From assembly GCA_019925105.1 (NCBI GenBank), contig JAHGAU010000001.1:434001-498000 (forward strand): a stretch of DNA of 64,000 bases, read 5' to 3'. Position numbers and translations under genes: made by a program. How positions within the stretch are numbered: the first letter of the stretch is position 1; each line of letters begins with the position of its first letter. The DNA comes from Niebla homalea (taxonomy: Eukaryota; Ascomycota; Lecanoromycetes; Lecanorales; Ramalinaceae). Of the stretch, positions 1-64,000 are shown piece after piece. The notes under the pieces were generated by a model, which saw only the letters and a list, made by a program, of their open reading frames with translations, searched no databases and had not been told where the DNA came from.

Positions 1-914
1 CTATGATAGTCCGCTTTGCCAAATTCTCCCGATACTCGCGAGTCAGCCCTCTCCGCAACATCACATTCCTATGCGAAGCAATCACGAACACCGCTAGCAG
101 CAGCTGTGGCCGTTCACATCGCAATTTCGCCAAATCCTGATCTAGTGGAGGCGGGAGCAGGCAATATTGCAAATAATCCTGCTTAAAGACCTGCACGAGT
201 TTCTGTGCCTCCGCAGTTGAGAGCAAGCCTTTTGAAATGGCGTCCATATTGCCACTTCCAAACGTATCCATGTTCATGGACGATGGGGTTGGCGGGTAGA
301 CTGGCGTCGACTTCTGGGAACTGGAGAGCCGTCAACAAGATGTTCCAGGTACTGTGCGTTCGATGCGAAGGATGCATAGGATGGCTCAATAGCAATTCGA
401 CAGTTGGAACGTAAGAGCATATGAAGGTAGAACAGACTCAGACTTAATCGAGAAGAGACAAATCCTTCATACTCACAGAGGACCAATGGGAGTGACGCCA
501 TGGTCAATACCCTGTGTAGGGAAAGCAACGGGCATGAATGTGCCTTCAGCATTTGTCGAAGCCGGAGCTTGCGCGATAGTCGACTTTGCAGCTCCATTTT
601 GAAGCAGGCTGTAAATGTCATTGATGCGTCTTTCGACATCTTTGATTTTCCTGGGATCACGTCAATATGAGTCTGAGACGTAAAAACAGCACAAAATTTG
701 GGGCATACGTGTTGGACTGACGGCCTTTTCCTTTAGCTCTACCACGAGCTTCTGAAAAGACGCATGTCTTGCCGAGGCGGAGACATCTTAAGCTGTATGA
801 GCAATTGCTTTGGTTGAATTTTGGGCGAACGGACCTTTGACATGTCTGTTCGCTATCTGCATCTGGCAAGCATCTGATTTTGGAAGATCTGCAAACATCA
901 CATGATCTGGTCAA
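1..914 (-). CDS. Zn(II)2Cys6 transcription factor, N-terminal part (runs off left edge)
   Basis: Nuclear DNA-binding regulator of the Gal4 type. The start at 914 opens directly into the binuclear zinc cluster. Exon 1 (835-914) gives CDVC, then RSSKIRC and the fourth Cys. Removing an intron at 787-834 supplies the last two Cys, so the spacing is C-x2-C-x6-C-x9-C-x2-C-x6-C, the family standard. Further introns are at 651-708 and 321-476. After the finger comes a basic linker, then a heptad-like stretch (KIKDVERRINDIYSLLQ) that probably forms the dimerising coiled coil. The last exon (1-320) is still open at the window edge, so the middle-homology and activation regions are missing here. The targets are unknown. 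The next gene is an SDR in the same orientation, but nothing shows that it is regulated by this factor. Confidence 0.85.
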
Positions 915-1487
915 ACATTTCAGAATTAGACTTTCTAAATCGAAAATGTTTCACATATTATAGTGTGTATTTCGTAACGTTTCTCTGTCCCAAGAGTAGA
1001 GCTCGAAACGTCGTCCCAACAGAGTCCTCAAGGTCTCAAGGCTTAGAATCATCTACTTCGAGATCACGTACCGGAGGAGCTGTCGCCTTTCGCGCCCCGT
1101 AGCCGATGCGTGCTCCATACTTGAGTGCTGCAAAAGACTTCGGACGTCGCCAAAAATCCGTGCAGAATCCAGTCGCAAATGTTTAAGAAGCATTGGGGGA
1201 ACTGGGGAGGGCGAAAGAGTAAGGGTCAGACGGATTATTAAGGTACGGAAAATAGGTCTCGGAAACTCCGATCGGACTGACGGAAGAGAAGAATGTCCGA
1301 GGGGCGCTGGGCCCAAAAGCTACGTCTCGAAAGAGGCCGAAAGCATTCAGATGCATCTGAGCCAATTCTTTTCTGGAGTGAGATGTCGTCAGAGAATCGT
1401 AACAATAAGTTTGCGGATTGGGCTGTAGGTTATTCTAATACTGTGGGAGAAATCCATTTCTTTGCCGCCCCTGCAATAACATCCTCC
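915..1487. other. Intergenic, no gene recognised
   Basis: Lies upstream of the Zn2Cys6 gene and downstream of the SDR gene, so it probably holds the promoter of the former and the terminator of the latter. Open frames here are short and resemble no family. Confidence 0.5.
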
Positions 1488-2465
1488 TTAGATGTAGACC
1501 TTCGCAAAACTGGCACGCTCCTCTTTACTCTTCGCAAGAGCATCGATCGTCCATTCATACAGATCCTCTTGCTTCTTAGTATCATAACTCGACTCACTCG
1601 ACCTGATCTCCTTGGGGCCCTCGAAGTAAACACCACTCACTCCTTCGATGTCCTCGGCCATCGCAAGCCGACCAAGATTCTTGCCAGATTGCTCAGTCGT
1701 GTAGATGTTATGTGATCTCAACATGAACCTCAATAGGGGCAAGATGTGCGGCATCACAGTGAACCATAGGAGTCGGATTGGCAAGGGATAATCCCTTGCC
1801 AATCCTGTACCTGGCATGAATCCAGGATCAAAAGCGTTCACCGTCCACCTTGCTTGGCCCGAGGGCGCTTGAGAAAGGCGGCGGTCGAGTGCTTTGGTCC
1901 ACAGGATATTACAGAGCTTACTGGTTGTATACCGTTGCTGACCAGGATTTTTCTCGAGCTCTGGAGTCGGGTGGGCAATCTCTTCGGCGCTATTATAAAC
2001 GGCTTTGGGCATGCCGGTCTTTTGCTCCGGATCGTGCGTTCCACTGGAGGTGACTGTAATTCGAGCGTCGCTGGCGAGGTAAGGTCGCAGGAGATAGAAG
2101 AGCAGGGCATTCCCAACGTGGGTGATGGCAAATGTTGTCTCGATGCCATCACGGCTGTAGGTGATACCACTGACGATCTGGAGTCCAGCATTGAGAAGTA
2201 GAGCTTTGATCGGTGGGTACTTTTGCGTTGCGAAAGCGTCGACATATGTCCGTACATTTGCTAAATTGGAGAGGTCAAGAGGAGTAAAGCGGACGTTGTT
2301 CAGTCCAGTCGTCCTGTTGATCCTGGTCGCTGCATTGTCTTTATCTGTACGAGAGGCAATGATGACAAGGTGTTTGGGGTGTTGCTTTGCGATTGACAAA
2401 GCAGTCCCATATCCCAATCCCGTGGTGCCTCCAGTTATCAGGACAGTATTCGAGTACTCAGACAT
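1488..2465 (-). CDS. Short-chain dehydrogenase/reductase
   Basis: NAD(P)-dependent oxidoreductase, 325 residues, one exon. The N-terminus has a Rossmann fold with the glycine motif TGGTTGLG (about residues 11-18). LLLNAGLQ (about 90) is the NNAG-type motif, a Ser in VTSSGTHD fits the catalytic Ser, and YTTSK (about 178-182) is the catalytic YxxxK. The length is slightly above a classical SDR because of a C-terminal extension. A hydrophobic stretch near residues 228-248 may touch the membrane. Substrate cannot be told from sequence; fungal relatives include light-inducible and retinol-dehydrogenase-like enzymes. It is next to a Zn2Cys6 factor, which is suggestive but not proof of a metabolic unit. 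Confidence 0.88.
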   Translation of the reverse strand: MSEYSNTVLITGGTTGLGYGTALSIAKQHPKHLVIIASRTDKDNAATRINRTTGLNNVRFTPLDLSNLANVRTYVDAFATQKYPPIKALLLNAGLQIVSGITYSRDGIETTFAITHVGNALLFYLLRPYLASDARITVTSSGTHDPEQKTGMPKAVYNSAEEIAHPTPELEKNPGQQRYTTSKLCNILWTKALDRRLSQAPSGQARWTVNAFDPGFMPGTGLARDYPLPIRLLWFTVMPHILPLLRFMLRSHNIYTTEQSGKNLGRLAMAEDIEGVSGVYFEGPKEIRSSESSYDTKKQEDLYEWTIDALAKSKEERASFAKVYI

Positions 2466-2789
2466 GATGATGATAATACCAAGTTAATGTTCTGATCGAT
2501 CTGAAAGGGGATTGGAAAAGCAGAAGGCGATGAAGTACTGGAGAATGATGGTCAATCTTTGGCTGTCCGTCTGCGCACCTATATACACTTGCTGGAGAAT
2601 CCACGCCTGCATTAGCTCAAAGCCCTGTCTCAGTCTGCGGCACCAATATTTTTTCCGAAAACGGCACAAAGATCGTCCTTGAAGCATCACGTGATAAGGA
2701 TTTAGGCAAACCCCGGTGGAAAATCCGGGTGGCTTGATAGTTATTCGGCACAATGCAGGGGTGCACAGGTCGTCCGCTCACCAACTCGC
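2466..2789. other. Intergenic between SDR start and Tsr3 end
   Basis: Probable SDR promoter. No further feature seen. Confidence 0.5.
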
Positions 2790-4008
2790 TCACCATTTGT
2801 CCGGGGCGGAAACCAGAACGCGCGAAAAGTTTGCGCTCGGGTTTTGCAGTTCTTGGCGCGATCTTTCCTTGGCAATTATGCCCGTCCGGTCTGTCATAGG
2901 CGTTGCGTCGATGATGTTGTCAAATGCTTCGTTGTCTTCCAACTCTGACCCCGACTCAGCATCAGAGTCTATCTTTCTTGTCGTCGGTCGCGAGACTTTT
3001 TCCAGAGGCAATTTGTCATCAGAAGCAGGATTGGAGAATGTCTTTGACGCAAGGACCTTTCTCCTCAATTCGGCCATTTCCTCTTCGTCATTCTCCTCCT
3101 CGGGCAAGCCAAGTGTGTGATCATCGACCTCGACGCCACCATCGCCAGAGTCCGTGTCGTCTGCCTTCTCTTCCCCGCTCAAGTCGTCTTCATCATCCGA
3201 ATCAACGACAGGCCTTCTGTTCATGTTACCACCGCTCCACGCATCCCCATTTTCTGCACCTTCATTGTTCATCCGACTCTCAGAATATTCTCGTTCAATC
3301 TTGGCCAGCCAGATTTCTTCTGCTCTCTTCACCTCTTCTTCATTCGTGCAGGCAGCGTATCGTTTAAGTAGCTGAGCGTTGATGTTGAGGAATGGTTCGC
3401 CGTAGGAGAAATGTGCAAGAACTTCATGGGCCCAATCCTCATGTCCGCAAATGAAGAAGCAGGCAGCCAATGCCTCGGCACAGTTGAGCCTCCAGGGACG
3501 GCCGTAATTGACGGAATTTGCAGCCACGAGATACGGCACTGATACTGTCAACATGCAATTATGGTCCAAAAATCAAGCCAACTCACGTAATCGCTCGCAG
3601 CTCCCTCCAATCTTATTCCAAGGCACTTCCGCGATCCTTACCCATGAACACTCGACGACTGCGGCGCCATAGCGCTCGAGCAATTCGTTGTCTGCAGCAG
3701 ATATAACAGTTTTGGCATTGGGGCTTTAGTAGCTTTAGCCAACGTTCATGTGTTGATTATGAGTATGATGCTCACGATATGACGACTCCGGGGAATTTCT
3801 GCCCGATAGAGAGCTCTCGCATCAGACCAAAATGCATGAGCCGCTTGCCAGAACATTTCTTTGGATCGCAATGCTCCAGGTCCCAGCAAGCTGCCTTGAA
3901 AGGTGGTCTTTTCGTAGAATCATCTTCGTTGTGTCTTGGATGTGGTCTGTGGGGGGCGTTTGAGTGTTTCTTGCCTTTGGCAGCGTAGCCGTCTTTCTTA
4001 TGACGCAT
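2790..4008 (-). CDS. TSR3: 18S rRNA aminocarboxypropyltransferase Tsr3
   Basis: Transfers the 3-amino-3-carboxypropyl group from S-adenosylmethionine to a hypermodified uridine of 18S rRNA, a late cytoplasmic step of small-subunit maturation. Three exons (3776-4008, 3587-3723, 2790-3538) join in frame to 372 residues. Exon 1 is basic and has the RLI-like segment with CWDLEHCDPKKCSGKRL. Exon 2 gives VISPNAK, SAADNELLERYG and VVECSWVRIAEVPW. Exon 3 opens with the strongly conserved LPYLVAANSVNYGRPW and LNCAEALAA. Introns are 52 and 48 bases. The last third is acidic and low-complexity, as often in fungal Tsr3. It is divergent from the GGA gene, sharing about 340 bases of upstream DNA. Confidence 0.93.
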
Positions 4009-4230
4009 GGTGAAGACTGAAAATCGAGTCGCAGGCTAACACAGCAATTAAAGCTGCCAGCAAACTACATGTAGCAGTTTATCCAACGTATTTCGTGTTT
4101 GGAGAATGTAAGAGCGAAGAAGGTGCAGTTGTACAGGCATAATGACATAATCTTATGATTTGCGGCTGTTCTCTGCGCTTGCGAACCTTCAAATCGACAG
4201 GCGCCGACTTCAATGCCACATTCACTGCAA

Positions 4231-4260
4231 CCTGCCAGCCTGCCAGCCTGCCAGCCTGCC
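4231..4260. repeat. Short tandem repeat, 8-base unit
   Basis: Unit CCTGCCAG repeated about 3.75 times. It lies in the shared upstream region (4009-4347) of the divergent TSR3 and GGA genes. No other element in that interval was recognised. Confidence 0.85.
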
Positions 4261-4347
4261 AACTCGCCTTGTGCGTCCCCTTTAGCCTAGGCTGCAGCCT
4301 TTGGCTCCTGAACAGAGGCAGACTGGAGCTTCGACCTCCGCAACATC

Positions 4348-6643
4348 ATGGAGGCCGCTTCCGCGCGATATGCCAGAGATCGCTTCGGCGCATTTGGCGA
4401 GCCCGCGCAGACCCCACTACAGCGCTACATCCGTATGTCTGAAGCTCCTCATGCCATGAGCTTTCCACTGAGGCTGACATGATTCCATAGAGAATGCTGT
4501 TGATCCACAACAGAGCTACGAACCCAATCTCGCGCTGAATCTCGAAATAGCCGACCTTATCAATTCGAAGAAGGGCAATGCCCCTCGAGAGGCTGCAGTC
4601 GCTATCGTCAATTATGTGAACCATCGAAACCCCAACGTCTCGCTCCTTTCTCTAGCCTTGCTCGATATTTGTGTCAAAAATTGCGGATACCCATTTCATC
4701 TACAGATCAGTACGAAAGAATTCCTTAATGAACTCGTACGCCGCTTTCCCGAAAGACCACCAATTCGACCGGCAAGGGTGCAGCTGCGCATCTTGGAGCT
4801 GATAGAGGAATGGAGGCAGACGATATGTCAGACATCAAGGTATAAGGAAGACTTGGGCTTCATCAGAGACATGCATCGGCTCTTGAGCCATAAGGGATAT
4901 ATGTTCCCAGAGGTTCGGAGGGAGGATGCTGCCGTCTTGAATCGAAGCGAGGTATGCAGGAACATTGGCGTCTGGGGAATTAAATCATTGACTCTTGATA
5001 GAACCTGCAATCCGCCGACGAGATGGAGGAGGAAGAAAGAGCGGCCCAATCCGCCAAGTTGCAGGAGCTGATTCGAAGGGGAGGGCCAGAAGATCTGCAG
5101 GAGGCTAATCGTCTGATGAAAGTCATGGCAGGCTTCGACAACAGGCACAAGACAGACTATCGGGCGAAGGCTGCAGAAGAAGTGGGCAAAATACAACAAA
5201 AGGCCAAGCTGCTTGAAGAGCGGCTGCAGGATTTTAAGCAAGGTGACAAGATGACAGAGGGAGACGTTTTCGAGGTCAGACATCCACAACCCTGAGGCTT
5301 GATGTGTTCCTGATTTCTTATAGGAACTGGCAAGCGCTCTTCAAAGCGCCCACCCAAAGATTCAAAAGATGTGCGAGGAGGAATCAGACGATGCGGAGGC
5401 TGTCGCCAAATTGCTGGAAATCAATGATAGTATACACCGGACCATTGAGAGGTACAAGCTTGTCAAGAAAGGCGATCTAGAAGCAGCTTCAAAGATTCCC
5501 AAAGGCACGCTAGGTACATCGACTGGTGTCACCAAGACTGGTGATAATGAGCTCTCCTTGATCGATTTCAGTGGCGACGCGGAGCAAACCACCAGTGACA
5601 ATACGGCTGGGAATGGTAATCTCGGCCAACAGTCGGCATCCATTGAGGATGATCTGCTAGGTTTGTCAATGCAAGACGAGAGCTACGGTCAGACAGGAGG
5701 TATTGCACTAGGGTTTGGTGCCAATACAAGTATGTCCTCATCATCGTGTGAACTTTTCAGAGGTACTGAGTCTGTATGGCAGATGTTCCTGGACCTTCTT
5801 TACTATCCTCAGCAACCCAAGAAAACTCGGCAAAAGCCACGCCTCCACAACCCAACCCTCAACAGCAAGGTGCACCAGCGTTGTCACAGCCGAATTACGA
5901 CCCTTTTGCATCAATATCCTCAAGCTCGCACCCTCCATCCGGCTCCATCACGCCATCCTTTCTACGACCCCAACAACAGCCGCCGACTTCGCCCCAACCG
6001 CCGTCAGATCCCTTTGCAGCTCTCTCTTCCCAATCCTTCCGTCAACCATCCCCATTCGCTCAACAAACCCAGCCTTCACAACCACCAACCTCATCGTCTC
6101 TGTTCAACTTTGCATCTCCAGCTCCCCAATCTGCCCAGACTCCCTCGCAACCGACGGAAACTACAAATGGTGTTGCAACAGACGAAGACTGGGATTTCGC
6201 ATCATCGCTCCCCGATGACGGACTACCTTCTTCAAATGCACTTGTGATCTCAAACACTTCAGTTAACATCGTGTTCAAAGCTTCAAGGATTGGTCAATCG
6301 AGTGATGCTGTCTCCCTGATAGCCCAATTCTCCAACAACACGCCAACACTAATCACGGAATATACCTTCCAAGTTGCTGTGACAAAGGTGAGACACAACA
6401 TACATACTCAATTGTAGGCACCTGATACTCATTACTGTGTAGGGGTTGACGCTGAAGCTCACTCCACAATCTGGGCGCACTTTGCTTCCCAGTCAAAAGG
6501 ATGGCATCATCCAACCTATTACGATTAACGGCGTCCAGAGGGGGCAAGCGAACATCATCAAGATGCGGTGGAAAGCATCGTACAAGCTTGCTGGTGAACT
6601 GCGGCAAGAGCAAGGGGAAGTACCTCCGCTAGGTATTGCTTGA
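4348..6643 (+). CDS. GGA-type clathrin adaptor (VHS-GAT-hinge-GAE)
   Basis: Arf-dependent adaptor sorting cargo from the trans-Golgi network to endosomes, equivalent to yeast Gga1/Gga2. Six exons (4348-4432, 4491-4951, 5002-5274, 5324-5729, 5783-6387, 6443-6643) join to 676 residues. The VHS domain covers about residues 10-150 (LALLDICVKNCGYPFHLQI is typical). The GAT three-helix region follows, with an EELASALQSAHPKIQKM-type segment and coiled-coil character. The hinge is rich in Pro, Gln and Ser, with DLLGLSMQD resembling a clathrin box and NYDPFAS and DPFAALS as AP/EH-type motifs. The C-terminal gamma-adaptin ear begins near NTSVNIVFKASRIG and ends at the stop at 6643. Every junction is GT-AG and in phase, so the gene is intact. 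The start ATG at 4348 leads straight into the VHS domain. Confidence 0.93.
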
Positions 6644-7369
6644 ACATTCGAGGGTCATGATGTATATAGAAACACGAAACGGCCATCTCTGTTCAAAATC
6701 AACACCCGCTTCCGCTTCCCCCGTAGGGACGTGCCTCATACCAGCGAGCAACATCTGGCGTATATCTGAGCATTAACACTACCTCTCAATCTTCCCCGCC
6801 GCTTCTGTCTTGCCGGAGCTGGTAAGCACCAAGTCAACAATGTCAGGGGCAGATGCCGTCGCACAATTCTACCTCTCTCGAGATTATATCCCAAGGAATG
6901 TTGCTGAGGGTGTAGATGTACGCTTCAAAGGCGTTCATAAACTGCCAGAGTCTTGTCATCCCTACGCAGTCCTGCGGCGCTTACGTTGCCAGCTCTGTTC
7001 CTGAAATCTCGGAACAATGTCTCAGATGTACATAAGGTAGTTACTTCACGTCCGAATCCAGCGGAGCTATCCACCCGCACACCAAGCTGCTGTGATGAAT
7101 CTTCGATTGATTGGTCCGGTTGCGCGATATCAAGGCGGAGCCTGCGGCCAAGTACGCGAAGGGGTTTCTCATCCCATCATATCGCCCCCATCACGTTCAT
7201 GAAGGCAGACTAGAAACCTCTGCCTCATGTAGATGGCTGACTGGCTTGCGCCTTGCATGGAAGCTTGCGTAGGCACGATGGCTTTTACTACAAGTACGGA
7301 GTGGTCGCCCGTCCGTTCAATCCCTCAGGGTGCCGTTTGGACGGTGACTAGCCCTTTGTTGATATCGCA
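6644..7369. other. Intergenic, no gene recognised
   Basis: Contains the GGA 3' region and the upstream region of the surface-protein gene. Small open frames show no family resemblance. Confidence 0.5.
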
Positions 7370-8486
7370 ATGCTTGATCTGCGCATGATCTCTTTGCTAT
7401 ATGTGCTTGCTCTTGTGTGCCGCTCCTGCTTAGCAGATCCTCTGACTTGCTACTATCTTGATGGCTCAATAGCAGAGAGTGACATTGCTTGCAATGCCAA
7501 CGCCGTCAACGGAACCGACAATGCATCAGCCTGTTGTCGCGGATACGCCGATGCGTACTGCACAGTAAATGGCCTCTGCAATTATAGAGGCGTTTTGACG
7601 CGAGCCAGCTGTACCGACAGGACTTGGAAGTCTCTGAAATGTCCACGGCAGTGCACGACCGGTATAGGAGCTTCCCAGACATAACTGTCTCAGACGATCT
7701 CGAAAAGCTGATGTGAAAATTTATACAGGAAACACCAACACTTTCATGAATCTATATCCCTGTATTGGCGCGGGCTCCTTTATCTGCGAATGGGATAACT
7801 GCTCCGACAACAATTTCACGCTTTACCCGAGTGATCTAGCAATTGTTCTCAGGGACTCGCAAGCCCCGGACGGACTCGATGCGGTTGCATTTGCCAATCC
7901 GAGCAACCCATTTGCGGGATCGAACGACACGACTTCTACCACGACGCTGGCAGTGGGAGGATCCAGCAGGGCATCTGAGACTGCAGCCCCTCCAAAGGCG
8001 ACGGCGTCATCAGGGACCCAGACTTCCCCATCTCAGTCAGCAAGTGCGACATCAGAAACCCAGACCTCCTCATCCCAATCAGCAAGTGCGACAACGGCAG
8101 CCACCGCAGATGGTAGCAAATCCTCATCATCAAATCTTACACTTCCATTGGGCCTAGCGATCCCCCTCGGGATACTCCTTCTGGCCGCCGTGGCGGCAGT
8201 CTTCTACTACCGCCGGCGCGCAACGAAAAGCTCATCTCCGCGCCAGCAATCCAGCCACAGAAAGAGAAGAGAGCTACTCTCATCAGACGGGCCAAATACT
8301 CCCAAGCCGAAATCGGCGTGGCAGAGTGGCGGCCAACAGTACTCTTCAGGCAGTGGGGCCCTGGCGGGTCCTGCCACAAGCGAGATGCCAGACAGAGGTC
8401 CCCTGCCGGAGTTGAAAGGGCCAGGTATCGCTGCACACGAGCTCAGTAGCTCGGGACGGCATAGCATGCCAATGCGGAAGTATTAG
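7370..8486 (+). CDS. Secreted-type single-pass membrane protein, Cys-rich ectodomain and Ser/Thr stalk
   Basis: Two exons (7370-7661, 7729-8486) give 349 residues. There is a signal peptide (LLYVLALVCRSCLA, ending near residue 22), then a Cys-rich ectodomain with about ten Cys and several NxS/T sites up to about residue 150. A Ser/Thr/Ala stalk follows, with repeated TQTS-SQSASAT units. One TM helix (LPLGLAIPLGILLLAAVAAVFYY) is followed by a basic stop-transfer RRRATK and a cytoplasmic tail with polar and Pro segments. This architecture matches many fungal Wsc/Mid2-like sensor-type surface proteins, but the ectodomain is not a clear WSC domain, so the function is left open. The 67-base intron sits inside the Cys-rich domain. 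Confidence 0.8.
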
Positions 8487-10775
8487 GATCACAATATCCA
8501 GTGTAGAGACACGCAAAACCCAAAACTGTCGTGATCCCGTTGGGCTTTGGAAAGAGTTGGTTCTGAAACTTCGAAGAGGAATCGACTATCGATCGCATTG
8601 GCTTTGCTCAACAGGGTCTTAAGTCTCGGCCCTACTCTTCACCCACGCAGAGATGGCTTGAGTGTGGTAATACGAACCTCCGGACTCGCAACCCGTCGAC
8701 GCATCGTATCTTGGCGTCGATACTTGAGATTTTATTGTAGCAGGCTTATTACTTGATTGTGGAATCTAAGATTACAATCTGGACTATCTTGGCAAGTGTC
8801 TGGCGCTGTGCGCTGGAGCGACTGACAGTCCGATGCGAACAATGACATGCCATCGCGCTATACGATGGTCGAACAATCCGCGCCCAGCAGGAAGGCTTCT
8901 TCAAGTCAGTTGGATCTGTGGATAACGTCGAAGGGAAAGTCAATTGCTCAAGCTTCAATGATATCAAAACCATGATGCTCTACCGTAGTCCTCAAGGATC
9001 TTCGGAAAAGCGTCGGGGGTCGTGAATTGAGCGCGAGGATGGCATTGGAGTTACAATCACCACCACGACCAAAGAACCTTGATCTATAAGTAGGCGCAGG
9101 TGCCTAGAGTGGAAACAGCGCCTCTGCATTTCTATCACGAGCTAAGCAACCTGGACATGCAGCGGTTGAATAGCAGGAAGCTATCCAGAAATCGATCCCG
9201 TATCCTCACCTACATGTCAGAGTCAAGCTTGATCAAAACAGAAGTAATTGAACCGTTCAAGAAATCGTCGCACCTTTTCCGGTAACAATTCTTTCCATAT
9301 GGAACCATCTATTATCATACCATTGCAAGCTGGCCAGCTGACACGGTTGAAATTTGCCAGCATTCTATGACCAGTACATTTGAAGCCTTGGCAATCTGCA
9401 CCCCGAGCATGAAACTACAGCTCAGGAAGAGGGATCGAGTCTGACCATGCCATTGCTGCAGCTCTCAGTCTCGTAAGATCGTGACCGGTCCCAATCACTC
9501 AAAGACTGTCTACAACCCCACACACACAAGGACAGAGGCATCCTTGTCGAAGCGAAGAGTCCCTCTCACAGCTCGAAAAGAGGATGTACACCTCCCTCAG
9601 CCCCCCTCACCAAGCTCCCACTCTACGCGACGGAGAAGCCATACACGCTACACAAGTTCCCCAATGACATGACAACGCTGCGATCCCAAACCGTGAATAC
9701 ACCGCATCGCAACCACCAGCGCGCGAAGGGGGCAAGGAATCAAGAGTTTCAAGCTGTGGACACGATCCATTCGCACCTCTTCCCCGACGCATTGTGTCCT
9801 TTTACGCTTTCCCCGCTCCATCACAGCTTGGAGAAACATGCTTGCTCTGTATAGCCTTATGATAAAGCGCCAATTCCATTCAATCGGGAAACCCCTTTTT
9901 ATCGGTGCCGGTGACATGTGGCCAATAGGGTCTCCCAGAAGCAACCGGGGGGGAGGGGGGAAAAACAACCACCTCGCCTTTCCTCCATTGCTCACCCCAA
10001 AGCTAATCATTTGGTACCACAATGCGTAAAATCGAACAATCAACGAGACAATTCGAGATTGGTGGATTTTGTCTATGCGTTGCGAAGAGTATTAGTATCA
10101 TCCATCACTCACCGAGATTTTTCCTTTGGCCGGAATGGGGAGATCTGGCTCAGCCAGAAAGTACCGCTTCAGGGATAATAAGGACGGTGTGCGAACGATC
10201 ATGATGAAGATGTCCGGCTTTGTCAGCGGGCTGGGAAACGGGGTTTTCTAGGTGCTGCAGATGGATGGTATAGTGGATGGACTATATGTTACAGAGAAAC
10301 GCAAGCTAAATGGTTTTTCTGCTTTCATCTCGATCGACCCTAGAATTGAGATGAACAGGATTCATCCGTTGCGACACGGCAATGAGCAAAAGTGGTCGAC
10401 CAAAGAGTAGTTGAGATTCGCGCATATGGCGAGGTGGGTTCGAGAGCATTGATAATAATGAGGTTCGTTAAAGGGCGCTTCTATCATGAAAAGAGCAAAG
10501 AAGGCAAATGCTGTGGCTGATTGCCCGAATCTCGACAAAAGAGCAAGACCATCGACTTCCCTGTCCTTCAGGATGCTTGATAACAATGGACACGCTCAAG
10601 TCGTCAAGCGTATCTTGTAAAGACTCATGTCACCGTCCTAAGTCTCCCGCAGGATGTCGGGCTCGTACTCGCCTCCTCGATTCCCTCATTTGCGTACCCA
10701 TAACCGTCGATCAACGGCGTATCGCCCATTTCTGCTTCGGTCGAGGTACCCATAATGATTCACGGCGGCTTCAGG
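8487..10775. other. Long intergenic stretch, no gene recognised
   Basis: About 2.3 kb. It holds only short, unconserved open frames on both strands, some with non-ATG starts, and a G-run near 9950. No tRNA, transposase or coding motif was seen. It separates the conserved left flank from the metabolite genes. Confidence 0.45.
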
Positions 10776-12615
10776 TCAGGCAGGAAACTGTGAGCACAGT
10801 GACGCCTTCGCAATAACGCCCTTCTTACTTTTCGTCCCGATGATGAATTGATCGCTATGGGGCTCCACATCCTCGGGACCCGTACCCACGAACTCGAAGT
10901 CGAAACGTCTAACCAGCATAGCGAGAGTGATGTACAACTCCGCCCAGGCGAGGTGCATGCCCAGACAGATCCTGGTGCCCCGCGAAAATGGGGCATAGGT
11001 TCGGCCGTCGACGAAGCCCATGTTACCGCTTTCGTCGTCAATCCACCGCTCGGGACGGAACGTGCGGGGGGAGGGGTAGACGCTTGGATCCCAGTGCATG
11101 AGTAGGGCTGTCATGCCTACTGGTGTACCGCGCGGGATAACCCATTTGTTATCGTAGACGATATCGCGATCTGGGGCGATGCGGGCCAGACGGGTGGCTA
11201 GACCCGGGGAGAGACGAAGACCTTCGGTGATCACGGCTGTCAGGTAAGGGAGTTGTTCGAGCTGCGAAAGAGTTGGTGTTTGTTCCTCACCGGGAAGGAT
11301 GGAGGGGTCTTGTACTTGATGCAACTCGGAGCGTAGTTGAGAGAGGGTAGCGGGGTGGCTGTAGACGTTGTAGACGATGAAGCGGAGGCTGTGGGCAACG
11401 GTTTCGAGACCTGCACCGGTGATGGTGTCGACCTCGTCGTTAATGCGGGGGAGAGCCTTTTGCGCTTCGGGGAGATTGGGAGTGGAGAGAATTTGATGTA
11501 CGATCGTGTGGGGAGAGCGAGATGTATCGTCGATATTGTCAATCTGGTTGGTAGAGGCACTGGTGGCTTCTGCCACAAGTTCTTTAGTTCTTGCGTTCGA
11601 AGTCTGCTCGGGTGAGTAAGCCTCGTGTACTCAAAAGTCGACTAGGACAGGCGTTGAGAAAGGGACATAGCACATGAGGGGAGTTGGACAACGTGCGTTC
11701 GGTATCCAATCATGTCCAAAGGAGCTTACCCTTAGAAATTCTACAAAAGCGTAGACGTCCGGATCCCCCGTCTTCTCCAGCCAGCTCAATGGCATCGCCT
11801 TCACCATGGGCCCCAAAAACCTCAGCTGCTTCGTGACTCTCCACATCGCCCCAGAACCTTGCAACATGTTCATCAATCCGACCCCAAAGTCGCTCCTATC
11901 CAAGTTGTTATAGCAGCTCCCCACTGTGTATTCCGTCGCCACGTCCGTCATGGTGGCACTGAACGCCGCTCCAAGATTGAAGGCCTCATCCTTGCGTGCG
12001 AATTCTTGGATGCGAGATGCAAGCTTTTTGACCTTGGACTGGATGATGCCTTGGCGATTGGCGATATTCGCTTTGGAGAAAAAGGCGTTCAGCGGGGCAC
12101 GTCGAAGGCGATGAAGATTGTGATCGATGGTGCAGATAGACGAAAGCGGGGCGCCGAAAGCGTCGTAGGACCACGCATACTTGTCCCAGTATCCATCCTG
12201 GCGATAGAGCTTCTCATAGAAGGACGTGTCGTTGATGTGAAGCTCGTGAGGGCTGATGCGTATGATAGGGCCTGTGGATAAGAGTTAGGTATTATGTCGC
12301 GCTTGAGTCTGGGGGTCTCCAATTTAGATGAGGTGGCAGTGCCATACCATATTGTTTGTGCAATTCAGCGATTTGGAAGGTGTATTGGCCGTTCTGTATG
12401 ACGTCGTAGTAGCCTTCGTAGTAGCCGGTCAAGGCGGCAAGTTTTGGGCCTGGGAAATTCGCTAAGGGAGAGAGAAAGAGACGGTAAAATGCAAGGCTGA
12501 AGAGAGTGACTGTCAAACCAGGCAGAATGTAAAATAACAGAGAACGGCTTTCATTTCCGTGCTCGATGTTTACACCAAAGCCGACCATGCTACTGGCGTA
12601 CGGGGGGCTCGACAT
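10776..12615 (-). CDS. Cytochrome P450, trichodiene-oxygenase-like group
   Basis: Haem-thiolate monooxygenase, ER-anchored. Three exons (12348-12615, 11730-12271, 10776-11603) join to 545 residues. The N-terminal TM helix ([23 protein letters not shown]) is followed by the Pro-rich hinge FPGPKLAAL. The substrate-recognition region contains [14 protein letters not shown]. Helix I has [13 protein letters not shown], which lacks the usual AGxD/ET spacing and so is slightly atypical. [15 protein letters not shown] holds ExxR, FRPERW is the PERF-type motif, and [14 protein letters not shown] is the haem loop with the Cys ligand. All motifs are in order with no stop. Similar to the P450 at 35734-37789. 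Probably tailors the product of the nearby NRPS-like enzyme; the substrate is unknown. Confidence 0.92.
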
Positions 12616-13093
12616 TGGGATTGGAAAGCTTGCCGCTGTATAATTCGCGTTTAGAACTCCGGTGAACAGTAATCAGTTAGAAGCATTTGTAATTGACGGG
12701 AAGATGATTGTAGGTGAAGACTGAAGTCATGAGGTGTTGTTTATATTTTAGGCAAAGCGGTAACGTGCATTTAAACCCCGGAACAGTTCTTTGTTCCGTC
12801 GTATTCGGACCATACCCATGGAACACCCTGGATTCCCAACAGGGTTGGTTTTCAATAACATTTTGGAGAGTGATGATATGGCTCTGCTTCATTACAGGTG
12901 ATCATCACAAGGGTACGTTTCGCGCTTTCTGGTTGTTAATTAATGACTTAAGGGGTACACTACTATCGTATGCATTTCCTGTATCGATTCAAACCTCTTC
13001 TAGGCCTACAATAGGAGTCTAAAATGTTCAAATGAAGAGAACAGAGTATGAATCGAAATAACAGTTGTACGTCTTTCAGTTGGGACGAGACGA
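12616..13093. other. Intergenic, P450 upstream region
   Basis: Promoter side of the P450 and 3' side of the membrane-protein gene. Nothing else recognised. Confidence 0.5.
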
Positions 13094-14539
13094 CTACGGC
13101 TTTTGCCGAGGCTCTTCATGCCTGTCGGACGACACAGAAAAGGCATCTGTTCTCTGGATATCCCTATCATCGCGTAGGCCTACCACGCTCCCATCCCTCT
13201 GCTGCGTCTCGGCTCCCGAGGTTGAAAAGCACTTGGTGCCATAGATAAGGGTGTTTTCCTGGCGCGGCTGCTTTCGCTGTTCACCCAACTCCAGATCCTC
13301 ATATCCTGAGCGGCTGGACTGGTCAGATTTACTGCGCGTCTTCGATGACTTGGTGAAGGTGCTGCGAGCACTGCTCATGAGACGGAGGAAGGAGTTGCTG
13401 ACGGAGCGCAAGACTTTGGGGAATTGCATCTTGCTAGTGGCGCGGAGTGGCGGTACGCAGCCCATGATGATCACGAGACATTCCTCAACCCTATGTCCGA
13501 AAAGACTTGTGAGCCGAATAGGAAATGGCGTACCATAAGAGAATCCCTTGATTGAATACTTACGCTGACCAAAGAATCGCATTGCTGGCATTGTCTGATG
13601 CGATGTCAGTAAGACAATGATTCTATCTTTGATGGCAACCCACATTCGCTATCCGCAGTGCTCGAGTTGGATTGGGACGTGATAGTCTTCATGATTGAGG
13701 CCGCCATGGTGCTAAGTGCTGTCAGCGATGCTTCATATAAAAACCAAAAGATGCGCTGCACCTACAAAAGACCCAGGCTCATCACCAAAGCCAGCCCAAA
13801 CTTTTTCTGCAATGACATGTTCAAGTCCCATATGATCCATATTGGAAGCGCGACGTAAGTCAGGTCGCTAAATGTAAATAACGCTTGTAAGAGGTCAGCA
13901 TGGAGGTTCTATTTGGGGCATATGTTTGTCAGGACTGACACTGAAGCAAGTAGGCAAAGTCCTGCTGAATCTTTGGACTCCAGCGAGTTGCTGGGGTGGT
14001 TGGGTTCCAAAGCCCTTGGACCGGCCTAACTTGAACCCAAACGATGATGATAGTGACGACACCTACAACTGATTGTAGCGACGTGAATCCGATCAAAAAG
14101 CGTTTGAACCATGTCTTTGTCCGAAAGATACGGATCAGAAGGATGGTAATGGAGAACCTGGCAACGATAGACACAAGGATAGATGGTGTAGTAGTGATCC
14201 AGTCCCATTTTAGGATGTTAACGAGTTGATCAAAGGTTAAATCCAGATCATGTTTGCCAAGACCCCATCTGTAGCCCTCTGTGATGCACGCTTGGGCAAT
14301 GATGAGCAGAATCTGTACAAGTGATGAGTTCGTATAAGCGACGAAGAGGTTAGAGAACGACTAACGCCTGCCAGGAGCATTACCCAATCATCGGCGCCAA
14401 GAGCGTCCAGCACCTGTGAGCGGACTTGAAATCGTAGTGCGATCAGAACCAGGGCGATTGCTGTCAAGATCCATGATACTGATAGGATAAGTGGCCCTTT
14501 GCCTGGATTTGAAGGATCAACCGGGGCTGGCATATCCAT
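13094..14539 (-). CDS. Rhodopsin-domain / PTH11-like integral membrane protein
   Basis: Six exons (14366-14539, 13940-14312, 13766-13883, 13644-13711, 13564-13594, 13094-13490) join to 386 residues. The multi-helix core shows the order typical of the fungal rhodopsin-like family. It has an N-terminal outside segment, TM1 (SVSWILTAIALVLIALRF), LGADDWVMLLAG, later TM segments around SILVSIVARFSITILLIRIFR and VGVVTIIIVWVQVRPVQGLW, a FTFSDLTYVALPIWIIW segment, and ILWSAVEECLVIIMGCVPPLR near the end. The cytoplasmic tail is about 110 residues, Ser/Arg-rich and likely phosphorylated. Exon 5 is only 31 bases. Members are often near metabolite clusters in plant-associated fungi and some act as G-protein-type surface receptors. 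Ligand and function are unknown here. Confidence 0.85.
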
Positions 14540-15818
14540 CTTGAGCGGTGATTACTTGAGAAAGCAAAACATGTGACGAGTAAGACTGAGATATTACCAT
14601 AGCATAAACTTGGGTAAAAGCGCATAAATGTGGGAAAGGTGGACAACATAACCAGTGAGATGGGATGGGAGACCGATAGAAAGCCGGACAACTAGGTGGA
14701 AGGTCAAAGCATCGATCAGATTCAAGACCCGGTCGCATTCTCGTGTACGGCACCTATTCGAAAGTGCAATGGAAAAGGGGGGAGACGCAAAGGATGTGGA
14801 CACAATGGCTGACGTGAGATTATGTGCATGTGCTGCAGGTTGCAGCTGCCTAAATAAGGTATTTAGGCATAAATTGGATGTTGGAGGAGGTCTAGCCCCC
14901 CTATTCTGCTTAAAAGTACAGGCTCCGCTATGACGCCATTAGCCGGTAGAATATCGAGCAATGAGCCTGCCTCTTCAGCTCCTCCACCTCCCGGCGTCAT
15001 CCGGCCCCTTGGGTGCAAAGTCCGCTTTCGCCTACTTTCGGTGAGTGGAAGCTGACATGCATGGCCATCCATGATTGTGGTCCAGCTCCACCAATCAAAT
15101 TTTCATGGTGACATGCATCATAGCGTCACCAGTTCCGAGTGATGTGGATTACGTTGCTGGTGGATCCTGATTGCTTGGTATCTGCTAATGCAAATCGCGA
15201 ATCATTATTCGAGATATCCAACATGCATCAGGGGTCGTACATCTGACACGAAGGAAGTACTGCAGGTAATACTACCCTACAGTTCAAAACATATAGCAAT
15301 GACGCACCTCTTCCTCTGGATTCTCGAGCTGGCAACGAGAAGACGTCAGTGATCAAGGTTCATCATTATTATGTCGGGCAATGATGAAGTTGATGACGAG
15401 TCTTGTCAGTCAAGCGTGCTGCTCAGCCCAATCTGTGCGCGAGACGGCTATGCAATGGGCAAAGCTAAAATCTATTTGATTTACCTCGTGATAGTGAAGG
15501 CGACTCCCCAGGAGCGAAAATAATTGCAACGTGGGCAACCACACGATACCTGTAAAATGATAAGTGTTTGACAAATGAGAAGGGTTTTCCTTTAAAAGTT
15601 ACTCAGAATATCTTAGTGAGTTATGAGAATATAGTGATGATTGGGAGTTACTTGATCTTAGCGCGCACTTGTTGCAACTATTTTTCCTTCTGGGGAGGTT
15701 ACTCCTGAGGAGGGCGAGATTGCTCTCGGCCTGGAAAATGCCTCTTGGTCCATGCTTGATGTCCATTGTCAATTCTGTGCACGTCATATTTCTAGTGCTT
15801 TCTTCATAGCTTGATCTT
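14540..15818. other. Intergenic between membrane-protein and NRPS-like genes (divergent promoters)
   Basis: About 1.28 kb of shared upstream DNA for two divergent genes. It includes the dispersed repeat at 15648-15712 described separately. No further gene seen. Confidence 0.5.
15648..15712. repeat. Dispersed repeat copy A (matches 50961-51026)
   Basis: About 65 bases share a clear colinear match with 50961-51026. Common blocks are CTTGATCTTAGC, TTGCAA-TATTTTT and CTGGGGAG, with point differences in between. Probably a remnant of a transposable element; the family is not recognised. Confidence 0.6.
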
Positions 15819-18650
15819 ATGCACGAGAAACGTACGTATGTACACAACGCGGTAAGAATGCGTTCCAACAGCCTTCAAGCACTGCTGGAAGCCGCTGCCA
15901 GATCCAGTCCATCTCAGGGCCTCTTGATCTCTGCACATCGCTACACCAACTCATTCACAAAGATTAGCTACATTGAACTACTGAACCAGGCTCGGAAGTA
16001 CAGCCGTGTGTTGCAATGCATCGAAGGATTCCAATTAGCGAAGCCCATCCTCCTTCATCTCCAGGACCATTCGGATACATTTATCTGGTTCTGGGCAGCC
16101 CTGTTTGCTAATACCATACCCGTCCTCACTCCACCATTCAGCGACATTCCAGAGCAACGACAGAGGCACATTGGAGGATTGGCGGATCTGCTCGAAAACC
16201 CCATCTGCATCACCTCAAAGCAATTGCTTCCTCTATTCGATGGTCATGACAAGCTCAACATTCAAACAATCGAGTCACTGTCGTCGAGCGGCAAAGATGC
16301 CTCTGTAGTGCCCATTGCTCGGCTTGAGGGCCGCAAAAACGATGATCTTGCCATCCTTATGCTAACGTCTGGGAGCACTGGAGTCCCCAAGGCTGTACGC
16401 CTGAGCCATAATCAAATATGCTCGGCTGTCGCTGCAAAGGCCTCCTTTCGAGATGTACCAGAAGGCAAACCATTCCTCAATTGGATTGGCCTGGATCATG
16501 TGGCAAGTATCACGGAGATACATCTTACAGCTATGTATCTCGGGGTGGACCAAGTTCATCTCTATGCTTCGGATATCATTGCTCAACCTTTACGATTCCT
16601 AGCCCTTTTGAGTGAGTATCATGTTGCGCGAACTTTTGCACCGAATTTCTTCTTTGCCAAGCTCGTCGCTGCGATACAATCAGACCAAGGGCCAGCATGC
16701 TTGCAAGATTTGGACCTGAGTCAATTAGCATGGCTAGGCTCCGGAGGTGAAGCTAACGACGTAGGGCTATGCGCTACTCTTTCAAAGCAGCTAGGGGAAT
16801 GCGGCGCGCCTTCAAACGTGATCGTTCCAGGATTTGGCATGACAGAGACGTGCGCAGGGTCAATATACAATCTTGGGTGTCCGGAGTATGATGTCCGAAA
16901 TGACAAAGCGTTTACTTCCCTTGGTAAATGTATCTCTGGTGTGGAGATGCGAGTCACTATCACATCCACTGATCAAAGCGCAACACGAGCAGAGAAGAAC
17001 CAAGCAGGTAGCCTTGAGATGCGCGGCGCACCAATATTCGATGGCTACTACAGGAATCCTGAGGCCACGGCCGAGGCATTTACATCCGATGGATGGTTCA
17101 AAACCGGCGATCAGGCATTCATCGACTCAGAAGGCAATCTCAGCATGATCGGACGATCTAAAGAGACTTTGAATGTGAACGGCGTCAAACATGCCTTGCA
17201 GGACATAGAGCATCTCCTCGAGCAGGCTCTGACCTCACGTACAACTCGTGTGGTCTGCTTTCCTCATCGATCACCAGGATCATACACAGAACAACCGTAT
17301 ATCATGTATGCTTCTCCGACAGGTCTAGTGAGTGAGCACCAGCTTGTCGAGATCAACGATACCATTGTAAAACTAGTTATGCTTCACATCAGAGTCAGAC
17401 CGACGATACTTGGGCTGGAGGACGAGTCTCTACTACCGAGGACAACGCTTGGAAAGGTCTCCAGAGCCAGATTGCGGACAATGGTTGAGGCAGGCCACTT
17501 CGCAGATCAAAGCAAAACCCAGAACGCGATCATACAGAAATTCAGGCGAAAGACCGTACCGTCTGAAGCCAACGAAGCAGAGCGTCTTTTACTTGAAGAT
17601 TTCACTCTCACCTTGGGACTCGATCCTTCAACCTGGGGGCTCGAAACACCGATATTCGAAATGGGGGTAACGTCCATCGATCTCATCAGATTGAAACAGC
17701 GCATTGCAAACCGCCTCGGTGTTGACATCCCAATCACAACGCTCCTCCTCAACCCAACGACACGCTCAATGGCTTATGCTCTGAATGACTTAAGCACCTC
17801 CAAAATATACGACGCTGTTGTCCCACTCCGCCGCGAAGGCAGCAAGACCCCTCTCTGGCTTGTGCATCCTGGCACAGGCGAGATCCTTGTCTTCCTCGGC
17901 CTCTGTCAACACATCGAAGATCGACCCATCTACGCCTTGAGAGCTCGTGGTTTCGACGGTCACGACCCGTACTTTACTAGTATCGACGAAGCTGTCACTG
18001 CATATCACTTCGCCATTAGAAAGACACAGCCTAAAGGACCATATGCCATCGCAGGCTACTCATTTGGTACAATGCTCGCCTTCGAACTTGCAAAACGTCT
18101 TGAGCGGGGTAACAAGGAGGCAGTCCGATTCTTAGGCTCATTCAACCTGCCCCCGCATATCAAATGGCGGATGCAGCAGCTGGATTGGACTGCTTGCCTG
18201 CTACATTTGTGCTATTTCCTAGATTTGATGAGCGAATCGCATTCCAATACTATGGAGGCCGAACTTCGTCAAGGGGATATAGTGCGAGAGGCTGCAATAT
18301 CCACAGTGCTGTCAAGCGTCAGCAAAACGCGAATGGCCGATTTATCTCTCACTCCCGAAGCGCTCGCAGATTGGGCAGATCTGACGCACAGCATGCAGAG
18401 CATGGCGATTGACTACGAGCCTAGTGGAGCAGTTGAGCGGATGGATGTGTTCTATGCAAGTCCATTGAGTGTAGCAGCGCGATCGAAGGAGGAGTGGCTG
18501 AATGTGCATTTGAGCAAGTGGAAAAACTTTGCTAGCACGGACCCTGTATTCCATGAGGTTGGAGGGGCGCATTATACAATGCTGAGTCCTGAGCATGTCG
18601 AGGGGTTTGCGAAGACATTGAAAATGGCCCTAGAGGCTAGGAATGTCTAA
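15819..18650 (+). CDS. NRPS-like synthetase, A-T-TE (aryl quinone/furanone type)
   Basis: Single exon, 943 residues, no condensation domain. The adenylation domain covers about 20-555: core LTSGSTGVPK at 182-191, GFGMTETCAG at 338-347, TGDQ at 429-432, GRSKETLNVNGVK at 445-457, and the catalytic Lys of the TTLGK motif near 546. The carrier domain has EMGVTSIDLI with the phosphopantetheine Ser at 619. The thioesterase covers about 675-940, with GYSFG (Ser748) and GGAHYTM (His918). Enzymes with this layout and length (TdiA, MicA, AtrA, PgnA, BtyA types) activate arylpyruvates and dimerise them to benzoquinones, furanones or dioxolanones. The exact product is not predictable by eye. An internal ATG at codon 14 is an alternative start. 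It is the core gene of the 10.8-23.5 kb cluster. Confidence 0.92.
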   Translation: MHEKRTYVHNAVRMRSNSLQALLEAAARSSPSQGLLISAHRYTNSFTKISYIELLNQARKYSRVLQCIEGFQLAKPILLHLQDHSDTFIWFWAALFANTIPVLTPPFSDIPEQRQRHIGGLADLLENPICITSKQLLPLFDGHDKLNIQTIESLSSSGKDASVVPIARLEGRKNDDLAILMLTSGSTGVPKAVRLSHNQICSAVAAKASFRDVPEGKPFLNWIGLDHVASITEIHLTAMYLGVDQVHLYASDIIAQPLRFLALLSEYHVARTFAPNFFFAKLVAAIQSDQGPACLQDLDLSQLAWLGSGGEANDVGLCATLSKQLGECGAPSNVIVPGFGMTETCAGSIYNLGCPEYDVRNDKAFTSLGKCISGVEMRVTITSTDQSATRAEKNQAGSLEMRGAPIFDGYYRNPEATAEAFTSDGWFKTGDQAFIDSEGNLSMIGRSKETLNVNGVKHALQDIEHLLEQALTSRTTRVVCFPHRSPGSYTEQPYIMYASPTGLVSEHQLVEINDTIVKLVMLHIRVRPTILGLEDESLLPRTTLGKVSRARLRTMVEAGHFADQSKTQNAIIQKFRRKTVPSEANEAERLLLEDFTLTLGLDPSTWGLETPIFEMGVTSIDLIRLKQRIANRLGVDIPITTLLLNPTTRSMAYALNDLSTSKIYDAVVPLRREGSKTPLWLVHPGTGEILVFLGLCQHIEDRPIYALRARGFDGHDPYFTSIDEAVTAYHFAIRKTQPKGPYAIAGYSFGTMLAFELAKRLERGNKEAVRFLGSFNLPPHIKWRMQQLDWTACLLHLCYFLDLMSESHSNTMEAELRQGDIVREAAISTVLSSVSKTRMADLSLTPEALADWADLTHSMQSMAIDYEPSGAVERMDVFYASPLSVAARSKEEWLNVHLSKWKNFASTDPVFHEVGGAHYTMLSPEHVEGFAKTLKMALEARNV

Positions 18651-19007
18651 GGTAATGCACCAAACGTAAGTTTGCGTTCCCCTTTGCATGGCTTCTTTGG
18701 TTTAATCATACGTAGGACCACCGTGCTCCACAAAAATTGCAGAGAGCTTATTGAGATCACAGCATTTGGTTCCTTCACTCAGATGTAGCATAAGAACACA
18801 GAGAACTCGCACATAATCAGGAATTCACAGATTCCGTTGCGCAACGCAGATGCCATTTCCGAAAAAGCATCCTGCTACTGTTACAATTCCCCAACCCAGG
18901 GCAAAATTGACAAACATCTTCCCATCCTAACCGTTAACGTCGGTAATACTGATGGGACACAAGAGCACAATGTCCCCGCTGCAAAGAGCTAGGATATACC
19001 CTAGGCT
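18651..19007. other. Intergenic between convergent NRPS-like and P450 genes
   Basis: Convergent 3' ends. No feature beyond likely terminators. Confidence 0.5.
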
Positions 19008-20728
19008 CTATCCTTGTCTCCTTCGAATGCTGATCGTGGCCAACTCAGGCGGCATCAAAACATTCAAAATAGGTCGACTCTGCGGTCTCTCTTTGATACT
19101 TTGGATGTCGTAGTTTTGCATAACTTGCGCCATCGCCAGCGTCAGCATCTGTGTGGCGAGAAATCTCCCCGGACAAGCATGCCTGCCGTAACCGAAGGTG
19201 AGGAAGCGGTCGTTGATGGTAGTACAGGACTCGTGCTGGCCAGTATTAGCCGTACAATCCGATACTTTCTCAGAAATCTGCCGTTGCATATGATTTCCGG
19301 TAAAGCGGAAGGCACTGAATTGATAGGGATTGTTATAGAGATTTGGATCATGATGAATCGCTTGCGTTGGGACGCCAATCCGCGTTCCCCAAGGCATGAC
19401 CGTGTTATGGTCAATCTGGAGGCCGTCCTTTGCTGAGATCTAGACAAGCTGGTCAGCAGAGCTCACGAGGCCTGAAGAGAATTTGATTCACCACTCGCAT
19501 GAGCGAGACGACAGTAAAGCCAGAGATCCTCAACGATTCTTTGAGGCAAGAGTCGATTCGAGGCAAACTCGCCACACCGTCTTTGGTGGCGACATTCTTA
19601 CATTCCTCTCTCATTTCTTTGACAAAATCCTCGCTACACTCACTGCTGTACAAATCGAGTATACAATTCGTTAAGGCATAGGAAACGCCATGGATTGACG
19701 ACATCATGAGAATCAGCAGGCTTTGCGTCACGTGGGCTGCATCGGTGCGCTCCGGGTCTGTCCCAATTGATTCTTCGATCAAGTGCTGCAGGATGTCATC
19801 CTAGGATGAAGCTCAGCATTAGCAAGATAGCAGAAGAGAACAGAGACGTGTAACGGACCGGCAAGGTTTCTTTCGCCCGAGTCTGCGCCAATCTCTTCTC
19901 GATAAAAGGTATCAAGATACGCTGACAGGCAGCCAGGCGTCGTTTGGCTGGAAATGCCAGCAAAGGACCAAACAGCAGTCGCAATGGTCGAGGCAATGCT
20001 GTTATGAGGGCTGCGCTACCGAATACAGCGGTGGAGTACTGGCGAGTCTCTTCTAGAAGCTTTTCATCACGACACAACGGTAGCCCGAAGTACAGTCGGC
20101 TCAATGCACGAGATGTAATTTGAGAGCAGCTGTCATAGACTGTGACACCTGTCCACTTGTCTGTGGCATTCCAATATCTTCCAAAGCCAGTGGCCAGTTC
20201 TTCCGCAAGAGCACCGGTGAATCGTCCCACATCCTTTGTAAGGTGTTTCCTAACGACCTTGAAGGCACAATCGATTGCACTTCGATACACCTCTTCAGTA
20301 CCTATGGTATACTCCGGCTGCCACGTTTCGAGCTGTGTCTCCAATGCAGCAACCTGGTTGGGCGGCTTGCTCAGAATGTGTAGCTGGGATGATGGGATAA
20401 TAGCGACCGAGCCAGTACCCAGGGTGCAAATGGAGAAGAGATTTCCATACTTCGAATACTGGAGACTAGTTGTTAGTCTTCCCCTACTTCCAAACCAGAG
20501 CCATGGCACACACACCCTGCTGTAACCTTTAGACACAGCATCTCCTATTCCAGTAATCAGTTGAAGCAACGTTCTCAGCGTTGGGAAATAGCTGTCTCGT
20601 AGGGCAATAAATGGAAGCCTTTGTATGAATGCTTCAGCTGCATGATCGCTTTGTGTTCGACCACGTGAGAAAGCTACAACGACAACTGATACTACTAATG
20701 CTTCCGATAAAAGAGAAAGCCAAGTCAT
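19008..20728 (-). CDS. Cytochrome P450 with FGYGRHACPGRF haem loop
   Basis: Monooxygenase of 517 residues from four exons (20516-20728, 19859-20458, 19492-19800, 19008-19439). The haem-binding motif is FLTFGYGRHACPGRFLA. ESLRIS carries ExxR and an AFRF segment takes the PERF place. The N-terminus is hydrophobic (LLSEALVVSVVVVAF). The haem loop resembles the fungal group that includes kaurene-oxidase-like and indole-diterpene P450s. The first intron (20459-20515) is 57 bases with no stop and is a multiple of three. A CTAAC branch site and the better fit of YSR-YSKYG to the family indicate that it is removed. Convergent with the NRPS-like gene, so a tailoring role on its product is likely but inferred. 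Confidence 0.9.
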
Positions 20729-21801
20729 GATTTTTGAGTGACCTTACAATATGCTGTCAAGCTAACGCAGGACAAAGGGGATTTATTATCAAGATGGAAG
20801 ATTTGATAGGAGCAGCACTGAGGGTCCCTGCCCTCAGTCATAGGCGCGCCCAGGGGGGCTTTCCAGTCCCACGAATCTACTCGCAACATCTTGACCTGAT
20901 CAGCCCAATTACGTAGGACCAGGTACGGCTGAAATTGTTTCCACACCATCGAAAAATCGCGTCAGCACGAGTCTGATGCTGACAGGGGGTCATCGTACTA
21001 TTTGCGATTTATTGATCGGGCTATCCCTGCACTTGTGGGCTGCGCCATCTGAAGCACTCGCCAATAAGGGCAAAAGAAGGGTATGCTCGGCATTTTCAGA
21101 AATCCCAGGTCCTCACAAGTAGCGCCATGTTGGTGAGGAGGCGGCACTGTCAGCACCCGCATGACTGCTGGATTAGTATTGTCAGCCCATTGGCTGGAAA
21201 AACCTCCAGCTTACAGACCTCACGCCGCGACGATCGGTCCCGCACTTTCGGGAAAAGGAGAATCCCGGGCCACCAAGACACTCACGATTGATGATGGCAG
21301 AACGAAACATGGATTTCCTAGATATTGCGTGGTTGCGGCACGGCACGCTCATCCGCGACTTTTCGTTGCAGTGATACAGTCTAGGCCTACGGATACGAAC
21401 GGGTTGCCAAAGAGAGTATAACTAGTAGAGTCTTTCTGCATATTTTCACTATAACGAAAATCTCTGATTCGAGAGCAGCTCCCCTATCCCTTGCTGACTG
21501 ATGACTCATAATCACATCATGGCTATGCAATGTCATCAGAGTCCTTGAACAACCTCAGCCACTCCCACTTGTCCACATGCAGCTCCCTCGTCATCCACCT
21601 GAGGATAGATTCTCAACACGAAGTCGGACAACGGAGCTGGTCACAAGAAGGACATCCTTCGATGAGAAGCTAGTCCGATAGAGAGCTGCGGTCTCCAAGG
21701 GCCCATTGAAGTCTTCTTCTGCATTGCTGGCTTAATTTCTCGATAGTTGAACGTCTTCTTGACGTAGGGATAGCGGACACGATAATACCTAGATTAAGAA
21801 A
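20729..21801. other. Intergenic, divergent promoters of P450 and O-methyltransferase
   Basis: About 1.07 kb with no recognised gene. It probably holds both promoters. Confidence 0.5.
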
Positions 21802-23474
21802 ATGTCACCAGTTCAGCTCAACCAAGAGCCTCCCGCATGCCTCGAGACCAAGGCATCACTCCGAACAGACGACCTCGCAAGACAGGTCAAGGACCTGGCA
21901 GCCAAGTCAGACGATGCAGGCCGTCAAGAGCTTGTAGTCATGCTGCGGGATCTGGTAGGCTCCATCGAACGTCCAAATGAGACCCTACAACGTATTGGAT
22001 ATCTGGTACGCAGTGATTCAACCAGTCCAGGATACTTCTTGCTTGCACCACCAAGAATCACAAACTGATCGTGCCGTGGCTTTTAGCACCTTCAAACAGC
22101 CGCTGTACGTATTGGCTTCGACCTCAGGCTTTTTGAAACGATGACGAAGGACGAGGACCCAGTAAGCGTAGAGCAAATTGTGAAAACAGTTGGGGCAGAC
22201 CCTCATTTCATAGGTACCACCGCTTTACCTCCAGCGAATTAGTACTTGTACGCTCACGTATTGCACGAGAACAGGTCGTCTCATGACCTACCTCAGCTCT
22301 ATCGGTGTCGTCAAAGAAGCAGGCGTAGACCTCTACGCTGCCAACAATGTAACGAGAAATTTGGCCCTAGAGATGACAGAAGCGGGTATATGCCACTGGT
22401 CAGTCACCTTGAACTCATCGGCGTGTTACCCTGATAGAAAACCGTACTGACCAGAGCATCAGTTTCGAAACCATCGGGCCACAATACCAGGACCTCCCCC
22501 GCTTCATGCGCGAAACGAGCTATCAAAACCCCACCGACCACATGCACACCGTCTTCCAAACCAGCTGGCGATCCAACCTGCACCAATTCGCCTGGTTCAA
22601 GGACCACCCGGACAACCTCAAGTACTTCAACAATTACATGGCACTGCGCCGCACCGCCGACGTATCGTGGCTGTCCGTCTACCCGGTCGAAGAAGAGACC
22701 AAAGACTGGGATCCAGAGAAGCCGGTATATGTGAACATGGGCGGCGGAATCGGCCATCAGTGCCGGCAATTCAAGGAGCGATACCCGAATGTGCCGGGAA
22801 AGGTGATTCTGCAGGACCTCGAGCATTCAATTGGGAGCGCGTTGGAGACGGAGGGGGTGGAAAATATGATTCATAATTTCTTCGACCCGCAACCTGTCAA
22901 AGGTAGGATCAATCCTGCTCTCGGCCCTCGCCTTCTCCTGCCCTTCCTTTACTTTCGCGGGTCTTGTCTCTCCCCGTCTCTCTCTAATTCGCTCCCCCTT
23001 TCCCTCCGAACCCCCCCAACCTCCCCCCCTCCTTTCCTCCTCACCTGTAAGCTGCCTTCCCAACTGATACCAACCCTCAGGCGCCAAGTTCTACTTCACC
23101 CGCGGCGTGCTGCACAACCACCCCGACGCCCGCGCCCGTACCATCCTCTCGCACATTAAAGCCGCGATGAGCCCAGAATCAATCATCCTTCTCGACGAGT
23201 GGGTCTTGCCACTTCAGGGAGTGAGTTCCTACGCCGCGGGCATGGATCTGACGCTCATGGCGGCCATGGCTGGGGTGGAGCGCAACGAGCGGCAATGGAG
23301 GGAGTTGCTGGATAGTGTTGGGCTGAGGCTGGAGAGGGTCATGGTGTATAATGCTGTGAGTATACGTTTTGCGATTCGATATGGGTTTGATGCCATTTCA
23401 CAGCAGAAGTGATACTGACCGTGATTTCCGGTTAGGTGAGCTATGAGAGCGTCATGGATGTGAGGGTGAAATGA
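21802..23474 (+). CDS. SAM-dependent O-methyltransferase (COMT-like)
   Basis: Six exons (21802-22005, 22087-22213, 22275-22398, 22463-22902, 23081-23355, 23436-23474) join to 402 residues. The N-terminal winged-helix/dimerisation part includes HLQTAAVRIGFDLRLFETM. The SAM-binding motif is YVNMGGGIGHQCRQF, followed by GKVILQDLEHSI, and FYFTRGVLHNHPDA is the region that carries the catalytic-type His in this family. ESIILLDEWVLP and MDLTLMAAMAGVER complete the fold. Intron 4 is long for this window (178 bases) and strongly pyrimidine-rich. Fungal relatives methylate phenolic or aromatic hydroxyls of metabolites, which fits an aryl product of the neighbouring NRPS-like enzyme. The substrate is inferred only from context. 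Confidence 0.9.
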
Positions 23475-25351
23475 ATTTAGCGCATTGGACATTTCGATTC
23501 TTCGGAGCATGTGAGGGAGAGAGACAAGTGCGTGGCATGAAGGGTTTACATGTACTCAAGCACTGCACCACCATAGGCGCCAGCTGTCCCGAAAGCGGAG
23601 GTAAGGTATAGCGATTAGATCTTGATTGAAGAGTAGAAACCGCACCGCATCTTCTTGACCTTTCAGATCGCTGCTCAGTAAGAAGAAGTAGCAAACATAT
23701 CACATCCACACAATAATGTCGACACATGAAAGGAGGCAACACTCTGTCCCTCGAGCGCATCATCATCCCCTCATAACCGTCCCTCATCCACCACACCTCT
23801 CCAGATCACACAATGTTGCCCCAACCACTTCCAACTCGATCAACCATCCACACTCGTTATTGGGCCGGGCGAAGCGCGTTCTGCATGAATGATATTTCTC
23901 ATCATTAACGCAACCAACCTCCAAATTCGCTGGGGGTCGACTGACCAACCCAAAGGGCTTCTCGATCTAACCACTTCTGGCACAACTCCGCTCTTCCAGC
24001 GTCGGTTGTCGGCCGACATTCTATTAGCGTGAAGCTTGCGAGTGCTTGCTTGGCACAAGTACAAAGAGCAACCCCTGGAGATAATTCTGGTGGAAGAAGC
24101 CTTGAGCAACGCCCACTATTCGATCATCGTATTGGTAATTGGAGATGCGGTATCTCGAATTAAGTTATTCTTTGGATAGGGGTTACGTATTAAAGACCCT
24201 CAGGGGTTGGCGGTCACCGTAGGTAGCGCTACCCGCAATACCGGCTCACTACTATGAGAGGTGTGGTGACTCAAACTAGACGTTGAGTAAGGCTCGAACA
24301 AATTGATATGGTAGTAGCCAACAACATCTCAGGAGAGATGTGGTTTTGTTTATTTGGTGCTCAGCATTTTGCAATAGCTTCTCCAACACGCCAGCGAAGC
24401 ACCGGGGTAATGACTGCTCATGCGCATGAGCATCCAAGTTGCTGGCAAGCATGGCTGTAACAACCTCGTCGAGAGACTTTGTCATGAGCATTGCGCAGTG
24501 ACCGTCTTTCCCGGCTTTACCAAGTATCGATCTGGAGAGTATCGGATGAGACCGTTGAGCTGGATCGACCTGATCTTGAGTCAAGGCTGCAATGTTGCTC
24601 TGCGTCGTGAAGGCCAGTGAGAAGACCATTGATTGTAGAAGTTTTAGTACCAGCTTTGAGATGCTCGATCTCGGTGAAATGCGATCCTAGGAGCATACAT
24701 GTTCTCCTGGAAACCAAACTGTCACGGGTGCGGTAGGGCTTTTATCAGCTTATCAGCAGACCCATCTCGCACTCAGCACAGCCAATTAGCAATCCAGACA
24801 CTTACCACACCACCTAAACCCTGACACAAAGCAATGGGTCCTTCGCATCATTCCCCTGTTATCTCCCACTTACCCAAAGTAATATCGAAGAGCTCGCTCG
24901 TTCGCCACGTCTCCTATTGTTTCCAAATCGGGGCTGAAGCTTGACAATCATTGTCAGATAGCAAAGGAAATCTATGGTTTGGGTGAACACTGACCCTTCC
25001 TGCGCTTTCTCACATGCACTTGTTTTCGTAGCCGGGATATATATAATCACTACGTCGTTGCAGTTGCAATACATATAAAACAGCCCAACTAAATATATAG
25101 CTCGACCTGGAGGTGGCGATGATTCCGGAGTCATGCATTGCATGTGTGTTCTTAAATTGGGGCGCTACTTTGCTTCCATCAGATTCAGAGTGCATTTCCA
25201 TCCTTTGTCTGCGGCAATAACAAGACTTTGACCGAAGAAGGGCTTTGTTGTGCTGTCTCGACACTTGCGGTGTCAGAAAAACAAAAATGATACACTAGCG
25301 AGCTACCACTATGGTCTTCCTCTTTATATATAGCAGGGTCTGCTTCTTACA
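23475..25351. other. Intergenic stretch, no gene recognised
   Basis: About 1.9 kb. The longest ATG-started frame is on the minus strand at 24276-24629 (117 residues). It has no recognisable domain and is not called. A TATATATA stretch at about 25323-25331 may serve the next gene. Confidence 0.4.
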
Positions 25352-27724
25352 TTGTTAGGTACGATCCACAATCGTCAAACGTCCATTTCTACGATAAATC
25401 ATCCTCAGAACCAAAGAAAGCCTCTGTCGATTGCATCATCTCACTCAATACTTTTTGAAATTCCTATAGATGTGTTCAATCTTCTTATCGACCACCTGGA
25501 CAAACCTTCCATTTACAGACTGTCGCGAACATGCAGCACCTTCTGCAGACATCCATCGATTCAAGCGGCAATATTTCATGACCATCTTAGCCGGGATGAG
25601 ATTGAGTCTTGGAGGTGTGAGCGATACCTCTGCAAATCAGGCAAGGTCAAGCCAAGGGGTAGGTGGCCACATCACTTCTCTCGGGGCATCACAAGCACAA
25701 CTGGGGCGCTAGTGCGATACATGTGCGTCCCTGAATGGGTTAATGCCAACGACCTGAAACAAATTGATGAGTCTTGTGGAAACGTTGAAGCAATCGACTT
25801 TTCAACGACAAGGGAGGCTATTGATGCAACCAGGCTAGGGACGCAACTGGAGCTGAATGGCCACTTCGCATTTCCCCTTGTGCTTGATAAATGCCAGAGG
25901 CTACTTGAAGGCGTAAAGAGAGTTAGTGTCAATTACGGGAATGGGTGCAAACTCGAGACGATAGGCCTACAATCCTTTCCAGAAGGACTCCCGCGGCTCT
26001 TGAAGTTGGCAACAAGACTCAAGGTATTACAAGTCTGTTGCAGATATCGGAATTGGCGTTGGGTGATTGGAGGAGGCTTTGACGAGATACCACAGCGTGC
26101 AGAGACTGCACAGGACCTCTGTCGCGCGATTGTCGAGAACGTTGGGCAGCACCTTCAACGACTCAGCATCGCGAGAGCACCTTTCATCATTCCCAACTTG
26201 TACGACTTCACGCTAGGATTGGAAACCTTGCCGAATCTGAAAACCATACAGGTGCCTGTGCACCATGACCTCCAGTGGTATCAAAGAGGATATTTTGAGG
26301 GGATGCGCGATTCCCCGGGCTCACATCCTATGATGGCGCCTTGGCAATATTTGAACGCTTTGCGCCGCGTGGAGGAGCGTGGAAGGTTCGCAATTCGTAA
26401 TTCGGACTCGGCAGACGGATGGCAGAGCAATCCAAGGGCATTCTTCCCTTCCAGCCGCGTGAACGATGCAGTCGACCCAGAATTCGACATGACGCAGTAT
26501 GCATCGCCATCCTATCGCAAAATCGGCTGGACGCCAGTGTGGAACTGGCTAAAATTCTTCAGACTGCATTGTCCAAGAGGGCCGCCGTATCCGCTAAGTT
26601 GGAGTCTTTATTGGGAGCTGACAGGTGCACGACAGCTTTTCAAAGCACTTCATCAAGCTGGTGCATATGTCTCTGTATCCTTCAATGCGAACTATACGGG
26701 TGGCGCTCTGTTCGCACAGTCACGGGACGTCCAACGAGAACGCTGTCCTAAGGACGCAGCATTCCTGTTTGGCGATGACGAAGATGGGAGAAACCAGATT
26801 GTCAGCAATGAAAAAAATCAACTCCCCGTATCTGCCTTCGTGGGGTTCAACTCTTTTGAGGATGAATCAGACACGATAGAGACTCCTGCCACACGTTTGA
26901 GGACGAATCGGAGACATATCGCCCGGGACCTAGCTTTCGAACAGGTCTGGCAATGCAAGCCACCCATGGTGCCAGGGCATCCAGAAGCTTTCATTCCCTG
27001 CACGGAGGCGCACTTGGAACCAAACCCACCTTTTGCTCTTGGTCAGACATGTGATCTTCCGAATTGTTGCGATACGATGACCGACGTCCGAGTAATCTAT
27101 GACCAGACTTTCGAGGAGTGCGTCTCGATCTTCAGGGATTTTCATCCAGACAAGATGATGGCGACTGACCTCAATGATCATGCACTTCGGCGCGCATGCC
27201 GTCGTCATCTAGGGAAAAGGCTCGAAGAGGAATCCAAAAGATTAGCAATCCTGTTCAGATCCTTTAGATCACATTTCCATCAGCTGAGACGCCTGGTCTT
27301 GTGCTTACCAGCAGCACTGTACCCCGACAGCGACCAGACATTTGTAGACCATTGTCTTCCTGGCACTGGATGGGATGTTTCCAGACCTGGGAAGAAGAGC
27401 GAAATGCCTCTACTAAGCTTTCTGAGCATCAACTCAGCTGCCAGGGAGTTCTCGTTGGAGCAATGTCCATTTATTTCCCGGGTCTTTACGCGGGCACAGG
27501 TCACGAGTGATGGTAACAGCAGGATCACATTTGAAGAAGACTTGTCTGAAATTGTACGCCCTTCGATTGACCTCAAGAGCCTTGGTATACCCACCATGGA
27601 GACACTAGTGACCTGTCCCTTGGAGGAACAATTTGCGTACCAGGATGATTTTGTGATTCACCGCACCATGGCTGCATGTTACAAGGAAGGCGAGAGGGAC
27701 ATTCTGGTTAGTGGAGATTCTTAG
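25352..27724 (+). CDS. F-box-like protein, large single exon; start unresolved
   Basis: Open frame of 790 codons. Near residues 34-69, ILFEIPIDVFNLLIDHLDKPSIYRLSRTC-type sequence matches an F-box, which would dock to Skp1 in an SCF ubiquitin ligase. The rest has scattered Leu-rich stretches but no repeat domain that I can name. The frame opens with TTG, and the first in-frame ATG is at codon 124 (25721), after the F-box. The true start is therefore a non-ATG codon, lies in an upstream exon (a possible acceptor ends at TTAG just before 25360), or has been lost. An out-of-frame ATG at 25470 opens an 80-codon frame across the F-box. Substrate and role are unknown. Confidence 0.65.
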   Translation: MLGTIHNRQTSISTINHPQNQRKPLSIASSHSILFEIPIDVFNLLIDHLDKPSIYRLSRTCSTFCRHPSIQAAIFHDHLSRDEIESWRCERYLCKSGKVKPRGRWPHHFSRGITSTTGALVRYMCVPEWVNANDLKQIDESCGNVEAIDFSTTREAIDATRLGTQLELNGHFAFPLVLDKCQRLLEGVKRVSVNYGNGCKLETIGLQSFPEGLPRLLKLATRLKVLQVCCRYRNWRWVIGGGFDEIPQRAETAQDLCRAIVENVGQHLQRLSIARAPFIIPNLYDFTLGLETLPNLKTIQVPVHHDLQWYQRGYFEGMRDSPGSHPMMAPWQYLNALRRVEERGRFAIRNSDSADGWQSNPRAFFPSSRVNDAVDPEFDMTQYASPSYRKIGWTPVWNWLKFFRLHCPRGPPYPLSWSLYWELTGARQLFKALHQAGAYVSVSFNANYTGGALFAQSRDVQRERCPKDAAFLFGDDEDGRNQIVSNEKNQLPVSAFVGFNSFEDESDTIETPATRLRTNRRHIARDLAFEQVWQCKPPMVPGHPEAFIPCTEAHLEPNPPFALGQTCDLPNCCDTMTDVRVIYDQTFEECVSIFRDFHPDKMMATDLNDHALRRACRRHLGKRLEEESKRLAILFRSFRSHFHQLRRLVLCLPAALYPDSDQTFVDHCLPGTGWDVSRPGKKSEMPLLSFLSINSAAREFSLEQCPFISRVFTRAQVTSDGNSRITFEEDLSEIVRPSIDLKSLGIPTMETLVTCPLEEQFAYQDDFVIHRTMAACYKEGERDILVSGDS

Positions 27725-27770
27725 TCGTGAGCTTAGACCTAGGAGTTGGAGGATGTGTCATCATAAACTA

Positions 27771-28058
27771 TTAATACAATACGTAACTCCATCCAACCTT
27801 CCTCAAACATTCTTTCGCTAACAGGCTTAGAAAGAAGACGCGTTGTTGATGATGCTGTGCCAAAAGACCCTCAGAACCACGTGTGCAGATACGTTCCACG
27901 CCCGAGACACGATGCTTTTCAAACAGGATATCACAGTCGTATATCCTGACGCCCTTCTCATTTAGTTGGAACTGTGTCTTTGCCACATAAGCCATCTTAA
28001 GTGGACAAACAATTCCGGCCTTCTTCAGCGTTCCCAGGATACTTCTCGATGCATCCAT
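27771..28058 (-). CDS. Hypothetical small protein, unrecognised
   Basis: ATG-started frame of 95 codons, convergent with the F-box-like gene. The same frame stays open upstream for about 45 codons, so it may be the last exon of a larger gene. It contains the segments IVCPLKMAYVAKTQFQLNEKG and FFLSLLAKECLRKVGW. No signal peptide or known domain is visible. It could be spurious. Confidence 0.25.
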   Translation of the reverse strand: MDASRSILGTLKKAGIVCPLKMAYVAKTQFQLNEKGVRIYDCDILFEKHRVSGVERICTRGSEGLLAQHHQQRVFFLSLLAKECLRKVGWSYVLY

Positions 28059-28546
28059 TGAGGATCCGCGGTTGAATAACAGGACTTCGTCACGAACAAC
28101 AGGAGGCTTGGGACCGCATATCAGCCATCCCTGTTCAAGTATAGTAGGACGAACAGAGGGTCCAGCTTGTGCCCAATTCGATCAGAAATCTAGTGATGCT
28201 TGCCTTGCCGCTTGCTTCTTACGTCACTGCACGAGGAGGCCAGAAACAGGGAATAAATGCAGTGAAAACGGCATGCTTCTCAAATATCCATTGCTCGACT
28301 ATCTAGGCTTCAGGCTACTCGATCATCCCTCCGAAGCTTCTTTCGTGATCAAAAATTTCTCTCAACCTTCCCAATTCAGACTGTGTTGGTTGTCGTCTCA
28401 TCTCCCGGTGTTGCCATAAGGTTTCGTTGGCATTGAAAAGGGCGGCGTATCTGGCTATAGTCCATTAGTATGATCGCTCTTGTATCCTCTCTATCGATTG
28501 GCGCTCACCCCATTCCACCGGTGTTAGAGTCTGACAGTTTGTCCAC
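28059..28546. other. Intergenic, with degenerate copy of the repeat-peptide gene end
   Basis: At about 28421-28454 the plus strand repeats, with changes, the 3' end of the peptide gene found at about 28545-28578. Shared blocks include GGTTTC-TTGGC and GGGCGG. No gene is called here. Confidence 0.5.
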
Positions 28547-28858
28547 CTAGGTTTCATTGGCGTCGGAGAGGGGCGGTGCAGCGTTCCCTTCATAGGCCTC
28601 GTCGGCTTCGGAATGAGACGGTAGAGTCATTCCAAACCAGGCCATATCGGCGTCGGCGTCAGAGCGGGATGGTATAATCTTGCCGTCCCAGGCTTCGTCG
28701 GCGTCAGAGCGTATGTTCAGGGATCCAGCTACTATTTGTCAGGCCACTCGCTCTTGAACACTTTGAATCGAGTGACGCTTACCTTTTGGCATCAGGGGTA
28801 GAGCTTGCGTACCAGCGGCAAGGAGTGCTATGATTGAGATCATTTTGGGGAGCTGCAT
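28547..28858 (-). CDS. Small secreted repeat peptide, candidate RiPP precursor
   Basis: Two exons (28783-28858, 28547-28731) separated by a 51-base intron with donor GTAAGC, a CTGAC branch-like site and acceptor TAG, giving 86 residues. Residues 1-20 form a signal peptide (MISIIALLAAGTQA is the core). From about residue 33 there are three imperfect tandem units: RSDADEAWDGKIIPS, then SDADADMAWFGMTLPS, then SEADEAYEGNAAPP, and a partial SDANET at the end. Each has an acidic (D/E)AD-type spacer, A, an aromatic (W, W, Y), one variable residue, G, three variable residues and P. Signal peptide plus alternating acidic spacer and aromatic core is the plan of fungal repeat precursors (dikaritins, some pheromones). 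No KR kexin site is present; a single R or H precedes the spacer. It faces a UstYa-type oxidase gene 1.3 kb away. The gene model was found by eye and needs transcript support. Confidence 0.55.
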
Positions 28859-30197
28859 GTTGTTGAGAAGAGTGGCGTAGGATCAAAGATTGAGTATCAA
28901 TGATGACTGCTGATTCAGACTCCAAATTTCTGACTTCGGTTTGATGTAGAGAAGCCTGGGCTGGGTTATGGAGGAAGGACAGCTCGAGATTTATATCTCC
29001 GACAATGACCACTCATAGAGTCTATGTGGACAGCGGTCCAGACTTGAGCTCAAAAATGTATCATGCTCGGAACGAGAAGGCATGCGACAACATATGAGCA
29101 ATCTGTATGGTTACAATGGCAGGGACTCCAGACAGAAGACGCATGCTGCCGTCATTCTTCTCATTTGTCCGGGACTATCAACATTAGAAAGGCGAGTTTT
29201 GGGCGCCCAATGGATCTCACTTGTACGTGAATACTTGAGCAAGTTACGAGCTCAAGTACAAATCAGTCTCTCCACTCAAAAGGGCCGCAGATGGGCAATG
29301 ACAAGGCGGCTTTGCTTGCTATACATTCGTCTCACTCCATCGGGTCACGAGCAAAGACATCAGAATGCAACATCTTCGTTGCGAGGATATGCGAAAATAG
29401 ACGTCGATACTATTGGTCACTCTCGTATGAGAATCACAGGCCATCTGGAAACGTCCTTACCAAGGCTGCAATGCAGAAGCATCAAGGGCGCGCTGGACTC
29501 CTCCTATATTTCTGTCCAATGACCACGGATCCTGTTGTGGTCTTCCCAGCCTAATGGGTTCTCTAGCCCTGCGTGTGCATACCTCTTCGCGTGGCAGAAA
29601 TCCATTAAAGCTTATTGTCTAAATGGAGTTCCCAGACAACAAGAATCTGGTAGAATGAGTCAATCTCGCGAGAATTGATGGGCCTTTCATTTGGAGTTTT
29701 GTCCGAGAGATTGTCTGTGCATGCATTCAGCTGCATGGGCTCATCCGCTCCCTGCCCTTCCTCTTTAGTCTGGTCGCCCAAAGCTAGGCACATTCTATCT
29801 TTGCAAACCGGCGAGACGTTGATACGTCGAATGTCAAAGCGATATGTATGCAATATCGTGGGTTGAAGCGGGCACCAATCAGGCAGGATATCCTGTATTC
29901 GTTCACATTCCCGTACCCTCCTTGATCAGCATGAGTTCACGCGGGTAGGTGGACCTTAGATATGGTGACTGGAAGCTTCGTTCTTCTCTGGGCATGATGT
30001 TGTGCTTCAGTCTAGACCATTTCATGATTTAACCTATTCCAATACCAGAAGACCCTTGCGCCCGTAGATATAGGATACACCCACTCTTCGACAGGTTTGG
30101 TGCCCTTTCTAAGAACCTACAAGTCCTAGCATCTGATCAATCCTTATTCAAGGAGAAGCGCGTTCTAAGCAGTTCAGCGACAACCTAGCGATAATCA
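28859..30197. other. Divergent upstream region between peptide gene and UstYa-like gene
   Basis: About 1.34 kb. Plus-strand frames at 29082-29522 and 29291-29554 are open but resemble nothing known and are not called. It probably holds the promoters of both flanking genes. Confidence 0.45.
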
Positions 30198-31352
30198 ATG
30201 GCTCAGTACACTGTCGTAAGGGAAGGATTCGATCAGGGGTACGATGACCAAGAAAGTGGAATCTCCGATGACAATCTCTTGCTCGAAAAGAGCATCACAC
30301 CGCAAATCCAAAAACCATTCTGTCGTCGACATCTTGGGTCCATCTTTCTCCATTCTCTTTGCTTCAGCCTCAACCTCGTGATTCTCATTTCAACACTACG
30401 ATGGGTCAATAGGGACTGTCCCTACGGCGTGTATGGGCCTGATCTCGTTTATAGTGAGCATGCCAATCAACTGAGTAGGACTCTTCAGCTAATGACCATC
30501 TCCCATAGCACCAGCACGAGAAGTTATCGCCTATCAGAGTCAATTGTGGGATTCGACAAACATTTTCCACACCAATGGATCGGTCAACCCAGGCCGCCTC
30601 CACAAATGCTTTGGACCTCCCTCTCTAGAGTCGGATAATGCTTGGACAGAGCTCATACAATGTAAACACCTCTCTCGCCTTAGTGTTGACGACTGATGAC
30701 ACCGGCTCAAAATTGCTGCAGACCAGAACATCCGTCTTTCGTACGATGAGCTCGGAGAATATCGCGATAGAGAAGGTCTTGTTGAGCTCGCCGATGGATC
30801 GGGCTACTATGCTACTCTATCAACCTACCACTCCATTCACTGTCAGCCTCTGTCGAACATCCAATTCCTCCGCAACCAGCTCAAGACTGTGCAGGTATCA
30901 AGCGTCTTCATCATCTCATGTACTTTGAACATTATTATCCCAACGTGACCGACCGAGAAGCAATGTTCATCAAACAACATGGGCGTATGCTAAGACCTCT
31001 CCACGTTTGTTGCTCAGCATATCTTGTGTGCTGAACTAGCATACAGAGCACTGCCTCAACATCCTGCTTCAAAACGCTCAGTGCACCCCTGATCTCAGCA
31101 TACTCCCCATGCAGTGGGGTGCGACGTGAGTCTAAACCATCAACATGATCTCATCCCTGATGAGCAACTCTTCTGGCCAGTGAGCCTGACACGCGTACTA
31201 GTACCCGGGTCCCCATTGGCCTAGACCAGGGCCACCATCAATGCATGCGATGGGACAAGATCGACAGCTGGATGAAGCAACGCAGCCTCGATGTCTTTGC
31301 GCCTGGAGTCATTGTGCATCCAACGCTTGGTATGTCATCCCAACCACAATGA
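30198..31352 (+). CDS. UstYa/DUF3328 family oxidase
   Basis: Six exons (30198-30453, 30509-30661, 30722-30841, 30895-30984, 31047-31125, 31181-31352) join to 289 residues, all junctions GT-AG and in phase. A cytosolic N-terminus is followed by one TM helix (about 46-68). The lumenal part has the family's FGPPSLESDNAWTELI (PS-x-E-x-D-x-AW motif, about 120-135) and the two diagnostic HxxHC motifs, HSIHC at 173-177 and HGQHC at 205-209, each formed across an intron. YFEHYYPN lies between them as usual. In UstYa and relatives these motifs are needed for oxidative cyclisation of ribosomal peptides, with ether or C-C links at aromatic side chains, and for some other oxidations in NRPS/PKS pathways. 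It is divergent to the repeat-peptide gene, which makes that peptide the natural candidate substrate. Confidence 0.9.
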
Positions 31353-31742
31353 AGATCTTGCTTCGAGTTGACAAAAACGTAGGGGAGGCGTATCCTGGCG
31401 GCCAGGGCGATAACATCGGCATCGTGATCGACCATTTGATGAGCGAGCACGCGTAAGCCGAAAGTGTTTCGTACAAGGGATTTTCATCCGCTTGGGCATT
31501 TACTTAGGACGTGGTCGTAGTCTTCTGGTGCAAGTACCTCCCCGTTATGTCATGTGGCCAACGTGTCAGTCCGGAGTGCGCGCTTTGCCAAGAGGAAGAT
31601 GACAGACCCAAATGCTACGCTTCATACTGAGTACCAGTGCCTTTGGTTAAACTCTTAAATCGACGTAGACATATGTGGAAGCCCACTCGCTATCAATGAT
31701 GACTTTGAGATCTGCTCATACTGCCGTGATCAACTTCCACCC
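31353..31742. other. Intergenic, nothing recognised
   Basis: Downstream of the UstYa-like gene. No coding signal seen. Confidence 0.5.
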
Positions 31743-32111
31743 TTATAAATATCCGCCATGATCTTTCAACTTGAGCTCATGCGACAGTCCCACCCACAAT
31801 TCTGTAGATGCGCCCATCTTGCCATTGAAGACTAGCCAACTGGTGCTCAATCGGAACATGCGTGAGGTATGCCTGAGTGGATTGGTCTTAAGGTTCCCCA
31901 GGTCCTGCACTACGCTGATGATGGTGGCGGGGTTTTCACCCTTTCCATCGTGGTCAGGGTTGACGATGCGCGCCAACTCGCTGGCCAACAGCCAGTTCCC
32001 AACCTTGGAGCCTGTGTACTAATTTTCTTGATCGGGTTTCGCCGATTCGGCCTGGAAGAGCAAGGTGTCAATATTTGCCCCGCCTTTTGGAGCGCTGAGT
32101 TTCACCATCAT
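31743..32111 (-). pseudogene. Short-chain dehydrogenase relic (C-terminal half, nonsense codon)
   Basis: The frame carries the SDR catalytic YTGSK, then KVGNWLLASELAR, a GNLKTNPLRHTS segment and a C-terminal GASTELWVGLS-type stretch typical of fungal retinol-dehydrogenase-like SDRs. A TAG codon (32019-32021) lies directly before the catalytic Tyr, in frame with the upstream segment SAPKGGANIDTLLFQ. The Rossmann half (TGxxxGxG) is absent; upstream DNA is AT-rich and non-coding. It is a truncated, disabled gene. An intron acceptor ending at that TAG is a formal alternative, but no first half exists nearby. Confidence 0.6.
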
Positions 32112-33061
32112 TAACAGAGTCCACATTTGAAATACCCCGTTTAACATTAATACTAACAACAACATTAATAGCGAATATTAGGATCTTAGCAGAGCTGATC
32201 CTTGGCACCCTTTGCACGGAGCGGGTCTACCTTGTTCCGCTGGCTTGGCGCGCACCTTCATATTTGCAACACATACCCATCACAGTTTATCCACCTTTAT
32301 GCTGAGCACGCCACAGGATCTAGAAGTAATGGAAGCCGATGCTACTAAAAAGGATCCAACGCAGCTTCAGGATCCTCACGTGGTTAGCAGGGCTTTACCC
32401 AGAAATATCAGGAAACCGGGATAATCAGAAACGCCAAAAAATCGAAGAGCGTCCGAAAGTATTATGGCTAAGTAAGATTAAGGCTGTAAAATTAATAAGG
32501 CGTTGACATGAAGAGATTTTATAGAAGGCAGGATACGATCGGGTTACCATCAGCTAGATCCACCAAAAAGTCTTGCATTATTTGTGCAGCAATGGCGTGA
32601 GGCACGAGGGCGCATGTAAGATTGGTGAGGGATCTAGGTATGGGCCCAGAGGATGCAACAGCTTGTACCTAGATCAGGCTTACGGTGTTCATTACCAATT
32701 CTGAATGCTGGATTGCGAGATCAACCACACCCTTGTATGCAACGATGGAACCTCGCTCACTTGGTCGGCAAGTGGTATACTTTGAAAGTGTCACTCTAAA
32801 TTCATCAGGATAGCATATACTGCACAATCAAATGAACAACTTCAGCACCTGATCGCTCTGAGGCAGGAGAGCTGAAAAGTTTCTGAAGAGCAAAAAGTGC
32901 ACATTTCCATATCGTTGCCGATTCACAGGGCGGAATTAGGGACCTCTGTTCAGATTTAATTTATATCAAGACTCGATTTACATGGTAATGGTTGCTGGTC
33001 CCATGTGTTGTATTTATGGTTTCGTCGAATTTGTAAAGCCCATATAATTGGTATTCTATGG
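32112..33061. other. AT-rich intergenic stretch
   Basis: About 950 bases, AT-rich with runs such as TTAATATT-like repeats near 32150. No gene is recognised. Possibly degraded repeat DNA. Confidence 0.4.
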
Positions 33062-34271
33062 TCATACTGAAGCCTCTCTGGCCGATCTTCCCTTCATCAA
33101 AGCATACTGTTCGTTGTTGTACAATGCTCCCGGGTGATATCTTGGGCAGTAAATGCTCCAGACCAGGTTCCCACTCAGGCTGTATCGCATCGCCTCAACG
33201 TATTTACGCAGATCCATTGAGATATCGACCCTTTTTCTGGTATCTTCCGCAACTCGCACAGAATCCTCGACGTGTTCCTTAATTATCCTTCGGCTGAGGT
33301 TCTGCGCTTCAAGCTCTGTTATCGAATGCTCCCTCATCAAGACCCAGATAGCGTTCATAGCGTGAACCTCACCCGCTTCGGCAGCGGCATCGCGCTCCTT
33401 GTTCCAGGAGAAAAGGTCATTCGTAAGGCTGACGGCAGCAAATGCCGGCCTCACGAGCTGCTTGCATAGGCTCGTCTCATTTTCGGGAATGGCAAGGGCC
33501 ATACCAAAGGTAACCGTGCTAAGCCAGAGCCTTGAGAGGTGATTGGCGCAGTATTTCCTGTGGAGACATGTGCAGTTGACTCACAATTCACCTGCATCAG
33601 TGATTCTGTACGGAAGATACTCCTCTAAAAACGCGAACGGCATTGAGCGGGGGCGGCTAGCGGCGAGGCGTATAAAGGTTGCCCACAATTTCATGCTGGT
33701 TCTACCTCTTTCCGGATCAATAGTCATCATTTCCTTGAGGATCTGGGACTGGATCTGCTTCTCCCCAGTGCTTTCGACGCCCTTATTAAACTTCTCGGAT
33801 GGCTCCGGGAATGTGTCAAGCAATTGATTGTACCCGTCAGGGCTCTTCGAGATTTTTCAATTGAGGAACCAATTAGGGAAATTCAGAACGTGCTCACATC
33901 GCCCGTGCTACCGCGTTCCATTGCGTCTGTGCATTGGCGAAGTCAATGGAAGGACACTCCTAGGAACAACCAATGGGGACTGTGTAGTGCTTACCGTCGT
34001 ACAGAAACGCGAATTCGTTGGCATATGATACTATCTCAAGCCGCTCTGGACGACACTCCGGGACGGTCGCTTGTATGAAATTATGCACCGGACCTAGTCC
34101 CCCTTTTTAGAGTCCGATGGGTGTAACAAGCTTGCTCCAGTCCTCCTGAGCTCGTAGGGCTCCTTCAATTTCTATATCGGTTCCTTGATTCCTCCAAAGT
34201 GGTATCTCATTGCAAAGGGATTGTGTTTCGTATGTTGCTGGGTCGACCAGATCTGAAAATTGATAGTTCAT
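33062..34271 (-). pseudogene. Class I terpene synthase with premature stop
   Basis: Four exons (33995-34271, 33898-33926, 33585-33844, 33062-33530) join in phase to a 345-codon frame. NEFAFLYDD followed by AME across the first intron makes the aspartate-rich DDxxE motif. TNDLFSWNKE is the NSE/DTE Mg-binding motif, and WSIYCPRYHP is the C-terminal Arg-Tyr region. [22 protein letters not shown] is typical of the cyclase domain of fungal di/sesterterpene synthases, but the C-terminal prenyltransferase domain of chimeric enzymes is absent. Codon 55 is TAA (34107-34109), between TPIGL and KGGLGP, where the family continues without a break. All else, including splice sites, is sound, so the loss looks recent. 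Base-call error cannot be excluded. Head-to-head with a P450. Confidence 0.8.
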
Positions 34272-35733
34272 GTTGACAATTCGCAAAGATTGAGGTGGAA
34301 CAACAACGCTCGACTAGACAAAGATTGAGGTTCGAAACAGAAAGCTGGTCAAGACAGGAACTTATACTTTAAGGCATGATTACATGTCAGCCTCATAATA
34401 ACGCCGCGAGGGTATCAGTAGGAGAGAGACTGCAGTCAGTATTCCTATCCGACTAGGATTTGGGCTGACCGGTACTGAGCATTCCTTGACATTGGACCAC
34501 CCAGAAGACTGTTACGCCCACGTGAGCCAAGATGTAAGCCATCATGCTCGAATGAAGAGGACAAGCAGTACGTAGCGGAACCGTACCTTCAGGTGGTTCT
34601 CCCATAAGGGTCAAATACATTGGTAGGGTCAATGGAGAAGGTGGCAGATTACCAATCTTGCGTATACATGCTGTACTATTATGACCATTCAAAGCATCCG
34701 ATCGATTGGAGGATGCACCTAAGAAGGCACGGCAGTTACTTTTGGGTGGTATCTCCGTGTGATCGATCACAGTATAAGCCGCATTGATTGATGGTGTGGA
34801 GCAAGAATACTCTTAGTGCATATCTTCACGCAGTCAAAACATACTCCTTATCGGATCAACCGTCTCCAGGACGGACAACAAAGTACGCTCGAAGTATTTC
34901 TGCAAAGAAGTCTATGTGTAAAACGAGATTTATAAGCATGTGCATCCAGTTTTTGAACCTGCCGGAACCCTTGTGCTCTCAACAAGAGACACTGACTCTG
35001 ATTTCACGGAGTGCGCAGTGGGAGATCCCAGGTTTCAACGAAAGCAGTTATCTCGATGCTACGTGTACTTTCGGAAGCAAAGGCGCTCAACTTTAACAAA
35101 AATCGAAGTGGTCGCAGCTCACACGTAGCTGGGGATGCGACTACATGCGAGAGTATGAATATCGTCTGTGAGGCAGCCATTCGATTCGGCAGGAGCTTTG
35201 TTGCGAGGGGGCGAATGTCATAGGTACACATTATAAGGGAGACAAAAATGCCGGTTTCCCCGATTGGCTGCCTTGTATCTTGCATGCATGTAGTGCCAGT
35301 CAGGAAAACCGGAAGAAGAACACCCCACTATTCGATCTGCGACATATACCCTGCGCGCTTTCGCGCAGTGATTGACCCTTGTAAACTTCCACATACCGCG
35401 TGCGGCGCATGAGCGGGATCGGAGATGACAACTCATCATCAGCTCCACTTGAGCTGAACTGCGCTAAGACACTTGTGGAAGAATGGGACCCCATCAGAAA
35501 ATGCAACTGCTAAGCTTGAAAAAGCAGGTCTGCTGGATGAGACTACATGTACTCGTGACTTCTGCTAGTCTCAAAATGCCCAGGGTCTCTTAGCCCAGTG
35601 AGTGAGAGGAGGGAGGAGGTACTCATCGTAATAAATACAGGCCGTTTCTCGATCGTTGACAAAATCCTATCTGTTCACCTTTCGAACAGCCCGCCTTGAG
35701 TCCAGGGAAAATTGCAAATTAGTGTTGCCCAAC
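34272..35733. other. Divergent upstream region of terpene synthase and P450
   Basis: About 1.46 kb with no recognised gene; a minus-strand frame at 34453-34770 lacks an ATG start. It probably held a shared promoter for the two-gene terpenoid module. Confidence 0.45.
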
Positions 35734-37789
35734 ATGTCTCTACAATTTGGTCGAGTGGCAAGTCATGTTGATGGCTCATGGCTCGCAGCCAGCTTGATGG
35801 TTCTGATCATACTCTACTCCAGCATTTTGGTCTTTCATCGCTTGACCTTTCACTCACTTGCAAAGTTCCCCGGACCTAAGCTTGCTGCTGTTACCTTCTG
35901 GTACGAATTCTACTACGATTGGTGGTGTGAAGGCAAATATATTTTCCAGATCGAGAAGATGCATCAAAAATATGGTTAGATTCCTCGTCTTGTAATTAAA
36001 TGCGAAGACCAGAGCTAATGTGCGTTCACACAGGTCCAATCGTAAGAGTCAATCCGGAAGAACTATCAATTCACGATCCTGCTGCGTACAATGATATCTA
36101 TGTCACTGAGAGCAGGAGACGAACTGAAAACTACAACCACTTCTGCAAGAAAATTAATTTCGACGGTAAGCCGACATTGACTCACAAAGATCGTGCTGAG
36201 GCGATAAGGCTCCCATCTACTCACAGTTGATCATGATCTACACCGAAAAAGGGGGGAGACCACTAGAGCCATTCTTTTCACGTCTAGGTGTTTCACGCCT
36301 TGAGCCCTTGATTCTGCAGATGGTAGAGAAGTTCGTTGCTCGCCTGGAGGCCTTGCAAGGATCAAATTCCGTCATTCGTTTGGACCATGCTTTCTGTGCA
36401 CTCTCCGGTGATGTCATTGGTAAGATATGTTGCGAAGACAAGGAGTATTTCCTGGATGATCCCAATTTTTCTCTCTGGTGGTAAGTGTTATTCATGACTT
36501 CCTCATCGGCTGTCCTAAGTCGGCGTTCGAGGTACAATCTCATCCACACGATTTGCACGTCGATCCCCCTTTTGACGGGCTTTCCGCTCCTAATACAGTA
36601 AGGCTTGTTCCGTGACCCCTATGACAGCATGTATGGCTTCAATTTAATACAAACAGAATTGCGAGCATCATTCCGGAAAATATCATCCTGTGGGCATTCC
36701 CCCAAGGTCAGAGTTTCAACAATCTCAAAAAGGTTAGGAAACCTAAGCCGCACAATCATATTTCAAAGATAACCCAATGTTAAAGATCGCCTTGAGACAC
36801 ATCATTGAGGCGAAGAATGAGAAGAAAGAAAATGACAAGAAAGACACTAAGACTGGCGATGGCACTTCCCTTTTTCGCTATATCGTCAATAGTGATATGC
36901 CAGACTCCGAGAGATCAGACCAACGGCTCTCCAAGGAAGCACAAATACTACTGGGAGGTGGCACTGCCACCACCGCGCGAACGATGGGCTTTATATCTTA
37001 CTTCATTCTCTCAAATTCTTCTTTACGCTCCAGACTCGAGGTAGAGCTGGAGGACACAATGTCCAGATATCCCAAGACGATGCCGACCTGGGCAGACCTC
37101 GAGAAGGTGCCGATACTGCAAGCCCTTGTGAAAGAAGGCCTCCGGTAAGTGCGCGTCCATGATGTAATTATGCAGAACAATTTAATGATCATATGGATGG
37201 AAACAGTCTCAGCTATGGGGTCATGCACAGACTGCCGCGCTGTTCCCCGGACGTCCCAATTCGATATAAGCAATGGACCATCCCTGTCGGTGTAAGAGGG
37301 ACATGAACCCTCATTGCAGCATTGCTTTCTCATCCAGAGGATATAGGTTCCTGTGGGCATGTCTGCCTACCTCATGCACACCGACCCCTCAATCTACGAA
37401 CGGCCTTTCGAGTTCCTCCCTGAGCGCTGGTTAGGTAATATGGATGCCAGACTGAATCGGAATTACGTTCCGTTCAGCAGAGGATCTCGCAGTTGTTTGG
37501 GGATGAAGTAAGCTCACCTAGGGCTCAGCCATGTCTTGTCCACAAGAATCCACTCACACTGATGAATTCAATCTCTGTTTTTGACTTGAGAAGTGACATG
37601 GCTAACTGTCAGCTTGTTTCTAGCCTAGCGTATGCGGAGATATATATCATGCTTGCTATTCTCTTCCGGGCCAACGGGCCTAGGCTGGAGCTTTTTGAGA
37701 CTGACGAAAGTGATGTTCTACACATTCATGATTATCTTATACCACTCCCAAAACTAAACACTAAAGGCGTCAGGGTTCTGGTTCGCTGA
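35734..37789 (+). pseudogene. Cytochrome P450 (trichodiene-oxygenase-like) with one-base frameshift
   Basis: Nine exons (35734-35974, 36034-36165, 36227-36480, 36532-36597, 36657-36732, 36786-37144, 37207-37291, 37347-37507, 37624-37789). The N-terminal TM helix is followed by [10 protein letters not shown]. Later motifs are DHDLHR, a helix-I GGGTATTARTMG, EGLR carrying ExxR, LPERW, and haem loop FSRGSRSCLGM. Exon lengths sum to one base more than a multiple of three. The frame changes at 36246-36256, an A5G6 run directly after DHDLHR: upstream and downstream parts are both conserved but in different frames. The rest is intact. It is either a recently inactivated gene or a homopolymer base-call error. 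It resembles the P450 at 10776-12615 in hinge, DHxLHR and haem motifs. Confidence 0.8.
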
Positions 37790-39625
37790 GACTGCGAGAG
37801 TCCGAATAAAGTTGCTACCTCTCAAACATAGGCAATGGCTATGACGTTCTGAGTGATCCTAATATTTTAGGGAGCTGATGGAGTCATGGAGCAATAGGTT
37901 GGAGAACATGAGAACTTAGCCGACTGGCAGCGAGCAGGCATATATTATCGTCATGGTACAGCGCAGACATGAAGTTTGTGCATCTAAGGGGCCCGCTCTG
38001 AAGGGCTGAAGCTGCTGGGATTTCTTGAAACGGCAACGGAGTTGTCACCGACTTTGCTAAAGACACAAATGGTCTTTTTTGACGACCCACCACAAACGAC
38101 CCTACCATTCTCCTCGCTCCTTTTGGGAAGAGCAGCAATCACATCTCATCGTGCACCTCGACTCTCTTTCCTGTTTTCGCATCTTTGCATTTGAGGTGAA
38201 ATCATAGCCATGATATCGTCCCGCCAGATAAGCAGACCTTTTCAAGCAGGGCAAGAGTTTCTTATGATGATAATGTCTGCTGCTGCTGTTGCACAAGTGA
38301 TGCCCACCTACCAAAAAACTGCCTCCGATACAGACAATCCAAATCCTCCCTTTGCAGGCTATCGTTCTTTGGGGAACCAACAGTACAATCTGTAATTTTG
38401 CCCACCCAACCATCTCTGAAGGTCACTAGAATGTGGCAAGCTTGAATGTCTCTGCTTTGATGTCGCTTACGTCCGCCTTCTCTATGATAGTACAACAACA
38501 GCTTTTTCAGGATTCAACGGATCGACATCGACATCGCTATTTTATCTAACAAGTACGTGGATGAACGACTTAGTCTGCCGGAATAAAGTGCAATTGCAGC
38601 CCACGTCCAAATATATATTTTCTTCTTCAGGCCGTCTGTATGCTCATTCACCATGATCTGCCACCAACCACATGGCAACAAAATCCTATGGGTACATATA
38701 CCACCACCGACCTGATCCTCGAAGGCGACTTACACGCACACTTACTTGAGACTAGATGACCCCAATCTCGGTTCCATCGTGCCAGGAGGAGCTAGACCAT
38801 GCCATAACAGCCCCCTTGCAATTAGTGTGTAGACCCGGTCTTGGTCAGCGTCCAATGAGTCTAGGAAAGAACGCAGCTTCAGGACTGAGCAATATTGACC
38901 TCTATCATGTTGGAGTGTGGATGACTGTCAGCCTAGGTGTAGGCATGGTGGTGGGTGGTATTGCATGACACGTGTAGATATCGTCACTTCGCGGTACATC
39001 TCCTGACCGATCCTGCCTTCCTTCATACACTTAGATAGTCCACTCAATCAAGGCATATATGCACCCACATCCTGTTCTACAATGACTTTCAAAAAGTAGA
39101 GTGTAGAACGGTTGATCATTCTCTATGTGAGATGCTTGCTCTCATCGTCGATAAGATCTCGAAAAGTTTCTTCTAAAAGCAATTGGGGTAAATGTGTGGC
39201 TGAGAATGGTCTCCCAGTCCCAGGTGCCTGAACTTGGCTCGCTTGGCGGCCCCAATTCAGCCCCTGTCTGCCTAGTACATGCCAATGCTTAGCCTATGCA
39301 TGGTCCCCGCAGGTGCCCTGTGCAGGCCGCTGCAGCCTGCAGCGACCACGAGCCCCCTGAGCCTCTGACATCAGCGCGTGTCCCAACTGGCCCATCCCAC
39401 TTGACACTCTTTATGAATGCCTTAACGTAGGATTCGATAACATTCACTAAAACCTGACTACCTGCTCACCTGTCACTCGCTCATTATTCCTGCGCTCTGT
39501 ATATACTCAGCATTGTTCTCCCTTACTTTTCTCGCTCGTACATACTTCACATTGTATGCTGACAAGCGCATTTTTCTCGCCGTACATCAACCCCCTCATT
39601 CTTTCCTCGCTTTCCCACGTTCAAG
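37790..39625. other. Intergenic stretch, no gene recognised
   Basis: About 1.8 kb. Several short frames exist, none with a domain or plausible splice partner. It marks the end of the accessory P450/terpene module. Confidence 0.45.
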
Positions 39626-40873
39626 ATGGAAGCGGTCATGGGTAAAGCCCGGCAGATGATGGAAGAAAATGCTCCAGAGCATGAGACACGAAATACTGGT
39701 GACTTCCACGGAGCAGAAGGAAGCCTGCCCAAACACATTGGTTCAAGATGGAACATCCCTCTCCTGGATAACGTAACCTCCTTCCTTGGTGGCCACAACC
39801 CAATGGCGCGTGAAGTCGACCCCAAGACAGGGCAGGTATGGCTGTTCGACAACACTGCATACCGCCCCGAGCACCATCACTCCCACAATCCACAACCATA
39901 CCAAGCCGAGTTCGTGGCAGCCTACTTCCAGAAGAACTCCGGCAAGGATGTCAGCAAGGCAGTCGCAACCATCGCCGACAAGATTGGTCTGAAGGGAGAC
40001 GATGTCTCATCTCAGACGAGTCAGAAGCGCATCGCTGAGCGCCTCCAGCCCTTCGTCGACACCATCGCCCCTGCCCGCTCCGTCACCATCAAGTTCCCCT
40101 CAGGCCAAGAAGCCAAGCTCGGTCCTGGCGGCCGCAGCGCTGTCAGCCAACAGACTGTCGTCGCGCCCGACGACCACAAAGATGGCGATTGCATCAACAT
40201 CTATTCCGACCCCCCCGAAGTCCTCCCGCACGGCGCGATGGAGACCCATTTCGCCGACCCGGAGGGCTGGATGGTGATCTCCGACATCGACGACTCCATC
40301 AAGATCACCATGACCCCTTCGCCGATCGGCATCTTGCAGACGACCTTCGTGGACGACCCAAAGCCCATCCCAGGGATGCCGGAGCTGTATGAACAGATTC
40401 GCGGACTGCTGTCTCCGACCTGGTTCTACCTCTCCGCTTCACCCTACAATCTCTACCCCTTCCTCCGACAGTTCCTACACGCGCACTACCCTCACGGCCC
40501 GATGTACCTGCGCGACGCGTCGTGGATGGATCTGGGTGGCTTCCTCGCATCACTCACCCAGGGCACAGAAGCCTATAAGCGCGGCAAGATGGAGAAGATG
40601 CATACCTGGCTGCCAAAGCGGAAGGTCCTCTGTGTGGGGGATAGCACGCAGACCGATCCAGAGGCGTACGGTGATATGTGCAGGAAGTATCCTGGGTGGG
40701 TGAAGAAGGTGTTTATCCGCAAAGTGGTTGATGTGGCTGAGATGAAGGATACGGACAAGAACACTGATGAGCGGTTCGAGAAGGCGTTCAAGGGGGTGGA
40801 TAGGTCGATTTGGCAGACCTTTGTGGATCCGAAGGAGCTGAGTGAAGCTGTGACGAGGTTGAAGGCGACGTGA
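39626..40873 (+). CDS. App1-like phosphatidate phosphatase (DUF2183)
   Basis: Single exon, 415 residues. The catalytic DUF2183 region shows WMVISDIDDSIK (HAD-type D220-x-D222-x-S224), FVDDPKPIPGMPELYEQI, WFYLSASPYNLYPFLRQF and KRKVLCVGDSTQTDPEAYGD, all hallmarks of the App1 family. Yeast App1 is a Mg-dependent phosphatidate phosphatase associated with actin patches and endocytosis. This protein has the catalytic half but lacks the long C-terminal tail of yeast App1, so it belongs to the shorter filamentous-fungal group. It is upright, unbroken and flanked by the accessory block on the left. Confidence 0.9.
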   Translation: MEAVMGKARQMMEENAPEHETRNTGDFHGAEGSLPKHIGSRWNIPLLDNVTSFLGGHNPMAREVDPKTGQVWLFDNTAYRPEHHHSHNPQPYQAEFVAAYFQKNSGKDVSKAVATIADKIGLKGDDVSSQTSQKRIAERLQPFVDTIAPARSVTIKFPSGQEAKLGPGGRSAVSQQTVVAPDDHKDGDCINIYSDPPEVLPHGAMETHFADPEGWMVISDIDDSIKITMTPSPIGILQTTFVDDPKPIPGMPELYEQIRGLLSPTWFYLSASPYNLYPFLRQFLHAHYPHGPMYLRDASWMDLGGFLASLTQGTEAYKRGKMEKMHTWLPKRKVLCVGDSTQTDPEAYGDMCRKYPGWVKKVFIRKVVDVAEMKDTDKNTDERFEKAFKGVDRSIWQTFVDPKELSEAVTRLKAT

Positions 40874-41054
40874 TGGGGCGATCGTTTTCGTCTCAGGAGC
40901 ATGGTCCTCTAATGTCCTGACTGTGAGGGATGTACAAGTAATGCTGAAATGACACAATGAATTATACACACATTGTACACAGTGCTCTCCTCGCCTCGCA
41001 ACCCGTTTCTATTGCCGTGACCTAGCAGCTCGTCGCACCCTGCCGCCCCACACG

Positions 41055-42158
41055 TCAACGGCCCCGAAACCTCACCGCCCTCTTCTCCCCAAAAGCCACC
41101 AACGCCTCATCCCTATCCCCCGTCTGCCTGACAACCTCATACATCTCCCCCTCCACCTCCCCCGCCGCGCGAGTCCCCCCCTCACCCTTCACGGCCCTCA
41201 GCGCCGCCCCCACCGCCACAGGCCCACCCTCGCAAATCCTCCTCGCCAACGCCACACTCGCCTCCAACACCTTCACTCTCATCCGTTCCCCCCTCGCCTC
41301 TTTCCCCTCCTCCTCCTCCCCCACCCCCTCCTCCTCCTCCACAAGCAAATCCCCCACCCCCACCCCCACCGCCTCCCTCCCCCCACCCTCTCCCCCGCAC
41401 ACACCCACCTCACCGCCCTCCCCCGCCCCACCAACTCCCTCAACCGCCACGTCCCCCCGGCCCCCGGTATAATCCCCAACCGAGTCTCTGGCAACCCGAC
41501 CGTCGCGCTGGCAGCCACGACGCGCACATCGGTGGCGAGCGCGAGTTCGAACCCGCCGCCGAGGGCGTGGCCGTGGAGCGCGGTGATGGTGGGGACGTTG
41601 AGGTGCGCGAGGGCTGTCAGGGTGGTGCGGAGCTGGGACAGGAAGGCGGTGGTGTCCGGGGGGGAGAAGGTGAGGCGTTCGCGGAGGTCGGCGCCGGCGC
41701 TGAAGGTGGTGGGGTGGGCGGAGGCGAGGATGAGGGCGCGGGTGGAGTGGCCTACGTGCGGCGGGGGTGGTGGTGTGGGTGGGGTGTGCGTGTTTGGGGA
41801 GGGGGGAGGAGATGCGGGGGAGGAGGAAGAGGATGAGGGGGGATGGGTGGCGGGCTTGGTGGGCGAGGAGGCGGGACCACTCGGCTTCGGTTTCGGTGTG
41901 GATTTTTTGGATGGAGGTGGTGAGGGCGGAGAGGAGGGCGCGGGAGATGGCGTTGCGGTTGGAGGGGGAGGAGAGGGTGAGGATTCGGATGTGGCCGGTG
42001 TGCGGGGCGGGGATATCAGTGGTGGTAAGGAGGGGTGAGGAGGGAGGGGAGGAAGTGGAGTAAGTGCGATGGCGAGGGAGGGGCCGGGGGATAGGATGGA
42101 GGAATGTGCGGGAGAAGAGGAGGAAGGAAGGACGGTGGGAAGGGGTTGTTGATAACAT
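41055..42158 (-). CDS. Enoyl-CoA hydratase/isomerase family, frame problems
   Basis: Probable mitochondrial crotonase-fold enzyme, close to the AUH/methylglutaconyl-CoA hydratase group. The ATG at 42158 starts a Ser/Arg/Pro-rich targeting sequence. GHIRILTLSSPSNRNAISRALL is the N-terminal crotonase strand. The core (ALILASAHPTTFSAGADLRERL, HGHALGGGFELALATDVRV, GLPETRLGIIPGAGGTWRL) is in a different frame, and the C-terminus (GGPVAVGAALRAVKGE and AFGEKRAVRF) returns to the first. The first switch (about 41752-41890) is in CT-rich DNA ending CGTAG and is probably an intron, but no GT donor gives the right phase. The second (about 41377-41385) is in a G-run and needs one base. The region is extremely GC- and strand-biased, so sequence error is plausible. 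Confidence 0.7.
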   Translation of the reverse strand: MLSTTPSHRPSFLLFSRTFLHPIPRPLPRHRTYSTSSPPSSPLLTTTDIPAPHTGHIRILTLSSPSNRNAISRALLSALTTSIQKIHTETEAEWSRLLAHQARHPSPLILFLLPRISSPLPKHAHPTHTTTPAARRPLHPRPHPRLRPPHHLQRRRRPPRTPHLLPPGHHRLPVPAPHHPDSPRAPQRPHHHRAPRPRPRRRVRTRARHRCARRGCQRDGRVARDSVGDYTGGRGDVAVEGVGGAGEGGEVGVCGGEGGGREAVGVGVGDLLVEEEEGVGEEEEGKEARGERMRVKVLEASVALARRICEGGPVAVGAALRAVKGEGGTRAAGEVEGEMYEVVRQTGDRDEALVAFGEKRAVRFRGR

Positions 42159-42341
42159 TGTCAAGCTTTGAGGGGGTCGAGAGGTGGGGGTGGGAGAATT
42201 GATTCGTAGAGGGGTGGCCGAGAGGTCGGTATCAAAAATGCGCTATCTGACCAAGGCATGACATAAGCTACATTTTGAGTTGCCCTTGTTCCATGACTCG
42301 GGAGAACAGACCAAAAAAAGCCAAAAAAGAATTTATGATTG

Positions 42342-42456
42342 TGCTCGGAGACGGACTCGAACCGCCATTCTCCACCTTGTATATTTAATCATTTTTTTGG
42401 TTGACAGGTCTTTTCTTTTGTCTGAAGACACCCAACTACGACTAGACCACAGGTAG
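42342..42456 (-). tRNA. tRNA-like Pol III element, possibly tRNA pseudogene
   Basis: The minus strand has an A box like TGGTCTAGTCG (42439-42449), an exact B box GGTTCGAGTCC (42353-42363) in a T-arm with a five-pair stem and seven-base loop, and a 3' end CTCCGAGCA. Two T-runs 12-30 bases downstream would stop Pol III. The spacing needs an intron of about 40 bases. The 5' side of the acceptor stem does not pair with the 3' side and no anticodon is secure, so this may be a decayed tRNA or a tRNA-derived SINE head. Confidence 0.3.
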
Positions 42457-42678
42457 TAATTGGGGCGGTGACGTGATAGCCTTTTCACTACCCAAGCGGA
42501 TCATACAAAGGTTCTGTTATTTGTATATATATTCTTTTTTTAGTTTCCGGGTATAACCCGGGAAACGCAGTAAAGATTCTACAATCGTCGAACAGTTTGC
42601 ACCATAAATGAGATCAAACTGTTAAGCATAAGGCCTAGAGCCGATCATATCCTCTAACTCATGTTTCCCCATGCTAAA

Positions 42679-43778
42679 TCACCCTTTAACAGGCGAGGCC
42701 TTACCAAACCATACCCCTAGATACTCCACATACTTGGCCGACGCCGGCACAGCCTTCTTATCAAACAATATGAACGCATGCTGCGCCCCCGACACCACTT
42801 TCAGCACCGCCTTCCCTCCAGCCATCATCCACTTCACACTCATCATCATCGTATCATCCACCAACGGATCCTCCATGGCCATGCAGAAGAATGCCGGAGG
42901 AAGCCTGCCACGACATTTGGTCCAGTCAATATACAGTGGTGAAGCCTTTCCGCTCTTTCTATCCTCAAACGAGAGCTGAGGGGCAAAAGCTCCTGGGCAA
43001 TGCTTCATGTATGCCGTGTTCATGACTGGTTCCGTTCGAAATGGCTGGCTGCTGGGAGCAGGGTGAGGTCGTAGACGCCGTAGGCGAGAATGACGCCGGT
43101 CAGAGTATGTCTGAGATAGGCGTCGAGCAGATGGCGCAGGGTCATAAGTGTCATATAGGGACCAGCAGACTAATCCAACCCTACGTTAGTACACCGGATG
43201 TACTCGCGAAGCATATCAGAAAGAACGTACCTCTCCGCTGAGGAAAGTCAAAGGCGCTCCGTACTTGCTCTCGGTGTTAGCAACGAGCCAGTCCAGGGCA
43301 TCATAGCAATCCTCGTTACCAGCAGGGAATGGGTGTTCTGGCGCAAGCCGGTACACAACCGCCACGACCGCCACATCTCCAGAATTGGCCATATCTGTCA
43401 GTAATGGGTCTGAGCCCTTTTCTGATTGCAAGACAAAACCCCCACCGTGGATGTGCATCAAGACGCCAGATACGTGGGGTCTGTCGCTCGCTTGAGAAGA
43501 TTCGGGAGCATGAGCCGACATGGTATCATTCTCCCTGCTTCCCGTGAAGGAATCTCGAAATCATGACCCGTCGTCAGATGCAATGGCTTAGGGAAAGGTG
43601 TCTTGCCAGTGTCGCGAGCTATTCGATATCTCTGAGCACCAATGACTGAGAAAGGTCGATCTTTGTTGCCGAGTTCGATTAGGTGGGCATTCTCGGCTTT
43701 TGCAGAGTCAGGAATGAATTCCGGCGTGAACGGGGAGGTGTCAAGTGTGAGTTCACTCGTGAGTGGCATCTTTGCCAT
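42679..43778 (-). pseudogene. Alpha/beta hydrolase (HSL/esterase type) with two frameshifts
   Basis: Two exons (43231-43778, 42679-43169), ATG at 43778. An HGGG oxyanion motif (LMHIHGGGFV) is followed by VVYRLAPEHPFPAG, then GESAG formed across the intron (nucleophile elbow), then a C-terminal part with MEDPLVDD and SGAQHAF (Asp and His of the triad). Conserved parts sit in three different frames. The first break is at about 43504-43506 in a C-run on the coding strand, the second at about 43029-43040 after the GVYDLTLLP segment. Exon lengths fall two bases short of a multiple of three, so each break is a one-base loss. The enzyme cannot be made as read. The intron and catalytic motifs are otherwise conserved. 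Confidence 0.75.
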
Positions 43779-44220
43779 TGCAAAAGAATGGTGTTCTCTT
43801 GACCAGACTAAAAAGTCGAGATCCAAGATGGGGGTGCTATGTCTTTAATATTCATGAGGAAGTCCAAAGATCCTTGATTGGAGCAACCCTGCTGGCCTCC
43901 TGGACACGAAACGCTTTCCGTAATGTAGACGCTGGCCAGACCTCCTCGGGGAGATCTGAAGAGCGGCAGGCGATTATTGAAGTATTTTGGGATACTCCAT
44001 TGGATTAGCAGACCTCAGATTATAGCTCCCGGTCTCGAGAACGAAGCATCTCCCGCTCTGCGGCTCACTTTAGCGCTTAGCTAGCCCAGAATCAGGGGCA
44101 AGGATATCTTCTTTTAGCCCTTGAGCCACGCCTGCGTTATAAACAATGAAGCACTGCTTCTTCCTGTACACCCTTCCGCTGAACATTGCAGGTCAAAAGA
44201 CTAGAATCACAAATTTGATC
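43779..44220. other. Divergent upstream region, hydrolase relic and aquaporin relic
   Basis: About 440 bases, no feature recognised. Confidence 0.5.
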
Positions 44221-45290
44221 ATGGCGCCCCGAGACATGACTTATCTTTTCAATGACGAAGACGAGCATACTCACACATTTCATAGGTGCATTAGCGAACG
44301 CTCACCGAGATACCGCTCCCTTAAGTGTGATAAATTCCCCTTTCCAGACCGTTCGCTGGCCGTGTGGGTGCCAATCAGGCATCACATTTGCCAGATGCAG
44401 AGAGCCATGCTCAAATCTTGAAGAAAACACTAGATGCTCTGCTGTACATGACATGGACGGAAAGCTTTGACCTATTGTTGTTCCTTGATGTCGAGATCTG
44501 GAAGCACGCTGTGCTCGAGGGTCTAAGTTGAGCTCACCCGGCAGACCGCCCATCAATGTGCTAAGATCGAGAGACTTACAGCTACATGCCTCTTCGTCTT
44601 TCTCTCCGGGCTAACGTCGGTTGCACTATCGCGGATACCTATGTGAGTCGCGCGGCAAAAGTGCTCTTCAGGCGTTGTGATATGACAAACGATAGTTCTT
44701 CGCCATATCCATTGCTGGTCACCATGCTCGTTGGAGCTATTGACTTCTGGGTCAGCCTTGCGTTACTCATTTACACTGCAGCGCCCGTGTCTGGAGCATA
44801 TATCAATCCAATTTTCTATTGCGAATTTGGTCACTCGACTTTCGACCTTTCCAAGAGCATGCCTGTATGTGGTTCTCCAGGTTGTGGGAAGCACCATCTC
44901 GGGTCTCCTACTGAGAGCTGAACTTGAAGAAAAACTATCACCAGACGTATGTCAATTAGGACTTATCGAATGGTCAGAGAGCCTTGCTGACTCTAATCGA
45001 GGCCATGGGTGGTTGCTACATCGATCCAAATCAAGTCACTGGGGCAAGAGCGTTCGTTCTAGAGACAATGGCCACACTGTCCGTCATATATGTTTCATTT
45101 GGGGTCGGTCTGGATCTGTACGTTCACTTTGCATGATTCCAACGTCCCATTTCGCTGACGAGAGTGTAGGCGGCAGAAACCGGTTATCGGAGGTAGTCTG
45201 TCGCCGGTGCTCATCGGCCTCGCATTTGCACTCATCAAGTTGACCACAAGAAGTTCAGGAGCAGGCTACGCTGGTGCTTGTAGGAAGCCT
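44221..45290 (+). pseudogene. Aquaporin/MIP channel relic
   Basis: Pieces of a fungal major intrinsic protein are found in order. They are a polar N-terminus (FNDEDEHTHTFHR), TM parts with ATCLFVFLSGLTS and LLVTMLVGAIDFWVSLALLIY, and the first half-helix loop as SGAYINP. After a frame change at about 44811-44820 (T-run) come NLVTRLSTFPRACLYVVLQVVGS, GGCYIDP, ARAFVLETMATLSVIYVSFGVGLD and a final stretch ending GAGYAGACRKP. The second NPA motif should follow GYAGA and is destroyed. The region around 44340-44590 lacks the expected first helix in a clean frame. The gene is clearly dead. The short intron-like segment after SRIP still has GTGAGT and TAG. Confidence 0.7.
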
Positions 45291-45323
45291 GATCGTCAAA
45301 TCCATGATCCTTGCTGATTCGGT

Positions 45324-46947
45324 TCAATAGCTATGAATCCTGTTCTGGGTCTTGGGCTCATGGTCGCGAGTCAGTATTGAGAATACCATTGTATCCATTG
45401 GCTGGGGGATATTATTGCAGCCTGGTTCTGAGGTTGGCTTACATGCTGGTCCCACCTGGTAGGCGGGTTCAAGCCCTCCGATCCATGAGATAGCGTCATG
45501 TAAAACACCCTTGAGATCATTGTTGCCATTCAGTCCATCGATGCATTGAAGCTTCGCAATGATCCGCATTACCATTCCTGGTCGTAATGTGGAGAAGAAC
45601 GCCGAGCTTGCTTCTGGAAGGAGAGGTTGTAGCTCTGCTCCCACAACATTGTAGTAGATCATGAAAATCATAGTAGCGGTATCTTGAGCTGCAAGTTGAA
45701 GGAAAGAGTTTGGAATCAGTTGGACCCAGTTCCTTAATGGGAAGAGAGCATTGTATTGATCGGTTAGCGTCGAACCGGGAGAGCAACGGCAAACATTGTA
45801 GGTAAAACCCCGAAGCGTACGAGTTGCGCGACTGAGCTCACCATGATCCGATACTTGGGCTTCAACAGGGTCTAGTGCATCACACAGCCTGCTAAGCCTT
45901 GCTGAGACACAATTTAGACCAGAAGAGGCCATAGTAGTGCCAGGAGTCACATTCGGATAATCCCGGTCCTCCGAGACAAAATCTGTGAGACTCGAATTGC
46001 ACTGCCAGGCTCTCATTCTGATAAGCACCTGTTGTGATGTGAGCTTTAGCATAACAAGTTCGCATACCAACCCACGTCGGTAAATTAGCACCCGGTAGCT
46101 GCGACTAATTCCACGATGAGCAGCAGCGAGGTAAGGGAAGACTACCTCTTACAGGTCTTGGCTCTGCCATGACAACATAGCCGATGCAGCCAGGACGCCA
46201 TCAGCATTGTCTGGTCAGAATTCGCATGATAACTTGTTGGAGTAGAGATGTGGATGCGAATTGATGACGAGCAGCAATTTGATCCATTGCAAAGGATTGC
46301 ATTGTTCCAGTAAGATGCACTGCCGAGAGCCCCAGGAACGCCTCCAGGACTAGCGGTGACCTGTACGCGAGTTGCAAGAAGCTGGTGAGACGAATGTCAG
46401 TCACTAGCTACAGATATGTCCTTCCACTGATCGGACGTACTTTGGCAGCTCGACAGTACCACGGCACAACTTGTAACTGTCATTACGCTCCATTGTCTCG
46501 GTGACGAAGCCGCAATGATGCAGAAGCTGAACATCATCACGAGATAAATGACTAAGCAGCGGATGTGATGATGGCTGGAGTGTACGATCGGGTTTGGAAC
46601 GATACTGAGCTTGAATTGAGACAGGCGTGGATGGTGATGCAAACGCTGATGTTGTATGCCTTATGGTAGCTGTTCCTGATGAGCAGCTAGGAGGATTGAC
46701 GAAACCAGGGATGTTCCTCTTATCTGCAACTCCGTGCGTCGCGAACACAGTTGCGACTGGGATATACGCAACGCATGGTCAGTCAAGCGAATGTTTGAAG
46801 AATGTGCATCCTGGGCCGCTCATTCGACAGCAGTATTGACGTATCAATTCGGACGTAATTCATCACATCGAACGTGTCGGCTGCGGCAAGTCTTGCAGCC
46901 TGTCTTGGACTTCCGATGTGTGCGGCGCTGAGACTTTTCCCTGCCAT
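45324..46947 (-). pseudogene. Zn2Cys6 transcription factor relic
   Basis: The ATG at 46947 is followed, after an apparent two-base insertion, by RRTHRKSKTGCKTCRSRHVRCDE, the first half of a Zn2Cys6 finger of the sterol-uptake/STB5-like group. The second half is damaged: the expected CxxC has a Phe for the second Cys, and an in-frame TGA follows KHSLD. Further on, LLHHCGFVTETM and LTSFLQLAYRSPLVLEAFLGLSAVHL match the fungal TF domain of this group, and 45324-46091 is a long open stretch for the C-terminal part. Splicing between these pieces could not be made consistent. It is therefore a broken regulator next to the broken aquaporin and esterase. Confidence 0.65.
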
Positions 46948-47560
46948 GCTGCATTTATCAGGAGGCACAAATTTGGCCCCGATAGGCAATGTAGCGGCCA
47001 GCACTGAGCTCTCACTACGTTTCATGAAATATCGCTGCGAGCGCGGATTGTAGAAACACGATTAGCTGACGAGCTGAGCATGGCAGAATAGCACAGTGGA
47101 TTGATGCCCCCGCGATTTGTCTATCTTTCCCATAAAGTTGATTCATACAAAGTTGTCCACCTCTTTATAGTCACGAATCAGGAAAATCTCTCTAGAGGGG
47201 ACCATGGGCCTATTGGGGCAGGTGGTGAGACACCGCGTTGCGAAGCCATAAGGGATTAGATTGATATATATTCGAGGAATTGGCCCCTGTGCTGTGCGAG
47301 GTAGATTGCCTTACGAAGAGGGTCTACCATCCACGTCAACAGTGTATTGAGTATCATCACTCCAACTTCACAAGGTCTCTGAGGCGGTCGAAGCTTGCAA
47401 GTTATGTATCCCAGCAAAGGGTCGCTTGAACGACATGAGACTAGGATGCACGTTCTGCATTGGGGAAGCATACAAATGTAGAAATTCGAAACCCGCTCCG
47501 TCACAGGGCAGTAAACGATAAGCTGTGGAAGCCTGTCTGAGATCAACAGAAACTCGGAAG
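46948..47560. other. Intergenic, no gene recognised
   Basis: About 610 bases. It may include a short last exon of the 47561-50683 gene, whose C-terminal reading near SEV could be a GT donor (GTACAG). Confidence 0.4.
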
Positions 47561-50500
47561 TCAGATGAACCGTCCATTATGTATATATGTCTGTACCTCC
47601 GAATCATCAGGCCATCCGCCCCAGCCAGGATTCTCTTGGATCACATCTTTAACACTCTGCAGCACTTCCTCGGAAGCTTTCTCAACGTTTCTTTCCAGCA
47701 GCACATGGCTCTCCCGACCATCGATTTCAAAGTCATTCCAACTCCGCTCAAGGAACACCCGCATGGCGACAAGGCATCGCCGAAACATCATTGTCCCACT
47801 TCGCTGCTCCTCGGCTTGAGTTAGAACTTCGTCTGCGTACAATGCCATCCATTCGATAAGGTCTAAAAGACCACTATAATCTTGCCTTAGACCTAGAACG
47901 CGAATGAATTGATGGAGATGTGCTGCCCGGGGAACTTCAAAGAGTCGCGGTAGAAGGCATGAAGGCGGCAGAAAATTCTTGTTTTCGTTGGGATTTTGTC
48001 GTTCGACATTCTCACCGTTGTCGCGCTCGTCAGCCAATGGCTCAAGGTCTACCGTATTGTCCCCATTTGGCATCTCCTGCTCAATGATCGCCTTTTCCCG
48101 GAGTAAAGGCCTCGGAACTATTTCTTGGCCTTCGTCCTCTCGAACGCACTCTTTAAAGATCTCCTTTACGACAGCGAGGCCTTTGGAGAGCACGGCTCTG
48201 GCCATTTCAGAAATATCTTGACGGCCTGCCGAGTTTTCGTCCATGTGAGGTAGCCTTTCTGCAGTTATGATGGCTCTCTCTAGGCAGTTGCACAGCTGCA
48301 TAAAGCACTCTAGATCTGGTACCAGGCGCGCCTCGGCCATCCAATGGAGGACCCGTAGTGCAATATGCCAAGCATTAATATCTCTACCGGCCAGGTCGGA
48401 CTCTTTGGTACGCAGATAATTCCTGCCATGAACAAACCCAATGAGCGAGTTGTCATGCGCAAGAGCTCGGAGCAGATATGTCCACGGTTTCCGACTGCGA
48501 GGCTGATACTGCCGTATAAGGAGTGAAGCGTGCAGCAGAGGGCTGATACGGAGCGTTCGAGCCATGGCGAAATTCGAGATGTCCGCGAAAGGGTCGTTCT
48601 TTCGCAATTTTACCTCCCTAGAACCAAAGCGAGTGAGAAAGGAAACGAAAGCTTCGAATAAGTATGGTGGAATCTCTTGCAGCGCCCTTGAGCATGACCC
48701 GCGGTTGGCAGAGCCAGAAGGCTCCTCGAGAAGTGCCGCCTGATATCGTCGAGGGATTGCGCTCTGAACGAGACTGCGGAAGCCGGAGTACAGAGATGTC
48801 GTATTGGTCAGGATTATGGCTAGAAGGGGACCCCTAGACCTTACTCCATGAGTGATTGTCATTTCAACAAATTCGTTCAAGTCAGGCGCCTTGGTACGAA
48901 GATAGACCATTTCGCGCCCTACAAGCGGTTCAGGGTAGGTCTCTGGTCCATCACCTGGAAGAACCTGTAAAGGTGTGAATCTGCCAAAAGATTCACTCTT
49001 GGATCTTTTGGCATCGAAGATGATTTTTCCAAGCATTGCCTGATACACGACTTCGGTCGGCTTGTGACATTCGCTCTTGCACTGTTGGAACAATGCCCAT
49101 CCTTCGTTCAGCGTTCGAGTAGCTCGGATACGGCTGGCCCACTGGTGGTTCTCTTCCTGAGCGTCCAGGCCTGGATCGTCATCTTCGAGTGCTAAATCAA
49201 AAATGTGCCGCGTCTGAATGGTTGGGCTTCCATCAGTATCCCATCCAGCCAGTATCGACGCAGACTGCTCCCAGCCTTTCATGGCATATCCAGCTTCTTC
49301 GGCTCTTTGCAATGCCTCTTTGGCCCGACTGACACCGCGCTCAGGACCGATATCAGCATCGATGCCTAGTTTCTCCTCTTTCCACGGTGGCCACGAATGC
49401 GATTTCAATTGCGCCCATTCACGCTCCCTTGCTGTTTTCTTGTGCATCAATTGCATCTTGATGACAGCACGAAAGCCTATTCTGTCCACCACTAGTGGGG
49501 GGTCAAATTGGTTCATCCTCCGCAGTACGGCGAATTGTGCACGTTGCTGTCGTGTTGCCGAGATAAAAGGCTGCGCCGAGGCAGGCGCTGCAAGAAGCTT
49601 GAGGATTGTGTTGTAGATAAAGGCAAGTCGTGCGTCGTCATGACCGCTATGCTTGTGAAAGTTCAAGCCGTTGAGATATTGACAGAATAACGATATGATG
49701 TTCTCACAAGCCGCAGGCCAGACTCGTCTTGCATGCCGCAGAAGGCGCACAACAAGCATAACGAAGACATCCTCCTTTAAGCCTGATGAGTGCTCCTTAG
49801 GTTCTGGCACAGTCTTTCGAGAGAAGTAATCAGTCTCGGCCTGGCTGCCCAGGGACGGTACGCAAGTATCATTACTTCGCAGCAAAGTCGAAGCGTGCTC
49901 CATTAGCTTCCATGCCTGGATCAACAGAAGCCTCAAGCCACGCGCAGTGAAGTTTCTGCGGCGGAGCACGAAGAGATAGATGCCAGGAGGCACTGCTGGG
50001 CCTTTTGTAGAACTTTTAGATCTGTACTTTTCAACCGTAGTCATCCTCATTGCAGTGAGATCTGGATCTTTAGCTTGCAAAATCCAAGCCCAGTTCATGA
50101 GATCCTTGATGTCCCACTTGTATCGCTCGAGCCATTGAATGAGCCTCCGATACTGCACTCTTCGAAGCGCTGCATCCAGTTCAGTTGATTTGCTGATGGA
50201 GATCCCTGTCGCGGCCAAGTGGTCGACAAGTGGACTGAGCGAGCCTATATACGATGCAAGCACACGTTTTAGGTTCCTATGTATTGTTGACTTGGTGGCC
50301 TTTCCATTAGCCAGAAGCGCTTCATTCTCTGCTGCCTCTTGTGTGGCGGAGGATGGGTTCCGGGCAGCTGTGTATGCATCTGTGTGCGAGAGGTCTAATT
50401 TCGTTGCATATTGGCGTGGTCTTGCATACTCCTGTCCGATTGGTCCAAGAGCCTCGATCAGGTCTTCAGAAGTTGAATGCCAGTCTTTGTTTTTGTCCGA

Positions 50501-50683
50501 AATTGGCGGAACAATGGTCTCGATATCATCTTTCGATGGGATGGGACGTGCCTCACGACCTGAATGGAGCTCGAAAAGTGTTCGACAAGGAGGAAAGCGA
50601 CCATGGATTGAGACCCATTGACCCAATGGCACGTCAGTCCATGCTGCTCTTGAGATGAGCGCAGACCGGAAGACAAGCTGCAT
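47561..50683 (-). CDS. Large helical protein, probably mitochondrial, unnamed
   Basis: Single open frame of 1040 residues from an ATG at 50683. The N-terminus is basic and lacks acidic residues (MQLVFRSALISRAAW), as in a mitochondrial presequence. The body is helical with many Leu/Arg/Trp and repeated two-helix-like segments (for example LMNWAWILQAKDPDLTAM, AFVSFLTRFGSREVKLRKNDPFADI, LLDLIEWMALYADEVL). It recalls fungal PPR-like mitochondrial RNA or translation factors, but no repeat could be aligned with confidence. An acidic stretch lies near residues 850-900. The last about ten codons may be intron read-through. I do not assign a function. Confidence 0.7.
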   Translation of the reverse strand: MQLVFRSALISRAAWTDVPLGQWVSIHGRFPPCRTLFELHSGREARPIPSKDDIETIVPPISDKNKDWHSTSEDLIEALGPIGQEYARPRQYATKLDLSHTDAYTAARNPSSATQEAAENEALLANGKATKSTIHRNLKRVLASYIGSLSPLVDHLAATGISISKSTELDAALRRVQYRRLIQWLERYKWDIKDLMNWAWILQAKDPDLTAMRMTTVEKYRSKSSTKGPAVPPGIYLFVLRRRNFTARGLRLLLIQAWKLMEHASTLLRSNDTCVPSLGSQAETDYFSRKTVPEPKEHSSGLKEDVFVMLVVRLLRHARRVWPAACENIISLFCQYLNGLNFHKHSGHDDARLAFIYNTILKLLAAPASAQPFISATRQQRAQFAVLRRMNQFDPPLVVDRIGFRAVIKMQLMHKKTAREREWAQLKSHSWPPWKEEKLGIDADIGPERGVSRAKEALQRAEEAGYAMKGWEQSASILAGWDTDGSPTIQTRHIFDLALEDDDPGLDAQEENHQWASRIRATRTLNEGWALFQQCKSECHKPTEVVYQAMLGKIIFDAKRSKSESFGRFTPLQVLPGDGPETYPEPLVGREMVYLRTKAPDLNEFVEMTITHGVRSRGPLLAIILTNTTSLYSGFRSLVQSAIPRRYQAALLEEPSGSANRGSCSRALQEIPPYLFEAFVSFLTRFGSREVKLRKNDPFADISNFAMARTLRISPLLHASLLIRQYQPRSRKPWTYLLRALAHDNSLIGFVHGRNYLRTKESDLAGRDINAWHIALRVLHWMAEARLVPDLECFMQLCNCLERAIITAERLPHMDENSAGRQDISEMARAVLSKGLAVVKEIFKECVREDEGQEIVPRPLLREKAIIEQEMPNGDNTVDLEPLADERDNGENVERQNPNENKNFLPPSCLLPRLFEVPRAAHLHQFIRVLGLRQDYSGLLDLIEWMALYADEVLTQAEEQRSGTMMFRRCLVAMRVFLERSWNDFEIDGRESHVLLERNVEKASEEVLQSVKDVIQENPGWGGWPDDSEVQTYIHNGRFI

Positions 50684-51180
50684 TCATGGTGGTCTTGAAG
50701 AAAATGGTTCGTGCGAACTTCCGTTGCGGTTCATACACGAAGATGAGCTAAACCTCAATGGGAATGACACGTGACATCGCGTGCGCCATTCGATGCAATG
50801 AGGGCAGCCTGGCGACACCCTTACCGTTATGATGAATGGGTTTTAGGGAAAGTTCTTGGTATGAGGATTGTAGAATATATTTTAATGAACAGATTAAGTG
50901 ACAAAATTCTCTTTACACAAGGTCCTGATAAAGAGTCAAAGATATCTTGATGATTGCGAGGGTTCTTGATCTTAGCATGTACATATTGCAATTATTTTTG
51001 CACCTGGGGAGACGTTGTCCCGGGAAGCCTGGTCGTATCTTGGGCCTTCACTTGATGATTGCTACCTTAGACATAAAATCGCACTGTACTGTTATGTGAC
51101 AACAGAGGCAATCGATAGCATAGTTTTTCATTCACGTGCACCACATCTGCAATCAATCGCTACAGGCATATTACTAGTTC
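50684..51180. other. Intergenic with dispersed repeat copy
   Basis: About 500 bases between a divergent start and the CoA-transferase 3' end. It contains the repeat at 50961-51026; otherwise AT-rich with no gene. Confidence 0.5.
50961..51026. repeat. Dispersed repeat copy B (matches 15648-15712)
   Basis: Colinear match to 15648-15712, with shared blocks TTGATCTTAGC, TTGCAA-TATTTTT and CTGGGGAG. Same orientation in the window. Probably transposon debris. Confidence 0.6.
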
Positions 51181-52845
51181 TCACAGCATGGGTCGTAATG
51201 CATCATCTACCACGAAATCTGCCCCCGTCTTCGTCCTGATCTCCTCTACCCCAAAACCTTCAGCCAGCTCCACCAATCTCAATTCGCCCTCCCTGACATC
51301 AAAGACTGCCAATTCCGTGATGATCCTACTCACACACGCTCTCCCCGTCAACGGGAACTCACACTCCTTGACCAGCTTCGGTCTGCCCTTCTTATCACAA
51401 TGCTCCGTCACCACAACGACCCGCGTCTTATCCGGACGACTGACCAGATCCATCGCGCCTCCAAACCCCTTGACCTTGCCCGGCAACATCCAATTCGCCA
51501 GATCCCCACCCTGACTGACCTGCATCGCCCCCAGAATGGTCAGATCAATCCTACCGGAGCGGATCATCCCAAACGATTCCTCGCTCCCAAACGTCGACGC
51601 CCCTGGAGCAAGCGTCACAGTCTCCTTACCCGCATTGATCAGATCCGGATCCTCCTGCCCAGGCAAAGGATAAGGGCCCAGCCCCAGGATCCCATTTTCG
51701 GACTGCAATGTCACACTGACATCCCTGTCCAAGAAACTCGGTGCGAGCATCGGCATCCCGATCCCCAGATTCGCATACATTCCATTCTTGAACTCCTTTG
51801 CCGCTCTCCTCACAATCCTTTCCCTCTTTCTCGCAGTCTCGCCCTGCCCCAACACTGCGGCCGCTTTATTATCCGTCATCACCCCATCCCTTGCCCCCAC
51901 CTCCTCGATTTGCCGTGGCTGCTCCCTCAACGTCAATTTCTCAATCCCCTTGCCCATCTGACTCCGCACCACCCCCTCCACATAAACCCCCGGCAACCCC
52001 ACACTCCCGGGCGCAATTTCCCCAACCTCCACAATCTCCTCCGCCTCCACGATAGTATGTCTCGCATTCCGGCCCATCACCCCATTGAAATTCTGCGCCG
52101 CGTACCGGAACCGACAATTGCCCAACCGATCGGCCTGCCACGCCTTGACGAACGCAAAGTCGGCGCGGATCGCTTCCTCCATGACATACTCCCTCCTCTC
52201 CGCTCCCTCGCCAAACCACCTCGTCTCCCGTTTCCGTCCCCACTCCTCCACCTCCCCTTCGGTCTCCCCTCCTTTCTTTGGATAATACCTGACAGGAACC
52301 CTCCCCTCCTCCACCACCGTGCCCACCCCCGCGGGCGTATACAACGCCGGCACCCCCCTCCCGCCCGCGCTGATCCGCTCGGCCAGACTCCCCTGCGGGA
52401 TCAATTCCAACCCGAGCTCACCATCCAGATACATCCGCTCCAGCAACTTGTTCTCGCCCACGTAGCTGCCCATGAACCGCTCAATCATGCCCCTTTCGAG
52501 GAGGAGGCCGAGGCCGGAGGTGGGTGTGCCGGCGTTGTTGGACACGGCGGTCAGGTTCCGGATGTGCGAGAATTGGGGGAGGAGGAGGGTGTTGATGAGG
52601 GTGTCCGGCACGCCGGAGAGGCCGAAGCCGCCGCAGAGGAGGGTGGAGGAGGGGCGGAGCGCGGAGAGGGCTTGTTGTGGGGATGGAACGACTTTGTTGA
52701 TGCCTTGGGCTGCGGAAGGTGGGGGTTGCTGAGAGCTTTGATGGAGGTGTCGGGTTGTGAAGCACGGGCGTGAGGGGCGCAAGGGGGAGGATTTGTTGGG
52801 ACGCGTGAGGGAGAGGTGGAGAGTGCTGCTGACTCTGGGCGCCAT
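51181..52845 (-). CDS. Succinyl-CoA:3-ketoacid CoA transferase, mitochondrial
   Basis: Transfers CoA from succinyl-CoA to acetoacetate (ketone-body use) or related acids in the mitochondrial matrix. Starting at the first ATG (52845) the protein has 554 residues in one exon; the frame also runs 15 codons upstream from a TTG. A Ser/Arg/Pro-rich presequence covers about residues 1-45. The alpha part has GGFGLSGVPDTLI, NAGTPTSGLGLLLERGMIERFMGSYVGEN and PALYTPAGVGT. The beta part has NGMYANLGIGMP and QSENGILGLGP with the catalytic Glu (about 383), plus LDLTILGAMQVS-like and GFGGAMDLV segments. Fused alpha-beta layout and length match the eukaryotic family. Intact and GC-rich. Confidence 0.94.
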   Translation of the reverse strand: MAPRVSSTLHLSLTRPNKSSPLRPSRPCFTTRHLHQSSQQPPPSAAQGINKVVPSPQQALSALRPSSTLLCGGFGLSGVPDTLINTLLLPQFSHIRNLTAVSNNAGTPTSGLGLLLERGMIERFMGSYVGENKLLERMYLDGELGLELIPQGSLAERISAGGRGVPALYTPAGVGTVVEEGRVPVRYYPKKGGETEGEVEEWGRKRETRWFGEGAERREYVMEEAIRADFAFVKAWQADRLGNCRFRYAAQNFNGVMGRNARHTIVEAEEIVEVGEIAPGSVGLPGVYVEGVVRSQMGKGIEKLTLREQPRQIEEVGARDGVMTDNKAAAVLGQGETARKRERIVRRAAKEFKNGMYANLGIGMPMLAPSFLDRDVSVTLQSENGILGLGPYPLPGQEDPDLINAGKETVTLAPGASTFGSEESFGMIRSGRIDLTILGAMQVSQGGDLANWMLPGKVKGFGGAMDLVSRPDKTRVVVVTEHCDKKGRPKLVKECEFPLTGRACVSRIITELAVFDVREGELRLVELAEGFGVEEIRTKTGADFVVDDALRPML

Positions 52846-53327
52846 TGTGGAGTACTTGGGGAGGATGCGCGGGTTGGCGATGTTGGTCAACGGTTGCAGT
52901 CTGGATGGTTAGAGGTTGTAGTTGTTATTGTTCATCAAGCGATCCGCGCTGTTTTGGCCGTCCTCAATCATTCGGTGCGGATGTGTTTGGAGGGTTTGCG
53001 CACAGGGATGGAAAAATGATGGGAGATGCTGTTGATAGCGGAGAAGAGCGCCTGGGAGATGCCATTGCGGTTGACGTGTTTGCAATTGACGCTCACCGAC
53101 AACAGAGATCGGAGAAGTTGGACGGCAATTGAGGGGGAGTTCGTGATGCCTATTTCGGAATGGCTGATTTAAGGTAGATTGCACCTATAGAAGGCGAGGG
53201 ATCGCTGTCAATGTACATACATTGCATGGTATAGAAAGCCATTGTGTAGTATAAGCAGGAGGAATACAGTTCGATGCTTTTTTCTACTTCGACAAACCTC
53301 TCAATTGATATTCAAATCATCCATGCA
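52846..53327. other. Intergenic, CoA-transferase promoter and frq 3' region
   Basis: About 480 bases, no further feature seen. Confidence 0.5.
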
Positions 53328-56275
53328 TCACTCATCGTCGCTAGCTTCACGATCAACGCTCATGCTATCTACATCGCTTTCATCTTCCTCGTTCGACAAC
53401 ACCCCATCTTGCATGGGCACAGCCTTCGAAATTTCGGCCGCCGAAGAAGTTGAGCGCTGGTTCAACTGCCCATTCTCAAATTCCCTCTCCTGTGCTCGGA
53501 TAGCTTCAGGATCTAGCACCCTTGCGTGCGCCAGTAAGTCAATAGAAGAGTCTGAGTCATCAGACTCGACAACGGAAGACTCCTGTGATGAAGGCCCCCA
53601 CTGCTCCGCGTGGGAATAATACCCATTCGTCTGAAAGTTGGAGTTGCGCACCCCTGGCATCAGCGAAGGGGTATGAGTGGGTGCAGACCCTTCCAATGAA
53701 AAGTCTTCGTCGCCGTCGTCGTCATCAACTTCACTGTCGCTCACATCCTCGGACTCAGAGGAGCTGGACGCTGCGTGAAGATAGGATGGTGGTGGGAGCT
53801 CTGAAGGTGGCATACTCATCTTGACCGCTGAGACGACCTTGCCATCCAGTGTGACGCTGCAAGAAGCCTCCTTCGACTCCCGAAATTCTTTGAATGCTTG
53901 CTGCGGAAGACTATGCAGGATACCCCGGACTCTACCCCGAGTGGACTTCCCAGGGGATCTGCGTCTGGAGCTGTATTCTGTCTGCACTTGGACGACAAAA
54001 TTGTCTTCAGGCACAACTCCCCCAATGCCAGACGCTTCCATCTGCAATGGGGTATCCTGGCCGCTCATAACGTCCGACAAAGACGTCTTAAGATCTTCGA
54101 GGTTCAGAGCGGTTGATGGAGACATGACACCACCGCTCTCGTCATGCTTTAGCAGCTGCACAAGAGCTGGGTCGTTTGCCTTTCCGAGTATACCAGTGTC
54201 TGACAGGCCACCGGTAGATACCATGGGCGAGCAACCAATCGGACTTTGAACGTATCTGTTGTAGAACAATTCATCTCGAATTGGCCTGTCAGGATCACCT
54301 CCAAGGTCGGTGCAAAAGTTGGCGCGATTGTAGAAGATGATTGGCCCATTCTCATGATTTCGGGCTCGCAGTCGACTCTGCCGTTCTCGAATTGCATTGG
54401 AGCTAGAGACATTGCCAGTGTTGCCGGTAGCAAAGTCTCTTGAGTCTGCGGAAGAGACTGATTCGCTCATCATGTCTGAACCATCCGAGTAAGTCGAACG
54501 AGCCGTGTGAAAGAATAATGGCTTGTAATCGAACGATTGAGATGCCGAGCCTGCAGTCTGCACAGGACGCCGTTTCGCACCGGTCTCGGGTGGGACAGAT
54601 AACGGATCAGGTTGGTCATCCTGAGTGGATAATTCAACAGAGGATGCCTGCTTGCTGGCGGAAAGACTTGTCTCCGACGACTTCCAATTACCCAGCACCT
54701 CACTATCTTCGCCGTCAGAGCTCAGCCGAGTACCTTCTGTCCCACCTAGCCACTTAATCTTGGTGCCATCTGGCGAGAGCTCGAATTTGGCACTGTAGTC
54801 CGCCACAGCCTTTCTGATGAATTCTGGGGTTACACTGAGGGTATGCAATTGAGCCATGCTAGTGACCAGATTGAGATAGACCCATCCACCATCGCCATCC
54901 GACATGACCTCACCCTTGTCCTCGGAATTCGTCAAACCTAGATGGCGTATGTAATCAATGTTATCTGATGGGACCTGGGCACGCTGCAAGTCCAGATCAA
55001 GTGGACGGGTTGGCCGCTGTTCAGGGCTTGCCGCACGACTTGTATCCGCGACTTTCGTATCAGTGTCGGCGCCGTCAGCAATATCCTTTGCTCGTTGCGC
55101 ATGTGCGTTGGCCTCCTCAATAGTTTCGACTTTCAGATCAGCATTGGGGGGCAGTATGTGAGCTTCACGTGTGCCTTCATTCCAGACCCGTTGACCGCAA
55201 GCCTCGATCTTGGTTCTGTCTGCCTCGGCTGCCGCCGTGGACACCTCCTGCTGTTGGTGAGATTGGTGTTGCGGGTTCGAAATGGCTCCCCGGCCTGTGA
55301 AGATCTGTTCAAGTCGTCGAACCACCAACTTGCTCTTGGCTTTTCCCGACATCATCAATGAGTCCTTTGGTAACATGTGCTTCGGTATGTTGTGTAGGTA
55401 GGAGTTGACATTCCTCTGGGTCGCCTTTGACGCATGAGCATGATCTGGCATACCATACATTGTACCGAAACCTGTGCCCAGACCAGACATGGAAGCGTAT
55501 GCCGAATCGATAGGCCTCGATCCCGATGTCGACGACGAGGATGGTTTGTTGGTGAAGACTCTAGACGTGGGGGCTGTTGATTGGGGTCGTATGAAACCAG
55601 TGCGTTGCGGTGATCCCTCCTCGATGCTCGAGGCAAAGCTTCGCAGAGTTTGCTCCAATTCCCGCTTCCTGTGTGCAGCCAAGCCGTGTATCCTCACCTC
55701 GAACAGCTTTTCTTCTTGCAGATGCGAGCAGTGCAACCTCTCATATTTCATGAGCTTCTTCCGTAACTTCTTGTTCTGCACGGTCAGATCATCGATCACA
55801 CTGCGGAAATCGTCACTGTCCTTATAAGGATTGGCGTCCATGCGAGCGAGCAGGGAAGCCGTCGGGGCGGTGGGACCAATCTTTGATGGACCTGCTGGGA
55901 TCGACCGATCCGAGTGGTGAGCAAGGACACTGCTTTCGGCTGAATCCCCTCGTCTTAGAAAAAAAGGAGGATCATCTGAGTAGAAGTCAGTCAAGATGTG
56001 AGAGGTATAGTCGGAGACAGCATACTATCGATGAAGGGAATATCTTTCGTTGCGGTAGCATCATTGTTGGCATGATCGAACCATTCGGCCGCCTTCTGAT
56101 GGCGGGCCTGACCGACATCCATGAATTTGGGGGAGGGGTCATCTGAGGACCCGGATTCAGTTTTGAGTCGTTTTGTATGCTCGAATGAGGGCGGGTTAGC
56201 AATGTGTGCGGGTCTTTTGCGGGTAGCCAGTGCAGGTGTGGGCGTCTGGACCCCTGAAAGTGTGGCCGTTTGCAT
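53328..56275 (-). CDS. frq: FREQUENCY circadian clock protein
   Basis: Central negative element of the fungal circadian oscillator. It binds FRH helicase and CK1 and inhibits the White Collar complex. Two exons (56026-56275, 53328-55975; 50-base intron) give 965 residues, close to Neurospora FRQ (about 989). Family marks include AAEWFDHANND near the start, NDPPFFLRRGDS formed across the intron, the coiled-coil/dimer region FRSVIDDLTVQNKKLRKKLMKYE, LFEVRIHGLAAHRKRELEQTLRSFA, SAYASMSGLGTG, and long Ser/Thr/Asp-rich stretches with many potential kinase sites and PEST-like parts. The C-terminus is acidic (DESDVDSMSVDREASDDE). The ATG at 56275 is the first in frame; upstream in-frame codons lack ATG. 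Long 5' DNA (56276-57949) fits a regulated clock gene. Confidence 0.92.
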
Positions 56276-57949
56276 GGCGAAGGAGATGTAATAGAAAAGT
56301 AAAAGCAATCGGAAGGTGGTTAGCTTGATAAGATGCCTGCCATTTGTCGGAGGATAGTCCGACGGTGTCTCCTGGTGGTTCACGTTGAACGCATGTTCTC
56401 TCCTTCCTTAATAATCAATCCGTCATCGAGATCGTCTGGAAATTGTCTGGGATGATCTCGCGGGTACCAGGATGATGTGGGCTGCCGTGGTCAAAAGCTG
56501 TCCGAGAAAGGATGAGGGCTGTTTGGTGGACCGGGATACTTTTGGCAGTAGGCAAGGACATGGGAAGGCTGCGAGAAGCAGTGACCAAGAGGAGAAGGAG
56601 ATATGAAGCTAAGAACGTGCAGCAATTGTGACACGAGGCAGGAATAAAGCACGGAACTGGAAGTAAAACTGGAACTGTATAATTTTGACTGTAAGAGACG
56701 AGCTGTACATGACCACACCGCAATTAAGCAGCAGTCCGTGTTGAACAGGCAGCGGCACCACGGGATGAATGACGGGCATCGCAAGTAGGAGCAGCATCAG
56801 CCATCAATGCCCGGGGGTTCAGACTTTGCATCTCGATGTCTGACAACGGCACCATGTCTGCAAGGGTCTCACTTTGAAATGGGTAGGGTTTGGCATTCTT
56901 GTTGGTTGATATACGATGCCTGTTGATGAAGCTCGATCTGTAGGCGCATTTTCGAGTCTAGTGTCCTCATTTCGGAATCGGACCAATGATCAGCTACCGA
57001 TGAGAGCATGACTCAGCGAAATGCTAGGCGGGATGGGCGGGGCGTTTGTAGGGCATCGTCGATGAGCCTCTTTGATGAAAGGGGCATTGGACATCATGTA
57101 CGAATCGAACAACATCAACCTTTGTTCGTCATCTTCGATGATGCCGGCGCAAATGCAACAAGGCAATGCAGGAACGTTCCTATCGGCTTACTGCATTTTC
57201 AAGCTTGACCCTGGGAGAGCATTCCAAGAATTATCAAGCGTATGAGTATGGAGATACATCCGAAGGAGTGTAGTCTCAGGCTGCAGCTCTGAGACGGAAG
57301 TCTGCGAACGTGGCGAGTGGCAAGTCCTCCTCTAGCCGCAGAAGTTGCCATCGGACGTATCTCCGACCCACATCACATGTCGATCAGCGCTCGGATAATG
57401 TGACTTGGCTTCGACACGCTTGTACGGAAGTACCGTGATCCTTGTGCTTATCATCATGTTTCCATTGCTCCCAAGGCTCGACCCATTAAGGTCTACCCCA
57501 CACCAAGGACCGTCTCACACTGCGTGCTAGAGCTCTCGGTGCTCTCGTTGCCTCCTAGATCATGGTCGAGCTCTGGATCTCCCATCAGATGGTGCCTTTG
57601 GCAAATTGAGCGCAGAAGCAGACTATGCTTCTCGCAAGCACGATAAAGGATCTCGGGATCCTTCTGACACGGATTTCGTCGCACCTCTCGTCCTGCAATG
57701 AGCTGTTTGCGCTGCGGATATTCTCTGTGCCTAGCTTACTTCTAGAGCTGTGAGGTGCCCAAGTCTCGGGCACAGTTATCACCTTGCCAATCGAGATGAG
57801 AGACCATTTCTGGCACGCTGCAGCCTCTTCAACCACTCAAATCCTTGCACGCTCTTTCTGATCGGCTTGGCGATAGGGGTCTCACCCAGACATCATCGTG
57901 ATTCAGCCTAGTTCTATAGATTCACCTGATCACTCAAATGCCTTTGCAA
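56276..57949. promoter_or_regulatory. Long upstream region of frq
   Basis: About 1.67 kb with no recognised gene. Short minus-strand frames (56415-56797) lie where the 5' leader would be and may act as upstream ORFs. GATC/CGAT-rich bits such as ATCGAGATCG near 56425 resemble White Collar target words, but such short matches are weak. Confidence 0.35.
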
Positions 57950-58473
57950 TTACGATAAGCGTAGGAAGCCCTTCCACTTATTGAGCTTTGCTCCTAGCCA
58001 AGAGCGTGTTGGTGCTTCTTCGAGCTCCTTTACAAGGTCTTTGTAGTGTGAAGGGTTTGATAACGGTTGCAGCATTCGTTCGGATAATGGGTACTGTTCA
58101 CGATCAGACATGCCTCGGTTTACATCGGGTTATAGCGTTTGCCTACCTTCTTCGTATACCGATCTTCGAGGAAAGAGTACAGTACATTCACCTGCTCCAG
58201 CTCTCCTTTCTCATCAAAGGGTCTGGGCGTTGGTACAGTAGCTTGCGCCTCATTTGCGACAATATTGTCCGATGATGCTGTGGTCGACGGCTTCAAACGC
58301 GCATCCATCCTATGGCGAAGTGCCTCCTGGAAGGATACGTCCGGTCGCAACATGTCCTTTGGCCATGATGTGATGATTCGTTGATAGTGCTTGGCTATAA
58401 TCTGGCAATTCGTCAACTTTGTTGATGTCTAGATCTAGATCTATTGCAGTGTACATACTTGCTTAGCTGCCAT
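57950..58473 (-). CDS. Cbp6/UQCC2-like complex III assembly factor
   Basis: Small mitochondrial protein needed, as in yeast Cbp6 with Cbp3, for cytochrome b synthesis and insertion. Three exons (58459-58473, 58147-58401, 57950-58093) give 137 residues. Exon 1 encodes only MAAKQ. The family core is IIAKHYQRIITSWPKDMLRPDVSFQEAL with the conserved W-P-K-D-LRP element. Then come a variable Thr/Ser stretch, LEQVNVLYSFLEDRYTKKYPLSERM across the second intron, and a C-terminal SHYKDLVKELEEAP. Introns are 57 and 53 bases and in phase. The assignment rests on the WPKD-LRP pattern and size and is fairly secure at family level. Confidence 0.75.
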
Positions 58474-58982
58474 TGCACCTGGTATGACACAAAGTAGCAA
58501 GGCCTTCAAAGAGTGGAAACAGTAATCAACAGATGGGAAGGCAGTGAAGCATTATTTATGAAGGTAATTGCCCGTCCAGCACCAAAATGAAAAGCAGAAT
58601 TGAAGTGCCAAGGCCTTGGGTGGCGCTACCTCGATGACCCTTCGATTCATCAGCCGCCGCCCTCAGCCGCCCGCATTCAGATTCCGACAAAGAACCACTT
58701 CGACCACGCGCACCGATCCTTATCCACAAGACCGCTGTGACCTCTTGGACCTCTTGAACCTGGTTCATCCCTTTCTCGACCTCGACAGTAGCCATCTTAT
58801 TCTCTTTAGATCCTAGAGACACGTACAGGGGCTCATCCAATAATGAGCGCCCAGCGCTATGAAAGGGTACGTTTGTCCCCCCATTTGGACCCCTTTGTGT
58901 CACAGCTAATACAATCAAAACCTCCGTGAGATCATTCACTAATTCACTCTAGATATCTCACGCTGATCATGACGAATCTACA
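58474..58982. other. Divergent upstream region, Cbp6-like and Bsd2-like genes
   Basis: About 510 bases; frames on both strands here have no family resemblance. It ends with the mini-ORF at 58969. Confidence 0.5.
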
Positions 58983-58986
58983 ATGA
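58969..58986 (+). promoter_or_regulatory. Upstream mini-ORF overlapping the next start codon
   Basis: ATG ACG AAT CTA CAA TGA. The TGA overlaps the ATG of the Bsd2-like gene (start at 58983) in an ATGA arrangement, so reinitiation or leaky scanning would set its translation. Confidence 0.55.
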
Positions 58987-60096
58987 CGGCTAGCTCTCCC
59001 CATGACCGGCAACCCTCTCCCTCCTCTCCACCGCCTTCCTTCAGATCTAGAACCTCTTCACCTTCAAGTCGACGACTTTTAGCTTCCGAAGACCCTATAG
59101 CTACCGACGCCGAACGAACGTTACATGATACTTTTGATGATGGATCGGATTCGGATGAGGCTGGGGACGCGGAAGATGACAGGCAGCGGTTAATGCGCAG
59201 CAATACTGCAGCATCTACGACGGGATCAAGAAGTATGTTTGGTGGCAACCGTCCGCAAGCTCAAACGAGATCCGCACACACTCCCAGCTCAGACACCCCT
59301 CATCCAGCCAATGTTCCCGCAAGACCTAATGCTGGACCTCACCCGTTCGCTTCCTTTTCACATTCGAACGATGGCGTCTTCGCCAATCTCAATGCAAAGC
59401 CAGAACGAGGGGAGAAGACCGAGGAGCAGCCACCAGTATGTATTTGATACTCTCCATCGGTTTTTGTCATTGTTGAAAATCCTCTAGTCCTACGAAGCCG
59501 CTGCAGCAGATGCGACTCCGCCCTACTGGGAAACTACTATCCTCGCACCTGGACATCTCAATTCCTCGGATGAAGTCTATGTGGACGGACTTCCGGTTGG
59601 CTCTCTCTTCTCATTCATGTGGAATGGCATGATCAGCATCTCCTTTGGCTTTGTCGGCTTCCTCCTCACCTACCTCTTACACACCACGCACGCTGCCAAG
59701 AACGGATCAAGAGGCGGTCTGGGTGTCACCCTGGTCAAGTACGGTTTTTCAATGCGCGCAAGCGCTCACAAGGGCAGCTCTGGAACCCCAAGTGCCGACA
59801 ATCCCGCTTTCGCTCCTCCTTCAGACCCTAACAGCCACGACTTTGATCCCAGTGCACAATCAGATAACATGGCGGCAGCAATGGCCCAGTCAGCGCAGAC
59901 TGCCTCAACGAGCAATGGAGGTGGTGTTGACTGGATCGCCTATGCGCTGATGATTGTGGGCTGGTTCATCCTTATAAGAGCGGTCAGCGACTTTATAAAA
60001 GCCCGCAAGCATGAGCAAATTGTGCTTGCCAGTCCTGATCGGGGATTGAACGTTCCCGTTGTTGCCGATAACGAAAGACCGGAAACTGCAGTCTGA
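58983..60096 (+). CDS. Bsd2/Ndfip-like Rsp5 adaptor membrane protein
   Basis: Adaptor that recruits the HECT ligase Rsp5/Nedd4 to Golgi and endosomal cargo such as metal transporters. Two exons (58983-59435, 59488-60096) give 353 residues. The N-terminal half is polar and disordered, Ser/Pro/Asp-rich. PPSYEAA, formed exactly across the intron, and PPYW are PY-type motifs that bind WW domains. Three hydrophobic segments follow, as in the family: FSFMWNGMISISFGFVGFLLTYLL (two closely spaced helices separated from a GGLGVTLVKYGFSM part) and DWIAYALMIVGWFILIRAV near the end. The Gly before the KYG segment is typical. A mini-ORF overlaps the start. Confidence 0.88.
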
Positions 60097-60571
60097 CAGA
60101 TTCACAGAGATGCCCGGGATTTTGTCATTTGTCATTTGTCATCGGTACGATCTGGAGTCACGACGGTGAAATCGGTCATTGTGAAAACGTTCAAGAGCTT
60201 GGAGTTTGGGTCAGGATCTATTTTCAAACCACAAGCTTCTCACTCAAAGTATCTCTTATCTGGATTCTTTTTCTTCCAGCCTTGCCAGCTTGGTTCGCGG
60301 TATCTAAGCTTTTCAATTGTTGGGCGGCTTATGCCAAGACCCTGATATCCCGGCGAATGCAAAACCCCCCGATGATTCCGTCACAAAGGCATTTCGGGGT
60401 GCTTCCCTCGGCCTGCATTTCTTGGCCTCTTTCCTCTTGGCTTCAATCTTCTATCTGTCCAGGATTGCATTGTGTGCTTTGCGTTGTCTGTGTGTTTTTT
60501 CGCTTGTCTCTTGTCTCTTGCGTGGGTGTTGGTATCGCTCTTTAGGCCTCTTGGCCACATCTCCCCTCTCA
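60097..60571. other. Intergenic, upstream of NADH dehydrogenase gene
   Basis: About 475 bases, pyrimidine-rich near its end. No separate gene seen. Confidence 0.5.
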
Positions 60572-62508
60572 ATGGCTTCGCTACGTCGCACAAAACTTCC
60601 AGTTTCGCTGCTCAAGCTGTCCCATCCCAAAAAATGCCCACCACACATCCCAGCGCGGTCATTCTCTTCGAGCCCCAAGAGACTCGCAACCCTAGGGCTC
60701 GATGCCTTGGACGCGGGCAAGGGTGACAGGGAGCGAATAGTCATTCTAGGATCAGGATGGGCTGGTCTTTACCATGAACATCTATATACATAACGGGGGG
60801 GACGCTGATCTTTTGTGTCTATCAGGCTATGTCCTCTCCCAGAAACTAGCATCCAAATTCCAGACCGTCGTGATATCCCCCCGAAACTACTTCGTCTTCA
60901 CCCCCCTCCTCAACTCCGCCGCAGTCGGCACCCTTGAATTCCGTAACGCCCTCGAACCCGTTCGCAATCGCCGCAAGCCGAATGTGGAATACATGCAAGC
61001 CTGGGCCGACGACGTGGACTTCTCCGCCAAGACCGTCACGGTCGAAGAGTCTGTGGTAGACCAGCGTACCGGCAAGGGGGGCATCCTCTCCGAACCAGAC
61101 CCATATCGCAACTCCTCCCTCACCGACATGAAGATGGAGAAGTTCGGCAAACGTCGCGAGGGGAAACGCTTCGACATCACCTACGACAAATTAGTCGTCG
61201 CCGTCGGCTGCTACTCCCAAACCTTCAACACCAAGGGCGTCCGCGAAAACGCCTACTTCATGAAGGACGTCGGCGACGCGCGCCGCATCCGGAAACGCGT
61301 GCTCGAGTGCTTCGAGATCGCCTCGCTACCGACCACCGCCGAATCGCTGCGCAAGCAACTCCTCCGCTTCGCCATCATCGGCGGCGGTCCCACCGGCATG
61401 GAATTCGCCGCCGAGCTCTCCGACCTCATCCACACGGACCTCTCCCGCATCTACCCGCGCCTGGCCCCCATGGTCCGCATCACGGTCCACGACGTGGCCG
61501 CCAAGGTGCTCAGCATGTTCGACGAGAAACTGGCCAAGTACGCCATGTCGACCTTCACCCGGCAGGGGGTCGCCATCAAGACCAACTCGGCCGTGTCGGA
61601 GCTGCGGCGCGGGCTGCCGCACACCCACGGCGACGGCTCCGCCGAGGAAGTCGCCGACGCGCAGGGCTGCTACACCCTCACCACGGCCGAGGACGGCGAC
61701 GTCGGCGTGGGCATGTGCGTCTGGAGCACGGGCAACATGATGAACCCGTTCGTGAAGCGCTGCCTCCGCAAGACCTCCCGCTTCCCCGCCGCCTCCGCCG
61801 TCATCTCCCCCGACAGCAGCGTCCGCACCCCGGAGGCGCTGCCGAGCCGGGACTGGATGATCGAGGCGCACCCGCGCACGGGCGCCGTGGTGGTGGATTC
61901 GCACCTCCGCGTGCAACTGCGCTCGCGGACGACTCGCGATAACAACCCCACTGCTGCACCATCATCATCATCCTCCTCTTCCTCAGCAGCAGCAGCACCC
62001 CCGCAGCCGCCACAGCCGCCCTGACCGACGTCTACGCCTTGGGCGACAACGCCGCCATCCGACACCACAACCTGCCCGCCACCGCGCAGACCGCGACGCA
62101 GCAAGCCGTCTGGCTCGCCAAGGCCATCAACAGCGGCGGCACCAGCACCACACCACCGTTCGCCTTCAAGAACAACGGGATCATGGCGTATGTGGGCAAC
62201 GCGCGCGCGATCGTGGACACCCCCGGGGAGTCGACGCCGGATATCAGTGGGCGGAGCGCGTGGCTGGTGTGGAGGGGGGTGTACCTGGGGATGAGTGTGA
62301 GCTGGCGGAATCGGGTGTTGATCCCGACGTATTGGTGAGTCTGTTGTTGTTGTTCCTCTCACTGTTTTTGTTTCTTTTTTGGGGGAGGGAGAAGGGGTGG
62401 GGGGAAAGCTTAGAGGGGAGAGGGGGAATGAAGTGTGTAAGGCTGACCTTTTGTAAATGTGGCAGGTTGTTGAATTGGCTCTTTGGGAGGGATATTACGC
62501 GGTTCTAG
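60572..62508 (+). CDS. Alternative (type II) NADH dehydrogenase, mitochondrial; apparent frameshift
   Basis: FAD enzyme that passes electrons from NADH to ubiquinone without pumping protons. Three exons (60572-60764, 60826-62334, 62466-62508). A basic presequence is followed by IVILGSGWAG (FAD Rossmann), completed across the first intron, then NYFVFTPLLNSAAVGTLEFR, IIGGGPTGMEFAAELSDL (NADH site), CVWSTGN, and later DVYALGDNA and LPATAQTATQQAVWLAKAI. The C-terminus ends WLLNWLFGRDITRF. Between HLRVQLRSR (about 61915) and ALTDVYALGD (62015) the frame shifts by one base inside TCN/CAG trinucleotide tracts. No GT donor gives an intron of the right phase. Exon lengths sum to two over a multiple of three, which agrees with one lost base or an unrecognised splice. 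Confidence 0.82.
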
Positions 62509-62888
62509 ATGCGTTTCGTGGATGTTTGTCAAGGTTTCGATGCAGGGGAAAACGTGGTTATGAATGAGAGATGATGTTATGAATAACCTGAAGTTTGGCG
62601 TTCGGGCAGAAAGGGGGCGGGAAGCTGGAAAGCACAATTTATAGACGGTGGCAAAAGGTTTTATCACATCGCATAAAAGGCGAAGGCGTCCCAAAACGAA
62701 ATAACATAGAATACATTATGAGCAATCCTTACCGAAACGTCCCGTCGCTATGAGGCTTATTGTATGCAATGCTCGCAACATATTCCTCACCCCTTTCCTA
62801 CCTGCCATTCTGAGGCTCCTACTCCTGAATAGTCACCCCATGAGCCCACGCTCCCAAACACCCCATCCTCAAACCCCTTCTTCCCCCA
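62509..62888. other. Convergent intergenic region
   Basis: About 380 bases between the 3' ends of the NADH dehydrogenase and arginase genes. No feature recognised. Confidence 0.5.
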
Positions 62889-64000
62889 TCACAACAGCGT
62901 ATCCCCCAACGCGCACCTCACCAAACTCACGCCCGCCCTGACCGTCGCATCGATGCCCTGCTCCTCCAACATCGGATTGACCTCCACCAGATCCATCGCC
63001 ACCAGACTCCCCGTCTCATGCACGCACTCGCAGATGAAATCCCCCTCCCTCAATGTCAGACCGCCTCGGACTGGGGTGCCGGTGCTGGGCGCCCACTGCG
63101 GATCCAGCGCGTCGACGTCGAAGGAGAGATGGATGGGCGTGTCGGTACCGATGTGCGCCAGGGCCATATCCATGACTTTGCCGATGCCGTGACTGTGGTG
63201 TGCATTGACCATGTATCAGCCTTAGCAGCCCCCCTTTGCAACAACAACGACGACGAACTTTTGTTGCAACCAATTCTCCAGACGATAGGCAAGAGAAGGG
63301 TGATAAAAGAGGGAAAGGGAACGAACGGACGTACCGATCGATATCATGCATACTAAACGCCCTCACGCCCTCCCGCCTCAAGATCTCCTTCTCCCCGCGA
63401 TCGATGTCCCGCAAGCCGATGTAGACCAATTTTCTCGTGCTCAGCCGCTGCGGCCGCCCCGCCGCCGACACGGTCTCATCCAACCATGCGAATTTCTCAT
63501 CTTTGGCGAGACCGGTGAGGAAGGCGACGGGCATGCCGTGCACGTTCCCGCTATCGGACGTTTCGGGGGTGTTGATGTCGGCGTGGGCGTCCACCCAGAT
63601 GACGGCCATGTCTCTGCCGGTCCTGTGTGGATGGTCAGGGGTTTAATACTGTTTTGCTTTCTCCAGTTGGCCGGAACATGACCGTGTGTGTATGTGTGAG
63701 GCACGACCCAGTAGAGGATGAGAATGCTTCAAAGACGTACGCACCGTTCCCTCACCCCTCTGGCAACACCACTGACGGTCCCAATGGCGATGGAATGATC
63801 GCCTCCTAGGGTCAACACCATCCTCCCTTCTTTAGCATGCTCGTATACTTGTTTTGACAACGCTTCTGTGACGCGGGAGACGGAAAGGGGGTTCTTCATG
63901 CCTCGATGCGGCGGGTCGGTGGAGGGGAGGACGGAGGAGTAGGTGTGGACGGTGTTGTCGTGGTGGAGGGTGTAGGACAAGTCTGTGGAGAGCTGGGTGA
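62889..64000 (-). CDS. Arginase (5' end beyond right edge)
   Basis: Hydrolyses arginine to ornithine and urea with a binuclear Mn centre. Exons seen: 63745-64000 (continues past the edge), 63335-63622, 62889-63192; introns 122 and 142 bases. Metal ligands are present in LTLGGDHSIAIG (His), WVDAHADINTPETS (DAHAD), and LSFDVDALDP (DxD). GNVHGMPVAFLTG and GVSLVRCALGDTLL complete the family pattern. Frames join cleanly as RERTGRDMAVIWVDAHAD and HDIDRHGIGKVM. The N-terminal about 60-70 residues lie outside the window. Equivalent to yeast CAR1 and Aspergillus agaA. Confidence 0.93.

Follow-up and report, generated by a model that had tools for sequence, protein, structure and literature searches.

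The closest described systems are the dikaritin or ust-type loci (ustiloxin, phomopsin, asperipin-2a, victorin), in which a precursor with a signal peptide and tandem aromatic cores lies beside a UstYa/DUF3328 oxidase carrying two HxxHC motifs. By the established logic of dikaritin formation, a secreted repeat substrate encounters a UstYa-type enzyme on its way through the secretory pathway. The cores are separated by dibasic Kex2 sites; KEPs are defined, in the available portion of the Umemura survey (PMC7329392), by repeats lying between KR, KK, RK or RR. On the enzyme side, the DUF3328 protein CctR is described, in the accessible part of its source (PMC12435403), as membrane-anchored, luminal and copper-dependent, its two HxxHC motifs making up a binuclear site. 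A survey of 111 lichen-fungus genomes published in 2025 reported many UstYa-type clusters, with such genes across the Lecanoromycetes, and found conserved repeats in neither of its two clans, under a section headed as a mystery (PMC12048977). Among the open-licence PubMed Central articles listed by literature searches, no description of repeat precursors beside UstYa genes in lichen fungi was found in titles and abstract openings.

The locus considered here comes from the lichen fungus Niebla homalea and lies within a stretch of 64,000 nucleotides (contig JAHGAU010000001.1), called hereafter the window. It looks like an unusual member of the known fungal cyclic-peptide locus family, one that lacks the usual dibasic sites. 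The signal peptide, the tandem aromatic cores and the adjacent two-HxxHC oxidase are those of the dikaritin loci, and the presence of a single DUF3328 gene recalls asperipin-2a; the differences are the absence of dibasic Kex2 sites and the presence of three diverged units. We lean towards the view that its two genes (Table 1) form a minimal dikaritin-like RiPP pair.

Table 1. Features of the precursor/oxidase locus (window coordinates).
Feature	Position	Strand	Description
Precursor gene	28547-28858	-	86 aa, two exons, signal peptide and three diverged repeats; gene model
Precursor exon 1	28783-28858	-	MQLPKMISIIALLAAGTQALPLMPK; putative signal peptide, hydrophobic stretch MISIIALLA; gene model and hydropathy
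Precursor intron	28732-28782	-	Predicted; 51 bp, GTAAGC donor, CTGAC branch-like, TAG acceptor
Precursor exon 2	28547-28731	-	Repeat region and stop: VAGSLNI, three units, tail LSDANET
Repeat unit 1, RSDADEAWDGKIIPS	28667-28711	-	Codons; coordinates counted from exon 2
Repeat unit 2, RSDADADMAWFGMTLPS	28616-28666	-	Codons; coordinates counted from exon 2
Repeat unit 3, HSEADEAYEGNAAPP	28571-28615	-	Codons; coordinates counted from exon 2
Intergenic region precursor/oxidase	28859-30197	.	1.34 kb, divergent; putative shared promoter
UstYa/DUF3328 (PF11807) oxidase	30198-31456	+	299 aa, seven exons; profile and spliced alignment
Oxidase exons	30198-30453, 30509-30661, 30722-30841, 30895-30984, 31047-31125, 31202-31329, 31383-31456	+	Stop included
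First motif HSIHC, residues 173-177	exons 3-4, 30722-30984	+	Formed across intron 30842-30894
Second motif HGQHC, residues 205-209	exons 4-5, 30895-31125	+	Formed across intron 30985-31046

The Repeat Precursor

The signal peptide of the small gene was judged from hydropathy and from the residues at -3 and -1. Its hydrophobic stretch has a hydropathy of 2.87 over 9 residues, compared with 2.03-2.81 in five precursors of the same genome, and cleavage is likely between TQA and LP. Each of the units that follow contains an aromatic residue (W, W and Y, plus an F in unit 2). An ER signal peptide followed by multiple core repeats, as found in dikaritins, can thus be recognized in the sequence. The unit boundaries read IR, SR and SH, and no dibasic site is found in the precursor after the signal peptide. 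For this reason the gene falls outside the published definition of KEPs; what it has in common with them, as presented in the available portion of the survey, is a secretory signal and three repeats of more than 8 residues (PMC7329392). From its sequence, it can be taken for a precursor of dikaritin-like type whose processing sites are monobasic or have been lost.

A gene so short might be a chance open reading frame flanked by chance splice sites, all the more as a search of about 5.8 billion proteins for homologues returned 9 candidates, none of them with E<=1. No second copy was found elsewhere in the same genome. The internal repeat is however hard to obtain at random: past the signal peptide, its self-repeat score is 60 for a shuffle mean of 19.2 (sd 4.0), a value reached by 0 of 6000 shuffles (Gumbel p ~1e-6). 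Codon usage points in the same direction. In the claimed frame, exon 2 scores 0.187 per codon, against -0.129 to 0.061 in the other five frames, under a model trained on eight long ORFs of the window that were assumed to be coding. Among open 60-codon windows taken from non-coding frames, none out of 151 reached this score, and 72% of 79 coding windows lay at or below it, the comparison windows being drawn from the same eight ORFs. Differences between the units number 11, 14 and 22 at the three codon positions when all 15 columns are counted (p = 0.038); this test replaces a third-position excess of 15/23, which was discarded as circular because the columns had been picked for conservation.

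The precursor ORF occupied rank 56 by raw score in a repeat scan of 3385 six-frame ORFs from 22 sequences (273,811 bases). The rows ranked above it, several of them with a low z, were read as KR-type precursors, in their own or in other frames, as repeats that are simple or of low complexity, and as frames rich in proline or serine. The repeat and the coding frame are unlikely to be products of chance, and a small gene explained by a chance ORF together with chance splice sites is hardly credible. Gene model, repeat score and codon score all agree with the first-pass annotation, which had proposed a short two-exon secreted gene with three tandem aromatic-core units.

The UstYa Oxidase

PF11807 gives two exon-level matches on the oxidase (33.9 and 30.4 bits, for a cut-off of 25), which also carries the two HxxHC motifs typical of UstYa/DUF3328 proteins. 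The earlier description of this divergent neighbor as an intact UstYa enzyme with both motifs holds, since HSIHC and HGQHC are present and the spliced model shows neither stop nor frameshift. An apparent frameshift between the HSIHC frame and the next one was rejected: it corresponds to a 53-bp intron (30842-30894), recovered by splice alignment driven by the Letharia protein. The 3' end of the gene had to be corrected. It had been placed at 31352, which reads into the sixth intron, and the corresponding six-exon model was dropped when alignment driven by the Letharia columbiana protein P0001 revealed another exon, the seventh (31383-31456). Spliced alignment with P0001 alone yields the same seven exons except for the last two residues.

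The oxidase and P0001 share 65-66% identity over 98-99% of their length (66% over 99% with the seven-exon model) and 82% over 137 tree columns; the Letharia orthologue is HO173_011308. Among the matches listed, a protein from a further contig is likewise close, and that of Ptychographa xylographoides (MMC19_006291) follows at 46% identity. Letharia belongs to the Parmeliaceae, and taken by itself this one gene would point to a lichen-forming lecanoromycete, perhaps of that family. Clans R1 and R2 of the lichen survey, also from Parmeliaceae, resemble the present locus in having a DUF3328 signature gene with HxxHC (PMC12048977). In 48 homologues hand-picked from the best 120 of 172 matches, 22 positions are invariant or nearly so, and 21 of these, including both HxxHC motifs, are kept in the window oxidase. 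At residue 214, which is an Arg in at least 90% of these homologues, both the window oxidase and P0001 have a Leu.

One strong hydrophobic stretch is seen at about residues 46-64. In a structure model of the Letharia homologue, with a mean pLDDT of 73.7, a long N-terminal helix (49-76) precedes two successive helices, 173-188 and 199-222, on which the motifs lie. A sequence search of the PDB gave 0 matches and Foldseek no PDB fold match at E<=0.001. At least three relatives among the matches listed (P0044, P0049, P0060) bear the UniRef name cyclochlorotine biosynthesis protein; cyclochlorotine is made by a non-ribosomal pathway. Both genes of the locus look coding and intact. Their start codons are 1.34 kb apart, which places a DUF3328 gene near the precursor, as in dikaritin loci.

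Related Loci in the Same Genome

The assembly (50.6 Mb, 52 contigs) contains 33 exon-level PF11807 matches. Manual grouping turned these into 25 genes, one in the window and a further 24 spread over 21 stretches of 10 kb. The domains of these 24 oxidases were modelled by profile-guided splicing, the paralogue models covering the domain only. In the resulting tree of 27 rows, rooted at the midpoint and limited for inference by the long branches of L022 and L031, a clade with support 100/99 unites the window oxidase with P0001, P0002 and the oxidases L011, L012+, L013, L015+, L016, L020 and L024. This UstYa clade mostly pairs with repeat precursors within the genome. A KR-containing tandem-repeat precursor is present at 6/7 of its other loci versus 0/14 of the other UstYa loci (Fisher p 1.3e-4), a value that is descriptive only, because the clade was chosen after the labels had been seen and loci within a single genome share ancestry.

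The six precursors revealed by the repeat scan (L011, L012, L013, L015, L016 and L020) lie within about 2.3 kb of the modelled oxidase domain. All these canonical precursors have dibasic sites, with runs of at least three KR in five of them, while L012 consists of three 30-residue units with two KR. At L011, L013 and L016, precursor and clade oxidase are arranged head-to-head, as in the window. The L012 precursor diverges from a second, non-clade oxidase, and no divergent arrangement is seen at L015 and L020. The oxidases L012- and L015-, which fall outside the clade, are second genes of precursor loci. A signal-peptide-like start is found at most 130 nt upstream of the repeat frame in five of the six cases, the L020 starts being unconvincing. 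Modelling with a restricted set of donors gave the arrangement signal exon, single intron, repeat exon at L011 and L015, and no model at L012, L013 and L016. No convincing repeat precursor was detected within 28 kb at L024. Three-KR runs devoid of tandem repeats, one at L019 (6429-6725) and two in the window, were left out of the precursor count.

When the window precursor was aligned with the six canonical ones, its best match was L020 (the KRHDADAAYEVYE type), with a score of 43, which was reached in 5 of 1000 shuffles, uncorrected for the six tests made. The corresponding counts were 13 for L013, 41 for L016, 521 for L011, 694 for L012 and 747 for L015. In the L020 alignment, the Arg of its KR meets the Arg of the window IR and SR. 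The two precursors share an RxDADxA(W/Y) unit, and their oxidases belong to the same 93/91 subclade. However, L020 retains KR/RR sites, precursor and oxidase are not divergent, and the first motif of its oxidase reads NELHC in the domain model (DELHC in that of L024). The alignment is weakly suggestive of a relationship, and the window precursor is perhaps related to the KR-type precursor of L020.

Neighboring Genes and Alternative Readings

In the lichen clans, the conserved partners are tyrosinase and methyltransferase (R1) or GNAT acetyltransferase (R2) (PMC12048977). A genome-wide search located no tyrosinase near the pair, in line with the first-pass annotation; the contig has a single match, at a distance of about 2.4 Mb. 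A Pfam scan of 20 chosen ORFs of the window recognized no transporter, reductase or peptidase close by. Two runs of three KR occur in the window (10462-10617 and 1841-2260). Both are absent from the output of the repeat scan, which leaves the SDAD gene as the sole repeat candidate close to the oxidase.

Other biosynthetic genes are nevertheless close enough for a different scenario, in which an unrelated small secreted protein adjoins the oxidase by chance and the UstYa enzyme tailors the product of a terpene synthase or of an NRPS-like cluster. A PF19086 terpene synthase domain (33065-33580, minus strand) lies 1.6 kb past the oxidase end, and to the left, at about 10.8-23.4 kb, an AMP-binding/PP-binding/Thioesterase gene is accompanied by two P450 stretches and an O-methyltransferase stretch. 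This last stretch (23068-23409), the nearest O-methyltransferase recognized, accompanies the NRPS-like gene at a distance of about 5 kb from the precursor. UstYa proteins are moreover known to be active in non-RiPP pathways (PMC12048977; accessible part of PMC12435403). Such a fortuitous neighborhood appears unlikely in view of the repeat precursors at 6/7 other clade loci of the genome, and because the sole repeat-encoding small secreted gene found here faces the oxidase in the layout of L011, L013 and L016. The pairing of precursor and oxidase is likely, short of proof given the lack of dibasic sites and of precursor homologues, the other possible partners in the window and the oxidase relatives named for the cyclochlorotine pathway.

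The few and diverged units, together with IR, SR and SH where L020 has KR or RR, could also indicate a relict, namely a former KR-type precursor whose processing sites have been lost, at a locus that no longer yields separate peptides. This appears less probable still: the frame is open with coding-like codon usage, and the oxidase is intact and conserved at 21 of the 22 positions, retaining HxxHC where the L020 and L024 models deviate in the first motif. Loss of the sites would in addition predate duplication of the units, because a Ser precedes the basic residue at two boundaries. Acidic, Ala-containing dipeptides before the aromatic core also recall the STE13-type spacers of alpha-pheromones, as described in the accessible part of PMC9769878, and would suit a linear secreted peptide or pheromone-type precursor left untouched by the oxidase. 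When the spacer is divided into dipeptides counted from the Arg, it gives SD-AD-EA and not a repeated XA/XP, and a pheromone-type spacer was rejected on this ground. In the available portion of the Umemura survey, mating-factor or pheromone KEPs almost all lack nearby DUF3328 genes, with three exceptions (PMC7329392). A pheromone-type or linear peptide is accordingly very improbable.

The favored reading of the two genes thus remains the dikaritin-like RiPP pair. The first-pass annotation had proposed a RiPP locus: the secreted repeat peptide facing a UstYa oxidase, and the place of that oxidase in a clade with precursors at 6/7 loci, agree with this proposal, which is weakened by the lack of dibasic Kex2 sites, the defining trait of ustiloxin-type precursors. 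Several observations speak against a RiPP pair, namely the absence of dibasic sites and of precursor homologues, the presence of only three, diverged units, Leu214, and a UstYa family that is not restricted to RiPPs.

A Possible Route to the Product

For this RiPP pair, the following sequence of events can be imagined. The small gene would be translated and its product would enter the ER through the signal peptide. The acidic S-D/E-A-D-x-A spacer of each unit may serve for recognition; the variable core that comes after it would have the form W/Y-x-G-x-x-x-P (WDGKIIP, WFGMTLP, YEGNAAP), with boundaries that are putative. By analogy with its relative CctR, the UstYa protein would be a single-pass membrane protein whose catalytic domain faces the lumen of the ER/Golgi, the two HxxHC motifs forming a binuclear copper site. 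It may then oxidize or cross-link core side chains, probably at W/Y.

Release is the weakest step of this scheme. It would occur by cutting after a single Arg (IR, SR) instead of KR, and the third boundary (SH) might stay uncut or be cut by a different protease. Some precedents exist: in the accessible part of PMC9769878, peptides ending after a single Arg were obtained from heterologously expressed KEPs, possibly via KEX2, and the available text of PMC2515848 mentions that Kex2 also processes sites where P2 is occupied by other residues. The complete proposal, in which the UstYa oxidase works on the W/Y-x-G-x-x-x-P cores of a KR-free precursor, and the product is set free by cleavage after single Arg residues or as a single cross-linked peptide comprising several cores, is put forward as a tentative one that may well prove wrong.

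Implications

The genome of this lichen fungus contains six KR-type precursor-oxidase loci together with the dibasic-free locus of the window. This argues for mining UstYa neighborhoods for repeats without demanding KR, and the predicted core sequences would become directly testable by mass spectrometry. If the KR-free precursor is truly a substrate, searches for KEPs or precursors that demand dibasic sites would overlook such loci, which may partly explain the apparent absence of precursors in lichen UstYa clusters.

Repeat precursors at other UstYa loci

Precursors of the KR type, whose repeats are separated by the dibasic Kex2 processing site, occur at further UstYa/DUF3328 loci of the Niebla homalea assembly (denoted L, see table). 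A canonical example, at L015, is built from the unit KREVEDGPIAYPDAY and adjoins two UstYa genes, its gene model comprising a signal peptide exon and one intron. At L016, where the repeat unit is KREPQENDLQYKYGKYAEE, the UstYa gene lies in divergent orientation to the precursor. The precursors of L011, L012 and L013 have signal-peptide-like starts, with UstYa genes close by.

The short L020 precursor carries the units KRHDADAAYEVYE/KRKDADAATGISE; a signal exon was sought and none was convincing, and the oxidase model of this locus has NELHC at the position of HxxHC in the others. L024, on contig C12, belongs to the same UstYa clade as the window oxidase, the first motif reading DELHC in the model. 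A search for a repeat precursor across 28 kb of L024 found none, and this is possibly a decaying locus.

Features at UstYa loci (coordinates within each stretch) and in the window
Feature	Location	Strand	Basis
L015 canonical precursor	C14, 3069-3600	+	nine KR, repeat scan
L016 precursor	C38, 7300-7731	+	six KR
L011 KR-type precursor	C3, 7018-7424	+
L013 KR-type precursor	C8, 3523-3941	-
L012 KR-type precursor	C35, 6453-6850	+
L020 short KR-type precursor	C29, 7497-7715	+
L019 candidate GNAT-acetyltransferase-like open frame	C40, 6429-6725	+	by eye
P450 stretch	window 10779-11630		Pfam
Fungal rhodopsin domain stretch	window 13932-14360	-	PF20684
NRPS-like gene (AMP-binding, PP-binding, Thioesterase)	window 15810-18647		Pfam domains
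P450 stretch	window 19011-19439		Pfam
O-methyltransferase stretch	window 23068-23409		Pfam
Long open frame, 796 aa	window 25334-27721	+
Terpene synthase C-terminal domain stretch	window 33065-33580	-	PF19086

Partner genes and surroundings

Tyrosinase (PF00264) gave eleven exon matches across the assembly. Since those on UstYa-bearing contigs lie about 0.1-2.4 Mb from the UstYa gene, the precursor loci appear tyrosinase-free. The candidate GNAT-like frame of L019 is about 1.3 kb from a UstYa gene; GNAT partners are a feature of Clan R2, a conserved group of lichen-fungus UstYa-type clusters (PMC12048977).

Within the window, the 796-aa frame matches no Pfam family at E<=0.01. By eye, the beginning of this frame resembles an F-box. 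Directly upstream of the terpene synthase stretch, the frame 33581-33856, with no match in Pfam, may be a further exon. The NRPS-like gene, together with the two P450 stretches and the O-methyltransferase stretch (10779-23409), looks like a separate biosynthetic cluster.
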